Origin: Xestospongia bergquistia
Taxonomy: Eukaryota; Porifera; Demospongiae; Haplosclerida; Petrosiidae
Direction: 5' to 3'
Assembly: GCA_963965975.1 (NCBI GenBank)
Contig: OZ014417.1
Location: 7,374,821-7,438,820 of the forward strand
DNA: 64,000 nt
Part shown: in pieces, positions 1 to 64,000 of the stretch
Layout of the letters: each line of letters begins with the position of its first letter
Position numbering within the stretch: position 1 is the stretch's first letter
Translations under genes and position numbers: made by a program
Notes under the pieces: model-generated
The model's database searches: none
What the model saw: the letters and a program-made list of their open reading frames with translations, nothing else
What the model was told of the DNA's origin: nothing

Positions 1-1214
1 GGACATCATAAAGACTTTCATAGATCTGCTCATAGTTCAGTAGTACTACTGGGTAACCTTTCTCCATATATGCTTTAATCTTGTTGATGTTGACACAAAC
101 TTGAGTATACTCTGTGTCCTTAGGGAAACTACTGCCATAAAATACATAAAGTGTCTCATCTTTTAACAATTCTGTTTGAAGAATTCTTAATGCTGACTGG
201 TTCTCTGTCATGAATAGAAGATACCGATTTTCTTGTTTTGGTGCATTTTCTCCATGTTGAATCTTCAAAGGCTTCAAACTATCTTTGATAAGCTCTAGTG
301 CTTCATTTTCTTTCTCATCCAGTGACACTAGTGAGGCAGGATTTGGAATTTCCTTCAGAGGAGTAACAGTGGGATGCCCACTAAAATTACGAAGAATGGC
401 ACTTCGATAATCTTCAGGTGAAGGAGGGGCTCCTTTCTCAATACATTTCCAACAAAGCATTTTAATCATTGTGTAAAAGTCTCTTAGACCAAAGAATTCA
501 CGAACTTCATCTTTCTGATCATCTCTGTACTCTTCTTGTTTAGTACAAATGTTACGATACATTGTAGCTAATGCATCAAATGATTTTGTTAATTCATCTC
601 TGATTGGAGCTTTGTCAACTATATTAGCAATACCATATGCACTTTTCAGTAGCTCTTTTTGGGCTGGTGGACATCGTGTCACCATAATACCTCGATTCAT
701 CTTAGCAGGATCCAGAGCCCAATTGGAAATTCCAATAAAAGCAACTCTTTCCTCAGGAGCAATTTCCATTTCATTTGGATTAGTTCCTGCTGTACCATCT
801 TCAAGATAAGGGTGTAAAACTTTTAATGGTAGGCCTGGAGCATCTTCTGCTAAGCCAATCTCTTCCAAAATAACAACAGAGGCAAATCTTTTGGCATCCT
901 GACTTTTCTGAAAAACTGTGGCTTCTTTAAAAATTTCTATCAAAGAATCAGTGGTAGAGAACTGATTACATTGATAAGGAAACAGCTGTATTTGTTTAAG
1001 ATTCTTTAACAATTCATTTTTTGAATACTGGCCTTGCATTGAGTTAGCAACAATGGATTTTGCTAGTGACTTTGAGCTACCAGGCTTTCCTACAATAAAC
1101 AGTGGTAGTCTGTTCTCAATACATACCACCATCATAAATACATTCTCACGTAGAGCAGCATTATGTGCAATGTTATGTGGAACATCCATTGCATTTAGAA
1201 AGACTGTTTGAATG
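1..1214 (-). other. Gene A AAA4 exon (cut by window start)
   Basis: Single large exon entering from acceptor 1215-1216. It contains LFIVGKPGSSKSLAKSIVA (Walker A), VVILEEIGLAEDAPGLPLK (Walker B region) and GISNWALDPAKMNRG (a strongly conserved RNF213 motif). The equivalent exons of C and D are 1,488 bp, so about 270 bp of this exon and all downstream E3 exons lie beyond position 1. The Walker B has Glu where RNF213 normally has Asp (LEE for LDE). Confidence 0.9.
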
Positions 1215-4200
1215 CTACAAACAAAAATATGGCAGAGACTCATAAATTACAAAATATGACATCAATATTTGTCATAAAATTACAAATAAACTCCTTTTAA
1301 AATAGAAAATGCATATTTGTTATTTATGTACCTTTTAATTTCATTTTTAAAAATGCTAATTTTTTCATCAACTGTTTCTCCTGGTATATGATATGGATGT
1401 TGAAATTGTGAGACAATTGTTTGAACAAATGTCTGTCTAGCTGTCTTATCTGCTAATCTAACATAATAACAGACACTGATAGAATAAATGAGAGCTCGCA
1501 TGATATCATAAGAATCCTAAAAACAATATGTTGCATAAATGATGTTTAGTATACATTATATTACTTTAATTCTTTTAGTTCTCAATGTTTTTCTGTTTAA
1601 TTCCTCTTTTAAAAAAGTAATTGTGTTAAGTTTTTCCAGGAACCATTTAAAAAATATCATAGCTCGAACTATATCTCGTAAACTCACATATTTACATTCG
1701 TTCTGATTAAACACATGATTAAAAATGAGTTCATACTTAGCTTAGTTACCTTTTGTTCTCTCATATATTTCTGACATACACAAAGGACTTTTACTACTGT
1801 TATTTGTACTTCATCCTTTTTATTAGGAGCAATGAATTGGCAATCAAATAGCTTTAAAATTAATTAAAACTACAATAATGAAAGTATACAAAGCAACTAC
1901 CTGATTGCTGACAATTTTTTTAATGTATTCTTCTTCTGTTGTTCCAGCAACAGATCCAAAGTCATACACAAATTGATACATACTTGGAGGAAGAGGAAGT
2001 ACTCGATATACTAACTTCCTGAGAGGAACTGATCCTGAATTCAGAAATGAAACGAGTGATTTCCTTTACTATAATTTCCAAGTCATCATTTTACCTAGTT
2101 TTGGAATTCTTTCTTCATCTCTCAAATAAAATCCAAGCCCAGCACTTTGTAAGCTTTTAATTGTATCATTATCATGACTACAGTAACACATATGTAAATA
2201 GAATCAGGGCCTAAATTGTGATGGTCTTACATTCTGTATGGATTACAGGCAGCAGCAAACTTGAGTTCATCAGGAATAGGTTTTCCATACAGAGTTCTGT
2301 CACATATTACTTCTTTAATTAGTCCTAATGCCTCAGTAGTGTTGACTTCATCAAAGAAAAGAACTGTGTATACAGAATCACCCAAAGTTTTCTTGTTTTC
2401 CATTGCATGATAGATAGCAGCTGCAACTTCCTTATATACTCTATCATTAGTAACACCACCATGAACCTGGAGGGAATAATTATCAGAGCATAATTATAGT
2501 AGTCTCCAGACCTTTAAACAGATTAGAGTTTTAACCCCAAAAGCCTTTGCTTGCAGTTGACAAAGATAACGAAGTAGACGTGTTTTACCGCAACCAGTTT
2601 CTCCCATCATAATAACTGGTATTCCACATCTAATATGTATTAATTTGATCATTATTTGATATTTTCATAAGTTACCTGAATTTCATATGGATTGCTAACA
2701 TCTTCATTAAATTATCAATTGTTAACACATATGTATCATCTGGGTCAATTCTAGTCAAATCAATGCTTCTATCATCTGTTCTATATTTCTCTTCATTGAT
2801 TCCTAAAACTCTCATTAATTTTAGAATCATTTCTTCTCTATAACATTGAAAAACAAATCAATCAATATATAATCATCTCATTACATGTTCCTACTTTTTC
2901 CAAGAAAAGTAATCTTCTTCAAATGATATTAAGTTTTTCTCTAATTTCTTTCTTAAACGCTTATCAAGAAAATTCTTTGCTATTATTTCCTTAGTCCTGA
3001 AGTCAATCAAATTCCCAGCTTTGTCCACCCACAAACCCATGAAGGTCATAGTATATCCATCTTGGTTGAAGAAGAGGTATGGATGGGAACTAAATTGAAA
3101 TATTTATATATAAGAAAAATGTATGTATCATTGTCTCACCAAGTATCCCAGTTTCTAGTACTAAGTTGTTGTAGACTAATCTCAGTAATATTGCTAAGAT
3201 TTTCATCTACTTGTGACATTTCTACAGAAGACTCTGTAAACTCCTAAGATCATACAATAATCATCAAATACAAGCATTAAAAACTGTATGTACCTTAGCC
3301 ATGAGAACAGAAAACTTGACAACAAATTCTTTAAAACCTTTTAAGTCATCAACACTACAATAAGGAGACTTTTCACAATCACAAAGTTGTGCATTAAGAA
3401 ATTGGATGAAATTTCGAACTTCAGCCCATGATGGGTCACTTTTTTCATTTGATGACATATTCCTGTTATTTATTTTCATAACAAAAAATCTATTAACATT
3501 TCACAGTGCTAACTTACATGAGAATGCATTGAAGGCATTCATCTGCATCACTTTCTACAGCTGATTTGTGAGGATCAGATTTTATTTGAAGCCTATTAAG
3601 AATATTCTTTTTTTCATTGTTTTTTTGTAAGTATTCAAAAACTCTTTGGACATTTTTTTCTTTAAAAACTAGCTCATCCATTGCAACATTATTTTCTACA
3701 GAGAAAATTGAGTGTTACTGACTACAAGGACACCTTACTTAATCCCTTAAATTGATGTTTATCAAATATTTCTTTTGGAGAAAAACATCTTGTTTGTGGA
3801 AAAAATGACAGCAATGTATAGACATTTGGAATTTGCTTGTGTCCCTTAATAAAAAGAAATTACATAAGAAAGTCATATGCAAATGTTTGAAAAGACAATG
3901 CCAAAAGTACATTAATAGTTTTAAAAAAAATTGAAAGTCACAATTTTTCACATTTACAAAAGCAATGCTAGTATACTAATAATTTCAATTTTAGAAGAAC
4001 AACAAAGAAATGATGAATAGAAATATTTGCATTTAATAATTGGCCCAAGTATTTACTATTCATCATATTCTGCTTATTTATTGATCCACTAATTTAACCA
4101 ATATAATAAGGCTATATGTAGCAAATTATTTGATGCAAAAAAGTAAACATCATACTGCTTTGTTACTAATATACTATAGGATTTGACTGTTCATATAGCT

Positions 4201-7200
4201 AATTTTAGGACAACGATGATTATATTTCTTTCAGACAAAATAAGATGTTGAAACAGTACTATTACTTTGGAATTCATATATGCACTTCAATGTATTTTGT
4301 AGAGATACATTCAAGTTGATAAAATCAATGTTTCCATGAATCAGTTAAAACAACCCAGTTTATTTTAACAGTGTTAATAATATGAAACTAGAAATGCTCT
4401 TCTTGTACATAACTTATATTATGAAACTTGGAAGTGTATTGTGTAATAATATGAATGCATGTGCCATATATACTTACTGAAGATGCTATGCCATCATTTT
4501 CATGATTGAACAATTTAGGTAGAGTACATTCCACAACACATATCTGTTTTTGAACTATTTTCCAAATATTCCCATAATTATCTGACAGACCACCTAATAC
4601 TAGTATCTTGAACAGTAACCAGTCTACTTTTTCTACCATCTATAATAAATAATATATTGTTAGTGGATTAAATGGACTGAACACTTACAGATTGTGCAAT
4701 ATTAAAATGTATTAGTTGAGGATGTGGATCAGTTGGGTCTTGCATACATTGTTCCATTTGTTCAAGAATGTGTCGCACAGATATCTCTGGTCCATGAATT
4801 GAAATGTATGCATAACTTGGTTTTCCAGAGTCATTTGCTCTTTCAATAATTTCTGCCATTCTTTTTACTCGAAGAGATTTACCCATACCAGAACGAGTTG
4901 ATACAACAATGTGATCAATTGATCTCAAACATGCTATGATCTTACTGCATTGACATAAGATACCACTTTTAATAAAAAAATAATTATCTTCTACCAAACC
5001 TTTCTTGAATAGATGAAGTGGATGTTGGCTTAATTCCAAGATTATGACGGATATTTGCAGTAATATAGTTTGTCATATCTGCATCAGATGGCAAAGAAGG
5101 TAGTTCCCTCTGATATAAACTAAGTCTCGAGGCAACATAACTTCTGCTTTGATCCTTTGAACTGATCAAAATGATAATTCTAAAATCTAAATAGCAAATA
5201 CTAAACTTCTAGATTAAATATATCATACCACTACATCCTTGTGTAATAGTTTCCAAGTTGTTAAATACTTCTTCAGAAATGTTGTACGTTAACTTGTCAG
5301 CATTAACAAGACAAAAAATCCGTTTCTTGTCTTCATCATTAACAGCACGATGCCAAAGTAAAGTAATCTATTATACTGATGATTGAAGTTGCATTTGTGC
5401 TGTTATTAAACTAACCTCTTCAACTGTTGTCTCTTCTGTACAGATGACAACTTCTTCATAAGTAGGAAGAGGCTGGGTAGGATCAACCATGAAAAAGTAC
5501 AGAACAGCTTTCCAAACTAATGCTAAAAAGGGTGATAGCATAAGAATTAACAACTAGTAATTAATAACAATTAGTAACAATTAATAATGCACACATCAGG
5601 TGTATACCTGGATCTACTGTGATCATATTCATATGTCCTGGTTCTATAACAAATTTATGAAGGTCGTTAAGCTCTCTTTGCTTTGAAATGTATTTATCTC
5701 CTCCTTCGTCTCTACCCAGATAGGCAAGCTCATTTAGTACTTCTCCAAGTTCAATTAAGTTCAAATATTCTCCTTCTGGAACCTTTTTTTCAATGTAAAG
5801 TGGATATTTTGTGGTATTCCTGTGATTAAAGACATTAATTAGTTAATATTAGCAAATTGATTGTAAATATTTACCATTCATTTTCCTCTTCATTTTCAGT
5901 TATTTCAGTTATTTCTTTTCCAATATAGAGATCAGCAGCAACTTCTCTTGCAGTTTGAAGATCACCTTTTGATAGTTTGGCAGCTTTTAGTGCTGTTTTT
6001 ATATCATACTCTTCTTCAATAAGTTCTAAAACTATAGGATTGTCTTCAACTATTTCATCTCCAGATCCTGGTGTAACAGCGCCCTTCTCATCTTTAAATT
6101 TACTTTCATTTTCCATACACCACTCTCGTAAAGTGTCTTCGCTAGCGTATTCTCCTAACTCAGAAAATGCACTTAAAACAACTGATTCCTTATATTCATC
6201 AATCTGAGTTAGTGTGTCATATATCCTTCTTTGTTTTTCATTAAAGCTAGATGGATCTAGTTGAGAAGTTACAGCTAAGATACCAGTTAATCTGCTCCTT
6301 CTCTGTTGGATGCATAGTGACATGCCATCAGTAGCATCTTGCTTTGTTGCATTTGTTAGAGCTATGATTATCTTTGATTGTTTTGGTTGAGGTGTGACAG
6401 ATAAAAGAAGCTGCTTTAATTTGGTAGAAGCTGTGGAGCTAAGATTTTTCTTCAATTTCCCAAACTCTTGCCGTAAATCAAGCAGCTGTTGAGAGGTGTA
6501 GTAATTCAAATGTGGATACTTCTTACGATGACTTTGAACACTTTCCTGCCAGTTAGCTAGTGCTCCCTCCATTTCAAGGATTACTTTGTCAAACTCTGCT
6601 TTCTTGTATTGACTACATCCACATTCTAAACGAAAGTGAGTATAATCAACATGACCAGCCTCTTGTAATTTGATTAGAAGCTCAGCTACTTGCTCAATTT
6701 TGGAGAGAGTCTGTTCAAATTAAGAGAAAAATAATCTTAGTCTTGGCACCACTCCACTATGAACAACATGTATATGCATGTATTAGTACTAACCTCAATA
6801 AACTTCTTAACAATGTCAGTGCTTTCTGCAGATGCTACTAACACCAGTTTGCTTTGTAGTTCTTTAAGGTCTTCTAGTTTATATACTTTCTGACTGGCTT
6901 GATCTGGTGTCATCCTCACTCGCAGACGTATAGCATCTTCAGGACAGTGAGATATTCTTCCTGGATTAGCAGTAACATTATAGACACCACTAGCATTTAT
7001 CATGTCCATTTGTTCAATATTATTACTCTGAAAATCAGAGAGTATTTCTTGAACTCGTTTTAATTCACCAAGTCTCTCATTACAAGATTCCTAGAAGCAA
7101 AATATCAGTAAGACATTTAACAGGAGTAAAACTTACAATAATTTCTCTTAAGTTAGGGATTTTGTCTACAAAATTCCATAAATGTTTACATCTGTCAATC

Positions 7201-10200
7201 AGTTTCTCCAAATTCTCATCATGTCTGACATCATATATCAGAGGTGTAAAGGCACTACCAAATTTGAGGAGATCTTGAAGTAGTTGTTTGACTAAGTCAC
7301 CCTCCATAGTTTGATTTGCAATTTGTATAAAGTTTTGCAATTGCCCAACATCTAAAAAATGTATACTGTATGTATTATTTAATAAATAATACAACTTACT
7401 ATTAGCAATGCTTCTAATCCATTCCACTAACTGGATGCAGGAACAAAAGGTTTCTAAACAAGCTCGACGATGAGGATAATCAGCAACATCTTTAAGAATA
7501 CTAGCTGTATTTTCAACAGTATTAGTATCTACAGTTGCAAGTGTCATTCTTGTGCTATGTTCACTCTAAAATATGTTACTATTAGTACAATACCTATCAA
7601 CTTTTATCACTTACTTCTTTTAGCAACAAAGCATCAAGGATACCAAAGTCTCCAGTTAATCCAAGTGCTTCTTTTAATTGCATTACTGTTTGTGCAGTGT
7701 TAGTATAACAGCAAAGCTTTTGGTATTCTAATATCTTTTGGACAGCATTTTTGATCCAATTATTATTCTTAGTCTCTTTAACAGCAACACACCACTTTTG
7801 TAACTCCTCTTCCAACTGTTCCATTTCAGTTATGTCTGCAAAAAAATTAGCTACTTTCTTTATGGGAAGTTTTAGGCCATCACGAAGTTGCTTAAGATCA
7901 TCTTTGAATTCCTTACAAAGTGGAAACCAAAATTCGCTGACAGCATTTTCCAGAGTTACAACTCTTTGCTTCCTTTTGTGATTATACTCAAACAATTTTA
8001 GCTCAAAAACTTTAAGAAAAACAAGTGAATACAGACGCTCATGATGAGTTAAATAGAATACTTGCTCCATCACATCATCAGAAACAAAACTAGGACAATT
8101 ATTGAAAATTAATGGTGTGCATTCCCAGAGGTCAGATACTGGAGTCATAGTGTAGTCTAACTTGAGGGCTTCCTCAATCTTACTTGTCTGGGCTATTTAA
8201 ATGATAAGGGAAATGCTTCTTAATCACGAAACACTAACCTTTATTGATTGATCCAAAAATATATGCAAAGTGATGTAGTGTCTTATTTCTTTCCTTGAAT
8301 TTACTATAAGCATTAACTTCTGACTCAAGTGCTTTGATTATCCCTTTGTAATGTGTAAAATAGCGAATATTAAGAAAAGACTCTACAATCTGCTTGATCT
8401 TTATAAAGTCTCCAACTTTAGATAATTCATCTAAAATGTTTGGAGTAATTTGTCGGGTATACAAATCATCAAAAAATTTTTTCAGGTGTATTTTTGCTTC
8501 TTCACAAACTCTCTGAGCAGTTTTTTCTTCCGTCAAACTTGGACATATATTTGGATTAAAAATGTTTCCTAGAAGAAATGTTTTAATTTAATTCACTAGT
8601 AAGTCAGATTCTGTACATACCATAAATTTCCAAGCATTTAGGGAATGGAATCCAAAAAAGGGAGGTAAATGAAATACTCGAATCATTTGCATATTTTGAA
8701 GAGAGAAGAGCACCAAGAATTAACATAGATTGGTCATGAGGAACTTGGTTTAATTGCAATGATGTCAATAATTTACATGCTTTTTCATCCTATGTCATTT
8801 TATAAGTTATTATTTGAATAAAGAAATGTCTCACTTCATTTGGCAAAATGTTTCTTGCAGCCTCTATAATGCTTTTTAGTAAAACCTCAAAAATCGTTGG
8901 ATTGCTATTCAAATGCTTAACAAGAATTTGAAGTTGGATCTATTATTATTAAATTAAATTACATATTTGATTTTAGTTGATTAGTTACTTTACTGAGTCG
9001 TGTCAATAGCTCTGAACTAATAATTCTTTTCCAAATTTCTTGCATTTCATTGGACATCTTGATTTGAAACATTTCATTCCATTTCTATCATTTAGTAAAC
9101 TAGAGTAAATTAATGCATGGACATACCCGTAATTCATCTTCAATTTTTGATTCATGTGATTCTTGACCATAAACATTCTTCATCCAAATGGTTAATTGAT
9201 TACTTAGTGTCATGATATATGTTTCTGGTTGCCAGCCAGTTTTATTGATGACCATAAGAAATAATTCAAATGAAACTCTCAAAAGATGTGAAGATTTTCT
9301 TTTGGCTGTCTTTTCAACAATACTATTAACACCTTTATAACACAGTATAGTTTCTTCTTCCATAAGCTCACTATAATAAAAACAAGATAACAATTGTAAA
9401 AAAGGATGGCTCCAATTGTTCATTACAAATTTTATTGATATCTTTTTTCAGTATATATAGTATTCTCATTATGCAAGTAATAATGGATACTTTCAGATAG
9501 AATATTCATATGTTATAGCCCACATAGTTTGAAATTTCTGCTTTAAATTTTCTGTTTTCTACTTACCATAATAATCAAGAACTAAAGCAGTTGGTAAACA
9601 GATAGAGTCAAGAAAACAATGGGCCATAGGTTGTTAAAATGAAACCAAGACATTAAAAAAAGTTTTGTGGATGATTTTGTAAACATTTATTAGTTAGGAC
9701 TATCTTAATATGACATGATGTTATTGCAAACTTACTACTTAAACTTTTCAATCAGTGTTGTAACTGCTGTGATAAACTAAAGATAACATTAATTAAAAGG
9801 CAGTTACATGAATGAATACCTGATCATTTGACTTTATCTCTTCTGAATGTTTACAACCAATTAGCCAACAAGCAATGGGAGAAACTTCAGGGTACTTCTT
9901 GACATAAAAAAGTAATTGTTTAAGAGAACATGTAGTGACAAAGGCTCTAAGCATAAGTAAGTCATGTTTAAAATAAGGCTCCACCAAATCAAATGCATTA
10001 GTTGTAAGTGTGTCTCTAAATTGTAATATTAAATTTAAATCATAATTGTATAATTGTACTAACCTTTTTTCTTGAGACAAAGTAGCAAGAAAACTTAGTA
10101 CATCTAATCCACAAAACAAAACAAGTTCAACTTTGTCTTCAACATTCAAATCCTTTGGAATAAAATTAAATGAATCATATTCGATCAAATGCAGTAATGG

Positions 10201-11370
10201 TAAAAGACCCATCCACTGGTGCTGTGACTCTTGTATACAGACATTGCATAAAGTACTAATCATTGGAAAGAGAGAGTGTCTTCTGCAATAAATTGTAAAA
10301 TAGCTCAATATAACAGTTATACTGACTTGTAAGATATGTCAAGATTTTTGATTGTTGCTACGCATCTCTCAAAGTTGACATCATCAGTGGGAATACATAA
10401 AGCCTTTAGTATGTCCAAAGTAGAATCTATGTCATCATTGAAACATTTTATCCATCTAACATAAAAGACAAGATTGAGTACTTCAATGAAAATTAAACCA
10501 GTATGAAATCTGTCTGAAGTGGTAGCAGGTAGCTGACATAAACATACTGTAGCAGCCATTTTCTTGAGAATCAACTAATAATAATAATTTAACTCATTAT
10601 AGGAATTTGAAATTAAAGACTAACTTTGTTGATTACATCTGAAAAATACATCCAATTTAGCTTTCCACTTGCAACATACTTTTGTTCACTCAAACAAGAT
10701 GTTATAGCAACTAAATTTTGGCCCTTCGTCTTAGCTTCTTCTAGTATATAAGCTGTATGTATTGTCATCCATTGCTTGTCATCACATGCCCAATCCCAAT
10801 AAACTGAAAGTGCACTGCAAGTAGCATCTGCACCAGGTCTTTTCCAAAATTTAAGGCGAGCTGTACTTTGCAATATAATTACAGGATCATATTGAATATA
10901 CTCTATAAAATATTTCACGTGACAAAATATTTGAAATAAGTAAATTTAATAGCACAAACCTAAATCTGATGATGTCATTTTTACTATTCGCCACTCAGCA
11001 AAATTATATACAGAAACTGTTTCAGGTGCACAAACATTCTTTATGATCAAGACATAACGATAACGAAACACACATTGCTGCTCCTTTATGCATAAAAATT
11101 CATCAGGAACTAGCAGCTCACAGTGGTATATCTCAAAGTGATCCTTTTTATAAATACTTAATAAATAAATAATACTTTTAACCATTGAACATAAAATCTT
11201 TCATCTAACCATTTAAACTTTCCATAAGGACTTTTTCCATCATTTATTTCTTTTGAAATAACTGAAACTACAAATAGAGGAGGGCTTCCTGAGGACCATA
11301 TAGACTTGTCAATAATTACATAAAACCTTATCTTTCTTTTGCAGTCCTTTATGAGCACTTCAGAAGGCAT

Positions 11371-11410
<40 letters not shown>

Positions 11411-14400
11411 GTATATAATGCACACAAAATGCATGCACATATATATCCACAAAATTAAGTAAGCATGCTGCCATATATAATAGGACTAACCAAACTCCTT
11501 CATCACCTGCAACAAAAAGACCTTTATTGTCAAAATTAGTAGGAAATATCAGTTCATCTAAAATGCACAAAGTAAGTACATTGTATAACAATGATTTAAT
11601 CACCATTTAATGTTAACATAAAGAATAAAGAGTCAGCCAATTGAGTTTCGTTAACTGCAGAAGATCTCAGAGCATTTAGAAAGGTATCCCAGGTGTATGA
11701 CTTGTTTTTTGTATCTTTCCAGGCATCTAATATGCCACAGTAAGCATCCTCATCAAGTTGTAATTGCGACAAATTCTGAAGTCTATTCTTAGGTATATGT
11801 AGTTCCTCTCCTAGTGGTTTCCATTTCGTAGCAAGCTTTTCAGCTAAATTTTTAAGATAAGTATCATCAGGACTCTCTTTGAAAATTGAATTTTCTATCA
11901 AAATAAGAGGTATAATTATTATAAATATATTGAAATCTAATATACATCAACTGTTCATTGGTTTTTGTGTGAATTTGCTCAACAGTTAAGTCAAACAACA
12001 ACAAAAATTAAAAGTAAAGACACATATAATATCTACAAATATATTAGAGTAGATAGATAGATAGATAGATAGATAGATGGATGGATGGATGGATGGATAG
12101 ATAGATAGATATAGATACAATGCATTCACATCAACATTGCCTGTGTCCTGTTACTTTAAAATGGTCATGTGAATAATATCAGAAATGATAGATTTTTGTG
12201 CTGTATTGTGTGTATTTATAGCTTAATAAATTCAATAACATATTCTTTTTCACAATTATCTATCTAATTGGCTATGGGCTATAGAAATATATTAAGTACA
12301 TACCATCATAATTTTGGCTTTGCCTCTTCATAAAAGAAACTATAAAAAAAGATACTCTAATTTGAAAATAACAAAATATGCCCACAAGAACAGTGTGTTA
12401 ATACAATTAACATTAAAGACATACTAAATACATATGGTAAGCAAGCACAAAATGAGACTGTGTAACAATTTGATTTTAATTCCATTGGCAAATCCTATAT
12501 TAAAATTAACGTCAAATGTTTGCAGAAAAAATAATGAACACAAATATAGATCTAAAACGCTTGTTATCTCTTCTTTTTATTCCAATTTTCTGTGGATGCT
12601 GCATTGATATAAAGTGATACATACAGTCTATGCATTTGACTTTTGGTACAAAGCAGTCTTGTTCCTCACAATAGATTTACCAAAGACTGAATGATGAGAG
12701 CTAAGTGTGGAAGTTGAAATGGATATTCTAAAGTGAATCTATGTATGTGTTATAAAAATGCAATTAGATATTACTCTGTGTAATATCCAAAGTGGATAAG
12801 ATGATTAATCCTACATTTTGGGCAATGGTATTATACTTTAAATTTGACTCAAACTTAAAGTTACATTTTCTGTAGTAACAATAATAGTGACAATCCTGAC
12901 ATATCTATCTCACTTCAGGTCAGTACTCAATATAGTCTTTCATTAATGACACCTTATAGCAGATTAGAAACATAAGTTGCTCCTGTACCATTATCATCTT
13001 CAGTAGTATCATCATCTTTGCTCCAACAGCCCTATTTGCTCAACTGTTTTTTTTTGAAACAACAAGGAGAGTTGTAGTCTTTTGTATAAGAAGGTAAGGA
13101 GTTCCAGAGAGAGTGCAATAGGTATTAGAAAGCATTTGTGAGGGAGAATTAGACATTGATATTGAGAGGGTAGGAGGAGCAGAAATGATGAGAAAGGCTT
13201 GAAAGTCGAGGACAAATATGTATATATGCCTAAATCAATTATTCGTGTAACATTAACTTCATATACCATAGATACAGTATCTAATTTATTTTTGTATATT
13301 TATTTGCCTAATCCTTTTCATACTAGTTTTTGCTAGCGCTATTGAACATCGTTATATTTAAAAAACAAAAAAAATTGTTTCTGCATTATGTATATTTCTC
13401 ACAGGGTCTAATGATAACTTCTTTTTACGTATTGTCAAATCAACATAAAATGATGTGCTTTAATAATGCGGTGACAAAAGAAGGTGTGGCTATACCAGCT
13501 TCGTAATACCGAATATTAAAAAAGCTAGAAAGAGGTTGCTGTCAATGTGAGATGATATTTCTTTCAAATTTCTCAACCAACAATAACAACTGCATAAAGT
13601 CAATGAAAACCATGAAGTGTCTAAGTGTCTGGCAGAGAAAACCGCACTTTGATACGAATTCTCCAATTAGTAATTACTCATAAGGCGTGGTCATTTGTTT
13701 CGCGTTAATTTATACACTAATTACTACTTGTGCGATCTCTAACAAAAAATTTCAATTGTGGTATTTGCATCTTTAGGCATTACAAACATTAAATGAAGGT
13801 AACATTAAGCATTTTCAATTGAAATAGCTGACCACAAAAACTTAAAAGCGTGTATAGGGCACCTTAAGCCCCAGTGGGCATTGACCATTTGTGACCACCT
13901 GGTTTCCTGTTTCATAAGTACAGCATTCTGCCGGCTATCTATATAGACTCAGCGAAAAAACTAAGCACAGTTAGGCTAAGTGCACCACAGAAAGGGCCTA
14001 ACAGTTGAAAAAAAATTCTGCGTATATCAATACACAGTTAGAGCTTAGAAGCCAACTCAATGACTGTATTTATGTCAATATCAGAATTGTGGTATTCTAA
14101 AGTTGTACTGCATATTTATGTCTGGCACACTATCCTGCAATGAGTGCTTTGTACTTTATTATACTTCTAAAATGCAAATATATATTACCTTGGTGCTGCA
14201 GCCTTCGCAGTTGACTTTCGACTTTTTGTTTTTTACTTGCTATTAATATTGGCTGATCAGGTGCAAAAATTGGTTTAGGTGGCTTTGGAGGACGATGTTT
14301 TCTGCTTGGACTCTTTGAATGTTTTACTATAGTTGGAGAAGAAACTGGAGTAGGTTCTTTATCATCTTGATTCTCTTCCACATTAGATATTATCTCAATT

Positions 14401-14507
14401 GGTGAGGATAAAACCCCAGCATTTTTTTTACAAGTTTCACAGATAGTTTCATTATTAGCAATTTCATCATGACAATGAGAGCAATATGTCCTTTCTTCAG
14501 ATGACAT
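1..14507 (-). CDS. Gene A: RNF213-like giant AAA+ E3 ligase with N-terminal Death domain (3' end cut by window)
   Basis: Multi-exon gene read from 14507 down to the window edge. Order of parts: zinc-ribbon first exon (14189-14507), small exon (12304-12339), Death domain (11604-11894), linker exon (11491-11557), CBM20-like exons (11210-11371, 10960-11156), helical stalk exons (about 10920 down to 5875), an AAA unit with a GMGKS P-loop (4689-4944), AAA3 (GETGCGKTR, 2512-2629; FFDEVNTTEA, 2231-2466), then AAA4 (1-1214), where the window ends. The exon order and many splice phases match gene C, so I treat these as one gene. Members of the RNF213 family are cytosolic ubiquitin ligases whose AAA core binds nucleotide and drives a C-terminal E3 module; in A that module lies outside the window. 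No frame break was seen in the parts I read. Start chosen at the ATG opening the Cys-rich exon. It could instead be a recent pseudogene broken beyond the edge. Confidence 0.88.
2231..2629 (-). other. Gene A AAA3 ATPase exons
   Basis: Two exons: 2512-2629 with IPVIMMGETGCGKTRLLRYL (Walker A) and 2231-2466 with VLFFDEVNTTEALGLIKEV (Walker B, DE intact) followed by the sensor-1-type AACNPYR. These are the hallmarks of the active AAA3 unit of RNF213. The key Lys, Asp and Glu are all present, so nucleotide binding and hydrolysis are expected. Confidence 0.88.
4689..4944 (-). other. Gene A AAA unit with degenerate P-loop (probably AAA2)
   Basis: Exon encoding VVSTRSGMGKSLRVKRMAE and later HGPEISVRHILEQMEQCM and PHPQLIHFNIAQS. 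The GMGKS Walker A and following HGP segment match the RNF213 AAA unit that lies before AAA3, where a 'RAGMGKSLYVKR'-type motif is known. No clear Walker B follows, so ATP turnover here is doubtful. Gene C has the same exon at 37646-37901. Confidence 0.65.
8230..10918 (-). other. Gene A helical stalk exons
   Basis: Series of exons (about 10620-10900, 10325-10560, 10065-10280, 9825-10010, a 41-nt exon near 9738-9778, 9127-9370, 8837-9060 in two pieces, and onwards) encoding mostly alpha-helical sequence. Typical segments are WMGLLPLLHLIEYDSF and ACWLIGCKH. The same run is present in B (17251-19148) and C (42271-46116) with conserved splice phases. By position this is the N-terminal arm/stalk that precedes the AAA core in RNF213-type proteins. 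Function beyond a scaffold or interaction surface is unknown. Confidence 0.6.
10960..11371 (-). other. Gene A CBM20-like beta domain (two exons)
   Basis: Exons 11210-11371 and 10960-11156. The first has RFYVIIDKS and ends in GKFKW; the second runs through LLVPDEFLCIKEQ, VFRYRYVLI and AEWRIV. The arrangement (beta strands, a LPIPxEF-type strand, an 'FRYRY' strand and a final W) recalls CBM20 starch-binding folds reported near the N-terminus of RNF213 proteins. Genes B (19208-19595) and C (16 kb-scale equivalent at 46162-46529) have the same two exons with the same splice positions. Carbohydrate binding is not shown. Confidence 0.5.
11372..11408. repeat. (TA)n microsatellite
   Basis: Uninterrupted TA dinucleotide tract just inside the intron before the CBM20-like exon of gene A; it starts immediately at the acceptor side. 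Likely polymorphic in length. Confidence 0.9.
11604..11894 (-). other. Gene A Death-domain exon
   Basis: Exon with acceptor at 11895-11896 and donor at 11602-11603. The translation has the Death-fold pattern: LAEKLATKWKPLGEELHIP (helices 1-2), a middle helix with ILDAWKD, then YTWDTFLNALRSS and a final helix. The tryptophans and the 'W..L...L' core fit Death domains, which assemble homotypic signalling complexes. Gene C carries the same domain at the same place; gene B does not. Family assignment is by eye. Confidence 0.75.
12050..12116. repeat. (GATA)n/(GATG)n compound microsatellite
   Basis: Tetranucleotide run of GATA units changing to GATG/GGAT units and back to GATA, in the intron between the small exon 2 and the Death-domain exon of gene A. 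Confidence 0.92.
12340..14188 (-). other. Gene A intron 1 (about 1.85 kb), repeat-bearing
   Basis: Longest intron of gene A, between the zinc-ribbon exon and a 36-nt second exon (12304-12339, reading through MKRQSQNYD). I see no convincing coding exon in it. The part from about 13680 to 13925 belongs to a dispersed repeat that also occurs in an intron of gene C. A minus-strand open stretch at 13012-13269 has no family features and is not called. Confidence 0.6.
13680..13925. repeat. Dispersed repeat, copy 1
   Basis: The block around 13686-13780 (GTGGTCATTTGTTT ... GCGATCTCTAACA ... TTGCATCTTTAGGCA) aligns in the same order with 44596-44690 inside gene C. Similarity fades on both sides, so the ends are approximate. 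No coding capacity or terminal repeats were recognised; it may be a SINE or an old DNA-transposon fragment. Confidence 0.55.
14189..14507 (-). other. Gene A exon 1: zinc-ribbon-like motif and Pro-rich linker
   Basis: First coding exon, starting with ATG at 14507. It carries CSHC and CETC pairs about 15 residues apart, like a small zinc ribbon, followed by an acidic stretch and a basic, proline-rich segment containing PPKPPKP. It ends with a donor at 14188/14187. Genes B and C have two such Cys pairs; A keeps only one, so its N-terminus is reduced or diverged. Metal binding is inferred from the Cys spacing. Confidence 0.6.
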
Positions 14508-16353
14508 TATTGTAGCTTAAAATGTATGCTATATGCACACACTGTGATAACTCTCTGGAACAATGTTATCATGAATACATCAATATTATAAGGAAATCGT
14601 AATCATAGTAGATCACAAGACATAAATATTTACATAAAAGGTCAACATTACACATAATAGAGGTCAAATAATGATTGAGTGATTTAAAGTGTCAATGACA
14701 CATTGAAGCAAAATCATTATAGTAATGTCACATTTTGTGTGTAGAGTTTTCTATAAAATAAGAAAAAAGTGGAATATATATATATAGTTGAATTTTCATT
14801 GCCTACAGACATCACAGGAAGGTAATAATACCTACATGTTGTATCTTAACATTATAATAATGAATAACTAGTTATGATAGGTAATGTTCATAGAAATTAA
14901 ATCATTTAAATTTAAATCATCCATAGCTAAAGTATCCAACTCATCATTGTCAAGAAAGTTGTAACAGTGTTCAAAGAAACACTGAACTTAACAAATGCAT
15001 TTATTGGGCAATTTGTAATAAAAATACGTTATTGTTTAACAGCTGCCATCACCCTTATCTCATGGAAAGAATCTTGATAGTTGTTCTTATGATCATTAAT
15101 TATTAAATATGAAAGTAAAGAAGACAGAACAGCTCTGCATGTAATAGGAAAGATCTCTGACACTAATTGTTTGAGCAACTATGTTAATAAACATCTACTT
15201 ATTATAGTTTGGTTAAGTCATAACTTAATACTTTTAACTTATTAACCGAGACTAAATTGTCTCCCTTGCCCTTTCCAATAAGAAACTTCTTCCTACAGTC
15301 TACTGTATTTCATATACAAGTCAAATATTTAATATATATAATATATAATATGTAACAATATTGATTAATAAATTGTTTAGTTTGTTAATCCTGTCTTTAG
15401 TAATGATTAAATTATGACCATACCTAACAACAGAGACTACAACAAGCAGTACATAGTCTATTAATAAAAAAACCTATACAACATTCCTTATAACTATGAA
15501 TTTAATAATTAAGTGCAATGAGTCAAGGGCAATTACATTCATGATAGACCACACTGAGTAGAGATACATGACAAAACAACAAATTCCATCGATATATCCT
15601 AGCAACAAAATGAGTAGTTAGATTAACATGAACTATCGAAGTTCACTTCTAAATACTACTATGACTGACACTTTATTAAAGCAGTGTGTGTGTGTTCATC
15701 AACTTGTGTAGATTCTTTTAACTAGTAAAGTACTGCAAGTATTGACCTCAGTGAAGTACCTAGAACAGAACTTACCTTATTTTAGAAGCCACAACCTCTC
15801 CTTACGGTAAAAAAAAACAGAAACAAATGTTATTTAGACAACAATGTTCTTCAACCATTCTCAACCCTATTTATATACGAAGTTGAGACAGGACTGAAAC
15901 TGACTACTTCTGGTCTCCATTTTGCTTTAAGTATTATTTTCAATATAATAAAATGGCGTCGCCAGAGAAGCTAATTCCAAGCCCTAAAAAATAACTACTT
16001 TCATAATTAAAGTTACCAATAAATTCTTAAAAGAGGGACTATTCATATAAAATCATAGTTGTTGTGCAAAAACAAAAAATAAGAAAAAATCATGCTATTA
16101 TAACTTCTTCAGCTGCCTGATTTACCAACTATCCATATACATTTCTTCAGTAGTACAAATTTCCATCTTAACACCATACACTAACAATCTTATCATTTAT
16201 CCCCAATGTACTTCCACTGAGAAAATTACAAATTTATGAATGTTATAGTAAGCCTAAATCTTACATTCACTTCAGCAAAAAGATTATATTATTATCATCA
16301 TTATAATAACTACATATCCACTTAATACATGAATAGATACAAAAAAGTACTCA
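14508..16353. other. Spacer between genes B and A
   Basis: About 1.8 kb between the stop of gene B and the ATG of gene A; it must hold the 3' UTR of B and the promoter of A. AT-rich, with short TA runs near 14775 and 15335. I found no convincing exon, RNA gene or transposon end here. Confidence 0.6.
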
Positions 16354-17202
16354 TTATAGCAAAGCTTCTAGTGCAGTAACTATTTGTGCACTTGTCAAGC
16401 GATTTTGATAGTCGTGAACAATACACTTTTGTACAAGTGGCTTCATTGACTGCCACTGTATAGTCTCAATTCGATGTTCTCTTTCTGAACTTGTAGAAAG
16501 AGGAAGCTCACATGAAATCATTTCCATTAGTAACACACCAAAGCTATAAACATCCATTGCTGGAGAGTGGTGATCTGGGAATTGTGCTTCTGGAGCTGCG
16601 TAGCGAGGATTTCCAGGGTAAGTACTTGTGGATGATATGTTTTTAATAATATTGGCTGAGCCATAATCAGAAAGTTTGGCCTTCCATTGATCAGTACCAC
16701 ATGGTTCAAGGAGAACGTTAGGGCTGCTCACATCACGATGGAGTATTGGATAGGGTTTCCAAAGATGAAGATAGTTAAGAGCTAGTGCAATATCTCTGCT
16801 AATTTTAACAATCTGAGTATGAGTTAGAGAAGATATCTCTAGTTCTTTATACAAACTGGTAGGCATTAATTCGGTTAAAATAATGGCTATACCCTCTCGA
16901 GTAGCACCTATAAATTGAAGCAAGTTAGGATGACGAACACGGGCTGCTATCTCCATTTCACGAGTAAATATTTGTAAGATATAAGGTGAAAGAATAACAT
17001 CATGGAGACATTTAGCAGCCACTCGTAAACCTCGGAAAACAGCCACTTTTACCTCACCGTATCCTCCTTTGCCTATTACCTCCTGAGTCATCATAATCTC
17101 TTCCCTATTCACAACCCAATGCAATACTTCTGGCTGCCTTTCTCGATTAGATTGTTCTTGATGAAGAGACTTGTCTTCTAACTGTTGAAATCTTTTTTCA
17201 TC
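16354..17202 (-). other. Gene B terminal exon: protein kinase domain
   Basis: The exon opens with DEKRFQQLEDKS, a short charged helical lead, then the kinase: glycine loop IGKGGYGEVKVA, VAAKCLH (catalytic Lys), FTREMEIAA (helix C Glu), a VRHPNLLQFIGAT segment typical of TKL kinases, catalytic loop LHRDVSSPNVLLE, KLSDYG in place of DFG, YAAPEAQ (APE) and DVYSFGVLLMEM. All catalytic residues (Lys, Glu, HRD Asp, DYG Asp, loop Asn) are present, so it is probably active. The usual Lys after HRD is Ser. The protein ends about 10 residues after the final helix. Confidence 0.92.
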
Positions 17203-20200
17203 CTATATTGATATCCTTACTAAACTTCATTTAATATAGAAGCAACTGACTTTAATGGGTACTATGTTCTGTAGTGACTGCATAATACTTTTGATTAAAG
17301 CATTAACAATTTCTTGACAGAGTTGCTTGGCAAGTGAGCTCTTGAAAATGTCAACCTTTGCTTGAAGTTGCACCTATTTGCAAAAGCAGTAGTATAATAA
17401 TGTGTTTAATTAAATACCTACCTTATCCAGGCGAATTGATAATTTAGAATTAATTTTTTCATTCCAAATATGACTTAAATTCTCATGGACTTTTAGTGCA
17501 AACATGTCGTTCCAATCCTGTTAACCATTTTGAAAATCCAAAATAATTTTATAGATAATGTAGTACCTGTAGTTCATTCATAAGTTGAAGTGATTCAGAG
17601 TCATGCATATTCTGCATCCAAGAAACTAGCTGTTCACTAAGTTCCTTAATTAATTCATCAGTCTGAGCTGTTATCACAGTTTTGCTAATAATCAATAGAC
17701 ATAACTCAAGTGATGCTTTAAAAACAGCTGAAGTATTTTGTGATGTGCAAGCAGCTACCACATGCACAATTTTATTAGCACCATTATAACATAGTGTAGT
17801 TTCTTCCTTTTCAATGTATCTGTAATTGTTAAAAACCTGATGTAATTCTATGAAAGAGTTTATTTGTCATCCAATCTGGTATCAGATGTCAATTAGTCTC
17901 TCATTAAACATTATATGCCAATTTCATACAAAGATTTTACATATTAACATTAAACTTACACAATATTATGAAGCAGATGAAAAAGTCCTGTTATTACTGC
18001 AGTCAACTAAACATCATATTAATAGATGAAATATAGTAATTTATCTAGCTACAATATGACTAACATATACCTGATTACAGTCATTGTCATCCAATTTCAG
18101 TTTAGGCACGTGTTTCATGCCAAGTAGCCAACAAGCAAAAGGAGAAGATTCTGGACAGTATTGAACATATGTGAGCAATTCTCTAAATGGACAAACAGCA
18201 AGGAACGCTCTGGACATAAGCCAGTCATCTTGAAAATAAGGCTTTACTAAGTTAAAAGCATCAAAGACAAATCTAATAAAATAATCAAAAAGGAGCATGC
18301 ATACTACAGTGCTAACTAACCTATTATTTGGAGAGAAATTAGAAAGAAAATTTGGTATATCTAAACCACAAAACAAAGTTGGAAGAATATCTCTTTCAAC
18401 ATTTGGCAAAATAAATGGCTTCTTTGAAACAAGTGAATCATGTTTGATTACATGTAATAGTGGCAGGAGACCCATCCATTCATTATGTGATTTCTCCATA
18501 GTAACATTACATAAAGAAGTGATTACTGGGAAAAGTTGCTGAGTTCTAAATTCAGAAATTGTCAAATTATCAATAAATTGTTCACTGACTTGTATTGGCT
18601 ATCAAAACTCTTCACCATTGAAACACATTTCTCAAAATCAGCAGTAGGTATATAAAAACTTCTTACAATTTCTAGAGTGGAAGTCATGTCCTCAGCAAGA
18701 CATTCTTTGTTAGATAATAAAGAATTAGGAATCAGTACTTCAATCAAAATAAAACCAGCTTGAAATCTCTCTAAACCAGATAGTGATCTCATTATTGCTG
18801 CTATTTTATTAAGAAGTAACTATTGCATATGAGAGTGAGGTCATCATTACAGAATATATGTGGAACTAACTTTGTCAAATGCTAAAGAATAAAGGGCATC
18901 TGTCTTATGCACACATTTTACATAATGCCTTAAACTATTTATTATAGAATTCAAGTGTTGTCCTTTCTCTTTTGCTTCTTCTAACACATTATCTGTGCAT
19001 ATTGTCATCCATTGTTGCTCATTACAGGCCCAATCCAGATACAAAGGAAGTGCATCATTACAAACAGCTTCTAAAGAATGTCGCTTCCAAAACTTAACCC
19101 GACTCTGACTTCCTTGTGGTATAATCACAGGATCAAACTGAACATACTCTAAAAGATTTCATATACAGGCATTACTATGTTGTTACATGTATATATGAAT
19201 TCCATACCTGAATCTGATGCTACTCCCACTACTCTCCAGTTATCTTCAGAAAGTAATTCAATTGCACTAGTTTTCTTTTTACGAACAATAGCATAAGCAT
19301 AACGAAATGCAACTTTCCTCTCTTTAATCCATAAAAATTCATTAGGAATTGGTAATTTGCTATGATACATCTGAAAACTTTCTTTCTCGTAGATACTAAG
19401 TGACAAATAATACTATAATACTGAACATAGAATTAACCTAACCATTTAAAATTTCCAAATAAAGTTTTTCCATCATCAATTTCCTTTGAAATAATAGAAA
19501 CTCCAAACTGATCGGATGTAACAATAGATTTGTCCACAATTACATAAAAGTTGATTCTTCTTTTACAATCTTGAACATGGATATCTGGAAGAGACCTACA
19601 GTATAATGATTATGAAAATAGATAAACAAGTTAGTCTGCCTCAAACAAGGCATGTATGATCCTATGTAGTGCTAACCAATGTTCCCGAGAACCTTTTAGT
19701 GTTGCTACAATGAGTTCACTAAGTGAACTGTTTTCATTACTATCACTAGATTCCTGATTTGAATAAAATAGCTATGAGACACTTAGTGACATGAACTTAC
19801 CTTATCAATGTTGTCATCTTGTTCTTTGTCATCATAATCAGATGAATACTGAATCAACTTGACTATATATACAAAATAGATCCTATTATATATATAAGTT
19901 TGAACCTTGCAGTCATATGATTCTTACATGCTATACTATCGCTACTTAAATTTTTTATAGTCCTACCTTGTGGAGTTAGTGATTTTGTAGATCCAGAGGT
20001 CATCTCAAGAGCCTGAGAATTACATTCTTTGCTGGCCACTTCATTTAATGTGATGTCAATTAAACCACAGCCATCAGCACACATAATCACTTCATCATCT
20101 TTAAACAGCTCTTCACCACAATTATAGCAGTAATCCATAACGTCTTTATATTGCATTTCTAACTCCTCTGGAGTTATCTCTACTGGAAGAGAAAACTTGT

Positions 20201-20300
20201 GACTTAATCTACAAGTTGTACAGGTGATTTTTTTTCGTCCCTTTGTGACTTCATTGCCACAAAAGAAGCAATAGCTAACGTCCTTCTCGATCGCTGCCAT
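16354..20300 (-). CDS. Gene B: RNF213-type N-terminal module fused to a TKL-like protein kinase
   Basis: About 17 exons encoding roughly 1,040 aa. Exon 1 (19967-20300) has a double zinc ribbon (CFFC..CTTC and CYNC..C); I start at the second Met because gene C begins MATGKKEVKYC at the same point. Small acidic exons follow (19801-19862, 19677-19753), then the CBM20-like pair (19443-19595, 19208-19397) and helical stalk exons (18871-19148, 18590-18819, 18321-18545, 18071-18272, 17960-18006, 17567-17819, 17422-17517, 17251-17373). The last exon (16354-17202) is a full protein kinase. There is no Death domain, AAA core, RING or RZ finger. Splice phases along the N-terminal module match A and C, so the joining is genuine and not two neighbouring genes. 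The likely role is a signalling kinase controlled by the same input module as its ligase neighbours; substrates are unknown. Confidence 0.83.
17251..19148 (-). other. Gene B helical stalk, homologous to genes A and C
   Basis: Eight exons with the same order and splice phases as A and C. Marker segments are LPLYLDWACNEQQWMTI, WMGLLPLLHVIKHDSL, LLFDYFIRFVFDAFNLVKPY (exon edge within it) and ACWLLGMKH. The final exon before the kinase (17251-17373) corresponds to C 42271-42378. In the RNF213-like genes this stalk continues for thousands of bases into the AAA core; here it stops at that point. Confidence 0.72.
19208..19595 (-). other. Gene B CBM20-like beta domain
   Basis: Exons 19443-19595 (RRINFYVIVDKSI ... 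GNFKW) and 19208-19397 (LPIPNEFLWIKER, VAFRYAYAIV, NWRVVG). Intron positions are identical to genes A and C. Ligand unknown; assignment to a CBM20-like fold is by strand pattern only. Confidence 0.5.
19967..20300 (-). other. Gene B exon 1: double zinc ribbon
   Basis: Two C-x2-C knuckle pairs: CFFCGNEVTKGRKKITCTTC, then CYNCGEELFKDDEV followed by CADGC. The segment between them (PVEITPEELE, YKDVMDYCYNC) is nearly the same as in gene C. An upstream in-frame ATG three codons earlier (20309) is possible, but the paralogue supports 20300. Confidence 0.65.
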
Positions 20301-20447
20301 TGTGAACAAGAGGTCACTGCATCGTCACTGTGACTATGAATAATCTTAAACCTCATAAAGAAATACAGCACCTAATGAATTTCGAAGTTGTTTTGTGGAT
20401 TTAATAAAATTAGCAATTTTTACCATTTCTGATATGATGAGAGTAAC

Positions 20448-20620
20448 TTATCCGTTTCTGTGTGGTCCTAAAGTGAGTGCTGTATTATCGAAAGCTGGAT
20501 TAATATTAGATTGTAACATTCTTCCATCAGATGGACTATCTATTTTAGTATCTGAAATAAAGAGAAGTGACAACAGTCCATATATAGCAGCCGATATGCT
20601 GTCTTTTAATTTGAACTCTC
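20448..20620 (-). pseudogene. Decayed fragment of gene E, upstream of gene B
   Basis: Minus-strand translation reads SDTKIDSPSDGRMLQSN and onwards, matching SGTKIGSPSNGGPLQSN in gene E (about 50990-51110); the DNA also aligns over roughly 150 bp. No flanking E exons are intact. It shows that a copy of the E-plus-ligase unit once existed upstream of B. Confidence 0.55.
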
Positions 20621-20695
20621 TATATATGTTTTTGTACCTATGAGATTGTGTGTTATAGGAGGTGGTAAGAAAATGATACTGTTGAAATAAATGAA

Positions 20696-21209
20696 ATGAG
20701 TACTTCATCTAATGGAGAAAATTTTGTGAGTTTAAAGTCTAGTGAAGAAACTGTTAGCCACATAGGTCTTGGTCAATTAGCTACTACCAGTGGAGAAAAA
20801 TGTGTTGAAATGTATGATCCCACAACATCAAATAGCTCAAGTTTATGTTCAGCTCAGTGCTGTGTTGATGAATCCAATGTGTTTCAACCTAAGGACAACC
20901 CTACAATTAAATCATTAAAAACCAGTGGCCCTGCTGGGAAGACAAGAAACTTCCAACTGTTGTGGTACAGTCAGTTTCCATGGATTAGTGTGTGTGAATC
21001 ACAAAAGAGTATTTTGTCTCTACTGTCGATATGCTGAAAAACATCACTGGTTTATGTTCAGCAGGTGTGGTGACAAGGTATTTACTGAAGTAGGATTTCA
21101 CAATTGGAAGAAAGCCATTGAAAAGTTTAAAAGTCACCAAAGTTCTCATTTTCACAAAGAAGCACAGCTAAAATTGGTTGCTCAAAAAAGACCAACAATT
21201 GGAATATAA
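20696..21209 (+). pseudogene. hAT-type transposase remnant with TTF zinc finger
   Basis: Plus-strand reading frame beginning at ATG 20696, with a Ser/Thr-rich N-terminus, then a TTF-type zinc-finger pattern: QFPWISV, then after a frame change near 21000, FCLYC, FTEVGFHNWKKAIEKF and HQSSHFHKE. The W..FPW..C..FC..C..F...GF.NWKKA.E.F..H..S..H order is typical of ZMYM1/hAT-like transposases. The frame breaks and the loss of any downstream transposase body mark it as a dead fragment. It is the only plus-strand coding trace in the window that I accept. Confidence 0.65.
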
Positions 21210-22093
21210 GAATTTTTTTTACTGAGCCCCCACATTTTGAGTGGTGTCTCTGCCTCTGTAAAAGTAATGCTTTGGTGAAACTTCACAGTGCTAGCACAAA
21301 GAAAGGAATTGGTGTCCCTGAGTTCTTGATTGATTCAGAAAGTGTCACTAATTTTCCAATAATTATAATTCAACTTAATTACCTGCAATATATCTTATGT
21401 TTATAGGTCCAAGTTTTGGCCTAAATTGCCAGAATTGTGCCAACTACACAGACAATGCCATAGTTAATTACATCTGATGAGTGGGGTAACTGTATGGGGT
21501 GTCATGTTCAATCTTTTCAATTACATTCTATGTAGACTCATTATCAAGTGATGTAGTAACAAGTATGAAGAGAACAAATTTAGTAGAAATGTACTCCAGT
21601 AGCTCAGTGTGTTTTTCTATGCTAATGACAGTGATCTATCTGATAGTTTGAGAGAAGAAGTTATTAAAATGCCAGAACTATTTCCAACATTAGTTATTAT
21701 ATACCTGATCAAAAGAATTATATCTGTGAACTAAACAAAGAAACTGTTTACAATATTTTAATATTTTTATTCAAATGGTACTCTTAAGACAAAGTTTTAC
21801 ATTATTTCTAATAATAGTTTTCAAATTAACTTTGTATAAATTTTATGATTGACTATAATACTACTGTCCATATGTTCTACATGACTTCAATTTGACTTTA
21901 ACATCAAAAAATGTTATTATTTTGTAGCAGCTATTCAGCAAAACATATTCTATGCAAAACAATGACTACCATAACAAACTAGAAAATTTATAGCAGCACT
22001 GTCTAAGTATATTAGCAAAGCACTACATATTAAAAGTTAATAAAAGTATAAGTACATAACAACTAACTACTACTAATAACTATAATATCAATC
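21210..22093. other. Spacer downstream of gene C
   Basis: The right part (about 21890-22093) is conserved in sequence with 53670-53877 downstream of gene D, so it is 3' UTR/flank that was duplicated with the gene. The left part may hold further decayed transposon sequence continuing from 21209; no clear frame was found. Confidence 0.6.
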
Positions 22094-25027
22094 CTATTTA
22101 TTTTGTTGGTCTTCTTTGTATTTCACTGCATACTTCCAAATCTCAGTGACATGTTGAAGTGAAAACTGTTTTGGAAATTTTTCTTCAAAATTAGCTATCT
22201 TCTCCAGGTGAAAGTAATCACATGCATCAATGTAACTATCAATTAACCTGTACATTACATGGAGCAATATCATTTTAAAAGACAAAGGCTATACTTACGA
22301 ATCCTCTGCTTCAATCTCTTGTCTATTTTTAACTTGTGTTACAATAAATTCATATAGTATCTCCAAGAATTGATCCATATCAAAAGGACCTAATGCTGTC
22401 TTCAGTGTTTCTGTTTCCTCTTTTGTTAATTCCTGTTTGAACACTTCATTTATACCAGGAAATGGATCCTGTGAAATGAAGTCAAAGGATTCTGTCTGCA
22501 TGATAACTAAGCTCTTACTTCTTTGCTTCTTGTAATTTTTCGTGCTTGCTCAACATTCAAAATTCTCCATAGTGAGATAATGTGAGCTAATTGACAGTGC
22601 TCTTCAATCTAATCGTAAAATTATCTATTTGTGACTTAAAACACAAGTCTTACTGTTGCTGGAAGTTTTCGATCCATTCTAAGGGTATACATGTATCGTT
22701 TCATCATAATGTCAGGGTTCCAGTTACAGTATTGAACAAATCCTAGAGCAATATTTACTATGTCAATACAGCTTTGAAGACAATGTTTTCTAGTCATCTC
22801 ATAAAGAATATTATCTTTTTCTCTTTGTGGAAGTGGTAACTAATATATAAGTGCATAAAGATAGTTATGCATAGGGATATTATACCTGTGGTATAGTTTT
22901 ACGAATCTTTGTGAAAGTCAGTGCTTCTAAGACATCACTGTAATAAGACATAATAGGAATGTCACAGAAAATGAGAGGTTTTCCTCGAACAAAACGATCC
23001 AGAATATGTTTTTCTAAGGCAACATAATCATAAGTTACATCTGCTCCATGTCCAGCTTTGAGAGAATATTTGCAATGAGAGAAAATGACATGAGAGAGTT
23101 GGTGTTCAAATGAGATCATCTGACAATGCTGAATTTTACTGAGAGGTACTTCATGTTTTCCAGAACTATATACAAGATTATATAAGAATATACAGTAATC
23201 AATGCTCCTTACATTGATTTCAGTTTCAACTTCTCCCATGACAAATCAATGAAGTCATTTTGTAGTCTTGCCAAGTATTTAGCCAGTGCTATACTACATG
23301 CTCCTTCTCCTTGTTTCATTGGCAGGAAATATCCAAGAGGTTGTTTGATTGTCATATGTTCTTGTGTGACTGTGACATTTGGATCCACTAGATTATAAAT
23401 GAGTTAACTAAAGATAAGCATTAATAGATACAAACTTAATGTTGGAGTTAATTCTCCTCTAACTATGTTCCAGGCACTGCAAAATGATTCAGCCCATTTT
23501 GTGAACTTGCTTCTTTGATCATCATGTCCTAATAGTATATTACATTAGAATGTTACATTAATATTTATCAAACAAATTCTAAATAAAAACTGCTAAAAGT
23601 GAAGACCCTTGCAACAGAATATAATAATGTGGATAACAGACATCTAATTTACACTTTAATTATCAAGCCAATTGTTGGAAACACCATAACAGTCTCATAA
23701 AATCAACATTCCTATCCAAGCTTTAAATCTATTTAAATTTTATAAACTTTGCTATCTCAATTAAGCAAAGTTTATAAAAGTTTTAATGCTATGAGACCAG
23801 TACAATTTTAAACTGATGTTTCTTATATTGCATTACTTGGATAATAAACAGAAAGACAGTGGATGCTGCATATACATGGACAACAAAAACACACATGTAC
23901 ATCTATGCAATGTACATTATTTAGGGTGACCATGCACTTTGTTCCCTGTTTGTGCCACCACTAAGCACTACCCAATGATACCTTTAGGAATATAATTCTT
24001 AATGAAATTTTCTAAACTAATTTTTGCATCATTTTGATGAATACGATGATGACATATCTCATAAAGTGATGTTTGTAACTGTACTATATCAGGTAGATAC
24101 TGCAATGCTGACAATAGGGTAACCTATAAATTAAACTTAATTTATTTAAAGCTCTTAAATAAAAGACTACCTTTGCTAAGAATTCTTGAAGAATCCTCAA
24201 TCCTCTATCAGTTGTATCAAGTTGTAAACTCTGTGCTAGATGATCAATAGTAATTTGTGGTCGATAGATCCACAAATGAGGTATTATATTTGTTGATGTT
24301 ATTGGTAATGTCTCGTATATCATCTGCATCATAGTTCTTTCATCTGAAATGATAACATGATAAATGATGTTTATAGTATAGCTTCAGTACCCTCTTCTAA
24401 ATCTGCAGTGATACATAGCCTTCCATTTTTGATTTGATCATGAATGTCCTGCAAACCAGGAATTCTAATAAATTAATCATAGGAACAAACCTTTGTGATT
24501 GGTTTGATGAAAATGCTATCAAAATATATTTCAAAATTTTTACGAGCTTCACGTGATGTTAAAAATGTATCAATGTCTATAATTTAACAACCAATACAGT
24601 AGTCATGTTGATTATATTTACCTATATCATGTTTCACAGATAGCATTTTGTGGATGAGTATATGAATAAATAAAACACAATCATCAAAACTTTGCTGTGT
24701 TACTCTAGTCAATGTTTGGAGGTCTTTCTCAAGATGGTGCCAGAAAAAGTTCAGTATTTGTTCAGGAGGAACTGGTTCATTTTGTATAACAACTTCACTG
24801 AGTTCTTCGCATGCTGCCTGTATTGAAAAGTGATAATATGTGCACAAATGTAATAAATAACCTTATCATTGGAGCTAGCTACCCACACACACACAGCATG
24901 AAGTAACAACCTCATAATACAATTAGAAAGAGGAGAAAGTTCTCTTTCAGGAATTGGATCTGTTGCCTGAAGGTCAGGTGGATCAAAACAATGGCCATAC
25001 TTTGTGAGTCGATCACACTGAAAAGGT
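22094..25027 (-). other. Gene C C-terminal domain exons
   Basis: Exons 24862-25027, 24622-24817, 24491-24576, 24391-24448, 24171-24343, 23982-24123, 23436-23528, 23213-23387, 22886-23166, 22654-22839, 22519-22608, 22299-22468 and 22094-22247. The exon 22886-23166 (FEHQLSHVIFSHCKYSLKAG, RGKPLIFCDIP) is almost identical in gene D. The last codons read N-K-stop from AATAAATAG, so a polyadenylation hexamer overlaps the end of the frame. Confidence 0.8.
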
Positions 25028-28000
25028 CTTCACAATCATAATAACAACACATTGCCAAGGCTAACATCTATACTTACTTATCAGAAACTTTGATGTTGTC
25101 TTCCATTGGTTTATGATGTCCTCTCCCACCTATTGGTGCACCACAGAAACAATATTTTACTTCTCCTACTACAGGACGTCCACACTATAAAATAAAATTA
25201 AAATTACATAACTTAAAAGTCTAATAACTCACATTCTGTATGAAGTAGTCATGTCCATTTGGGCATTCTATTAATAGCAATAAATTGCAATAAAGTTAAT
25301 AACTAATTATAGCAATAAATACAAGGATCCATAATTTCATAAATATAGGTTGTAGCACAACCAAAAGAGCTGTGTTGCAGATGCGATGTGCTATGATGTA
25401 AACAAGCCCAAGGTTTGTTTATGCCATAGATATTGTATATGTAATACAGTGCAATGAAGATTGGGTTATAATATATTTGTGAATTGATACCATAGAGGTT
25501 TAAAGTGATGTCATAGCCCAGGATCTGATAATGCCAGTACTATATCTGGATGCAATGCTGCGACTTTGAATTTCTATGGTATCATGTACAAATTACAAAA
25601 TCAAACAGATCGCCTAAGATGTTTAACTATCATTCTCATATCAGCTAAAAAACATCTTCATTAATCATTAACAATTATTACAGTAAAAAGTAGGAATCAT
25701 GTATTACATTAGGTTTCTTGATATATCATTTTTTCGGGACTAAATGTACACATTATTATAAAAACTGAACGTGATAGTTTTTTTGCAAAGACACTGATAT
25801 GAAGCACGTATGCTTACTCATACCATACTATATTATTCCAAAATAGAGTGATTACACTACTGAACTGTTATAATTAGAGTAATTGTGAAGTACAAGTGTA
25901 AAATCATAGTCTGTAATAGGAAAAGATGCAACACAACAATTGAAGCAAATAGTTGCTAAACAATTTTAGAATTCCCTGCATATATACTCATTTTACAAGT
26001 CACTCAGAATAATACTTACTCCACCAAGTATCCTTAGAGTCTTTAGTAGCGTCCACTATAACATCTAATATGTCATCAGGCATTGTTGGCCAATACATCT
26101 CCTGTAAGACAGTAGTTTATAGTAGTTTACACTTTTAAAAACCACCTTTGATTTAGCAGTTTGTGTTAATATTGTCACAAATGGAGTCAATAGTTTATCA
26201 TGTGATAGTGCTCCCAACACTGCGGCAAAGTGTATTACTATTTCTGCTAATGCTTTCTCAGTACTAGGTTCCCATGGAGTAAAAATAATTTTAGACAACT
26301 TTTCAGACTTCTGGTTTAAATTAAGTACTTGCAAGGATGATAACTGTCAATATATAAAAAAAACTTTTCACAAAAAAAATAGCTCACATTTTCTTGGTCT
26401 AACTCTAACCAAAGATTCTTATAAAAATGAGTTAACTCCTATGAAAATCAAATCAATTAATAAGTTTAATATTGTGCAGCATACTTTTTGCCCTGGTTCG
26501 GCAACTTTTGTTACAGTTCTATCTGCCGTAAATTTTTTGAACAACACCAACACAACAATAACTTGTTTCAATTCAGACATACTCTGTCAGAAGTAATGAA
26601 TGAACATTCAAAATAAATATGTTCGATTGCACTACTTTTATGATACATGTGACACATAATATCAGATAGAGTGATATAATGAACCTTCAATTCACTTAGA
26701 AGTTCACTTTTTTTATACCCAGACTTAGAAAATATCCAATTTGCACGCAATGCAGTGTACTCTTTTCCAATTATCACAAAATAGTCTGTATCCTTAAAAA
26801 ATCACAAACATACACACACAATAATAATTATTATACCCACTACTGGTGTTTCTGTACCTTTAACTTTGGAGCAAACCACTGAAATTCAGCCAGATCACCA
26901 AGTTTATACAAATATGGAAGCCCATATTGTCTCACAATTTGTTTCATCAGGAAACTTTTAGGTTCCTTTAGGACACCTTTCTCTACCAAATTTTGAGCAT
27001 TGCTTCTCAACTTTTTAAGATTTTCTTCTGTAGCTCTTGGCAATTTTTTCCTTTGATCTGGATTACAGTAATACTCAAAGAACATCTTTGCAGCAAAATA
27101 CATTCCAAATCGAACTTGTGCAATACATTGCATGAACTCAATTGACGTACTTTTCTGATATTTATCAACAAGGTCACCATCTATGAAAACATTAAGTGCA
27201 TTAACCAGGCACTCGTTTGCAAAATGTAATTGATCATTCAAAGCAGTTTTCATAACATTTTCTTTATGGAGACCATCCTACAAAAATTATGTCTAAATAG
27301 TAACATTTTAATGACTTAACTCACTTCCAATGATTTGATTAACAAAAGTGTGAGTTCTTGATCATCACTAGCATATGCATTACCATGTTTTTCTTTAATG
27401 GGTGCTAGAGATTCTTGCAACTTCATTTTGACTTGTTGAGGACTAAAAATATATATGAATTTCAGTCTTTTACAGCTAGAATACTTACTCATATTCTAGT
27501 AGAAGCTGTAATAGCACTGAACGAACTAGTGGACAACTATGAACATAGTCCTCTTCATATGGAAATAGACTTTCATAATCTTCATGTTCTGTGTCTGTCA
27601 CAATGTCAAGAAGTTTTTTGAAAAAAGCGTCTGTAGGTTTCTCTGGAGCAATTTGTGAAAAGCAACACTGTGATACTAGTTCCATAAAGAAGTCCAAACA
27701 ATGTTGTTGAACTTGTTTTAATAGTTCATATTCTTTCCTATTTTGATAAATTGGATGATAGTAAAAGTTGAATGAGCAATTATGATATGAAACCTTTTTT
27801 TCTCTGGAATTGGGAACTCTTTTTCTTGAGGTATAGGAGTGTCACAACAAGGACATCGAGGACCTCTTTTTTCAAATGAGATTTGAAAGCAAGATTTGCA
27901 AAACATGTGGCTTTTATTGCATGGTATGTATTCAACATCTTTCATATTGAGATATGATTCGCAGATTTGGCATTGTGGTTGATGCTTCCTGTTAAGTTAA

Positions 28001-31000
28001 AAATAGTGAGTAGCATTGATCCATATAATCAAAAAAAATTATTTATTTACACTGGAAATGATTTCATAATTCCTTGAAATTGCTTGATAGTTTGGACCAA
28101 GATTTTTGGGTCAGAGAATTTAATATTCTTAAGAAGCTATAAAAATTAATAAGAAACTTTACAATCAATAACAATGTTTTTCAACACAAACATTATTATA
28201 TCTTCTCAAAAATGTAAATTTATCTGTACTCATTGCCAAATCAGGTGGTATTTGAGAGATGACATGTTCAATAAGTAATGCTACTGCTACTACCTTCTGC
28301 CAGTTTGATCTGCATTTGATGGTTATAAAACATAGTACATATACATAAATAATACCTTGCTTTTGTAAGCATTTTATTACTAGCGTCATTATGACCCTTT
28401 AGGTATAACAAAGACTCCACAGCACTTTTACTAGAATGAAAGTCTAAAATCCAATTCTTCATGTTTTCATCATTCCAGTTGATTTTGGCCGGCAATAGAT
28501 GATCAATAACACACTCAACAGCTTCAAAATGGAAAATCTATTAATTTTAAAAAGACTGTACAATAATAACTTTCAATTTACTAACCAGTTCTCCAGATGA
28601 AAGGAGTTCCTTTTCTTTGACGATATTAGGAAGCTCAGAAAATGTTTCAGATAATTCTGCAAGCCAAAAAACTTCCTTTTCCATTAAACCATAAGCAAAA
28701 TGGACACCAACAATGGCATTAATTAGAGGAAAAGGTTGTTGTGACAAAACAGCTGGTTCAAAAGTACTAACAAGTTCATTTATTACTTTATGAAGAATCT
28801 ATAGACAGAACAAGGTATGAAAACATACTTATAATAACTTCTCTCTAACCTCGTACACACTGTCCATGCATGTCTCATCAAAAGGTAATACTAGGTTCCT
28901 GATATAATCATGAAGATAGTATTGATAAAGCTGTTGTGAATCCTCAAGAGGAACTGCTTCAACATGTTCATAGAATGTGAGATTGGCTGCTGTACTTAAT
29001 AATTCTGTGAAGGTCTTCTTTAGCTTGTCTAGGTATTTAGTGTATTGCAGTAATGAATGATACACTATTCTTACCTTCATTGAGATGACACTTCCGAGTA
29101 CTTTTTCCAACAGCAGCTTCAATCTGGTCAATGACTTCCCATGAAAATGGAAACTTACAACAATAGTTCTGTCTCTTGAGATTGGTTACAGGAACACTGG
29201 AAGTAGCAATTGCATTGTAATCAAATTGTAAGAATTTTACATCATCAAATAGAGAGAGCCAAAGTTTTGTTATAGAAGAGTTGCTGACTTCTCTCAATAA
29301 ATCTAAATTGCAGTTCTTATCAATTTGAGAGACAATATATGACAGAATGTGTTGAATTTGGACATCCATCAATTTCTTAATTGAGTTTACTAAAGTAAAG
29401 TTGGCTTGTAGTTGATGTCTGTTCAATGCTGTATTTACTGCCCATTCTTCAGGATTAGGAATACAATCGTCTCTTTCTTTCAAAAGTTCTCCCATTCTCT
29501 TTAGCAAACAGCAAATAAAAGTACTAGAATCTGGGTGTAATTGTAAAAAATCATCCCATAATTGTTTGAAGTCTCATATTCTTGTAAAACAGTAGCATAC
29601 TAGAATTTGACAATTGGAGGATTTGAAAAAGCTGTGGAATAACTACAGAATGTTTTAAGGCAAGCTATTAGTTCATTGGTAGCTGTGTCTATGTCTATAG
29701 TTAAAGTACATTTGTAGGGTTTAATAAATAATTGTTGCTTACATGCAAAAAACAACAAAAACAAACATAAGACTAAATGACTTAATTCATATTGAATTGA
29801 ATTGGACTGATTTGCAATGTACTAACTCACCAAACTTGAGATGGGAGTTATCTGGAATCAATTTCAGAAGAACATCAATTACTCTTTCCATATTTTTGTA
29901 TGATTGGGCAGTCATAATTTTTGACACAGCAAGTTGAATGCTATCTCTAATCCTTGTACTAATTTTAAAATCTGAAGGAACTTCCTGGTCTTTCTCAACA
30001 AGCATGTTGAAGAATTTGTGTAGAGGTTCAAAGAGAGCATATTTCACTACTTGGTTTGCTCCTGTTGAACATGTTAGCTCATCAATGTGAATAGATGTCC
30101 ATGGTCCTCCTTGAAATGAAGTGAATGCTGTACCACCTGCAACTCGAGGTAATTGGATAATAAAAAGCACATGAGTAACACCACACTCAGGTTTCCTTAG
30201 TCTTCTCATCTCATCTATTAGTCGATGTTGAGCACAAGCTATGAAGTCCAAATTACTATCTTCATAATCACATTGAACAATCATAACTTTTTTTAAATCA
30301 GAACTTGATTCAAACAATCCTCTAATGTTGGTACAGGAGATTGAATGCAACATTTAATATGGTGTACCTGACTTCACTGCAAAAATCTATTTCTGTATCA
30401 AAATCAGAAAGTCGAGAAATCTTCACATTCTCTTTGGGAAGATGAAGACCCACTGCCAGCTCAGATAAATAATGATGCGTCAGTAAAGGTCCGAAAGTAG
30501 TTACCTAAATGTATTATTATTATTAAAATTAAAAAAAAATTGGTACTATGTACCTGAATCATTGCTACATTAGAACAATCAATTAAGCAATTTCGAAGAC
30601 AATCAATTAGCGAGAAGTGGTTTTGTTGATCAAAGTAGATATTGAAGGCTGAGTCTTTAGTTTCTTCATCACACATAGCACTACCAGATCTCAAACGAGC
30701 TAAAGCATCAACAGATGCAGTTTGTAGAAGAATTGTAATACTTTCCTTCAGCACCTAAAACAAATGTTTAGTAACACACAATGTATGTAAGTTAATATCA
30801 ACAAACTTCATCATCTTCAGGAGAATCCAACATTTGATAAACATGAAGAATAATAGAAGCAGCAGTGTGATCTTGATAACCCACAAATGCATCAGACACA
30901 AGAAACCTATAGTATTAAATAGCACCAACTATATAAGCAATAAACTATATTTATCCTACCTTTTACCATTGTGTTCAATGTTAGCAAATCTTTCTACCCA

Positions 31001-34000
31001 CTTTTGAAGATTCTTTGCTAATGACTTCTGTTTTTGTGTCAAAATAGTTTCTGACACAACAAAGTGTTTCTCTAATCTATTAATAAGTGCAGTAGGAAAC
31101 TGTGTAAAGACACGACTTCTCTCAGCTATGATGATAAGACGAAAATTTGGATCAACTCGACATTTAATTCTATATGATCGTAAACCCAGATCAACATACC
31201 TACCAGTAGGTAATTCAGTGTAACATTGGTTAAGGACATCATAAAGACTCTCATAGATCTGCTCATAGTTCAGTAATACTACTGGGTAACCTTTCTCCAT
31301 ACACACTTTAATCTTATTGATGTTAACACATACTTGAGTGTACTCTGTGTCCTTAGGGAAACTACTGCCATAGAATACATAAGGTGTTTCTTCTCTTAAT
31401 AAATCAGTCTGAAGGATCCGTAGTGCTGACTGGTTCTCTGTTATAAATAGAAGATAACGATTCTCTTTCTTTGTTGCACCATCTCCATGTTGAATCTTCA
31501 AAGGCTCCAAACTATCTTTGATAAGCTCTAGTGCTTCATTTTCTTTCTCATCTAGAGACACTAGTGATGCAGGGTTTGGAATTTCCTTCAATGGGTTAAT
31601 CTTGGGATGTCCACTAAAATTACGAAGAATGACACTTCGATAATCTTCAGGTGAAGGAGGGGCTCCTTTTTCAATACATTTCCAACCAAGCATTTTGATC
31701 ATTGTGTAAAAATCTCTCAGACCAAAGAATTCACGAACTTCGTCCTTTTGCTCATCTCTGTACTCTTCTTGTTTAGTACAAATGTTACGATACATTGTAG
31801 CTAGTGCATCAAATGATTTTGTTAGTTCATCTCTAACATGATCAATGTCAACTATATTAGCAATACCTCTTGCACTCTTTACAAGCTCTTCTTGAGCTAT
31901 CGGACATCGAGTGACCATGATACCTCTATTCATCTTAGCAGGATCAAGAGCCCAGTTGGAAATTCCAATAAAAGCCACTCTCTCCTCAGGAGCAATTTCC
32001 ATTTCATCTGGGTTAGTTCCTGCTGTACCATCTTCAAGATAAGGATGTAAAACTTTTAATGGTAGGTCAGGAGCATCTTCTGCTAGACCAATCTCTTCTA
32101 AAACAACAACTGAAGCAAATTTTTTTGTGTCTTGACTTTTTTGAAAGTCCATGGCTTCTTGAAATAGCTCCTTCAACGTAGAAGTGGTAGAGAACTGATT
32201 ACATTGATATGGAAAAAGTTGAACTTGTTTAAGGTTCTTCAACAATTCATTTTGTGAATACTGGCCTTGCATTGACTCTGCAACAATGGATTTAGCTAGT
32301 GACTTTGAGCTACCAGGCTTTCCTACAATAAACAGTGGTAGTCTGTTTTCAATACACACCACCATCATGAAGACATTCTCACGTAGAGCAGCATTATGTG
32401 CAATATTTTCTCGAACATTCATTGCATTTAGAAAGACCTTCTGAATGCTATATTTTTAACATTATAAACAAAAGTCATAAGCTTTTTATACCTTTCGACT
32501 TCCATCTTAAAAACATCAGCTTTTTCATCTTTTGTTGCTCCTGGGATACAAAATGGCACTTGAAATTGTGTGACTACTTTTTGAACAAAAGCCTCTTTGA
32601 CTTCTTCTTTTGCCAATCTAGCATAGTAGCTGACACTGACAGCGTACATTAGAGCTCGTGTGATATCATGAAGATCCTAGCAAAAGGTTAACAAATACTT
32701 ATACATTTGCAAAAAGATCAACATTAGTAAGCACTGTATAATTTTTAGGTAATATAATATTTCATTTGTTTAGCCGCTGAATTAAATCCTGTTTCGTTTG
32801 CAAGCTCACCATGGCAGGTATAATTGAAAACCATATAAAATATCTCTTCACAGTTAGAGTAAAGCAAAATAGGCTTTATGTTTCTAATTAAAAATTATAG
32901 CCATCTGAAAATTGGTTTCAATTTGATATAAGAATGTGTGTGCTAAATTTTATGGTTCAGAGGTCAACATGTATTATATAAACCTGTTAACTCAATTTTG
33001 TAAAGATATACTTATTTGTCACCAAAGGAGTATATCTTTACAATTGCTCTTGTTAGCATGCTTAAATTAAATTTATGGACCTAGCAACAATGATTGTTAT
33101 CATAAAACAATGTAACTCACTGATGATAGTATTATCTATCTGTAATATAATATTCATACTTGATTTGTTCTTGTAATTCTCATTTTGTTCATAATTTCTT
33201 CAAGTAGCTTCTCTTTTAAAACTTTGACTGTCATGAGTTTTTCCAAGAACCATTTAAAAAGAATCATAGCTCGAACGATATCTCGTAAGCTCACATACTT
33301 GCATTCATTCTATTAAATCTCCATTAAATAAAATACTTCAAACCTATGACTTGCCTTTTGATCCCTCATACATTTTTGACACTCACAAAGGACTGCTACC
33401 ACTGTCCTCTTTACTACAGCTTTATTATCATGACTAATCAGTTGACAATCAAATAGCTTCAAAATTAAAAGCTCATTAGTTATAATTGGATGTTAAACAT
33501 TTAAAGTTATACCTGATTAAGGACAATTCTTTCAATATAATTCTCTTCTGTCTTTCCACTAACAGTTCCAAAGTCATATACAAACTGGAACATGCTTGGG
33601 GGAAGAGGAAGAACACGATATACTAATTTCCTGAGAGGAACTGATCCTGAAAATTAAATAAAAATATAAAAGAAAATAGTATAAACCATTTTACCAAGTT
33701 TAGGAATTCTTTCTTCATCTCTCAAATAAAATCCAAGTCCAGCACTTTGTAAACTTTTTATTGTATCTTCATCGTGACTGTTTAAATACAAGATGTTGTG
33801 ATTAAATACAAGTAGTTATGATTATAAATGTAAAATTGTAAAAAGGTGGAAATGAATGCTTGCAAAATAATTTTATCAGAATCTAACATTGGTAGGTTCT
33901 ATATGGTTTCTACTATAATATGTTTGCACTGAATTAGGACATTAAGCAACATGAATAACTTTGTTGTCTTATTAAATAATGACATATGACTTTCATCAAT

Positions 34001-37000
34001 GTGTCATGGATGCTGAAGTGGGTATTTTGCAAAAAAATCAGTTTCATTGCATGTAGAGGATATATTGAACTAAAACACTCCATACAATGTCTATGATATA
34101 CCTTACAAATTCCTAAATATTACACCCAAGAGCTAGCTTGTATCACATTGATATTGTAGCTGGTCTAGCACTCTAAATCCTTTTACATCTTTTCATTCTT
34201 CTAGCTATAATTTATAAGTCATGCTGTTGCCATCTATCATATTGATAATGTTATAAATACTTCATGTTCTTTGCATACCACACTGTTTTTTAATGAGGTC
34301 CAAAGTCATAATTTAGGAAACTGGCTGGTTGAGGAGAGATGTCTATCAAAATTAAGCTAGTTGAAGGTACCAATTCTTACAATTAAATTTTAGGTTTTTA
34401 TTAAAAATTTTAACTTTTCATATTAAGTAAGGTTTGCACTATTTAAAGTTACAGGGAAGGGACTGGCTTCAACCATACTTGTTTTACTAATCAGTGTCAA
34501 TAGCCACTCATAGAGCATATTGTCACCAATCTGTTTCATTAGTCACTATGTGGCTCTTTCTGTCAGTGTCAATAGCATCAACCTGATTAAAATGCACTTA
34601 CATTCTGTATGGATTACAGGCAGCAGCAAACTTCAGTTCATCAGGAATAGGTTTTCCATACAGAGTTCTGTCACATATTACTTCTTTAATTAATCCTAAT
34701 GCCTCAGTAGTGTTGACTTCATCAAAGAAAAGAACTGTGTAGACTTTATTGCCTAATAATTTCTTATTCTTCAATGCATGTTTAATGGCAGCTTCAACTT
34801 CTAAGTTTACATAATCATTGTTGATACCACCATGAACCTAGAGGAAACAATCATTGTAGCATAATGATAGCATTGTCAAAGTTAACCTTTAAACAGATCA
34901 GAGTTTTGACTCCAAAAGCCTTAGCTTGTAGTTCACAAAGGTAACGAAGTAGACGTGTTTTACCACAACCAGTTTCTCCCATCATAATAACAGGTATTCC
35001 ACATCTATTATTTCTTAATCATTGTCATCATTATATAATTTTATCAGCTAACCTGAATTTCATATGGATTGCCATCATCTTCATTAAATTGTCAATTGTC
35101 AATATATATGTATCATCTGGGTCAATTCTACATAAATCAATACTTTTATCAGCTTTTCTATATTTAGAATCATTGATCCCTAAAACTCGCATTAGTTTTA
35201 GAATCATTTCCTCTCTAGATGATTAATCAAAAATACAAAATTATCAATAGATTATCTACTCCCTCACTTTTTCCAGGAATAATAATCTTCACTGAAATTT
35301 ATAAAATTTTTTTCCAAATTTTTTCTCAAACTCTTATCAAGGAAATTTTTTTCCATTATTTTATTAGTCCTGAAGTCAATCAAATTTCCACTTTTGTCAA
35401 CCCACAATCCCATAAAAGTCATTGTATGTCCGTCTTGATTGAAAAATAAGTATGGGTGAGAGCTAAATAGGAGGTAATAGTTGTTTAGTTGCTGAAATGG
35501 CATGCACTTGTTTTTCTTACCAAGTATCCCAGCTTCTAGTTTTCTTTACACTGTACAGATTTTGTAGAGTAGACTCAGTAACTCTATTAAGATCCTCTTC
35601 AACTTGTGAGATGCTTAAAGAAGGCTCTGTGAACTCCTGATGTAACAAATATTTAACAATACTAACAAATGTTAGACATTTACCTCAGCCATAAGAATAG
35701 CAAACTTTACAACAAATTCTTTGAAACCTTTTAATTCATCAACAACACAATAAGGAGACTGTTCACAATCATGAAGTTGACCATTAAGAAACTGTATGAA
35801 ATTTCTAACTTCTGCCCATGATGGGTCTCTACATCTGTTTGATGACATAGTTCTGTCAACTAAGCTCAATCATAATTCAGCATGGCTAATAGATCTTACG
35901 TGATAATACATTTAAGGCACTCATTCACTCTATCTTCTGAATTGTTGGGGTCATAATTCAGTTGATAATTCTCAAGGTCTTTTCTTGCCCAACTTCGCAA
36001 ATATTGGAAAACTCGTTGAACACTTTGTTCTTTAAAAACTAGCTCATCCATCACAACAATTTTTTCTATAACATAACTGAAAGTTATTTAATATATAAAT
36101 ATCTTACTTGTTTGACTTTTATCAAGACTTTCTTTTGGAGAAAAACAAGTTATTTGTGGTAAGAATGACAGTAAGTTATAGATGCTTAGAATATGCCCCT
36201 GTTCCTAGATTTAAGAAATTTAAAAAGGACGACAAAGAGGAATGTAAGGATTACAAAATGTACAGAGATGAACAATTAGCTAAACTTGACCTCTAAAGAA
36301 AGACATGGTGATCAAACTGATCATTAATTACAGTGTGCAGGGTGTTTCTTATAAGTGTTCAGAATCTGTGGTCTCAAGCTAAGTAGTTGTGTTATTTGTT
36401 GTCTTCTATTTGTTCTAATATTTTAAACATACATAACCCTCAAAAAATCTTGGAATGAATAATTATTCATATTCTTGTTTTATACTGGGTTTTGCAAATG
36501 TAAAAGGTATGTGCATCACATTATACTATGGTTAGAAAACTAGCTAGATTGAGGTACAATTTCTATTATGCTTGCATAGTAAACTAACAATTAGTGGAAT
36601 TGTTGATTTTAGATTATAACTATCATTACAAACTGATAAGTGTTCTCATAGGATTCTGAGAACACTGGGTGATTACCTTCCTAGGAACATTCATCAACTC
36701 TAGGGTAGTTAATAAAATAAATTTTCTAAAATGTGGAGTAAATATAGGGATTGGTAATATCAGTGCAATACAAAGAATGCAAACAAGATAGTAGGGATGG
36801 TAATTGAGTCATCAGAAGAATCAATACATCACTGAAATTATTAAAGTGATTTAGATATTTGGGAAATATTTTAATTGCTTCTGTCACCTGTACTATTATG
36901 TAGGGATAATGCAATAGCTGTCCTTACTATCTTGTTTACATTCTTCATATTGGGTTGACATTGTCCATCCCTGCAAGTTTTTGATACCCAATAGAAAGTG

Positions 37001-40000
37001 TATCATGCTAGAAGGCAATAAGGTTCCATGTTCAACCAGAATACATATTGTGATATTGTGATGAAAAAAGTAATTATTATTGTCAAGAAAAGGAAACATG
37101 AACGATTAGCATTTTGCCAACTTTTAGCCTTTTACTGTGACACTTAGAAACATTGATTTAGCCTACAAATTAGCTACAACATGTATATCATTCTAGAGAG
37201 AAAGAAGGACAAGTATTGAGATACTCTGATGTATTTTGATTGAGATATCCTGCCAGTAAATTTCAATTAGCACTGCTACCACATGCCTGATGTTGATGGA
37301 CACTCAGTTATATATATTATATACCTTAGTAGAATTTTTACTACTGCGTTTGGTAATTTATCAAGCCTTATGTCTTTGGTGCTTGGCTCAATATATTATC
37401 GTAAAACATTACTTCTTAATTACACATATTAACTTACTGATTTTTGATCATCATTCAAATAATTGTACAGTTTAGGTAGAGTACACTCCACAACACATAT
37501 CTGTTTACGAACTATTTTCCAAATATTCCCATAATTGTCTGATAGACCACCTAATACTAGTAGTTTAAACAGTAACCAGTCTACTTGTTCTACCATCTAT
37601 AACAAGTAATATATTGTTACTGGATTAAATGGATTGAACACTTACAGATTGTGCAATATTAAAATGTATTAGTTGAGGATGTGGATCAGTTGGATCTTGC
37701 ATACATTGTTTCATTTGTTCAAGAATATGTCGTACAGATATCTCTGGTCCATGAATTGGAATATTGACATAACTTGGTTTTTCAGATGTATTCACTCTAT
37801 CGATTACTTCAGCCATTCTTTTTATATGAAGAGATTTACCCATACCAGAACGAGTAGATACAACAAAAAGTGCTGTTGATTTCAAAGATGTTATGACTTC
37901 TCTATTATAGATAAACAAATTAGAACATTATATGATATTCTATTATTCTAAACCTTTCCTGAATGGAAGAGGAGATCGGTTTAATACCCAGATTATGACA
38001 CATGTGTGATGCAATATAACTTGATATTTCTTTGTCAGATAAAATAGGAGGGGGTTTTCTGAGATATGAACTTAGTCTTGAAGCAACATAATTTCTAACT
38101 TGATCTTTGTTACTAATCATTATAACAAGTCTAAAATCTTTAAAGACATTTTAAGCCATTTATATATTAAACAGGTTTGTACCCTTAGATCCTTGTGTAA
38201 TAATTTCCAAGTTATTAAGTACTTCTTCTGAGATACTATAGGGTAACTTATCAGCATTAACAAGACAAAAGAGACGTCTTTTGTCTTCATCATTAACAGT
38301 GCGATGCCAAAGTAAAGTAATCTGACCAACATAATAGTGGTCAACAAATGTGATTGCTGAATAATCTAACCTCTTCAACTGTTGTTTCTTCTGTACATAT
38401 GATAACTTCTTCATAAGTAGGAAGAGATTGGGTAGGATTAGTCATATAGAGGAATAGAATGGCTTTCCAAACTGATGCTAAAAATTGCACAAACATTAGA
38501 AATAATTATAAAAGCCTTATATGTACCTGCATCGACAGCAATAAGATTGACCTGTCCTCTTTCAATAACATATTCATAATGTTTTGTTGACTTCAAAGTA
38601 GACTTCTTTCCTCTTTCATGTGGACTCTGATAAGCTAATTCACTAAGTATTTCTCCAAGTTCCATTAAACTCAAATATTTTCCTTCAGGCACATTTCTTT
38701 TAACAGTAAGGGATGCATGAGGATACGTTGCTGCATTCCTTCAGATAAAATTGCGTTATAAAAAAGATCATAAGGTAGTTTGTAGACATGTTTATATCTT
38801 AATTACACATCTCCCACTTTGTCTACTGTGGTTTGTGACTTTTCCTCTCCCATATGATCTATATACCAATCATGTAGTACTGTAAAAATTAATGTTTGCA
38901 TTAGTTATAAAGCTTAAGGGGAAATTTTAAGGTTTAAGAATTTAAATTTTCTCTAATATCAAAAATCTTCTATTAAGTTCAGAGACAATATGAGAATAAA
39001 TCAAATTGCATGCATAAGCTCCATGTAGCAGACCCCTCACATATAAGAAACATGATTAAGCATGAGTTATGGGTAAATTAGACTAGCAGTTTGATAGTAC
39101 TAAGGGTTTAATAATCATTGTTACACAATGAAGCTCAGTTGGAAATGGTATAGTATACTATACCATACAAACTAAAGCAATTTTAGTACAGAATGGTATA
39201 CTTACCAATTGCTTTCCCCTTGATCATCAGTTGTAATTTTTGTTATTTCTTTTCCAAGAAAAAGATCAGCTGCAATTTCTCGTGCAGTTTGAAGATCTTT
39301 TTTAGCTATTCTAACAGCTTCTATAGCTATTTTCTTATCATATGCATCCTCTATTAGTTCAAGTACTAAAGGATCATCTTCAGGTATTTCTTCTTCATCA
39401 ATTGTATGGGGTATTTCTGGTAAAGAAATATCTTCAAATTTACTTTCATTTACCATACACCACCCTCGTAAAGAGTCTTCATTAGCATCTACCCCAAGTT
39501 CAGAAAATGCACTCAAAACAACTACCACCTTATATTGATCAATTTCAGTTAGCGTGTCATATATCTCTTTTTGTTGCTCATTAAAGGTAGACGGATCCAA
39601 ATAAGATGCTACACTAAGAGTGCTAATGTGTCCTTGATCTTTGGTGCCATATGACATACAATTAGTAGCAACTTCTTTCATTGCATTTGTCAGAGCCACA
39701 GTTATTGTTGACTGGTCAGGTTGAGGTGTGATAGACAAGAGAAGCTGCTTTAATTTGGTAGAAGCAATATAATTAGGATTCTTCTTTAATTTCCCAAACT
39801 CTTGCTGCAAATTCAGCAGCTGTTGAGAAGTGAAATAGTTCAAATGGGGATACTTCTTACGATGACTTTGAACACTTCTCTGCCAGTTAGCTAATGCTTC
39901 CTTCATTTCAAGAATCATTTTATCAAACTCTCCTTTCTTGTATTGACTACATCGACATTCTAAATGAAAGTGAGTGTAATCAACATAACCAGCCTCTTGT

Positions 40001-40082
40001 AGTTTGATTAACAGCTCAGCTACTTGTTCAATTTTTGAAAGGGTCTGTGTAAAAAATACTGATAAATATAAATATATATTAA

Positions 40083-40121
<39 letters not shown>

Positions 40122-43100
40122 TATATGTATATACATGTATGTATACGCATATATACATTCATAGTCCTTCACATAAAAGAGCAATGTATAATATTAGTAT
40201 TATGGACATGGTTTATACTGACCTCAATAAATGTATGAACATCGTCAGCATTTTCAGTTGCTACTAACACCAGTTTACTTTGTAGTTCCTTAAGATCATT
40301 AAGTTTGAATATCTTCTGAGTACCTTGATTACGTGTCATCTTCACCACTAGACGTATAGCATCATCAGAACAATGCAGTATTCTTCCTGGAATAGCTGCA
40401 ATGTTGTAGATACCTCTAGTGTTTATTAAATTCATTTGCTCAATATTACTACTCTGAAAATTGGAGAGTGCTTCTTGAACTCTTTTCAATTCACCCAATC
40501 TTGTATTACAAGATTTCTACATAAATGTGCATTTTGTTCCAAAATTTTAGCATAGACAAACTTACAGCAATTTTTCTTAAGTCAGGATTTTCATCTATGA
40601 ACTTCCATAAACTTTTACATCTGTTTATTAATGTTTCACAATTCTCATCAAGACTGACATCATATATGAGAGGAGCAAAGGCGCTACCAAATTTGAGGAG
40701 ATCTTGAAGTAGTTGCCTAACTAAGTCACCCTCCATAGTTTGGTTGGCAATTTGAATGACATTCTGTAACTGACCAACATCTAAATGGGCCAATATATAT
40801 ATATACATAATCATTACACTTAAGTGATCTATGCAACTTACTTTTAGCAACAATCCTGATCCATTCTACTAAATCAATACAAGAACAAAAAGTTTCTAAA
40901 CAAGCTCGGCGATGAGGACTGTCAGCGATATCTTTTAGAATACTAGCAGTATTTGCAGTTGTATTATCTACAGATGCAAGTGTGGTTTTTGCATCTTCAA
41001 GCTAAAAAAGGACTTTACTATATCATAGTTATCAACTCTAACACTAACTTCTCTTTGCAACAAAGCTTCAACAACACTAAAGTCTCCAGTCAGTCCAAGT
41101 GTCTTCTTTAATTGAAGTAGTGTTTTTGCTGTGAAGGAGTAACTACAGAGTGTTTGGTAATCTCCTATCTTCCTAGCAGCATCACGTATCCAATTCTTAT
41201 TAGTCTCTTCAACAGCATGACACCACTTTTCTAATTCTTCTTCTATTTCTGGCAGCGTAGTCATGTTTTCAAAAAAATATGCTACTTTGTTTAATGGCAA
41301 TTGAAAGCCATCACAAAGCTTTTGAAAATCAGCTCTGAATTCAGAGCAAATTGGTAACCAAAACTCTTGGACAACTTTTTCAAAAGTTACATCAGATTCC
41401 TCTACTTTGGCATGGTACTTTGTTTTTTCTTTGGCAAACATTTTAAGAAAAATATTCGATGATATCCCCTCGCAATGGGTTAATGTGAATACTTCCTCTA
41501 TCACATTCTCAGGAACTGAAGTAGGGCAATACTTGAATAATGCATATGGTGTAATGTCCCAGAGGTCAGATACTGGAGTCAAAGTGTAGTCTGAATTGAG
41601 AACTTCTATTATCTTAAGAGATTCAGCTATTGTTAATTATATTACTTTAAAAATATCTTGAAAATATCACTAACCTTTACTAAAAACCTGAAATGTACAT
41701 GCAAAGTGCTCCAGTTTTTTGTTCCTTTTCTTAAACTCACAGTAAGTAGTAAATTCTGACTCAAGTGCTTGCAGTGCCCCTTTGTATATAGATTCTTTGA
41801 GAAAACTAGTATTAAGGAAAGATCTTGCTATTTCCTTGACCTTTATAAAGTCTCCAACTTTAGATAATTCATCTAAGACTTTTGGAGTGATCTGTCTAGT
41901 GTTTAGATCTTTAAAAAACGTTTGAAGTATTGTGATTGCTTCTTCACAGATACTTTGAGCAGATTTTCCTTCTTCTGTATCCTGAAGAATCCCAACATTG
42001 TGAATATGTTCTATAAAAAAAGTTTAAATTTTTAGAATTTATCTGAGTTTACAGGTACCATAAAGCTCCAAACATTTGGGAAGTGGATTCCAAAACAGGG
42101 AGGCAAGTGAAATATCATTGTATGAATACTTTGAAGAAAGAATAGCTCCAAGAATAAACACAATTTGGGAAGGTAAACAAGATTCTAAAGAAGTCAATAA
42201 ACGACAAGCTTTTTCACCCTATATCAAATTTAATGAATCAAGGTATAATCTGTACACATAAAAAAATCACCTGTGGTGCATCACTTTGGACTGACTCTAA
42301 GATGTTAACCCGTAATGCATCCACAAAATTTTGGTTAAATTGATTGGTTAGCAATTTGATCCGACCTTCAAGCTGCACCTATATAATTATGCCAATGACA
42401 TTCCAGTTTGATATGCTTTATTACCTTATTAACACGAGTCAATATCTCTGCAATAACTTTTTTTTTCCATATTTTCAGCATTTGGTCACACATTTCAATT
42501 TCAAGCATATCACACCAATCCTATATATAATTAATACCATAATATACACAAATTAATACATGTAAGGTTCTACCTGTACTTCTTTTGTTATTTTAAGCTC
42601 AGATGGTTCTGAACCGTGTGTCTTTGTTATCCATAACAATAGGTGCCTAACTTGTTGTTCAAGAAAATGTTCTGGAGACTCCCATCTAGCTAAACAGATC
42701 AAAGCCAATTCAAGCGTAGCCTTCAATAAACATAATGTATTTGGTAAACTGCAATGAGCTATTTTATTCAAAATATGATTCACACCCTTATAGCATAGCG
42801 AATACTCGTTTTTTTCTGCTTGGCTGTAACAAAAGTGACATTAATAATAGTAGCATTTTGAAGGAGAATACTAATTTATTGCTATAATGAATAAGTAATA
42901 TGGTATTATAGTAGTACAGAGTTAAAAAGCCAATTTGACAATGAGGTTCTCTTGTGTTGATGATTTCATACTGAAAATCCCACAGGTGTTGCGTTTGATC
43001 ATAAGACACAATCCTGGCCTTTCATAAGGTTCTCAGAAATTGTTCAACCACTTGTTTTTGTTCATTTTGTAAATTAAGGTATGGAGTAAATATGTGCAAT

Positions 43101-46100
43101 AATATTGCTAATCCTTCTTCCAGAATTTAGAATGCTAGCAAGCAGCTCACTGGTGTGTGCCATTTTGTGTTATAGGTGCTTATGTGACTACCAATGCACA
43201 TTATAGTAACCAATGAATATTATTACTGATTGCTATTATATTCTTAGCATTTAGAATTGGGCTTGACAGATCAAAGCTTCTGAGTTCTGTTACTTTTTAA
43301 ATGTATTTGAACAGTTCCATAGCTTCTGCCAACTCTCCAATCTTAACACTAAACAATAATCCCATCTCTTAGAAGTAGCACTGAGCAGTATCATCAAAAT
43401 AATCTTAGGATGATTTTTACAATTATAATCCTGCTATAAATTATTTTGGACTAAAGTATAAGAAATCTAATGTACAAGAACATAACAGCAACAAATAGGA
43501 TTGTATGACTTTCCACTCTTGACTTTATAACAACTAACCTTTGTTTTGCATAATAAAATTTATAAGATATCACCTGAAGGCTGTAGATTCAAGGATGATA
43601 TCTTCTACAAAATCTTAAGTTGCCAGGTTTGTATAATGCATATAATTCTGATATGATTTATCATGAGATTCATACTAACCAGCCACTATTGCGCCATAAA
43701 ATAGCACAAGTAATAATAAAGACTAATAAATTTAAGTGCTGTTGAGAAGTTTTTTTTCTCAAACTAGAAATGCTCAAGCTTTGAAGAATCACACCCAGCA
43801 AACAAACATACCCATATATATATATATGTATATCATGTGGTCCAACCAGATTTGTGTTTTAAATTTAAAATGCACCTGAGCTAGAAATCTTAAAGCAATT
43901 CTGGTTTTCAAACAACTAATGTGTATGTAATTCTGTCTAATGACTTTTATGTAGTTGATAAGCATACTTATCTGCAGATAAGTATAAGACCACACATCCA
44001 CATTATGATGCTCCAGTGGCTAATTTGTAGGAAAATTTTATTTATATTACTGGACTGCTACTAATGCATGATAATATATTCAAAAAGTGCCATATTAAAC
44101 TTACACATTTTTCATCTGACTGCTAAGTCCCTTAATTACCTCTGTGAACTAGGGAAAAATGGATTGATGTAATTTATTGAGTATGACTATGTTTTAAGAA
44201 TCCAAGAATTGCTTATTTAATAAGAAATTAATAATAAGGCTCAGACATTAAAATTAAACCAGGACTTGCTTGAGCTTAGCTCAGCTTACATATGGCATCA
44301 GAATATGCTTCAAGAACTCTAAACATTTCACACACATATTTAGTGTGTTATATATATATCAAGGTTCAGCAGTCTATTTGCATGATTTACTTTACCGACA
44401 TAACATTTTGTATGATTTATCACCTAAGGGTGATATATATCTTTTAAAAATCCCAAGTTGACAAGTTTGTATAATGCATATAGATCAATGAACCATGATA
44501 TAACTTGTCATGAGATTCACAGTCACACAGGCAGAGTAAAGTCATGGTAGGACCCAAAATGGCCTGCAAAGTGCATGGCAAACTTATTCATGATGGTATG
44601 GTCAATTGTTTTTGAGTTAATTTCTGCATCTCTACTAGTGTCATCTCTAACAGTGCTTTGAAATTGGCACTTGCATGTCTTTAGACGAAAATAGACCAAA
44701 GGTCTTATATTAACAAACTTCAATCAAAATAGCTGAATACTAGAGCTTCAAGAGAGTAAGGTGTTCATATAGAATCTATGACACCGCACCCTGGGTAGGC
44801 TTTCATGGGTTTAGACGTGCCACCAGTTATTGCCCCATCAAAATTCTTTAAAAAGTTTTTAAGTTGGCCTTGACACTAGGATGTTTTAAAAAAGAACTAG
44901 CCATTTAAGTTATCAGGCTCTATATTTTCATGTATAAACGTAACATTAAAAAGAATAGACTCTCCATTCAAAATGTATGGCTATGAATCTCATTATAAGA
45001 TATACATATTGTACTTATATATATATATATATATAATATACCTGATCATCCAATTCTATTTCTTCCAAATGCTTAAAGTAAAGCACCCAGCAAGCAAAAA
45101 AAGAAACTTCTGGATTATTTTGAACATAATAGATTAATTTTTGAAAAGGACAGGTAGCAATAAAAGCTCTGAGCATAAGCCAGTCATATTGAAAATATGG
45201 CTTTACCAAGTTAAAAGCATCATCTGCCATAGCAATTCTATAAAACATCATTAAAGATTTCATTATGTATGATCATGCTAACCTTTTATCTTGAGATAAC
45301 TTGTCAAGATAGGTTAGTATTTGCAATTCACAAAACAATGTCTGTTCAACATCATTTTCAACAAGTGGCAAATAGAAAGGTTTGCTCGTAACAAATGAAT
45401 TGTGCTTAATTACATGAAGAAGTGGTAGAAGACCCATCCATTCATATTGTGAATTTTGTATGGCAATAATACATAAAGTAATAAGTGCTGGGAAAAGTGT
45501 TTTGTCCCTGAAAAAGAACATTGAAATAACTTCATTTATGCTAGATACTGACTTGTAATTTTTGTCAAGATTCTTAACTGTTGTTACAGCTTTCTCAAAA
45601 TCATTAACAGGAATATAAAAACTTTTTACCAACTCTACAGTAGAAGTTATGTCATCTTCAAGACACTTTGTCCTTCCATTGAATATAGAGCTACAGTTAA
45701 GTGCTTCAATGAAAATAAAACCAGCATAGAATCTATCCAAACCAGACAGTGGACTTAGTTTTTCAGCCATTTTTTTAAGAAATTTCTAAAATATGAGAGT
45801 GCGTGATTTCAATGTATCACAATTCAAAAACTAACCTCTTCAATTTGCAAAAAAAAAGCTGTGTTTGCTTGGGTTCCAAAAGTAACAAGATGCTTTGCAT
45901 TGCTCAAACAACCTATTATCAAACTCAAATCTTTGCCTTTCTGCTTGAATTCTCCTAACACATTAGATGTGTGTATGATCATCCATTGTTGCTCGTTACT
46001 GGCCCAATCTAAATATACATCAAATGCATTGCAAGCAAATTCTAAGGCAGATTTTTTCCAAAACTTGAACCGATTCATACTTTCTGTTATAATCACAGGA

Positions 46101-48204
46101 TCATATTGCATATACTCTAATAATAGTTTAAGTAATATTTAATAATAAATGTTATACATACCTGCATCTAATGATGTTATCTCTACTATTCGCCAAGAAG
46201 CAGAGAAAGAAAGAACTTCAGGTACATAATATTTACCCTCAGTGATAAAGGCATAGGAATAGCGAAACATCACTTTTTGTTCCTTTCTGTATAAATGCTC
46301 ATCATTAATTTGCAATTTATAGTGGTATATCTGGAAGTTTTCCTGTTGATGGATACTAGGTAGACATATATAAGATATATAAATTATTGTAATGAGTGTG
46401 AAGTTCATATCTAACCATTTAAAAGGAAAAGTGACTTTTCCATCTTCCATATCCGGTGAACGAATTCCAACATTAAACTGTGTATACCATTCAGATTCAT
46501 CCACAATTACAAACAAGTTAATAGGAAACCTAATATAATAACGTGATCATTCATTAAATATATGAAGTCTCAAACAAAGAGGATATAACAAGATACTAAC
46601 CAATGTTTCTGGACACCTCGTTGACTCAGAAGATTTGTTTGACATATGGCCTGATCCAGATCTTTGACATCATAAAAGCCAAGTAAATGCTTGTCTGCAA
46701 AAGAAAAAACTATACAGTGACCCTGAAATCTATCATTGGATAACATACATATATCATTGGCTATTTCATGTTCATCAACTTCAGGAGATCTAAGAGCATT
46801 TAGGAATGTTTCCCATATATAAGGTCTCTCTGCTGTATCTTTCCAGGCATCCAGTAATTGATCATATGATTCTTGTGGTTTCAATACTTCAATGATCCGA
46901 ACCCTGTCATTAGGTACTCCAAGTTGCTTACCCAATCGTTTCCATTTAACAGCAAGCTTTCCAGAAAATCTTTTCAAAATATTTTCATCAGGTGCTTTTT
47001 TTAAAATGGCAGTTTCTATGAAATGAATATTTATTGTTATACACTTTTAAAGGTAAATATTATAATTATTATACACATGTACATATTATATATAATATTG
47101 AGATTCATAACCACACACTTTGAATGGAAGCGCTAGTGAAGATTTTATATATTTCTTCTATAGTTAACTATAAAACATGGTTTTATTTGAAATATTTGGA
47201 AATATAAACTTGGTAACTCAAATGACTAGCTATTTCTTCATAAATAGTTAATAGGCAGCTTGGTATATCTTCTCTGTCATGCATATGGTTCTGGGTCCAT
47301 ATCTGTTAAATAAGACTAGAATTTTTAAAAATATTACTTCTCAGTTACAAGCTAGAGGAAATGGTGAAAGTGGCAGCTTCATATAACTCTAACTTTATGA
47401 TGTTAACTTTTTCATTTGAGGAAAGAGATTGTTGAAAAAAGGAATGTCCAGAGTTATACAATATCCAAAGTTATCCAAGTTTACCTTATATGTTAACCTC
47501 AGACTGTACCAAAGGCTTTAGTAATATACTTATTAATTATATATATATTACACTGTATAAAAATACCATCAATGTTGTGATGCTGCAGTTGCTTGCTTTC
47601 TTGCAGCTCCTTATTAAGGGGATCTATCAATGACATGATGTTATCAGACACAAAAGTGGTAAGCATACATACAATTAGAAATTTGCTGCTTTGCTTGGTT
47701 CTCAACATGTTGTGTCAGTTCATCACTAGGGAATAGGCTAGATTGTGGAACATCTTGTAAACTGACTTTCACAAAAGTGTCATCGTGTGACTCAACAGAC
47801 TTTTCTCCACTTTTAATTTGTGTGTCTACGTTTGTCTCTTCTGAAACTATAGGCCCAGAACCAGTATGAGAAAAAGTGGTTTTAGAATTTACTGGAGAGT
47901 TTTTACCTTCTTTGTTTTCCATGACTGGGCTAATAGGCACTTGATCAAATTCGATTTCAATTAAATCACAGCCATCAGAACACAAAAGCTTTCTAGTTGA
48001 CCTAATCAATTCTTCACTGCAGTTATAGCAGTACACCATAACATCTTTATATGTTCTCTCTAATTCCTCTGGAGTTATCTTAATTGGAACTGAAAATTTT
48101 TTAGGAGGCTGTCTACAATTTTCACAGATAATGTTTTTCTTGCCTCTTGTGACATTTTTGCCACAATAGAAGCAATACTTCACCTCCTTCTTGCCAGTTG
48201 CCAT
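22094..48204 (-). CDS. Gene C: complete RNF213-like AAA+ E3 ubiquitin ligase with zinc ribbon and Death domain
   Basis: About 75 exons over 26 kb; my exon tally is about 15.5 kb coding, or roughly 5,200 aa, close to human RNF213 (5,207 aa). Order: double zinc ribbon (47673-48204), exon 2 (47567-47623), Death domain (46601-47015), CBM20-like (46162-46529), helical stalk (about 38180-46116), AAA unit with GMGKS (37646-37901), AAA3 (34602-35004), AAA4 (30960-32447), hinge/E3 shell exons (28051-30906), RING (27794-27988), further shell exons (25268-27737), RZ finger (25078-25267), C-terminal domain down to stop at 22094. RNF213 proteins are cytosolic ligases whose ATPase core acts as a sensor and scaffold and whose RING and RZ elements support ubiquitin transfer. 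All key ATPase and zinc residues are present, so I expect an active enzyme. The exon equivalent to A 9738-9778 could not be placed. An antimicrobial role is inferred from the family. Confidence 0.9.
25078..25267 (-). other. Gene C RZ finger (two exons)
   Basis: A 35-nt microexon (25233-25267) encodes CPNGHDYFIQN; the next exon (25078-25184) continues CGRPVVGEVKYCFCGAPIGG. The C-x3-H ... C ... C-x-C-GAPIGG arrangement is the RZ zinc finger that in RNF213 is needed for ubiquitylation of lipid A/LPS. The Cys and His ligands are intact. The same split exists in gene D. Confidence 0.88.
25268..26019 (-). other. Gene C 0.75-kb intron before the RZ microexon
   Basis: Much longer than the matching intron in gene D (about 55 nt at 56706-56760). 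No coding sequence or clear transposon termini seen. Confidence 0.5.
27794..27988 (-). other. Gene C RING-finger exon
   Basis: CQICESYLN at the start, then IPCNKSHMFCKSCF and GPRCPCCDTPIP. The C-x2-C ... C-x3-H-x2-C-x2-C ... C-x2-C pattern is a RING of the RNF213 type. It sits at the expected place after the shell exons. All ligands are present, so E2 binding is expected. Confidence 0.9.
28051..30906 (-). other. Gene C hinge and E3 back/shell exons
   Basis: Exons 30807-30906, 30554-30754, 30368-30504, 29831-30321 (THVLFIIQLPRVAGG, FQGGPWTSIHIDEL: conserved RNF213 segments), 29075-29530, 28850-29028, 28586-28798, 28356-28537, 28192-28309 and 28051-28136. They lead directly into the RING exon. 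Helical, with no catalytic motif. 28586-28798 is almost identical to gene D 59460-59690. Confidence 0.75.
29601..29694 (-). other. Possible cassette exon in gene C
   Basis: A 94-nt open stretch with acceptor (29695-29696) and donor (29599-29600) reading DIDTATNELIACLKTFCSYS and onwards. Included, it stays in frame if the next exon uses an acceptor 7 nt downstream; skipped, the flanking exons also join in frame as in gene D. No counterpart in D. May be an alternative exon or chance. Confidence 0.3.
30960..32447 (-). other. Gene C AAA4 ATPase exon
   Basis: A 1,488-nt exon, by far the largest, with LFIVGKPGSSKSLAKSIVA (Walker A), VVLEEIGLAEDAPDLPLKVL (Walker B region), GISNWALDPAKMNRGIMVTR, FFGLRDFYTMIKMLGWKCIE and later FPTALINRLEKHFVV. 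These are signature segments of RNF213 AAA4. Exon length is identical in gene D (61823-63310). The Walker B Asp is replaced by Glu while the catalytic Glu is kept. Confidence 0.92.
32998..33043. repeat. Short perfect hairpin in gene C intron
   Basis: 15-bp arms TTGTAAAGATATACT (32998-33012) and AGTATATCTTTACAA (33029-33043) with a 16-nt loop, in the 0.5-kb intron between exons 33160-33309 and 32492-32676. Meaning unknown; could be a small transposon scar. Confidence 0.6.
33778..34601 (-). other. Gene C 0.8-kb intron
   Basis: Between the AAA3 Walker B exon and exon 33695-33777. In gene A the same intron is under 100 nt, so sequence was inserted in C. No coding sequence or transposon ends recognised. 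Confidence 0.5.
34602..35004 (-). other. Gene C AAA3 ATPase exons
   Basis: 34887-35004: IPVIMMGETGCGKTRLLRYL (Walker A). 34602-34837: VLFFDEVNTTEALGLIKEV (Walker B), then AACNPYR. The catalytic residues are intact and the exon boundaries are identical to gene A. Confidence 0.88.
36205..37436 (-). other. Gene C 1.2-kb intron
   Basis: Between exon 37437-37596 and exon 36108-36204. Holds the fold-back element at 36744-36978. No coding exon recognised. Gene A has a 0.6-kb intron at the same position without the element. Confidence 0.6.
36744..36978. repeat. Fold-back (inverted-repeat) element in gene C intron
   Basis: Roughly 65-bp imperfect inverted repeats, arms at about 36744-36810 and 36912-36978. 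The core is AGAATGCAAACAAGATAGTA on the left, matched by the reverse complement TACTATCTTGTTTACATTCT-like sequence on the right. Outer ends read AGGGATTGG / CCATCCCT. A small non-autonomous DNA transposon is likely; no clear target-site duplication was seen. Confidence 0.5.
37646..37901 (-). other. Gene C AAA unit with degenerate P-loop (probably AAA2)
   Basis: VVSTRSGMGKSLHIKRMAEV followed by IPIHGPEISVRHILEQM. The next exons (37437-37596) read LFKLLVLGGLSDNYGN, a segment also recognisable in vertebrate RNF213. The P-loop Lys is present but no Walker B is evident. Confidence 0.65.
38183..42823 (-). other. Gene C stalk/linker exons leading to the AAA core
   Basis: Exons at 42574-42823, 42425-42520, 42271-42378, 42059-42218, 41675-42010, 41049-41626, 40842-41001, 40566-40780, 40223-40516, 39206-40044 (the largest, helical and coiled-coil-like, KKYPHLNYFTSQQLLNL), 38527-38738, 38371-38477 and 38183-38321. 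All have counterparts in gene A. Sequence is helical, with recurrent LAGTxxx-free Leu/Lys-rich segments and no catalytic motif. This covers the arm/linker and probably the poorly conserved AAA1 unit of RNF213. Confidence 0.6.
40080..40120. repeat. (TA)n microsatellite
   Basis: TA run in the intron between gene C exons 40223-40516 and 39206-40044. Confidence 0.85.
43560..43680. repeat. Direct repeat, copy 1 (intron of gene C)
   Basis: Shares TTTGTATAATGCATATA and TCATGAGATTCA, in the same order and spacing, with 44415-44525. Probably fragments of one mobile element. Confidence 0.55.
44415..44860. repeat. Direct repeat copy 2 joined to dispersed repeat copy 2
   Basis: 44415-44525 matches 43560-43680. 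44545-44860 matches the repeat in intron 1 of gene A (13680-13925), sharing for instance ATCTCTAACA and TTGCA..TCTTTAG. The two parts may be one element. No terminal inverted repeats were recognised. Confidence 0.5.
46162..46529 (-). other. Gene C CBM20-like beta domain
   Basis: Exons 46416-46529 (NLFVIVDESEWYTQFNVGI, ending FPFKW) and 46162-46355 (FQIYHYKLQINDEHL, VMFRYSYAFI, ASWRIVEI). Two-exon structure identical to A and B. Confidence 0.5.
46601..47015 (-). other. Gene C Death-domain exon
   Basis: Acceptor at 47016-47017 and donor at 46599-46600. Translation: LKRFSGKLAVKWKRLGKQLG, QLLDAWKDTAERPYIWETFL, NALRSPEVDEHEIA. The helix pattern and spacing fit a Death domain and align well with gene A 11604-11894. 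After the domain the exon continues about 45 residues to a conserved splice at HW, which is shared with gene B (REHW) and A (GVW). Confidence 0.78.
47673..48204 (-). other. Gene C exon 1: double zinc ribbon and acidic/Ser-rich tail
   Basis: Begins MATGKKEVKYCFYCG. Two Cys-pair modules: CFYC..CENC and CYNC..CSDGC, separated by PIKITPEELERTYKDVM. The rest is polar and low in complexity (T/S/E-rich), probably a flexible linker. The donor lies after QISN at 47671-47672. Confidence 0.68.
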
Positions 48205-48233
48205 TGCACAACCTAAACTGTAGTGCCTGGCTC

Positions 48234-48242
48234 TTTATATAA
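48234..48242 (-). promoter_or_regulatory. Candidate TATA box of gene C
   Basis: Minus strand TTATATAAA, 30-38 nt upstream of the ATG at 48204, preceded by TAAGA. Gene B has a related TAAGATTAT stretch at the same distance from its ATG but without a clean TATA. If used, the 5' UTR would be only a few bases long or translation would start later; transcript data are lacking. Confidence 0.28.
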
Positions 48243-48442
48243 TCTTACAGTTAGTGAACTCCCATAAAATCACAAGAACAATGTATACGGTACATTCCCT
48301 TTTTCGTTATATTACTGAACATAAATGAAAAATAAGGTATTTCTGAACACCTATATTATTGATTATGAATATATTTAAGCTTTCTACTAGTTCTGTTAAA
48401 CACATTTAAAGAAATAAACAAATCAACAAAAGTTTAAAGCAT

Positions 48443-48731
48443 TTAGGCAAAACTTTTTCCCACAGTGGATACAGGCAACAACACTTTATCTAGTTCCTTT
48501 GGTGTTATATTGATGATATCTAGTGTCCCACACATACTTAACTGTATACAAGTTGAAATAGAAGCTTCAACAATATAAGAAATAACTTCACTTCCAGCTT
48601 GTGTACTATCACAGAAAAGCTTATATATATTCTCATGATCCTCAAATGAGAAACAATCTGCAAACCTGTGGAATATTCTTGCCACATGATATTCAGTTTT
48701 GATGGCATCCCATTTTGCAACTTAGAGAGGT
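48443..48731 (-). other. Candidate orphan exon
   Basis: Open frame following a possible acceptor near 48732, reading KWDAIKTEYHVARIFHRFAD, then FEDHENIYKLFCDSTQAG and ending KSFA-stop at 48443. Amino-acid composition looks coding, with a balanced, non-repetitive sequence, but no family was recognised and no partner exon was found. It lies 240 nt upstream of the start of gene C. Confidence 0.3.
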
Positions 48732-49214
48732 TTGCCAACATTGTCACTAGTATTAATTGCAATGTTAATTAACAATATTATTACTACAATACATAAAAGT
48801 AGGAAATTGAAGATTATGAAAAATGGCCTTGCCCCCATTGACCTATGCAAGAAATATGGTTCAAGCTAGTTACATTATACTAGTATGTTACTCCCACGTA
48901 TATCAATCATTACATTGTTGACTGTTGAAATAACAAAGAAAATCAACCTCCATATTCTAAGCATTTTTGAAGTGACATGTCACTCTATTATGTAACTATT
49001 GTTATTAACACAGTTAGAGTTAAATGTTACTGAGTAAGTATACATAATTAGTTCCTAAAAGGCCTATATATTAATAAACTAACCCTACTATGTGGATTGA
49101 GAACTATGAACTACAAGCTCCGCATTAAATATATACCAATAAAGTGTACCATCTTCAATCAATATGAATGCTTTATATGTACAGTAATAATATTTAATCT
49201 GTACTACTCTGTTC

Positions 49215-50370
49215 ATGATACAGATGGGATAGTTATTACTGCAGGCGCCACTCGTCTAGCTATGAATGACTTGTGGGTAACACTATCACATTTTGTAGTT
49301 ATTCTGAAATTTGGATAGGTGTTCTGTGGTTATGGCTATAACAAAAATTGAATTCCAACACTACCATAAATTTAGCTTTTTAAGAAGGATATAGTAATGC
49401 ACTGTATAAGAAGTATAAGAAAACCCATATTAAAAGTGAGTTGGCACATTAGAAGCATGTGTGTTCATATGAAACAACTTTCAATTTATTTCTTGTAAAT
49501 TGAGACTTTTTCTAAAGTTTAATTCACCATACATGAAACAGAAAATGACAATGGTATTATCATTCATTAAATATGAACAATGTAATTTGAGATTAATAGT
49601 GTTCAAATCTTTTTAACAATCAATTCTGTTTCTTTATACACAAAGGACATCAAAAATGTTACTTCAAGATATGTTATTGATAGTAATAAATATAAGGTAC
49701 ATTATAATGCCAGCACTAAACATATTCTCATCAATATGGAGAACAATTATTATTATACTGATATAATTAGGATAATGATGACAAGATCTAATCTTCAGAT
49801 ATACCTCTGTGAGGTATCCTACTTAGAGGTCTATCAGAAAAGTAGTTAGACCATGTTGAAGGCATGATTCTTATAGTAAAGATAAGAATAAAATTACAAG
49901 TAGATGCCTTCTATAAATAATTAAAATAGATACTAATCTATTCATCATAGCCTGGTATAGCAATGGGAATGGTTGAACATTATACAAACAATTAGGGAAA
50001 GTTATTACTGTAGGGACCATTGAGTTAGCTACCAAAACACTTGTGGGCAAATCAGTGTAACATGATCGCTGTTTATTGATTCCTAGAACATGGGACAGAT
50101 GTTCTGTGGCCATTAATAGGGAATTTTTTAGTACTAGTACTAACATAACTCAAGAGAGTTTGACTCCCCCTTTACATTGAACATGAGTTGTATTCCCTTT
50201 CCATACATTAAAAGTGTAGTGCCACATTTAGTGGTTGTGAATGTTCACTTAAACCACCTTCAATAGAATTACTGACTTACATAGGAAAGTTCACTTTCAA
50301 GTAAAATTGACCACACATGAAACAGAAAGTGATAATATTCATCTTTTACAAGGAAAAGGTGACAGCTAAA
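49215..50370. repeat. Diverged tandem duplication, upstream flank part
   Basis: Segment 49215-49560 resembles 49975-50350 in the same orientation. Shared blocks include GTTATTACTG, GTTCTGTGG, CATATTAAAAGT/CATACATTAAAAGTG and ACATGAAACAGAAA. With the next feature this makes two copies of a unit of about 0.8-1.1 kb that ends in the 3' part of gene E. Confidence 0.55.
49640..49860 (-). pseudogene. Decayed copy of the gene E 3' end
   Basis: CTCATCAATATGGAGAAC, TGTGAGGTATCCTAC and neighbouring bases match 50840-50970 in order, the last exon of gene E, but the reading frame is not kept. It is the second half of the tandem duplication. Confidence 0.5.
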
Positions 50371-50845
50371 AATAATATCATGTTAAATAGATATTTAACA
50401 TCTCCTCTCAAATGATAGTAATAACCAACATAGCAGTGTAGTCATTGTCCATGATTAAGGCATGAACAATACATTAATGACTAAAGTAGTAGATCATATA
50501 CTTAACAAAAGTAAAAACATAATTATGAAGCACTTAATGAAGTTAGTGAGTATTCATAATTGGATCTATATAGCATTATTTTAGACACTTACTATTGATA
50601 ATGTCCATATAATGTTAATAATCTATTATTGTTCCTTTGATTCTAAAGATATCAAAATGTTAACAGTATTGTCTAGATAATGTTATTTCTTTAGACACAA
50701 AATATGTCAGAAATGTCAAAGATATGTAATATATAGTAATACATAATTATACAGTATACATATAATATGTTCATTACAATGTTAACACTCACCATATATA
50801 TATATATTGTATATAGTCAATATTACATGTTAATATGTGCTCTCA

Positions 50846-52338
50846 TCAATATCGAGAACCCCTGTTATTATAATGGTATGATGAGGGTAATGAGGAAAAG
50901 GGATAGTTTCCAGACATACCACTAACTCCACCCCCTCTGTGAGGTCTCCTGCCTGGAAGGTTGTTAGACAATCCATTATGGGATGTTTGCCCAGTTCTTT
51001 GTGATTGAAAACTGAGTGCTGTAGTATGGGAATCAGGATTAGATTGTAATGGTCCTCCATTTGAGGGACTACCTATTTTAGTACCTGAAACAGAGAGATG
51101 AGACAACTCTCCGATAGCAGATCATCTCGGCTAGTAACATGTTCCTTGGTATCCTTAGGATATTGACCAGATGATGTAGTACTACTAAAACTATGAGCTC
51201 GAAATCTAGTTATAGTAGGTTCAGTAGTAATGTTACTTTCCATAGTATCCATAGTATAGTCTTGATCTATCTCCATATCTTCCTCCTCATCATCAGCTCT
51301 TTCTACAAACAATCCATATTGTTCCTCTTCTTTGTCATGATCTCAATGTTTACCTCTACCAGCACTGCCTCTAGCAACATGTGAAATGTCTTGTGTTTGA
51401 TTTGTATTTATTGAAGACTTAACTTTTGTTGCTGTATCACTATTGTATGATGATGATCTGGTCTTTGGTGTCTCAGATAATTTATTACCAGTACTAGTCT
51501 TACTGGATAATAATGGCTGCTTACCATCTCTCTGTATATCTGATCCTAATCTCTCTTGTAGTACAACACCTCCTTTCGAATGGTTCATCTTTTAGTCAAT
51601 GTTCTAGGTTAGGTATAGGTTTTGTAGTTAACAACTGATTAGTAGTACCAAGTAAAGAAAGTGTCAGATTTTGTCTTAGATTTAGGAAATTGAGCTGCAA
51701 GTTTAATATGGTGTCTAGGTGTCTTTGCCTTTGAGACAGGTGGGTCTGGTGAAAGAGTCAAACGAATAGGTGGTGGGTGTACTGAAGATACCACCAGTTG
51801 TACTTTATTAACAAAGAACTTTACACACACACACATGCATATACCATTGTCAAGGGATGAAGTCACTGGTTTGAGGTGAAAGTCTCGAGGGGTAAACACA
51901 CTTTAAATTCTTGTCAGGATTTTGATCACACATTGTCTATAATAGAAATAGAATTAGTTAATTTACAATAATTATGATGCATTCATCAGATACATGTACA
52001 CACATTTACCTCGCAATATGTCATCATGTTTGTTGCATATTTAAATCCACAATATCAGCAAGTTATATTATCAGTAACAGTAGTTGTAGTTATAGCTGTA
52101 GGAGAGAGAGGTCAAAGGTCATCTCAAATGACTTATACAATGATAAAAATTGAATAATAATTACTAAAATTATGTATTAAAAAGGACATTAAGTACATTA
52201 TGTATGGTTCATTCCTCTCATGTTCAAACCTGGGATAGTAGAATTGGGTCTGTGTCTTTCTTGAGAAATGGAAGAGTAACCAAGATGTACTTGTCGATGA
52301 GCATCAAAGATATCACTAAATTGAGGATGACGTTCATC
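50846..52338 (-). pseudogene. Gene E: low-complexity protein gene, probably broken
   Basis: Minus-strand coding-like pieces: 52230-52338 (DERHPQFSDIFDAHRQVHLG), about 51670-51800 (HPPPIRLTLSPDPPVSK), 51313-51588 (MNHSKGGVVLQERLGSD, Ser/Thr-rich), 51110-51312 (ERADDEEEDMEIDQDYTMD) and 50846-51090 (GTKIGSPSNGGPLQSN, ending in a Gly/Ser/Arg tail). The protein would be disordered, with no known domain. An in-frame TGA at about 51343-51345 separates two pieces that otherwise share one frame with no plausible intron, and the join between the first two exons meets a stop, so I call it a pseudogene. A sequencing error or unusual splicing could rescue it. Confidence 0.45.
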
Positions 52339-52450
52339 CTGTCAAAATAGGAGATATGAAATGTGCCATCTATCAATCAATTCATTCATTCATTCGTCTA
52401 TCCATTGATGCATTCATTATTTATCCATGCATTCAACAATCCATACTTAC

Positions 52451-52942
52451 CAGTGGAGTAGGAATCATTTATATATTGGGGGGACAACTATATTAAATGA
52501 GCTACATGTAGTTATCAATAGTCAACAAAATTGTCCAAAAAACTGTTTCCTCCTATTATTTTTCTCTACAAATTCTTTCGCAACTTCTATTAGATTAAGT
52601 TTATCTGTTTCTTCACGGTGAACATGTAGAATCATACAGTGATTCTTCTGAGGTGAGTTTACTTCTTTTTGTAAAGAATGATGTAATTGTAGTGAATTTA
52701 CTTTCAGCTTGTCTTTTTTTCTCTTAGCATCCATTTTGAAGCATGTGCTATCACCTAGTTCATTAACACTATTTGTGTTATCACACGTCATGCTTCATGA
52801 GTCATGTACATCTCCATCTGCTGTTGAACAGCAGATGGAGATGTACATAGTTGCAATACTATTGAGGGGGCTATGCCCCCCCTGACAAAATATTGGGGGG
52901 GGGCAAGTTGCCCCCCCTGCCCCCCCTATTCCTACTCCCCTG
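52451..52942. mobile_element. Small hAT-like DNA transposon, non-autonomous
   Basis: Terminal inverted repeats CAGTGGAGTAGGAAT (52451-52465) and ATTCCTACTCCCCTG (52928-52942), 14 of 15 matching; CAG-GG..TAGGAA ends are typical of hAT elements. Flanks share CTTAC directly next to both ends. The right subterminal region is very rich in runs of G and C. Inside is a minus-strand 90-codon open frame (52522-52791) containing MDAKRKKDKLKV, which I do not recognise. Confidence 0.5.
52804..52848. repeat. Perfect 45-bp palindrome
   Basis: 22-bp arms (left 52804-52825 beginning ATGTACATCTCC, right 52827-52848) around a single G. Perfect over the full arm length. It lies inside the hAT-like element, next to its GC-rich end. 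Confidence 0.85.
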
Positions 52943-53877
52943 CTTACTATTCACAAAGAGTCATTGTTCCACAAGTTCATAAGGAACATAATTATCCTCC
53001 TTATGAAAGTAATTAACTGATGAAGTCTTATCTTTAGGCTCCTCCCTCAGTTTTGATGCGAATGTGTGTAGGAGAGGGAGTTGGCTAGGGTGGTAGCACA
53101 TTTCCCACTTGAGGTGAACTATAAATAACATTAACTTATCCCTAGTTTCATGATCTCTTCCTCTTCCTGTAATTGCTTTGTTAATTCAAAGTATCTTTCA
53201 AACTACTTTCTCTTTTCTTCCTGGATTTTTATCATCTCTTTATTATATAATACCATTGTGGATAATCCTTGATTTCCATGATATTCTTATGTATGTTTGA
53301 CCTGATTTGCAATATTGGACCACTTCTGGCAAAACATTGGTGATCTGATTTGTGAAAAGGGACCACTGTTAAATCATTTCAAAAAACTATTTTCCATACA
53401 TACATTTGCTATATATACAACTATTCATGATAACTGCATGTATACAAAATCATTTTTGAGGTGTTTTAAAAGTGGCCCCTTTAATTTCACAAATCAGGTG
53501 ACAAATGTTTTGAGAGACTTATTACAAATCAGGTCACACGTACACACACACACACACATAGATATATACATATATAAGTATTTAGATTATTTTTGTATAT
53601 CAATTTTTAAGATTATCTATAATACGTAATACCATTTTCACTCCATTTGTACTTTATGACCTTGTAGTTTATCAGTTCGACTTTAATATCAAAAAAAACA
53701 TTATTTTTGTAGCAGTAATTAACAAAAAGTATTCTATGCAAAACAAATACTAGCATAACAAACTAGAAAATTTAGAACAGCATCATCTGACTGTACTAGC
53801 AAAGCACTACACATTAAAAGTTAATAAAAGTATAAGTACATAACAACTAACTACTACTAATAACTATAATATCAATT
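52943..53877. other. Spacer downstream of gene D
   Basis: Contains a (CA)n run near 53538-53560 and, from about 53670 to 53877, a flank closely similar to that of gene C (21890-22093). No gene recognised. Plus-strand open stretches here lack any family feature. Confidence 0.6.
53537..53560. repeat. (CA)n microsatellite
   Basis: Short ACAC run in the spacer between genes D and E, followed by TATA-rich sequence. Confidence 0.8.
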
Positions 53878-56800
53878 CTAATTTTTTTGTTGGTCTTCTT
53901 TGTATTTCACTGCATACTTCCAGATCTCAGTGACATGTTGAAGTGAAAATTCATTAGGAAACATGTCTTCCAAACTTGGTATCTTCTCCAAATTAAAATA
54001 ATCACATCCATCAATATAACTATCAATCAATCTGTACATTATATGGAGCTAATATCATATAAGATGGTGTTTGTAACTTACGGATCCTCTGCTTCAAACT
54101 CTTGTCTATTTTTAACTTGTGTTACAATAAATTCATAGAATATCTCCAAGAATTGATCCATATCAAAAGGACCTAGTGCTGTCTTTAGTGTTTCTGTTTC
54201 CTCTTTTGTTAATTCCTGTTTGAACACTTCATTTATACCAGGAAATGGATCCTGTGATCAAAACAAGCATTAAAATTAATGATTTAATATTTAAACTAAA
54301 TAAATTTTTCAATATAGTTAACATACTTCTTTCCTCTTTGTAATTTGTCGTGCTTGTTCAACATTTAGAATTCTCCACAATGAAATAATGTGAGTTAGTT
54401 CACAGCGATCTTCAATCTATTAATAAGTAATGATCAGTTCTGATATATATTTTCTAATTCTTACTGTTCTTGGAAGTTTGCCATCCATTTTAAGAGAGGC
54501 CATATATCGTCTCATCATGGTTTGAGGCTTCCAATTACTGTATTGTACAAATCCAAGAGCAACATTTACTATATCAATACAGTCTTGAAGACATTGCTTC
54601 CCAGCCATCTCGTGAAGAATGTCATCTTTTTCTCTTTGTGGAAGTGTTAACTAATATATATAAGCATATAAAGACAGTTATACACAATGATATTATACCT
54701 GTGGTATAGTTTTACGAATCTTTGTAAAAGTCAATGCTTCTAAGACATCACTGCGATAAGACATGATAGGAATGTCACAGAAAATAAGAGGTTTTCCTCG
54801 AACAAAACGATCCAGAATATGTTTTTCTAAGGCAACATAATCGTAAGTTACATCTGCTCCATGTCCAGCTTTGAGAGAATATTTGCAATGAGAGAAAATG
54901 ACATGAGAGAGTTGATGTTCAAATGAGATCATTTGACAATTTTGAATTTTACTGAGAGGTACTTCATGTTTTCCAGAACTATACAAGAATATACAGTAAT
55001 CATTAAAAATTGTTCCTTACATTGATTTCAGTTTCAACTTCTCCCATGACAAGTCAATGAAGTCATTTTGTAGTCTTGCTAAGTAACTAGCCAGTGCTAT
55101 ACTACATGCTCCTTCTCCTTGTTTCGTTGGAATAAAAAAACCAAGAGGTTGTTTGATTGTCATCTGAATTTCCAGATATTGTGGTGGGACTACAATACTC
55201 ACTGCACACGAAGTATTAGTAATAGTAATGTTATGTAATTGAGATGAGATTACACTAACTTAAAGTTGGTATTTCTCTCTTCACTTTGTTCCATGCACTG
55301 CAAAATGATTCAGCCCATTTTGTGAGCCTTTCCTTTTGATGTCCTAGTTTGGTGATTAAAATGATTTTATAAAGAAACATTTAAATTATGTCACAAACCT
55401 TTAGCAACATTATCTTTAATGAAATCTTCTAAACTAATTTTAGCATCATTTTGATCAATACGATGGTGACATATCTCATAAAGTGATGTTTGTAACTGTA
55501 CTATATCAGGTAGATACTGCAATGCTGACAACAGGGTGACCTATAAATTAAAATGAATTTATTTAAGGCTCTTAAATAGAAAGACAACATTTGCTAAGAA
55601 CTCTTGAAGAATCTTCAATCCTCTATCAGTTGTATCAAGTTGTAGACTCTGCGCTACATGATCAACAGTAACTTGTGGTCTATAGATCCATAAATGAGGT
55701 ATTATATTTGTTGATGTTATTGGTAATGTCTCATATATCATCTGCATCATAGTTCTTTCATCTGAAATGATAAAATTAAAAAGATATTTATAACTACTAT
55801 TACCTTTCTCTAAGTCATCAGTAATACACTGCCTTCCAGTTTGGATATGGTAATTAATGTCCTACTAGAAAATGAATAATATTAATGTTACAATTATAAT
55901 TACCTTTATCATTGGTTTGATGAAGTTGTTATCAAAGGTTTGTTCCCAAGTCAAGCGTGTTTGACGTGATGGTAAGGATGTATCAATACCTACATTATTG
56001 AAGGATATAAATTGTGATGCATGGCTCATAATATTTAAGTTTGTTTTATACCAATATTGTCATGTTTTGCTGATAATATGTAGTAGATGAGTGAATGAAG
56101 GAACAAGACACAATCATCAAAACTTTGCTGTGTTGCTCTTGTCAATGTTTGGAAGTCTTTCTCAAGATGGTGCCAAAAAAAGTTTAGTATTTGTTTAGGA
56201 GGAACTGGTTTATTTTGAACAATGGCTTTACTGAGCTCCTCACATGCTACCTGTAATAATAATGTATCAGTAATAAAATGAGTTGATTGGTATATACTCA
56301 AACCTTATCATTAGAACTAGCTACCCCCACACATACTGCATGAAGTAACAACCTCATAATACAATTAGAAAGAGGAGAAAGGTCTCTCTGAGGAACAAGA
56401 TCTGTGGTCCTCAGATCAGGTGGGTCAAGGTAATGGCCACGTTTTGTAAGAGATCCACTCTGAAGGGGCCTTTATTAATTATAATAATTATATTATATTT
56501 AAAAAATGACTTTACTTATCAGAAACTTTAATGTTATCAGCCCTTGGTACATGAGTGTCTATTCCACCTATGGGAGCACCACAAAAGCACTTCCTGACTT
56601 CTCCTACCACTGGACGCCCACACTAGATTAAGACTTTAATAAAGATATGTAATGCAAGTTCACTCCTCACATTTTGAACAAAGTAGTCATGTCCATTAGG
56701 GCATTCTAAGATCATAAATAGATTACTAAATCCATCATACCAAACAACAATACTACTTACTCCACCAAGTATCTCTGGTGCCTTTAGTAGCATCCACTAC

Positions 56801-59800
56801 TACATCCAAGATATCATCAGACATTGTTGGCCAATACATATCCTGAATACAATATCATTTTAATTTGGACATAGTTAAACAACTCACTTTTGATTTAGCA
56901 GTTTGTGTCAATATAATTACAAATGGAGTCAGTAGTTGATCATGAGATAGTGCTCCCACTACTGAAGTAAAGTGTACCACTATCTCTGCTAATGCTCTCT
57001 CAGTCTTAGGCTTCCAAGGATTAAAATCAACTATAGTTAGTTTCTCAGCTTTTTGTTTGACATTAATTGCTTGTAACATCAAAGGGAGCTTTAAATAATT
57101 ATAAAAATGAGTTGAGTTCACATTTATCATAACTTACATCTTCTTCCAAGTCCACACAAAGCTTTTCATGAAAATGGTGTATATCCTAATTATATAAATT
57201 AACTGAATAACAAACAACAAAATTTAAAATGTTAACAAACTTTTTGGCCAATAACATTCTCTAACTCTTTGTTAGATGTTACCTTTCTGAACAATACTAA
57301 CATAGCAATGACTTGATTCAATTTAGAAACTCCCTGTAGTAAAGACAAGACAATGTGTTGTCATTATCCTATCATTAATTGACTTAAAACCTTTAATTCA
57401 TTTTGAAGCTGATCTTTTCCATACCCAGACTTAGAGTAAACCCACTTGGCACGTAAAGAAGTGTACTCTGGACCAATAATAGCAAAATAATCTGTTTCCT
57501 GTGCAAGCAAAAAGGAATTAGAAGTAATACACAAATACTGTTTCTATACCTTTGATTTTGGTGCAAACCATTCAAACTCAGCTAAATCACCAAGTTGGTA
57601 TAAATATGGAAATCCATATTGTCTCACAGTTTGTTTTATTAGGAACCCTTGAGGTTCTTTTAGGACACCTTTCTCTACCAAATTTTGAGCATTGCTTCTC
57701 AACTTTTCAAGATTTTCTTTTGTAGCTCTTGGCAAATTTTCCCTTTGATCTGGATTACAATAATACTCAAAGAACATCTTTGCAGCAAAACACATTCCAA
57801 ATCGTATTTGTGCAATACATTGCATAAACTCAACTGACATAGTTTTCTGATGTTCATCGAAGTCTTTATCAGTTGACATATTTAGTGCTTTAAGTAGGCA
57901 CTCATTTCCAAATATAAGTTGATCATCCAAAGTAGTCTTCATAACATTTTGTTTATGTAGTCCATCCTTTAAAAATAATAAGTCAAATATTTTACAAAAG
58001 ATAAGTCATAACTCACTTCTAGCGATTTAATAGACAGAAGTGTCAATTCTTGATCATCAGTGACATATTCCTGGCCAAATTTCTTCCTAATGAATGCCTG
58101 ATAATCTTGTAACTTTTTTTTGACTTGCTCAGGACTACAACACAATAGTTAAATATAATATAATTGGAAAAGACCTACTTGTATTCTAGCAGAAGTTGTA
58201 ATATTACTGAACGAGCTATTGGACAGCTGTGGGCATACTCTTCTTCAAAAGGAAACAAATCTTTATAATCTTCATGTTCTGTGTCTGTCACTATCTCAAG
58301 AAGTTTCTTGAAAAAAGTATCTGTAGGTTTCTCTGGAGCAATTTGTGAAAAGCAACACTGTGATACTAGTTCCATAAAGAAGTCTAAACAATGTTGTTGA
58401 ACTTGTTTTAATAGTTCATACTCTTTCCTATCATATTAAATGTGCAATGTATAATAAGATTTTTAATATTGACTATCAAAACCTTTTTTCTCTGGAATTG
58501 GGAATTCTTTTTGTCGAGGTATAGGAGTATCACAGCTAGGACAACGAGGACCACGTCGTTCAAGTGAATCATGGAAACAAGTTTCACAAAACATGTGATT
58601 CTTATCACATGGTACATATACAATATCTTTCATATTGAGGTTAGACTTACACAATTCACAATTTGCATGTTGTTGCCTATAAAATTACAGACAATAAGCA
58701 AGTGGCTCAAATATTTGCAATAAGTATTAGCAATTTAAGAAAGGCATAGAATATCTATTAATTAAAATATGCTAGCTCATGAATGGAAAAAAATTGTTAT
58801 ACAGGCAGCTTTAATTTCATTTTCAGCTGAATCATGTTAAATTCATATATACATTGTAGTAATAATAGTTACTTTGACACACTTAAAAATTGTACTTACA
58901 CTGGAAGTATTTTTAAAATAGCTTGAATTAGTTTGATACTTTGAACAAGTACTTTCGGATCAGAGAACTGGATCTTCTTAAGAAGCTAAAAAATCCATGT
59001 AAAATAAAAAATCATATTATTTAACAAGCAATAAAACAATTTACATTATTATATCTTTTCAAAAACACAAATTTGTTGGTACTCATTTGCAAATCAGGTG
59101 GTAACTGAGAGATGACATGTTCAGCTAACAATGCAACTGCTCCTACTTTCTGCCAGTTCGATCTGTATTTTAAAGTAGAATATAAAAAGCAATAATAATA
59201 ATAATATATATATAGTTAGTATACCTTGCTTTTATAAGCAATTCTTTACTTGTGTCATCATGACCCTTTAAGTACAATAAAGACTCCACAGCACCTTTAT
59301 TAGAGTGATAGTCTAAGATCCATTTCTTCATATTTTCATCATTCCATTCCATTTTGTCAGGCAATAGATGATCAATAACACACTCAACAGCTTCAAAATG
59401 GAAAATCTATTAATTTTTAAAAGACTATAATAACTATAATAATAACTTGAAATTTACTAACCAGTTCTCCAGATGAAAGGAGTTCCTTTTCTTTGACAAT
59501 ATTAGGAAGCTCAGAAAATGTTTCAGATAATTCTGCAAGCCAAAAAACTTCCTTTTCCATTAAACCATAAGCAAAATGGACACCAACAATGGCATTAATT
59601 AGAGGAAAAGGTTGTTGTGACAAAACAGCTGGTTCAAAAGTCCTAACAAGTGTGTTTATTACTTTATGAAGAATCTATTGACAGAAAAAGGTATGCAAAC
59701 ATACTTATAATAACTTCTTTCTAACCTCATACACACTGTCCATGCATGTCTCATCAAAAGGTAATACTAGGTTCCTGATATAATCATGAAGATAGTATTG

Positions 59801-62800
59801 ATAGAGCTGTTGTGAATCCTCAGGAGGAACTCCTTCAATCTGTTCATTGTATGTTTGCTGGGTTACTGTAGCTACAAGCTCAGTAAATGTCTTTATCCTA
59901 TCATCTGTTTACATTAAAAATGAAGACTGAGAATTAATTTGATAAATATTTACCTTCATTGAGGGTGCTCTTTTGAATTGTTTTGCCAATGACAGCTTCA
60001 ACTTGATCAATCAGTTCCCAAGAAAATGGGAACTTACAACAGTAGCTCCTCCTTTTGATATTGGTAGTAGGAGCACTAGAAGTAGCAATGGCATTGTAAT
60101 CAAATTGTAAGAATGCTGTGTTGCTGAACAAAGAAAGCCATAACTTGTTCAGACAGTTATTATCTTCTCTTAGTAGATCTAGGTTGCTGTTTTGGTCAAT
60201 TTGAGAGACAATATATGACAGAATACGTTGAATTTGGACATCCATTAATTTTTTAATTGAATTTACTAATGTAAAATTGGCTTGCAGCTGATGTCTGTTC
60301 AATGCTGTATCTACTGCCCATTTTTCAGGATTAATAATAGATTCATCTCTTTCTTTCAAAAGAGATATCATTCTTACTAGCAAACAACCAATAAAAGTGC
60401 TGCAATCTGCAAAATATTCTATTAATGAGACAATACACTGTAAAAATTAAATTGTTATTTTAACAATTACTTTGTAGTTTACATCAGTGGGTACTATGAT
60501 ATATAGAATTTTTCTGAATTACTCATTGTGTAATTTTTCGATATGTTGTACTTTTACGTGCCAACAAATTACACAATGAATAATTCACATAAATTCTATA
60601 TTCCATAGTAACCCACTGATGTAAACTACAAAGTAATTGTTAAAATAGCAATTTAATTTTTACAGTGTATAAATGTATTTACTCACCAAAATTAACTAGA
60701 GCCTCATCTGATATCAATACTAGAAGAATTTCAATAACCTTCTCCATTTTCTTGTATGACTGTGCTGTCACAATTCTTGATACAGCAAGTTGAATGTTGT
60801 CTCTAATCCTGATGTTGATTTTAAAATCTGAAGAAACTTCCTGGTCTTTCTCAACAAGCATGTTGAAGAACTTGTGTAGAGGTTCAGAGAGAGCATATTT
60901 GACCACTTGGTTTGCTCCTGTTGGGCATGTTAGCTCATCAATATGAATAGATGTCCACGGTCCTCCTTGAAATGAAGTGAATGCTGTACCACCTGCCACT
61001 CGAGGCAATTGAATAATAAAAAGCACATGAGTAACACCACACTCAGGTTTCCTTGGTCTTCTCATTTCATCTATTAGACGATGTCGAGCACAAGCTATTA
61101 GGTCAGTGTTTCTTTCACCATAGTCACATTGGACAATCATAAGTTTGTTTTCTGCCATCTCTGACTCAAACATTTCCCTATAAATCATGATATAGTTAAT
61201 AATAAGATTATTAAAGACCATACTTGACTTCACTGCAGAAATCCATTTCAGTTTCAAAATCAGGAAGTTGAAATATCTTCACACTTTCCTCGTAAAGATG
61301 AAGATGTAACGCCAATTCTGGTATGTAGTTATGTGTCAACAAAGGTCCAAAAGTAGTGATCTGTTGTTAAATGACATTATGATATATGATAACATATCTT
61401 TAATATTAAAATATACCTGAATTGTAGCTCCTCCATCAAAAACATTGGATAAATTATTTTGGAGGTAATCAATTAGTGAGAAGTGGTTTTGCTGATCAAA
61501 GTAGATATTGAAGGCTGCATCTTTAGTTTCTTCATCACACATAGCACTACTAGATCTCAAACGAGCTAAAGCATCAACAGATGCAGTTTGTAAAATAATT
61601 TTAATACTTTCCTTCAGCACCTAAAACAAATGTTTAGTGACACATAATGCATGTAAGTTAACATCAACAAACTTCATCATCTTCAGGAGAATCCAACATT
61701 TGATAAACATGAAGAATAATAGAAGCAGCAGTGTCATCTTGATAACCCACAAATGCATCAGACACAAAAAACCTATAGTATAAAATAGCTCAATCATAAC
61801 TGATAAATTATATCTATCCTACCTTTTACCATTGTGTTCAATGTTAGCAAATCTCTCTATCCACTTTTGAAGATTTTTGGCCAGAGACTTCTGCTTTTGT
61901 GTCAAAATAGTTTCTGACACAACAAAGTGTTTTTCTAATCGATTGATAAGTGCAGTAGGAAATTGTGTAAAGACACGACTTCTCTCAGCTATGATGATAA
62001 GACGAAAATTTGGATCAACTCGACATTTAATTCTATATGATCGTAAACCCAGATCAACATACCGACCAGTAGGTAACTCAGTGTAGCATTGGTTGAGGAC
62101 ATCATAAAGACTCTCATAGATCTGCTCATAGTTCAGTAGTACTACAGGAATACCTTTCTCCATGCACACTTTAATTTTGTTGATGTTGACACATACTTGA
62201 GTGTACTCTGTGTCTTTAGGGAAACTACTGCCATAGAACACATAAGGGGTCTCTTCTCTTAATAATTCCGTTTGAAGAATTCTTAATGCTGATTGGTTCT
62301 CTGTTATGAATAGAAGATAACGATTTTCTTGTTTTGGTGCATTTTCTCCATGTTGAATCTTTAAAGGTTCCAAACTGTCTTTGATAAGATCCAGTGCTTC
62401 ATTTTCTTTCTCATCCAGTGACACTAGTGAAGCAGGATTTGGAATTTCCTGCAGAGGAGCAATGTTGCGATGTCCACTAAAATTACGTAGAATGGCACTT
62501 CGATAATCTTCAGGTGAAGGAGGGGCTCCTTTCTCAATACATTTCCAACCAAGCATTTTGATCATTGTGTAGAAATCTCTTAGACCAAAGAATTCACGAA
62601 CTTCGTGTTTTTGCTCATTTCTATACTCTTCTTGTTTAGTACAAATGTTACGATACATTGTAGCTAGTGCATCAAATGATTTTGTTAATTCATCTCTGAT
62701 TGGTGCTTTGTCAACTATATTAGCAATACCATGTGCACTTTTCAGTAGCTCTTCTTGAGCTGGGGGACATCGTGTCACCATAATACCTCGATTCATCTTA

Positions 62801-64000
62801 GCAGGATCTAGAGCCCAGTTAGAAATTCCAATAAAAGCAACTCTTTCCTCAGGGGCTATTTCCATTTCATCTGGGTTAGTTCCTGCTGTACCATCTTCAA
62901 GATAAGGATGTAAAACTTTTAATGGTAGGCCTGGAGCATCTTCTGCTAAACCAATTTCTTCCAAAACTACCACAGAAGCAAATTTTTTTGTGTCTTGACT
63001 CTTCTGAAAGTCCATGGCTTCTTGGAATAGCTCAATTAATGTGGCAGTGGTAGAGAACTGATTACATTGATAAGGATACAGCTGTATTTGTTTAAGATTT
63101 GTTAACAATTCATTTTTTGAATACTGGCCTTGCATTGACTCTGCAACAATGGATTTAGCTAGTGACTTTGAGCTACCAGGCTTTCCTACAATAAACAATG
63201 GTAGTCTGTTCTCAATACATACCACCATCATGAAGACATTCTCACGTAGAGCAGCATTATGTGCAATGTTATCTCGAACATTCATTGCATTTAGAAAGAT
63301 TGTCTGAATGCTACAAGATGAAAGATGCATGTGTCAAGAATCATAAATTATGAAACGTAACATCAAAGTTGCTTTCTAAAATTACAAGATTTTAAGTGAT
63401 ATTTATCATGTGAAATATATCTGTTTGAATGCAGATTTAAACACAAATATTCAAAAGAGCTGATTTGACCATCCAATATATTCCAGAAACCAGCACAGAC
63501 ATGCATACATTGTCTAAGACACTTTCTTTTAATATTTATGACCCTTCTATGACTTAATTGACCATAAATGCTCAAAGTAATTATTACTGGCCTGTCTACT
63601 TACACTATAACCATAGCAACTACTTCATATATTGATAAAATTAAAAAATAACATTCATGTACCTTTCCACTTCCTTTTCAAAAACTATAGCTTTCTCATT
63701 CACTGTACCTCCTGGAATACAATACGAAGCTTGAAAATGTGGGACAATCTTTTCAACAAAAGGCTCTCTTTCTGTCAACCTAGCATAATAGCTGACACTG
63801 ACTGCATAAATTAAAGCTCGTGTGATATCATTGAGATCCTATAAAGTAGTAAATTTCAAAAAAAATAACACTGACAGTATTTGACATACATAGGTTTTTT
63901 CTCCTTTTTCAGCCCTCTTTCTGATCTCTTCAAGTATTTTTTCCTTTAAAACTTTTATTTTCATGAGTTTTTCCAAAAACCACTTGAATAGAATCATAGC
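53878..64000 (-). CDS. Gene D: RNF213-like E3 ligase, 3' part (5' end beyond window)
   Basis: Exons run from the right window edge down to a TAG at 53878-53880 (last residues DQQKN). Visible parts: exons before AAA4 (63890-64000, 63663-63838), AAA4 (61823-63310), shell exons (59460-61790), RING (58483-58676), shell (56700-58435), RZ finger (56516-56705), C-terminal domain (53878-56460). The exon structure is the same as gene C. Several exons are nearly identical to C at the DNA level; others have diverged clearly. No frame break was found in what I could follow; the join 60695/60406 looked broken at first but reads through in frame (GDCSTF) using the TTTTGCAG acceptor. Expected to be an active ligase if the N-terminal half, with AAA3, is intact. 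Confidence 0.88.
56516..56705 (-). other. Gene D RZ finger (two exons)
   Basis: 35-nt microexon 56671-56705 (CPNGHDYFVQN) and exon 56516-56622 (CGRPVVGEVRKCFCGAPIGG). The ligands and the split point are the same as in gene C. Confidence 0.88.
58483..58676 (-). other. Gene D RING-finger exon
   Basis: CELCKSNLNMKDIVYVPC, then DKNHMFCETCF and GPRCPSCDTPIP. All zinc ligands are kept relative to gene C. Confidence 0.9.
60434..60669. mobile_element. MITE with about 100-bp terminal inverted repeats
   Basis: 236 bp, starting TACACTGTAAAAATTAAA and ending with its reverse complement. The two arms pair almost perfectly over about 100 bp, leaving a tiny loop. The ends are consistent with a TA target duplication (Tc1/mariner-like), though CACTG ends also recall other DNA transposons. 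It makes up nearly the whole intron between gene D exons at about 60406 and 60695. Confidence 0.85.
61823..63310 (-). other. Gene D AAA4 ATPase exon
   Basis: 1,488 nt, the same length as in gene C. Walker A GKPGSSKSLAKSIVAESMQG; Walker B region VVLEEIGLAEDAPGLPLKVL; GISNWALDPAKMNRG. At several variable positions (KAPIRDELTKS, GENAPKQENRYLLF) it matches gene A rather than C, indicating mosaic relationships. Confidence 0.92.

Follow-up and report, generated by a model that had tools for sequence, protein, structure and literature searches.

Predicted fusion of an RNF213-type N-terminal arm to a TKL-like kinase in a sponge gene array

Gene B and its neighbours

The window (the whole stretch of 64,000 nucleotides of Xestospongia bergquistia DNA that was analysed) contains gene B, which lies between genes A and C, all on one strand. 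The GC content of the window is ~32%, and introns near 50 nt are numerous. The features referred to below are as follows.

16354..20300, minus strand: gene B, RNF213-type N-arm and kinase (gene finder and hand-corrected splice model)
19967..20300, minus strand: exon 1, which holds the start codon and a double zinc-ribbon-like segment
19677..19862, minus strand: exons 2-3 (19862-19801, 19753-19677), linker, at the place of the Death domain of A and C
19208..19595, minus strand: exons 4-5 (19595-19443, 19395-19208), CBM20-like region by position
17251..19148, minus strand: exons 6-13, RNF213 stalk (splice model, A-B comparison, human/mouse RNF213 profile); exons 6-9 are 19148-18871, 18819-18590, 18545-18321 and 18272-18071, and exons 10-13 are 18006-17960, 17819-17567, 17517-17422 and 17373-17251
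17203..17250, minus strand: fusion intron, 48 nt, GT-AG, phase 0 (counterparts: phase-0 introns A 8834-8790 and C 42270-42219)
17194..17202, minus strand: putative ancestral exon start GATGAAAAA, retained ahead of the kinase, with the breakpoint directly after it
16354..17202, minus strand: exon 14, linker, complete TKL-like kinase domain and stop codon
16378..17088, minus strand: Pfam Pkinase match, residues 795-1031
8621..8939, minus strand: gene A comparator, exon 8939-8835 and next exon 8789-8621 (DEKACKLL...)
42059..42378, minus strand: gene C comparator, exon 42378-42271 and next exon 42218-42059 (GEKACRLL...)
11605..11892, minus strand: gene A Death-domain exon, with none in B (Pfam Death 1.4e-5, above cutoff)
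46750..47013, minus strand: gene C Death-domain exon, with none in B (Pfam Death 5.3e-5, above cutoff)
30961..32446, minus strand: gene C AAA exon, RNF213 (PDB phmmer)

Gene B reads from 20300 to 16354 on the minus strand, and in the spliced model it comprises 14 exons encoding 1038 amino acids. All 13 introns are GT-AG, and the sole stop codon is the terminal one. When the reading frames were scored, the chosen frame ranked top in every one of the 14 exons and was positive in 13. The exons were obtained from a gene finder, with hand correction of the start (20300) and of two acceptors (18819 and 17819) and addition of exon 18006-17960. The finder chained stalk exon 17373-17251 to exon 17202-16354 unprompted, using a coding model untrained on the kinase open reading frame. 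It over-joins, giving C, B and their flanks as one 112-exon gene with three stops, and its model of the C core retains one internal stop; its output was used for exons and not for gene borders. The original prediction described gene B as the N-terminal module of its neighbours followed by a kinase in place of the AAA core and E3 modules, and this arrangement was confirmed at the DNA level between 20300 and 16354.

The AAA exon of neighbour C matches RNF213 in a phmmer search against PDB (E = 6.8e-136), and its RZ finger (2e-14) lies above the Pfam cutoff and its RING (0.0094) below. RNF213-like in the AAA exon, the RZ finger and the linker region, neighbour C is an RNF213 as judged from these matches.

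Domains of the gene B protein

A domain search of the spliced protein, suggested as a check on the original prediction, returned Pfam Pkinase over residues 795-1031 (E = 8.6e-35, profile positions 3-258 of 263), and no AAA or E3 domain. Among the best 60 of 152 PDB matches the top ones were CTR1 (1.2e-24) and RAF1 (9.9e-23), and the ranking ran CTR1, RAF/BRAF and then CSK. With this coverage of the profile, and with CTR1 and RAF (which we take to be TKL kinases) among the nearest structures, the description of a complete TKL-like kinase holds. The core catalytic residues are all there: K820, E838 (its position assigned via the RAF alignment), D913, N918 and D935. In these residues and in its best PDB matches the domain resembles RAF and CTR1, whereas it differs from them in two motifs and in being attached to an RNF213 arm: the HRDLKSPN of these TKL kinases reads HRDVSSPN, with Ser915 replacing the HRDxK lysine, and DFG reads DYG. 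Because of these two deviations, kinase activity is not certain.

No kinase match was found in A or C within the window, beyond which A extends. Elsewhere in the window a single kinase-like stretch was matched, upstream of C (25.6% identity, E = 0.09). A tblastn search of B and the B-A gap with the C core and D as queries (E up to 1) gave no convincing remnant of an AAA or E3 module, the best match (E = 0.13) covering 40 residues interrupted by a stop.

Across residues 168-756, gene B is 45% identical to A and 48% identical to C, and A and C are 45% identical to each other, such that B is no further from either than A is from C. The claim that B and its neighbours have a module in common is upheld as far as paralogy of the arm goes, but the modules are not identical, since a Death domain, not mentioned in the original prediction, occurs in A and C only; B showed no match to it in Pfam (E up to 0.1) or in a tblastn search (E up to 1). 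The domain would have been either lost from B or never there. The claim that splice phases match those of the neighbours is supported by the A-B comparison, in which all nine introns have the phase in common and seven fall in the same alignment column, three of the B borders compared having been set using A as guide.

Exon 1 encodes four cysteine motifs, arranged in pairs, at residues 11, 27, 58 and 74, and is 54% identical to the corresponding C exon over 90 amino acids. The zinc ribbon of the original prediction is confirmed no further than these motifs, the Pfam scores all being subthreshold (best zf-C4pol 6.9e-4, DZR 0.03). The start of human RNF213 is presumably zinc-ribbon-like as well. 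The CBM20 identity claimed for residues ~168-270 is unsupported by sequence: the profile comparison scored 19.2 against 23.6 for the best shuffle, although its 27 aligned columns, near the end of the human domain, are in register. An AlphaFold model of the C read-through over this region is of low confidence (pLDDT 31.2). Pfam is no test for CBM20 here, because the human and mouse RNF213 arm itself gives zero matches up to E = 1.

The stalk profile aligned with that of human and mouse RNF213 with an hhalign score of 47.9, compared to 24.0 for the best of 100 shuffles and 14.8 for the reversed profile. The alignment comprises 329 collinear columns and reaches the last stalk residues, with an hhalign probability of only 73.6, and plain PDB searches returned no RNF213 with either the B arm (E up to 1) or the three-gene profile (E up to 10). 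By the shuffled controls, the gene B stalk is related to that of human and mouse RNF213. From the alignments, with a chain offset of 40 residues, the end of the stalk and the join would fall near human residue 1004.

The stalk-kinase join and the origin of gene B

The fusion intron is in the lower quartile of predicted introns by length, and its donor and acceptor are ordinary (ranks 122 and 127 of 194, by weight matrices trained on the same predicted sites). When the nine bases that open the kinase exon were compared to those following 196 predicted acceptors, A matched at 9/9, C at 8/9 and the next best at 6/9. The two best-matching acceptors are those after the exon homologous to the last stalk exon of B. 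The strand has 4098 AG sites, that of B included; three match at 8/9 or better, and therefore B, A and C account for all of them. Gene A exon 8789-8621 has its start in common with B, and its remainder is replaced in B by the kinase. The join, on this comparison, is within an ancestral exon, a point not noticed in the original prediction, and the splice linking stalk to kinase looks inherited.

We propose that a partial duplication of an RNF213-like gene inside the tandem array gave rise to gene B. The copy would have retained the zinc ribbon, the CBM20-like region and the first part of the stalk, as far as where one of its exons begins, and a one-exon TKL kinase would have been gained there in frame. 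The linker, the AAA core and the E3 module would be missing from it, as would the Death domain that its neighbours have. That gene B is a single-gene fusion of an RNF213-type arm and a TKL-like kinase is very likely, and it is probably a functional gene.

A genuine but non-functional fusion, either unexpressed or a dying chimaera, is improbable. It would fit the location of B in a duplicating array and its lack of Death, AAA and E3 domains; however, 1038 codons and 13 introns are free of frameshifts and stops. The A-B comparison (NG86, 574 codons) gave dN = 0.44, dS = 1.06 and dN/dS ~0.41, also unlike a dying gene, this being a pair value that excludes the B lineage alone and the kinase, with a dS near 1 that is imprecise. 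B is as far from A and C as they are from each other, and the frame, in the arm at any rate, has therefore survived a long period of divergence, which likewise argues for a functional gene.

It is very improbable that two genes are present, namely a truncated RNF213-like arm ending soon after 17251 and a separate kinase starting from Met793 or from an unseen upstream exon. On paper an independent 246-residue kinase could exist, as the Pfam match starts at 795, past Met793-794, and read-through from exon 13 into the fusion intron meets a stop after seven codons, which would give a stalk-only protein ending in VSCFYIK. However, Met793 is the first methionine of the kinase frame, seven residues before the glycine loop; exon 14 has no in-frame ATG upstream of it, and the frame is closed by a stop immediately upstream of the exon. 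Arm and kinase are separated by just 48 nt, and the kinase acceptor and exon start match those in A and C. The alignment with RAF kinase also takes in residues 22-39 of the exon, which pair with the RAF lead-in, and the kinase unit therefore probably begins before Met793. The linker of exon 14 is helical in a low-confidence AlphaFold model (pLDDT 73 for its first ten residues, 34.6 for the whole).

Similar tandem genes are prone to misassembly, but an artefact merging two loci is highly improbable given a B arm less than 50% identical to A and C, a sole other kinase-like match in the window that is weak, and a junction with frame, splice site and intron length all intact, which an error would have needed luck to produce.

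Proposed function and relation to known systems

In a study of RNF213 (PMC11549300), recognition of microbes by the N-arm is argued from positive selection and truncations, and a truncation without CBM20 gave bright structures, possibly impairing recruitment non-specifically. Gene B, with only the N-terminal part of the arm joined to a foreign effector, offers a natural test of whether the RNF213 N-arm alone recognises microbes. If B proved to be recruited to the same targets as RNF213, the sensor would lie in that part of the arm, independent of the AAA ring and the ligase.

We hypothesize that the kinase is carried by its N-arm to, or retained on, surfaces or partners recognised by the full-length paralogues, where crowding would allow kinases to activate each other in trans. 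The signal would then be relayed by phosphorylation, the recipients being either downstream proteins or the paralogous ligases. We offer this recruited-kinase mechanism tentatively, as a fair candidate short of an expectation. The idea in the original prediction of one sensor with two outputs, ubiquitylation and phosphorylation, is plausible as a hypothesis.

It is unlikely, though worth weighing, that B mainly modulates its neighbours, competing for their ligand or conceivably packing via the stalk, with the kinase phosphorylating the ligases as a brake or switch and no separate signal. The position of B between A and C on one strand, with an arm in common, is consistent with this, as is the absence from B of the AAA ring, which has to be active as an ATPase for RNF213 to form coats (PMC11549300).

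Extending the recruited-kinase proposal to a class is more doubtful: sponges may have RNF213-arm sensor kinases in which the arm is a portable recognition module, with ligase and kinase effectors in one cluster and the Death-domain versions as a third coupling. The fusion would illustrate how an immune-type gene array diversifies its output by effector swap at a common splice site.

In agreement with the original prediction, no described protein with this architecture was found in the open-access literature subset; the papers listed, among them off-topic ones on RNF213 and sponges, contain no description of an RNF213 arm-kinase fusion, and none came up there that linked RNF213 to Amphimedon or to a kinase-domain fusion in invertebrates. 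Scans with a few short patterns of viral contigs (with the kinase, a single stalk exon and the profile of the N-module) and genome contigs (with that profile), collections not meant for animals, confirmed no relative.

B is like human and mouse RNF213 in the 329 columns of the stalk, whereas the rest of the N-arm, the linker, the six-AAA core, the hinge, the RING and the RZ finger are absent and the kinase stands instead. The mouse N-arm spans residues 1-1290 (PMC7311170).

RIPK1 and IRAK are innate kinases that combine Death and TKL kinase domains. B likewise has a TKL kinase joined to what may be an immune sensor arm, and its sisters in the array carry Death domains; in RIPK1 and IRAK the Death domain is in the kinase protein itself, whereas B is without one and its arm is RNF213-type.

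PMC12716839 describes GPCR-TKL/K and GPCR-TK receptors in choanoflagellates, with GPCR-TK also in sponges, and its authors conclude that fusions of receptor modules to C-terminal kinases arose repeatedly among eukaryotes, with TKL and TK kinases among the examples from this region of the tree. Those receptors have seven-helix membrane domains, whereas B is presumed, from its family, to be cytosolic.

A cluster of RNF213-like genes

The window contains four genes of one family, all on the minus strand:

64000 to about 53900, minus strand: gene D, 3′ part
about 48200 to 22100, minus strand: gene C
20300 to 16354, minus strand: gene B
14507 to beyond base 1, minus strand: gene A, start only

Among the matches listed in an ORF-against-ORF comparison, the N-terminal exons are common to A, B and C, A resembles C downstream of these exons, and the 3′ parts are common to C and D. 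The family is assigned to RNF213 on sequence matches of gene C. Its long AAA exon matches human and mouse RNF213 (E about 1e-135). Of the 692 C residues past the site corresponding to the fusion point of B, 242–674 match the end of the RNF213 arm and the linker (5e-30 to 2e-26), with no RNF213 match in the first 240. The E3 part contains an RZ finger (2e-14, above the Pfam cutoff) and a RING that was present in the Pfam search but below cutoff.

The 3′ flanks of C and D (21887–22090 and 53672–53874) share 87% identity over about 205 bp, and the pair looks recently duplicated. A 119-bp stretch upstream of B (about 20456–20574) and of C (50995–51107) is 75% identical, suggesting either a shared promoter or a repeat. 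Between C and B, an open plus-strand fragment (about 20990–21210) carries a Cys/His-containing zinc-finger-like stretch, reminiscent of a transposon-type finger; a Pfam search of this fragment gave nothing above cutoff.

The kinase of gene B and its junction with the arm

In gene B, an N-terminal arm (a zinc-ribbon-like start, CBM20-like region and stalk) is followed by a kinase encoded within one exon (17202–16354). Residues 795–1031 match Pfam Pkinase (8.6e-35, profile positions 3–258 of 263), and among the best 60 of 152 PDB matches the closest solved structures are CTR1 and RAF kinases, which we take to be TKL kinases, bearing out the original prediction of a complete TKL-like kinase. The glycine loop (800), K820, H911-R912-D913, N918, D935 and APE (959–961) were found, and E838 was assigned through the RAF alignment. 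Ser915 occupies the position of the HRDxK lysine of CTR1, and DYG replaces the usual DFG. The kinase is predicted to be catalytically active. The sole further kinase-like match in the window lies upstream of C (25.6% identity over 86 residues, E = 0.09).

Gene structure was predicted with a semi-Markov finder whose coding model had been trained on conserved window ORFs, the kinase ORF left out, and the finder chained the last stalk exon (17373–17251) to the kinase exon on its own. The start codon (20300) was fixed manually, as were acceptors 18819 and 17819 and an added exon (18006–17960), these three with A or C as guide. The final model has 14 exons, 1038 residues, GT-AG introns (13/13) and a single terminal stop. 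The chosen frame outscores the other two in 14/14 exons and scores positive in all except the 47-nt exon 18006–17960 (13/14), a test that is partly dependent because the training set held one B exon (18044–18598).

The homologue of 17373–17251 in A and C is followed by a phase-0 intron (45 nt in A, 52 nt in C), and then by these exons:

8789, minus strand: exon of A, beginning DEKACKLL
42218, minus strand: exon of C, beginning GEKACRLL

The kinase exon opens with DEKRFQQL. When the 196 predicted acceptors of the window were ranked on their first nine exon bases, the A site came first (9/9) and the C site second (8/9), followed by 6/9. Across five window settings A was first in all five, and C was second in four (one tie with another site) and eighth at 30 exon bases. 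On the strand, 3 of 4098 AG sites matched at 8/9 or better, B's own counted. From these exon-start matches the breakpoint is concluded to lie roughly 9 to 12 bases into an ancestral exon, and the splice linking arm and kinase looks inherited. To the objection that the kinase exon belongs to a separate gene, this inherited-looking splice is the strongest answer short of cDNA. The fusion intron (17203–17250, minus strand) is 48 nt, compared with a lower quartile of 48 and a median of 52.5 for predicted introns, and its sites rank mid-list (donor 122/194, acceptor 127/194). Its retention would give a stalk-only product ending VSCFYIK, a possible kinase-free isoform.

Relation of the arm to its neighbours and to vertebrate RNF213

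Across the CBM20-like region and stalk (residues 168–756), identity is 45% between B and A, 48% between B and C and 45% between A and C, the C row of the alignment having been assembled by hand. A and B share phase in 9/9 introns compared, seven in the same alignment column and two off by 4 and 6 columns within a gapped stretch; over 574 codons, NG86 gave dN 0.44 and dS 1.06. The first zinc-ribbon-like exon is double in B and C, unlike that of A (14190–14507, minus strand), which is shorter, with a single segment subthreshold in Pfam. In A and C, a Death domain separates the zinc ribbon from the CBM20-like region:

11605–11892, minus strand: Death-domain exon of A, Pfam Death above cutoff
46750–47013, minus strand: Death-domain exon of C, Pfam Death above cutoff

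These exons are 44–45% identical, and none was found in gene B. The predicted match between the N-terminal module of B and those of its neighbours holds for the CBM20-like region, the stalk and, with A, the intron phases, but not for the Death domain. Vertebrate RNF213 is not known to have a Death domain. The cluster may therefore already couple the arm to Death-domain signalling, with B coupling it to a kinase instead.

RNF213 was not found in PDB searches with a three-sequence arm profile (E up to 10) or the B arm alone (E up to 1), and a Pfam search of the arm gave no domain. A direct comparison with a human and mouse N-arm profile did detect the relationship: the arm profile scored 47.9 (probability 73.6, 329 columns), against at most 24.0 for 100 column shuffles and 14.8 for the reversed arm. 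The alignment stops at the last stalk residues of B, at residue 1044 of the 8S24 chain, which would be about human residue 1004 if the 40 extra chain residues are a tag; PMC7311170 gives the mouse N-arm as 1–1290. The CBM20-like part scored 19.2 (best shuffle 23.6), so the comparison does not establish it as CBM20, though the few aligned columns are in register; an AlphaFold model of this region in C is of low confidence (pLDDT 31.2).

Possible function

The analysis demonstrates the architecture of gene B and a splice site common with its neighbours. Other TKL immune kinases are activated by proximity; by analogy, the arm may gather the kinase at sites dense in the arm's ligand, where closeness of kinase molecules would activate them. 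Modulation of the adjacent ligases by the product is almost as good a fit. For human RNF213, PMC11549300 places CBM20 at 378–515, describes positive selection in CBM20 and the adjoining stalk, and states that coats on pathogens require ATPase activity. The B product is derived from RNF213 and is no longer an RNF213 ligase. As originally proposed, no described protein with this architecture was found in the literature searched, but one may exist among protein-database gene models that lack annotation. Gene B is a variation on known kinds, since fusions of kinases to receptor modules are reported from sponges and choanoflagellates (PMC12716839).
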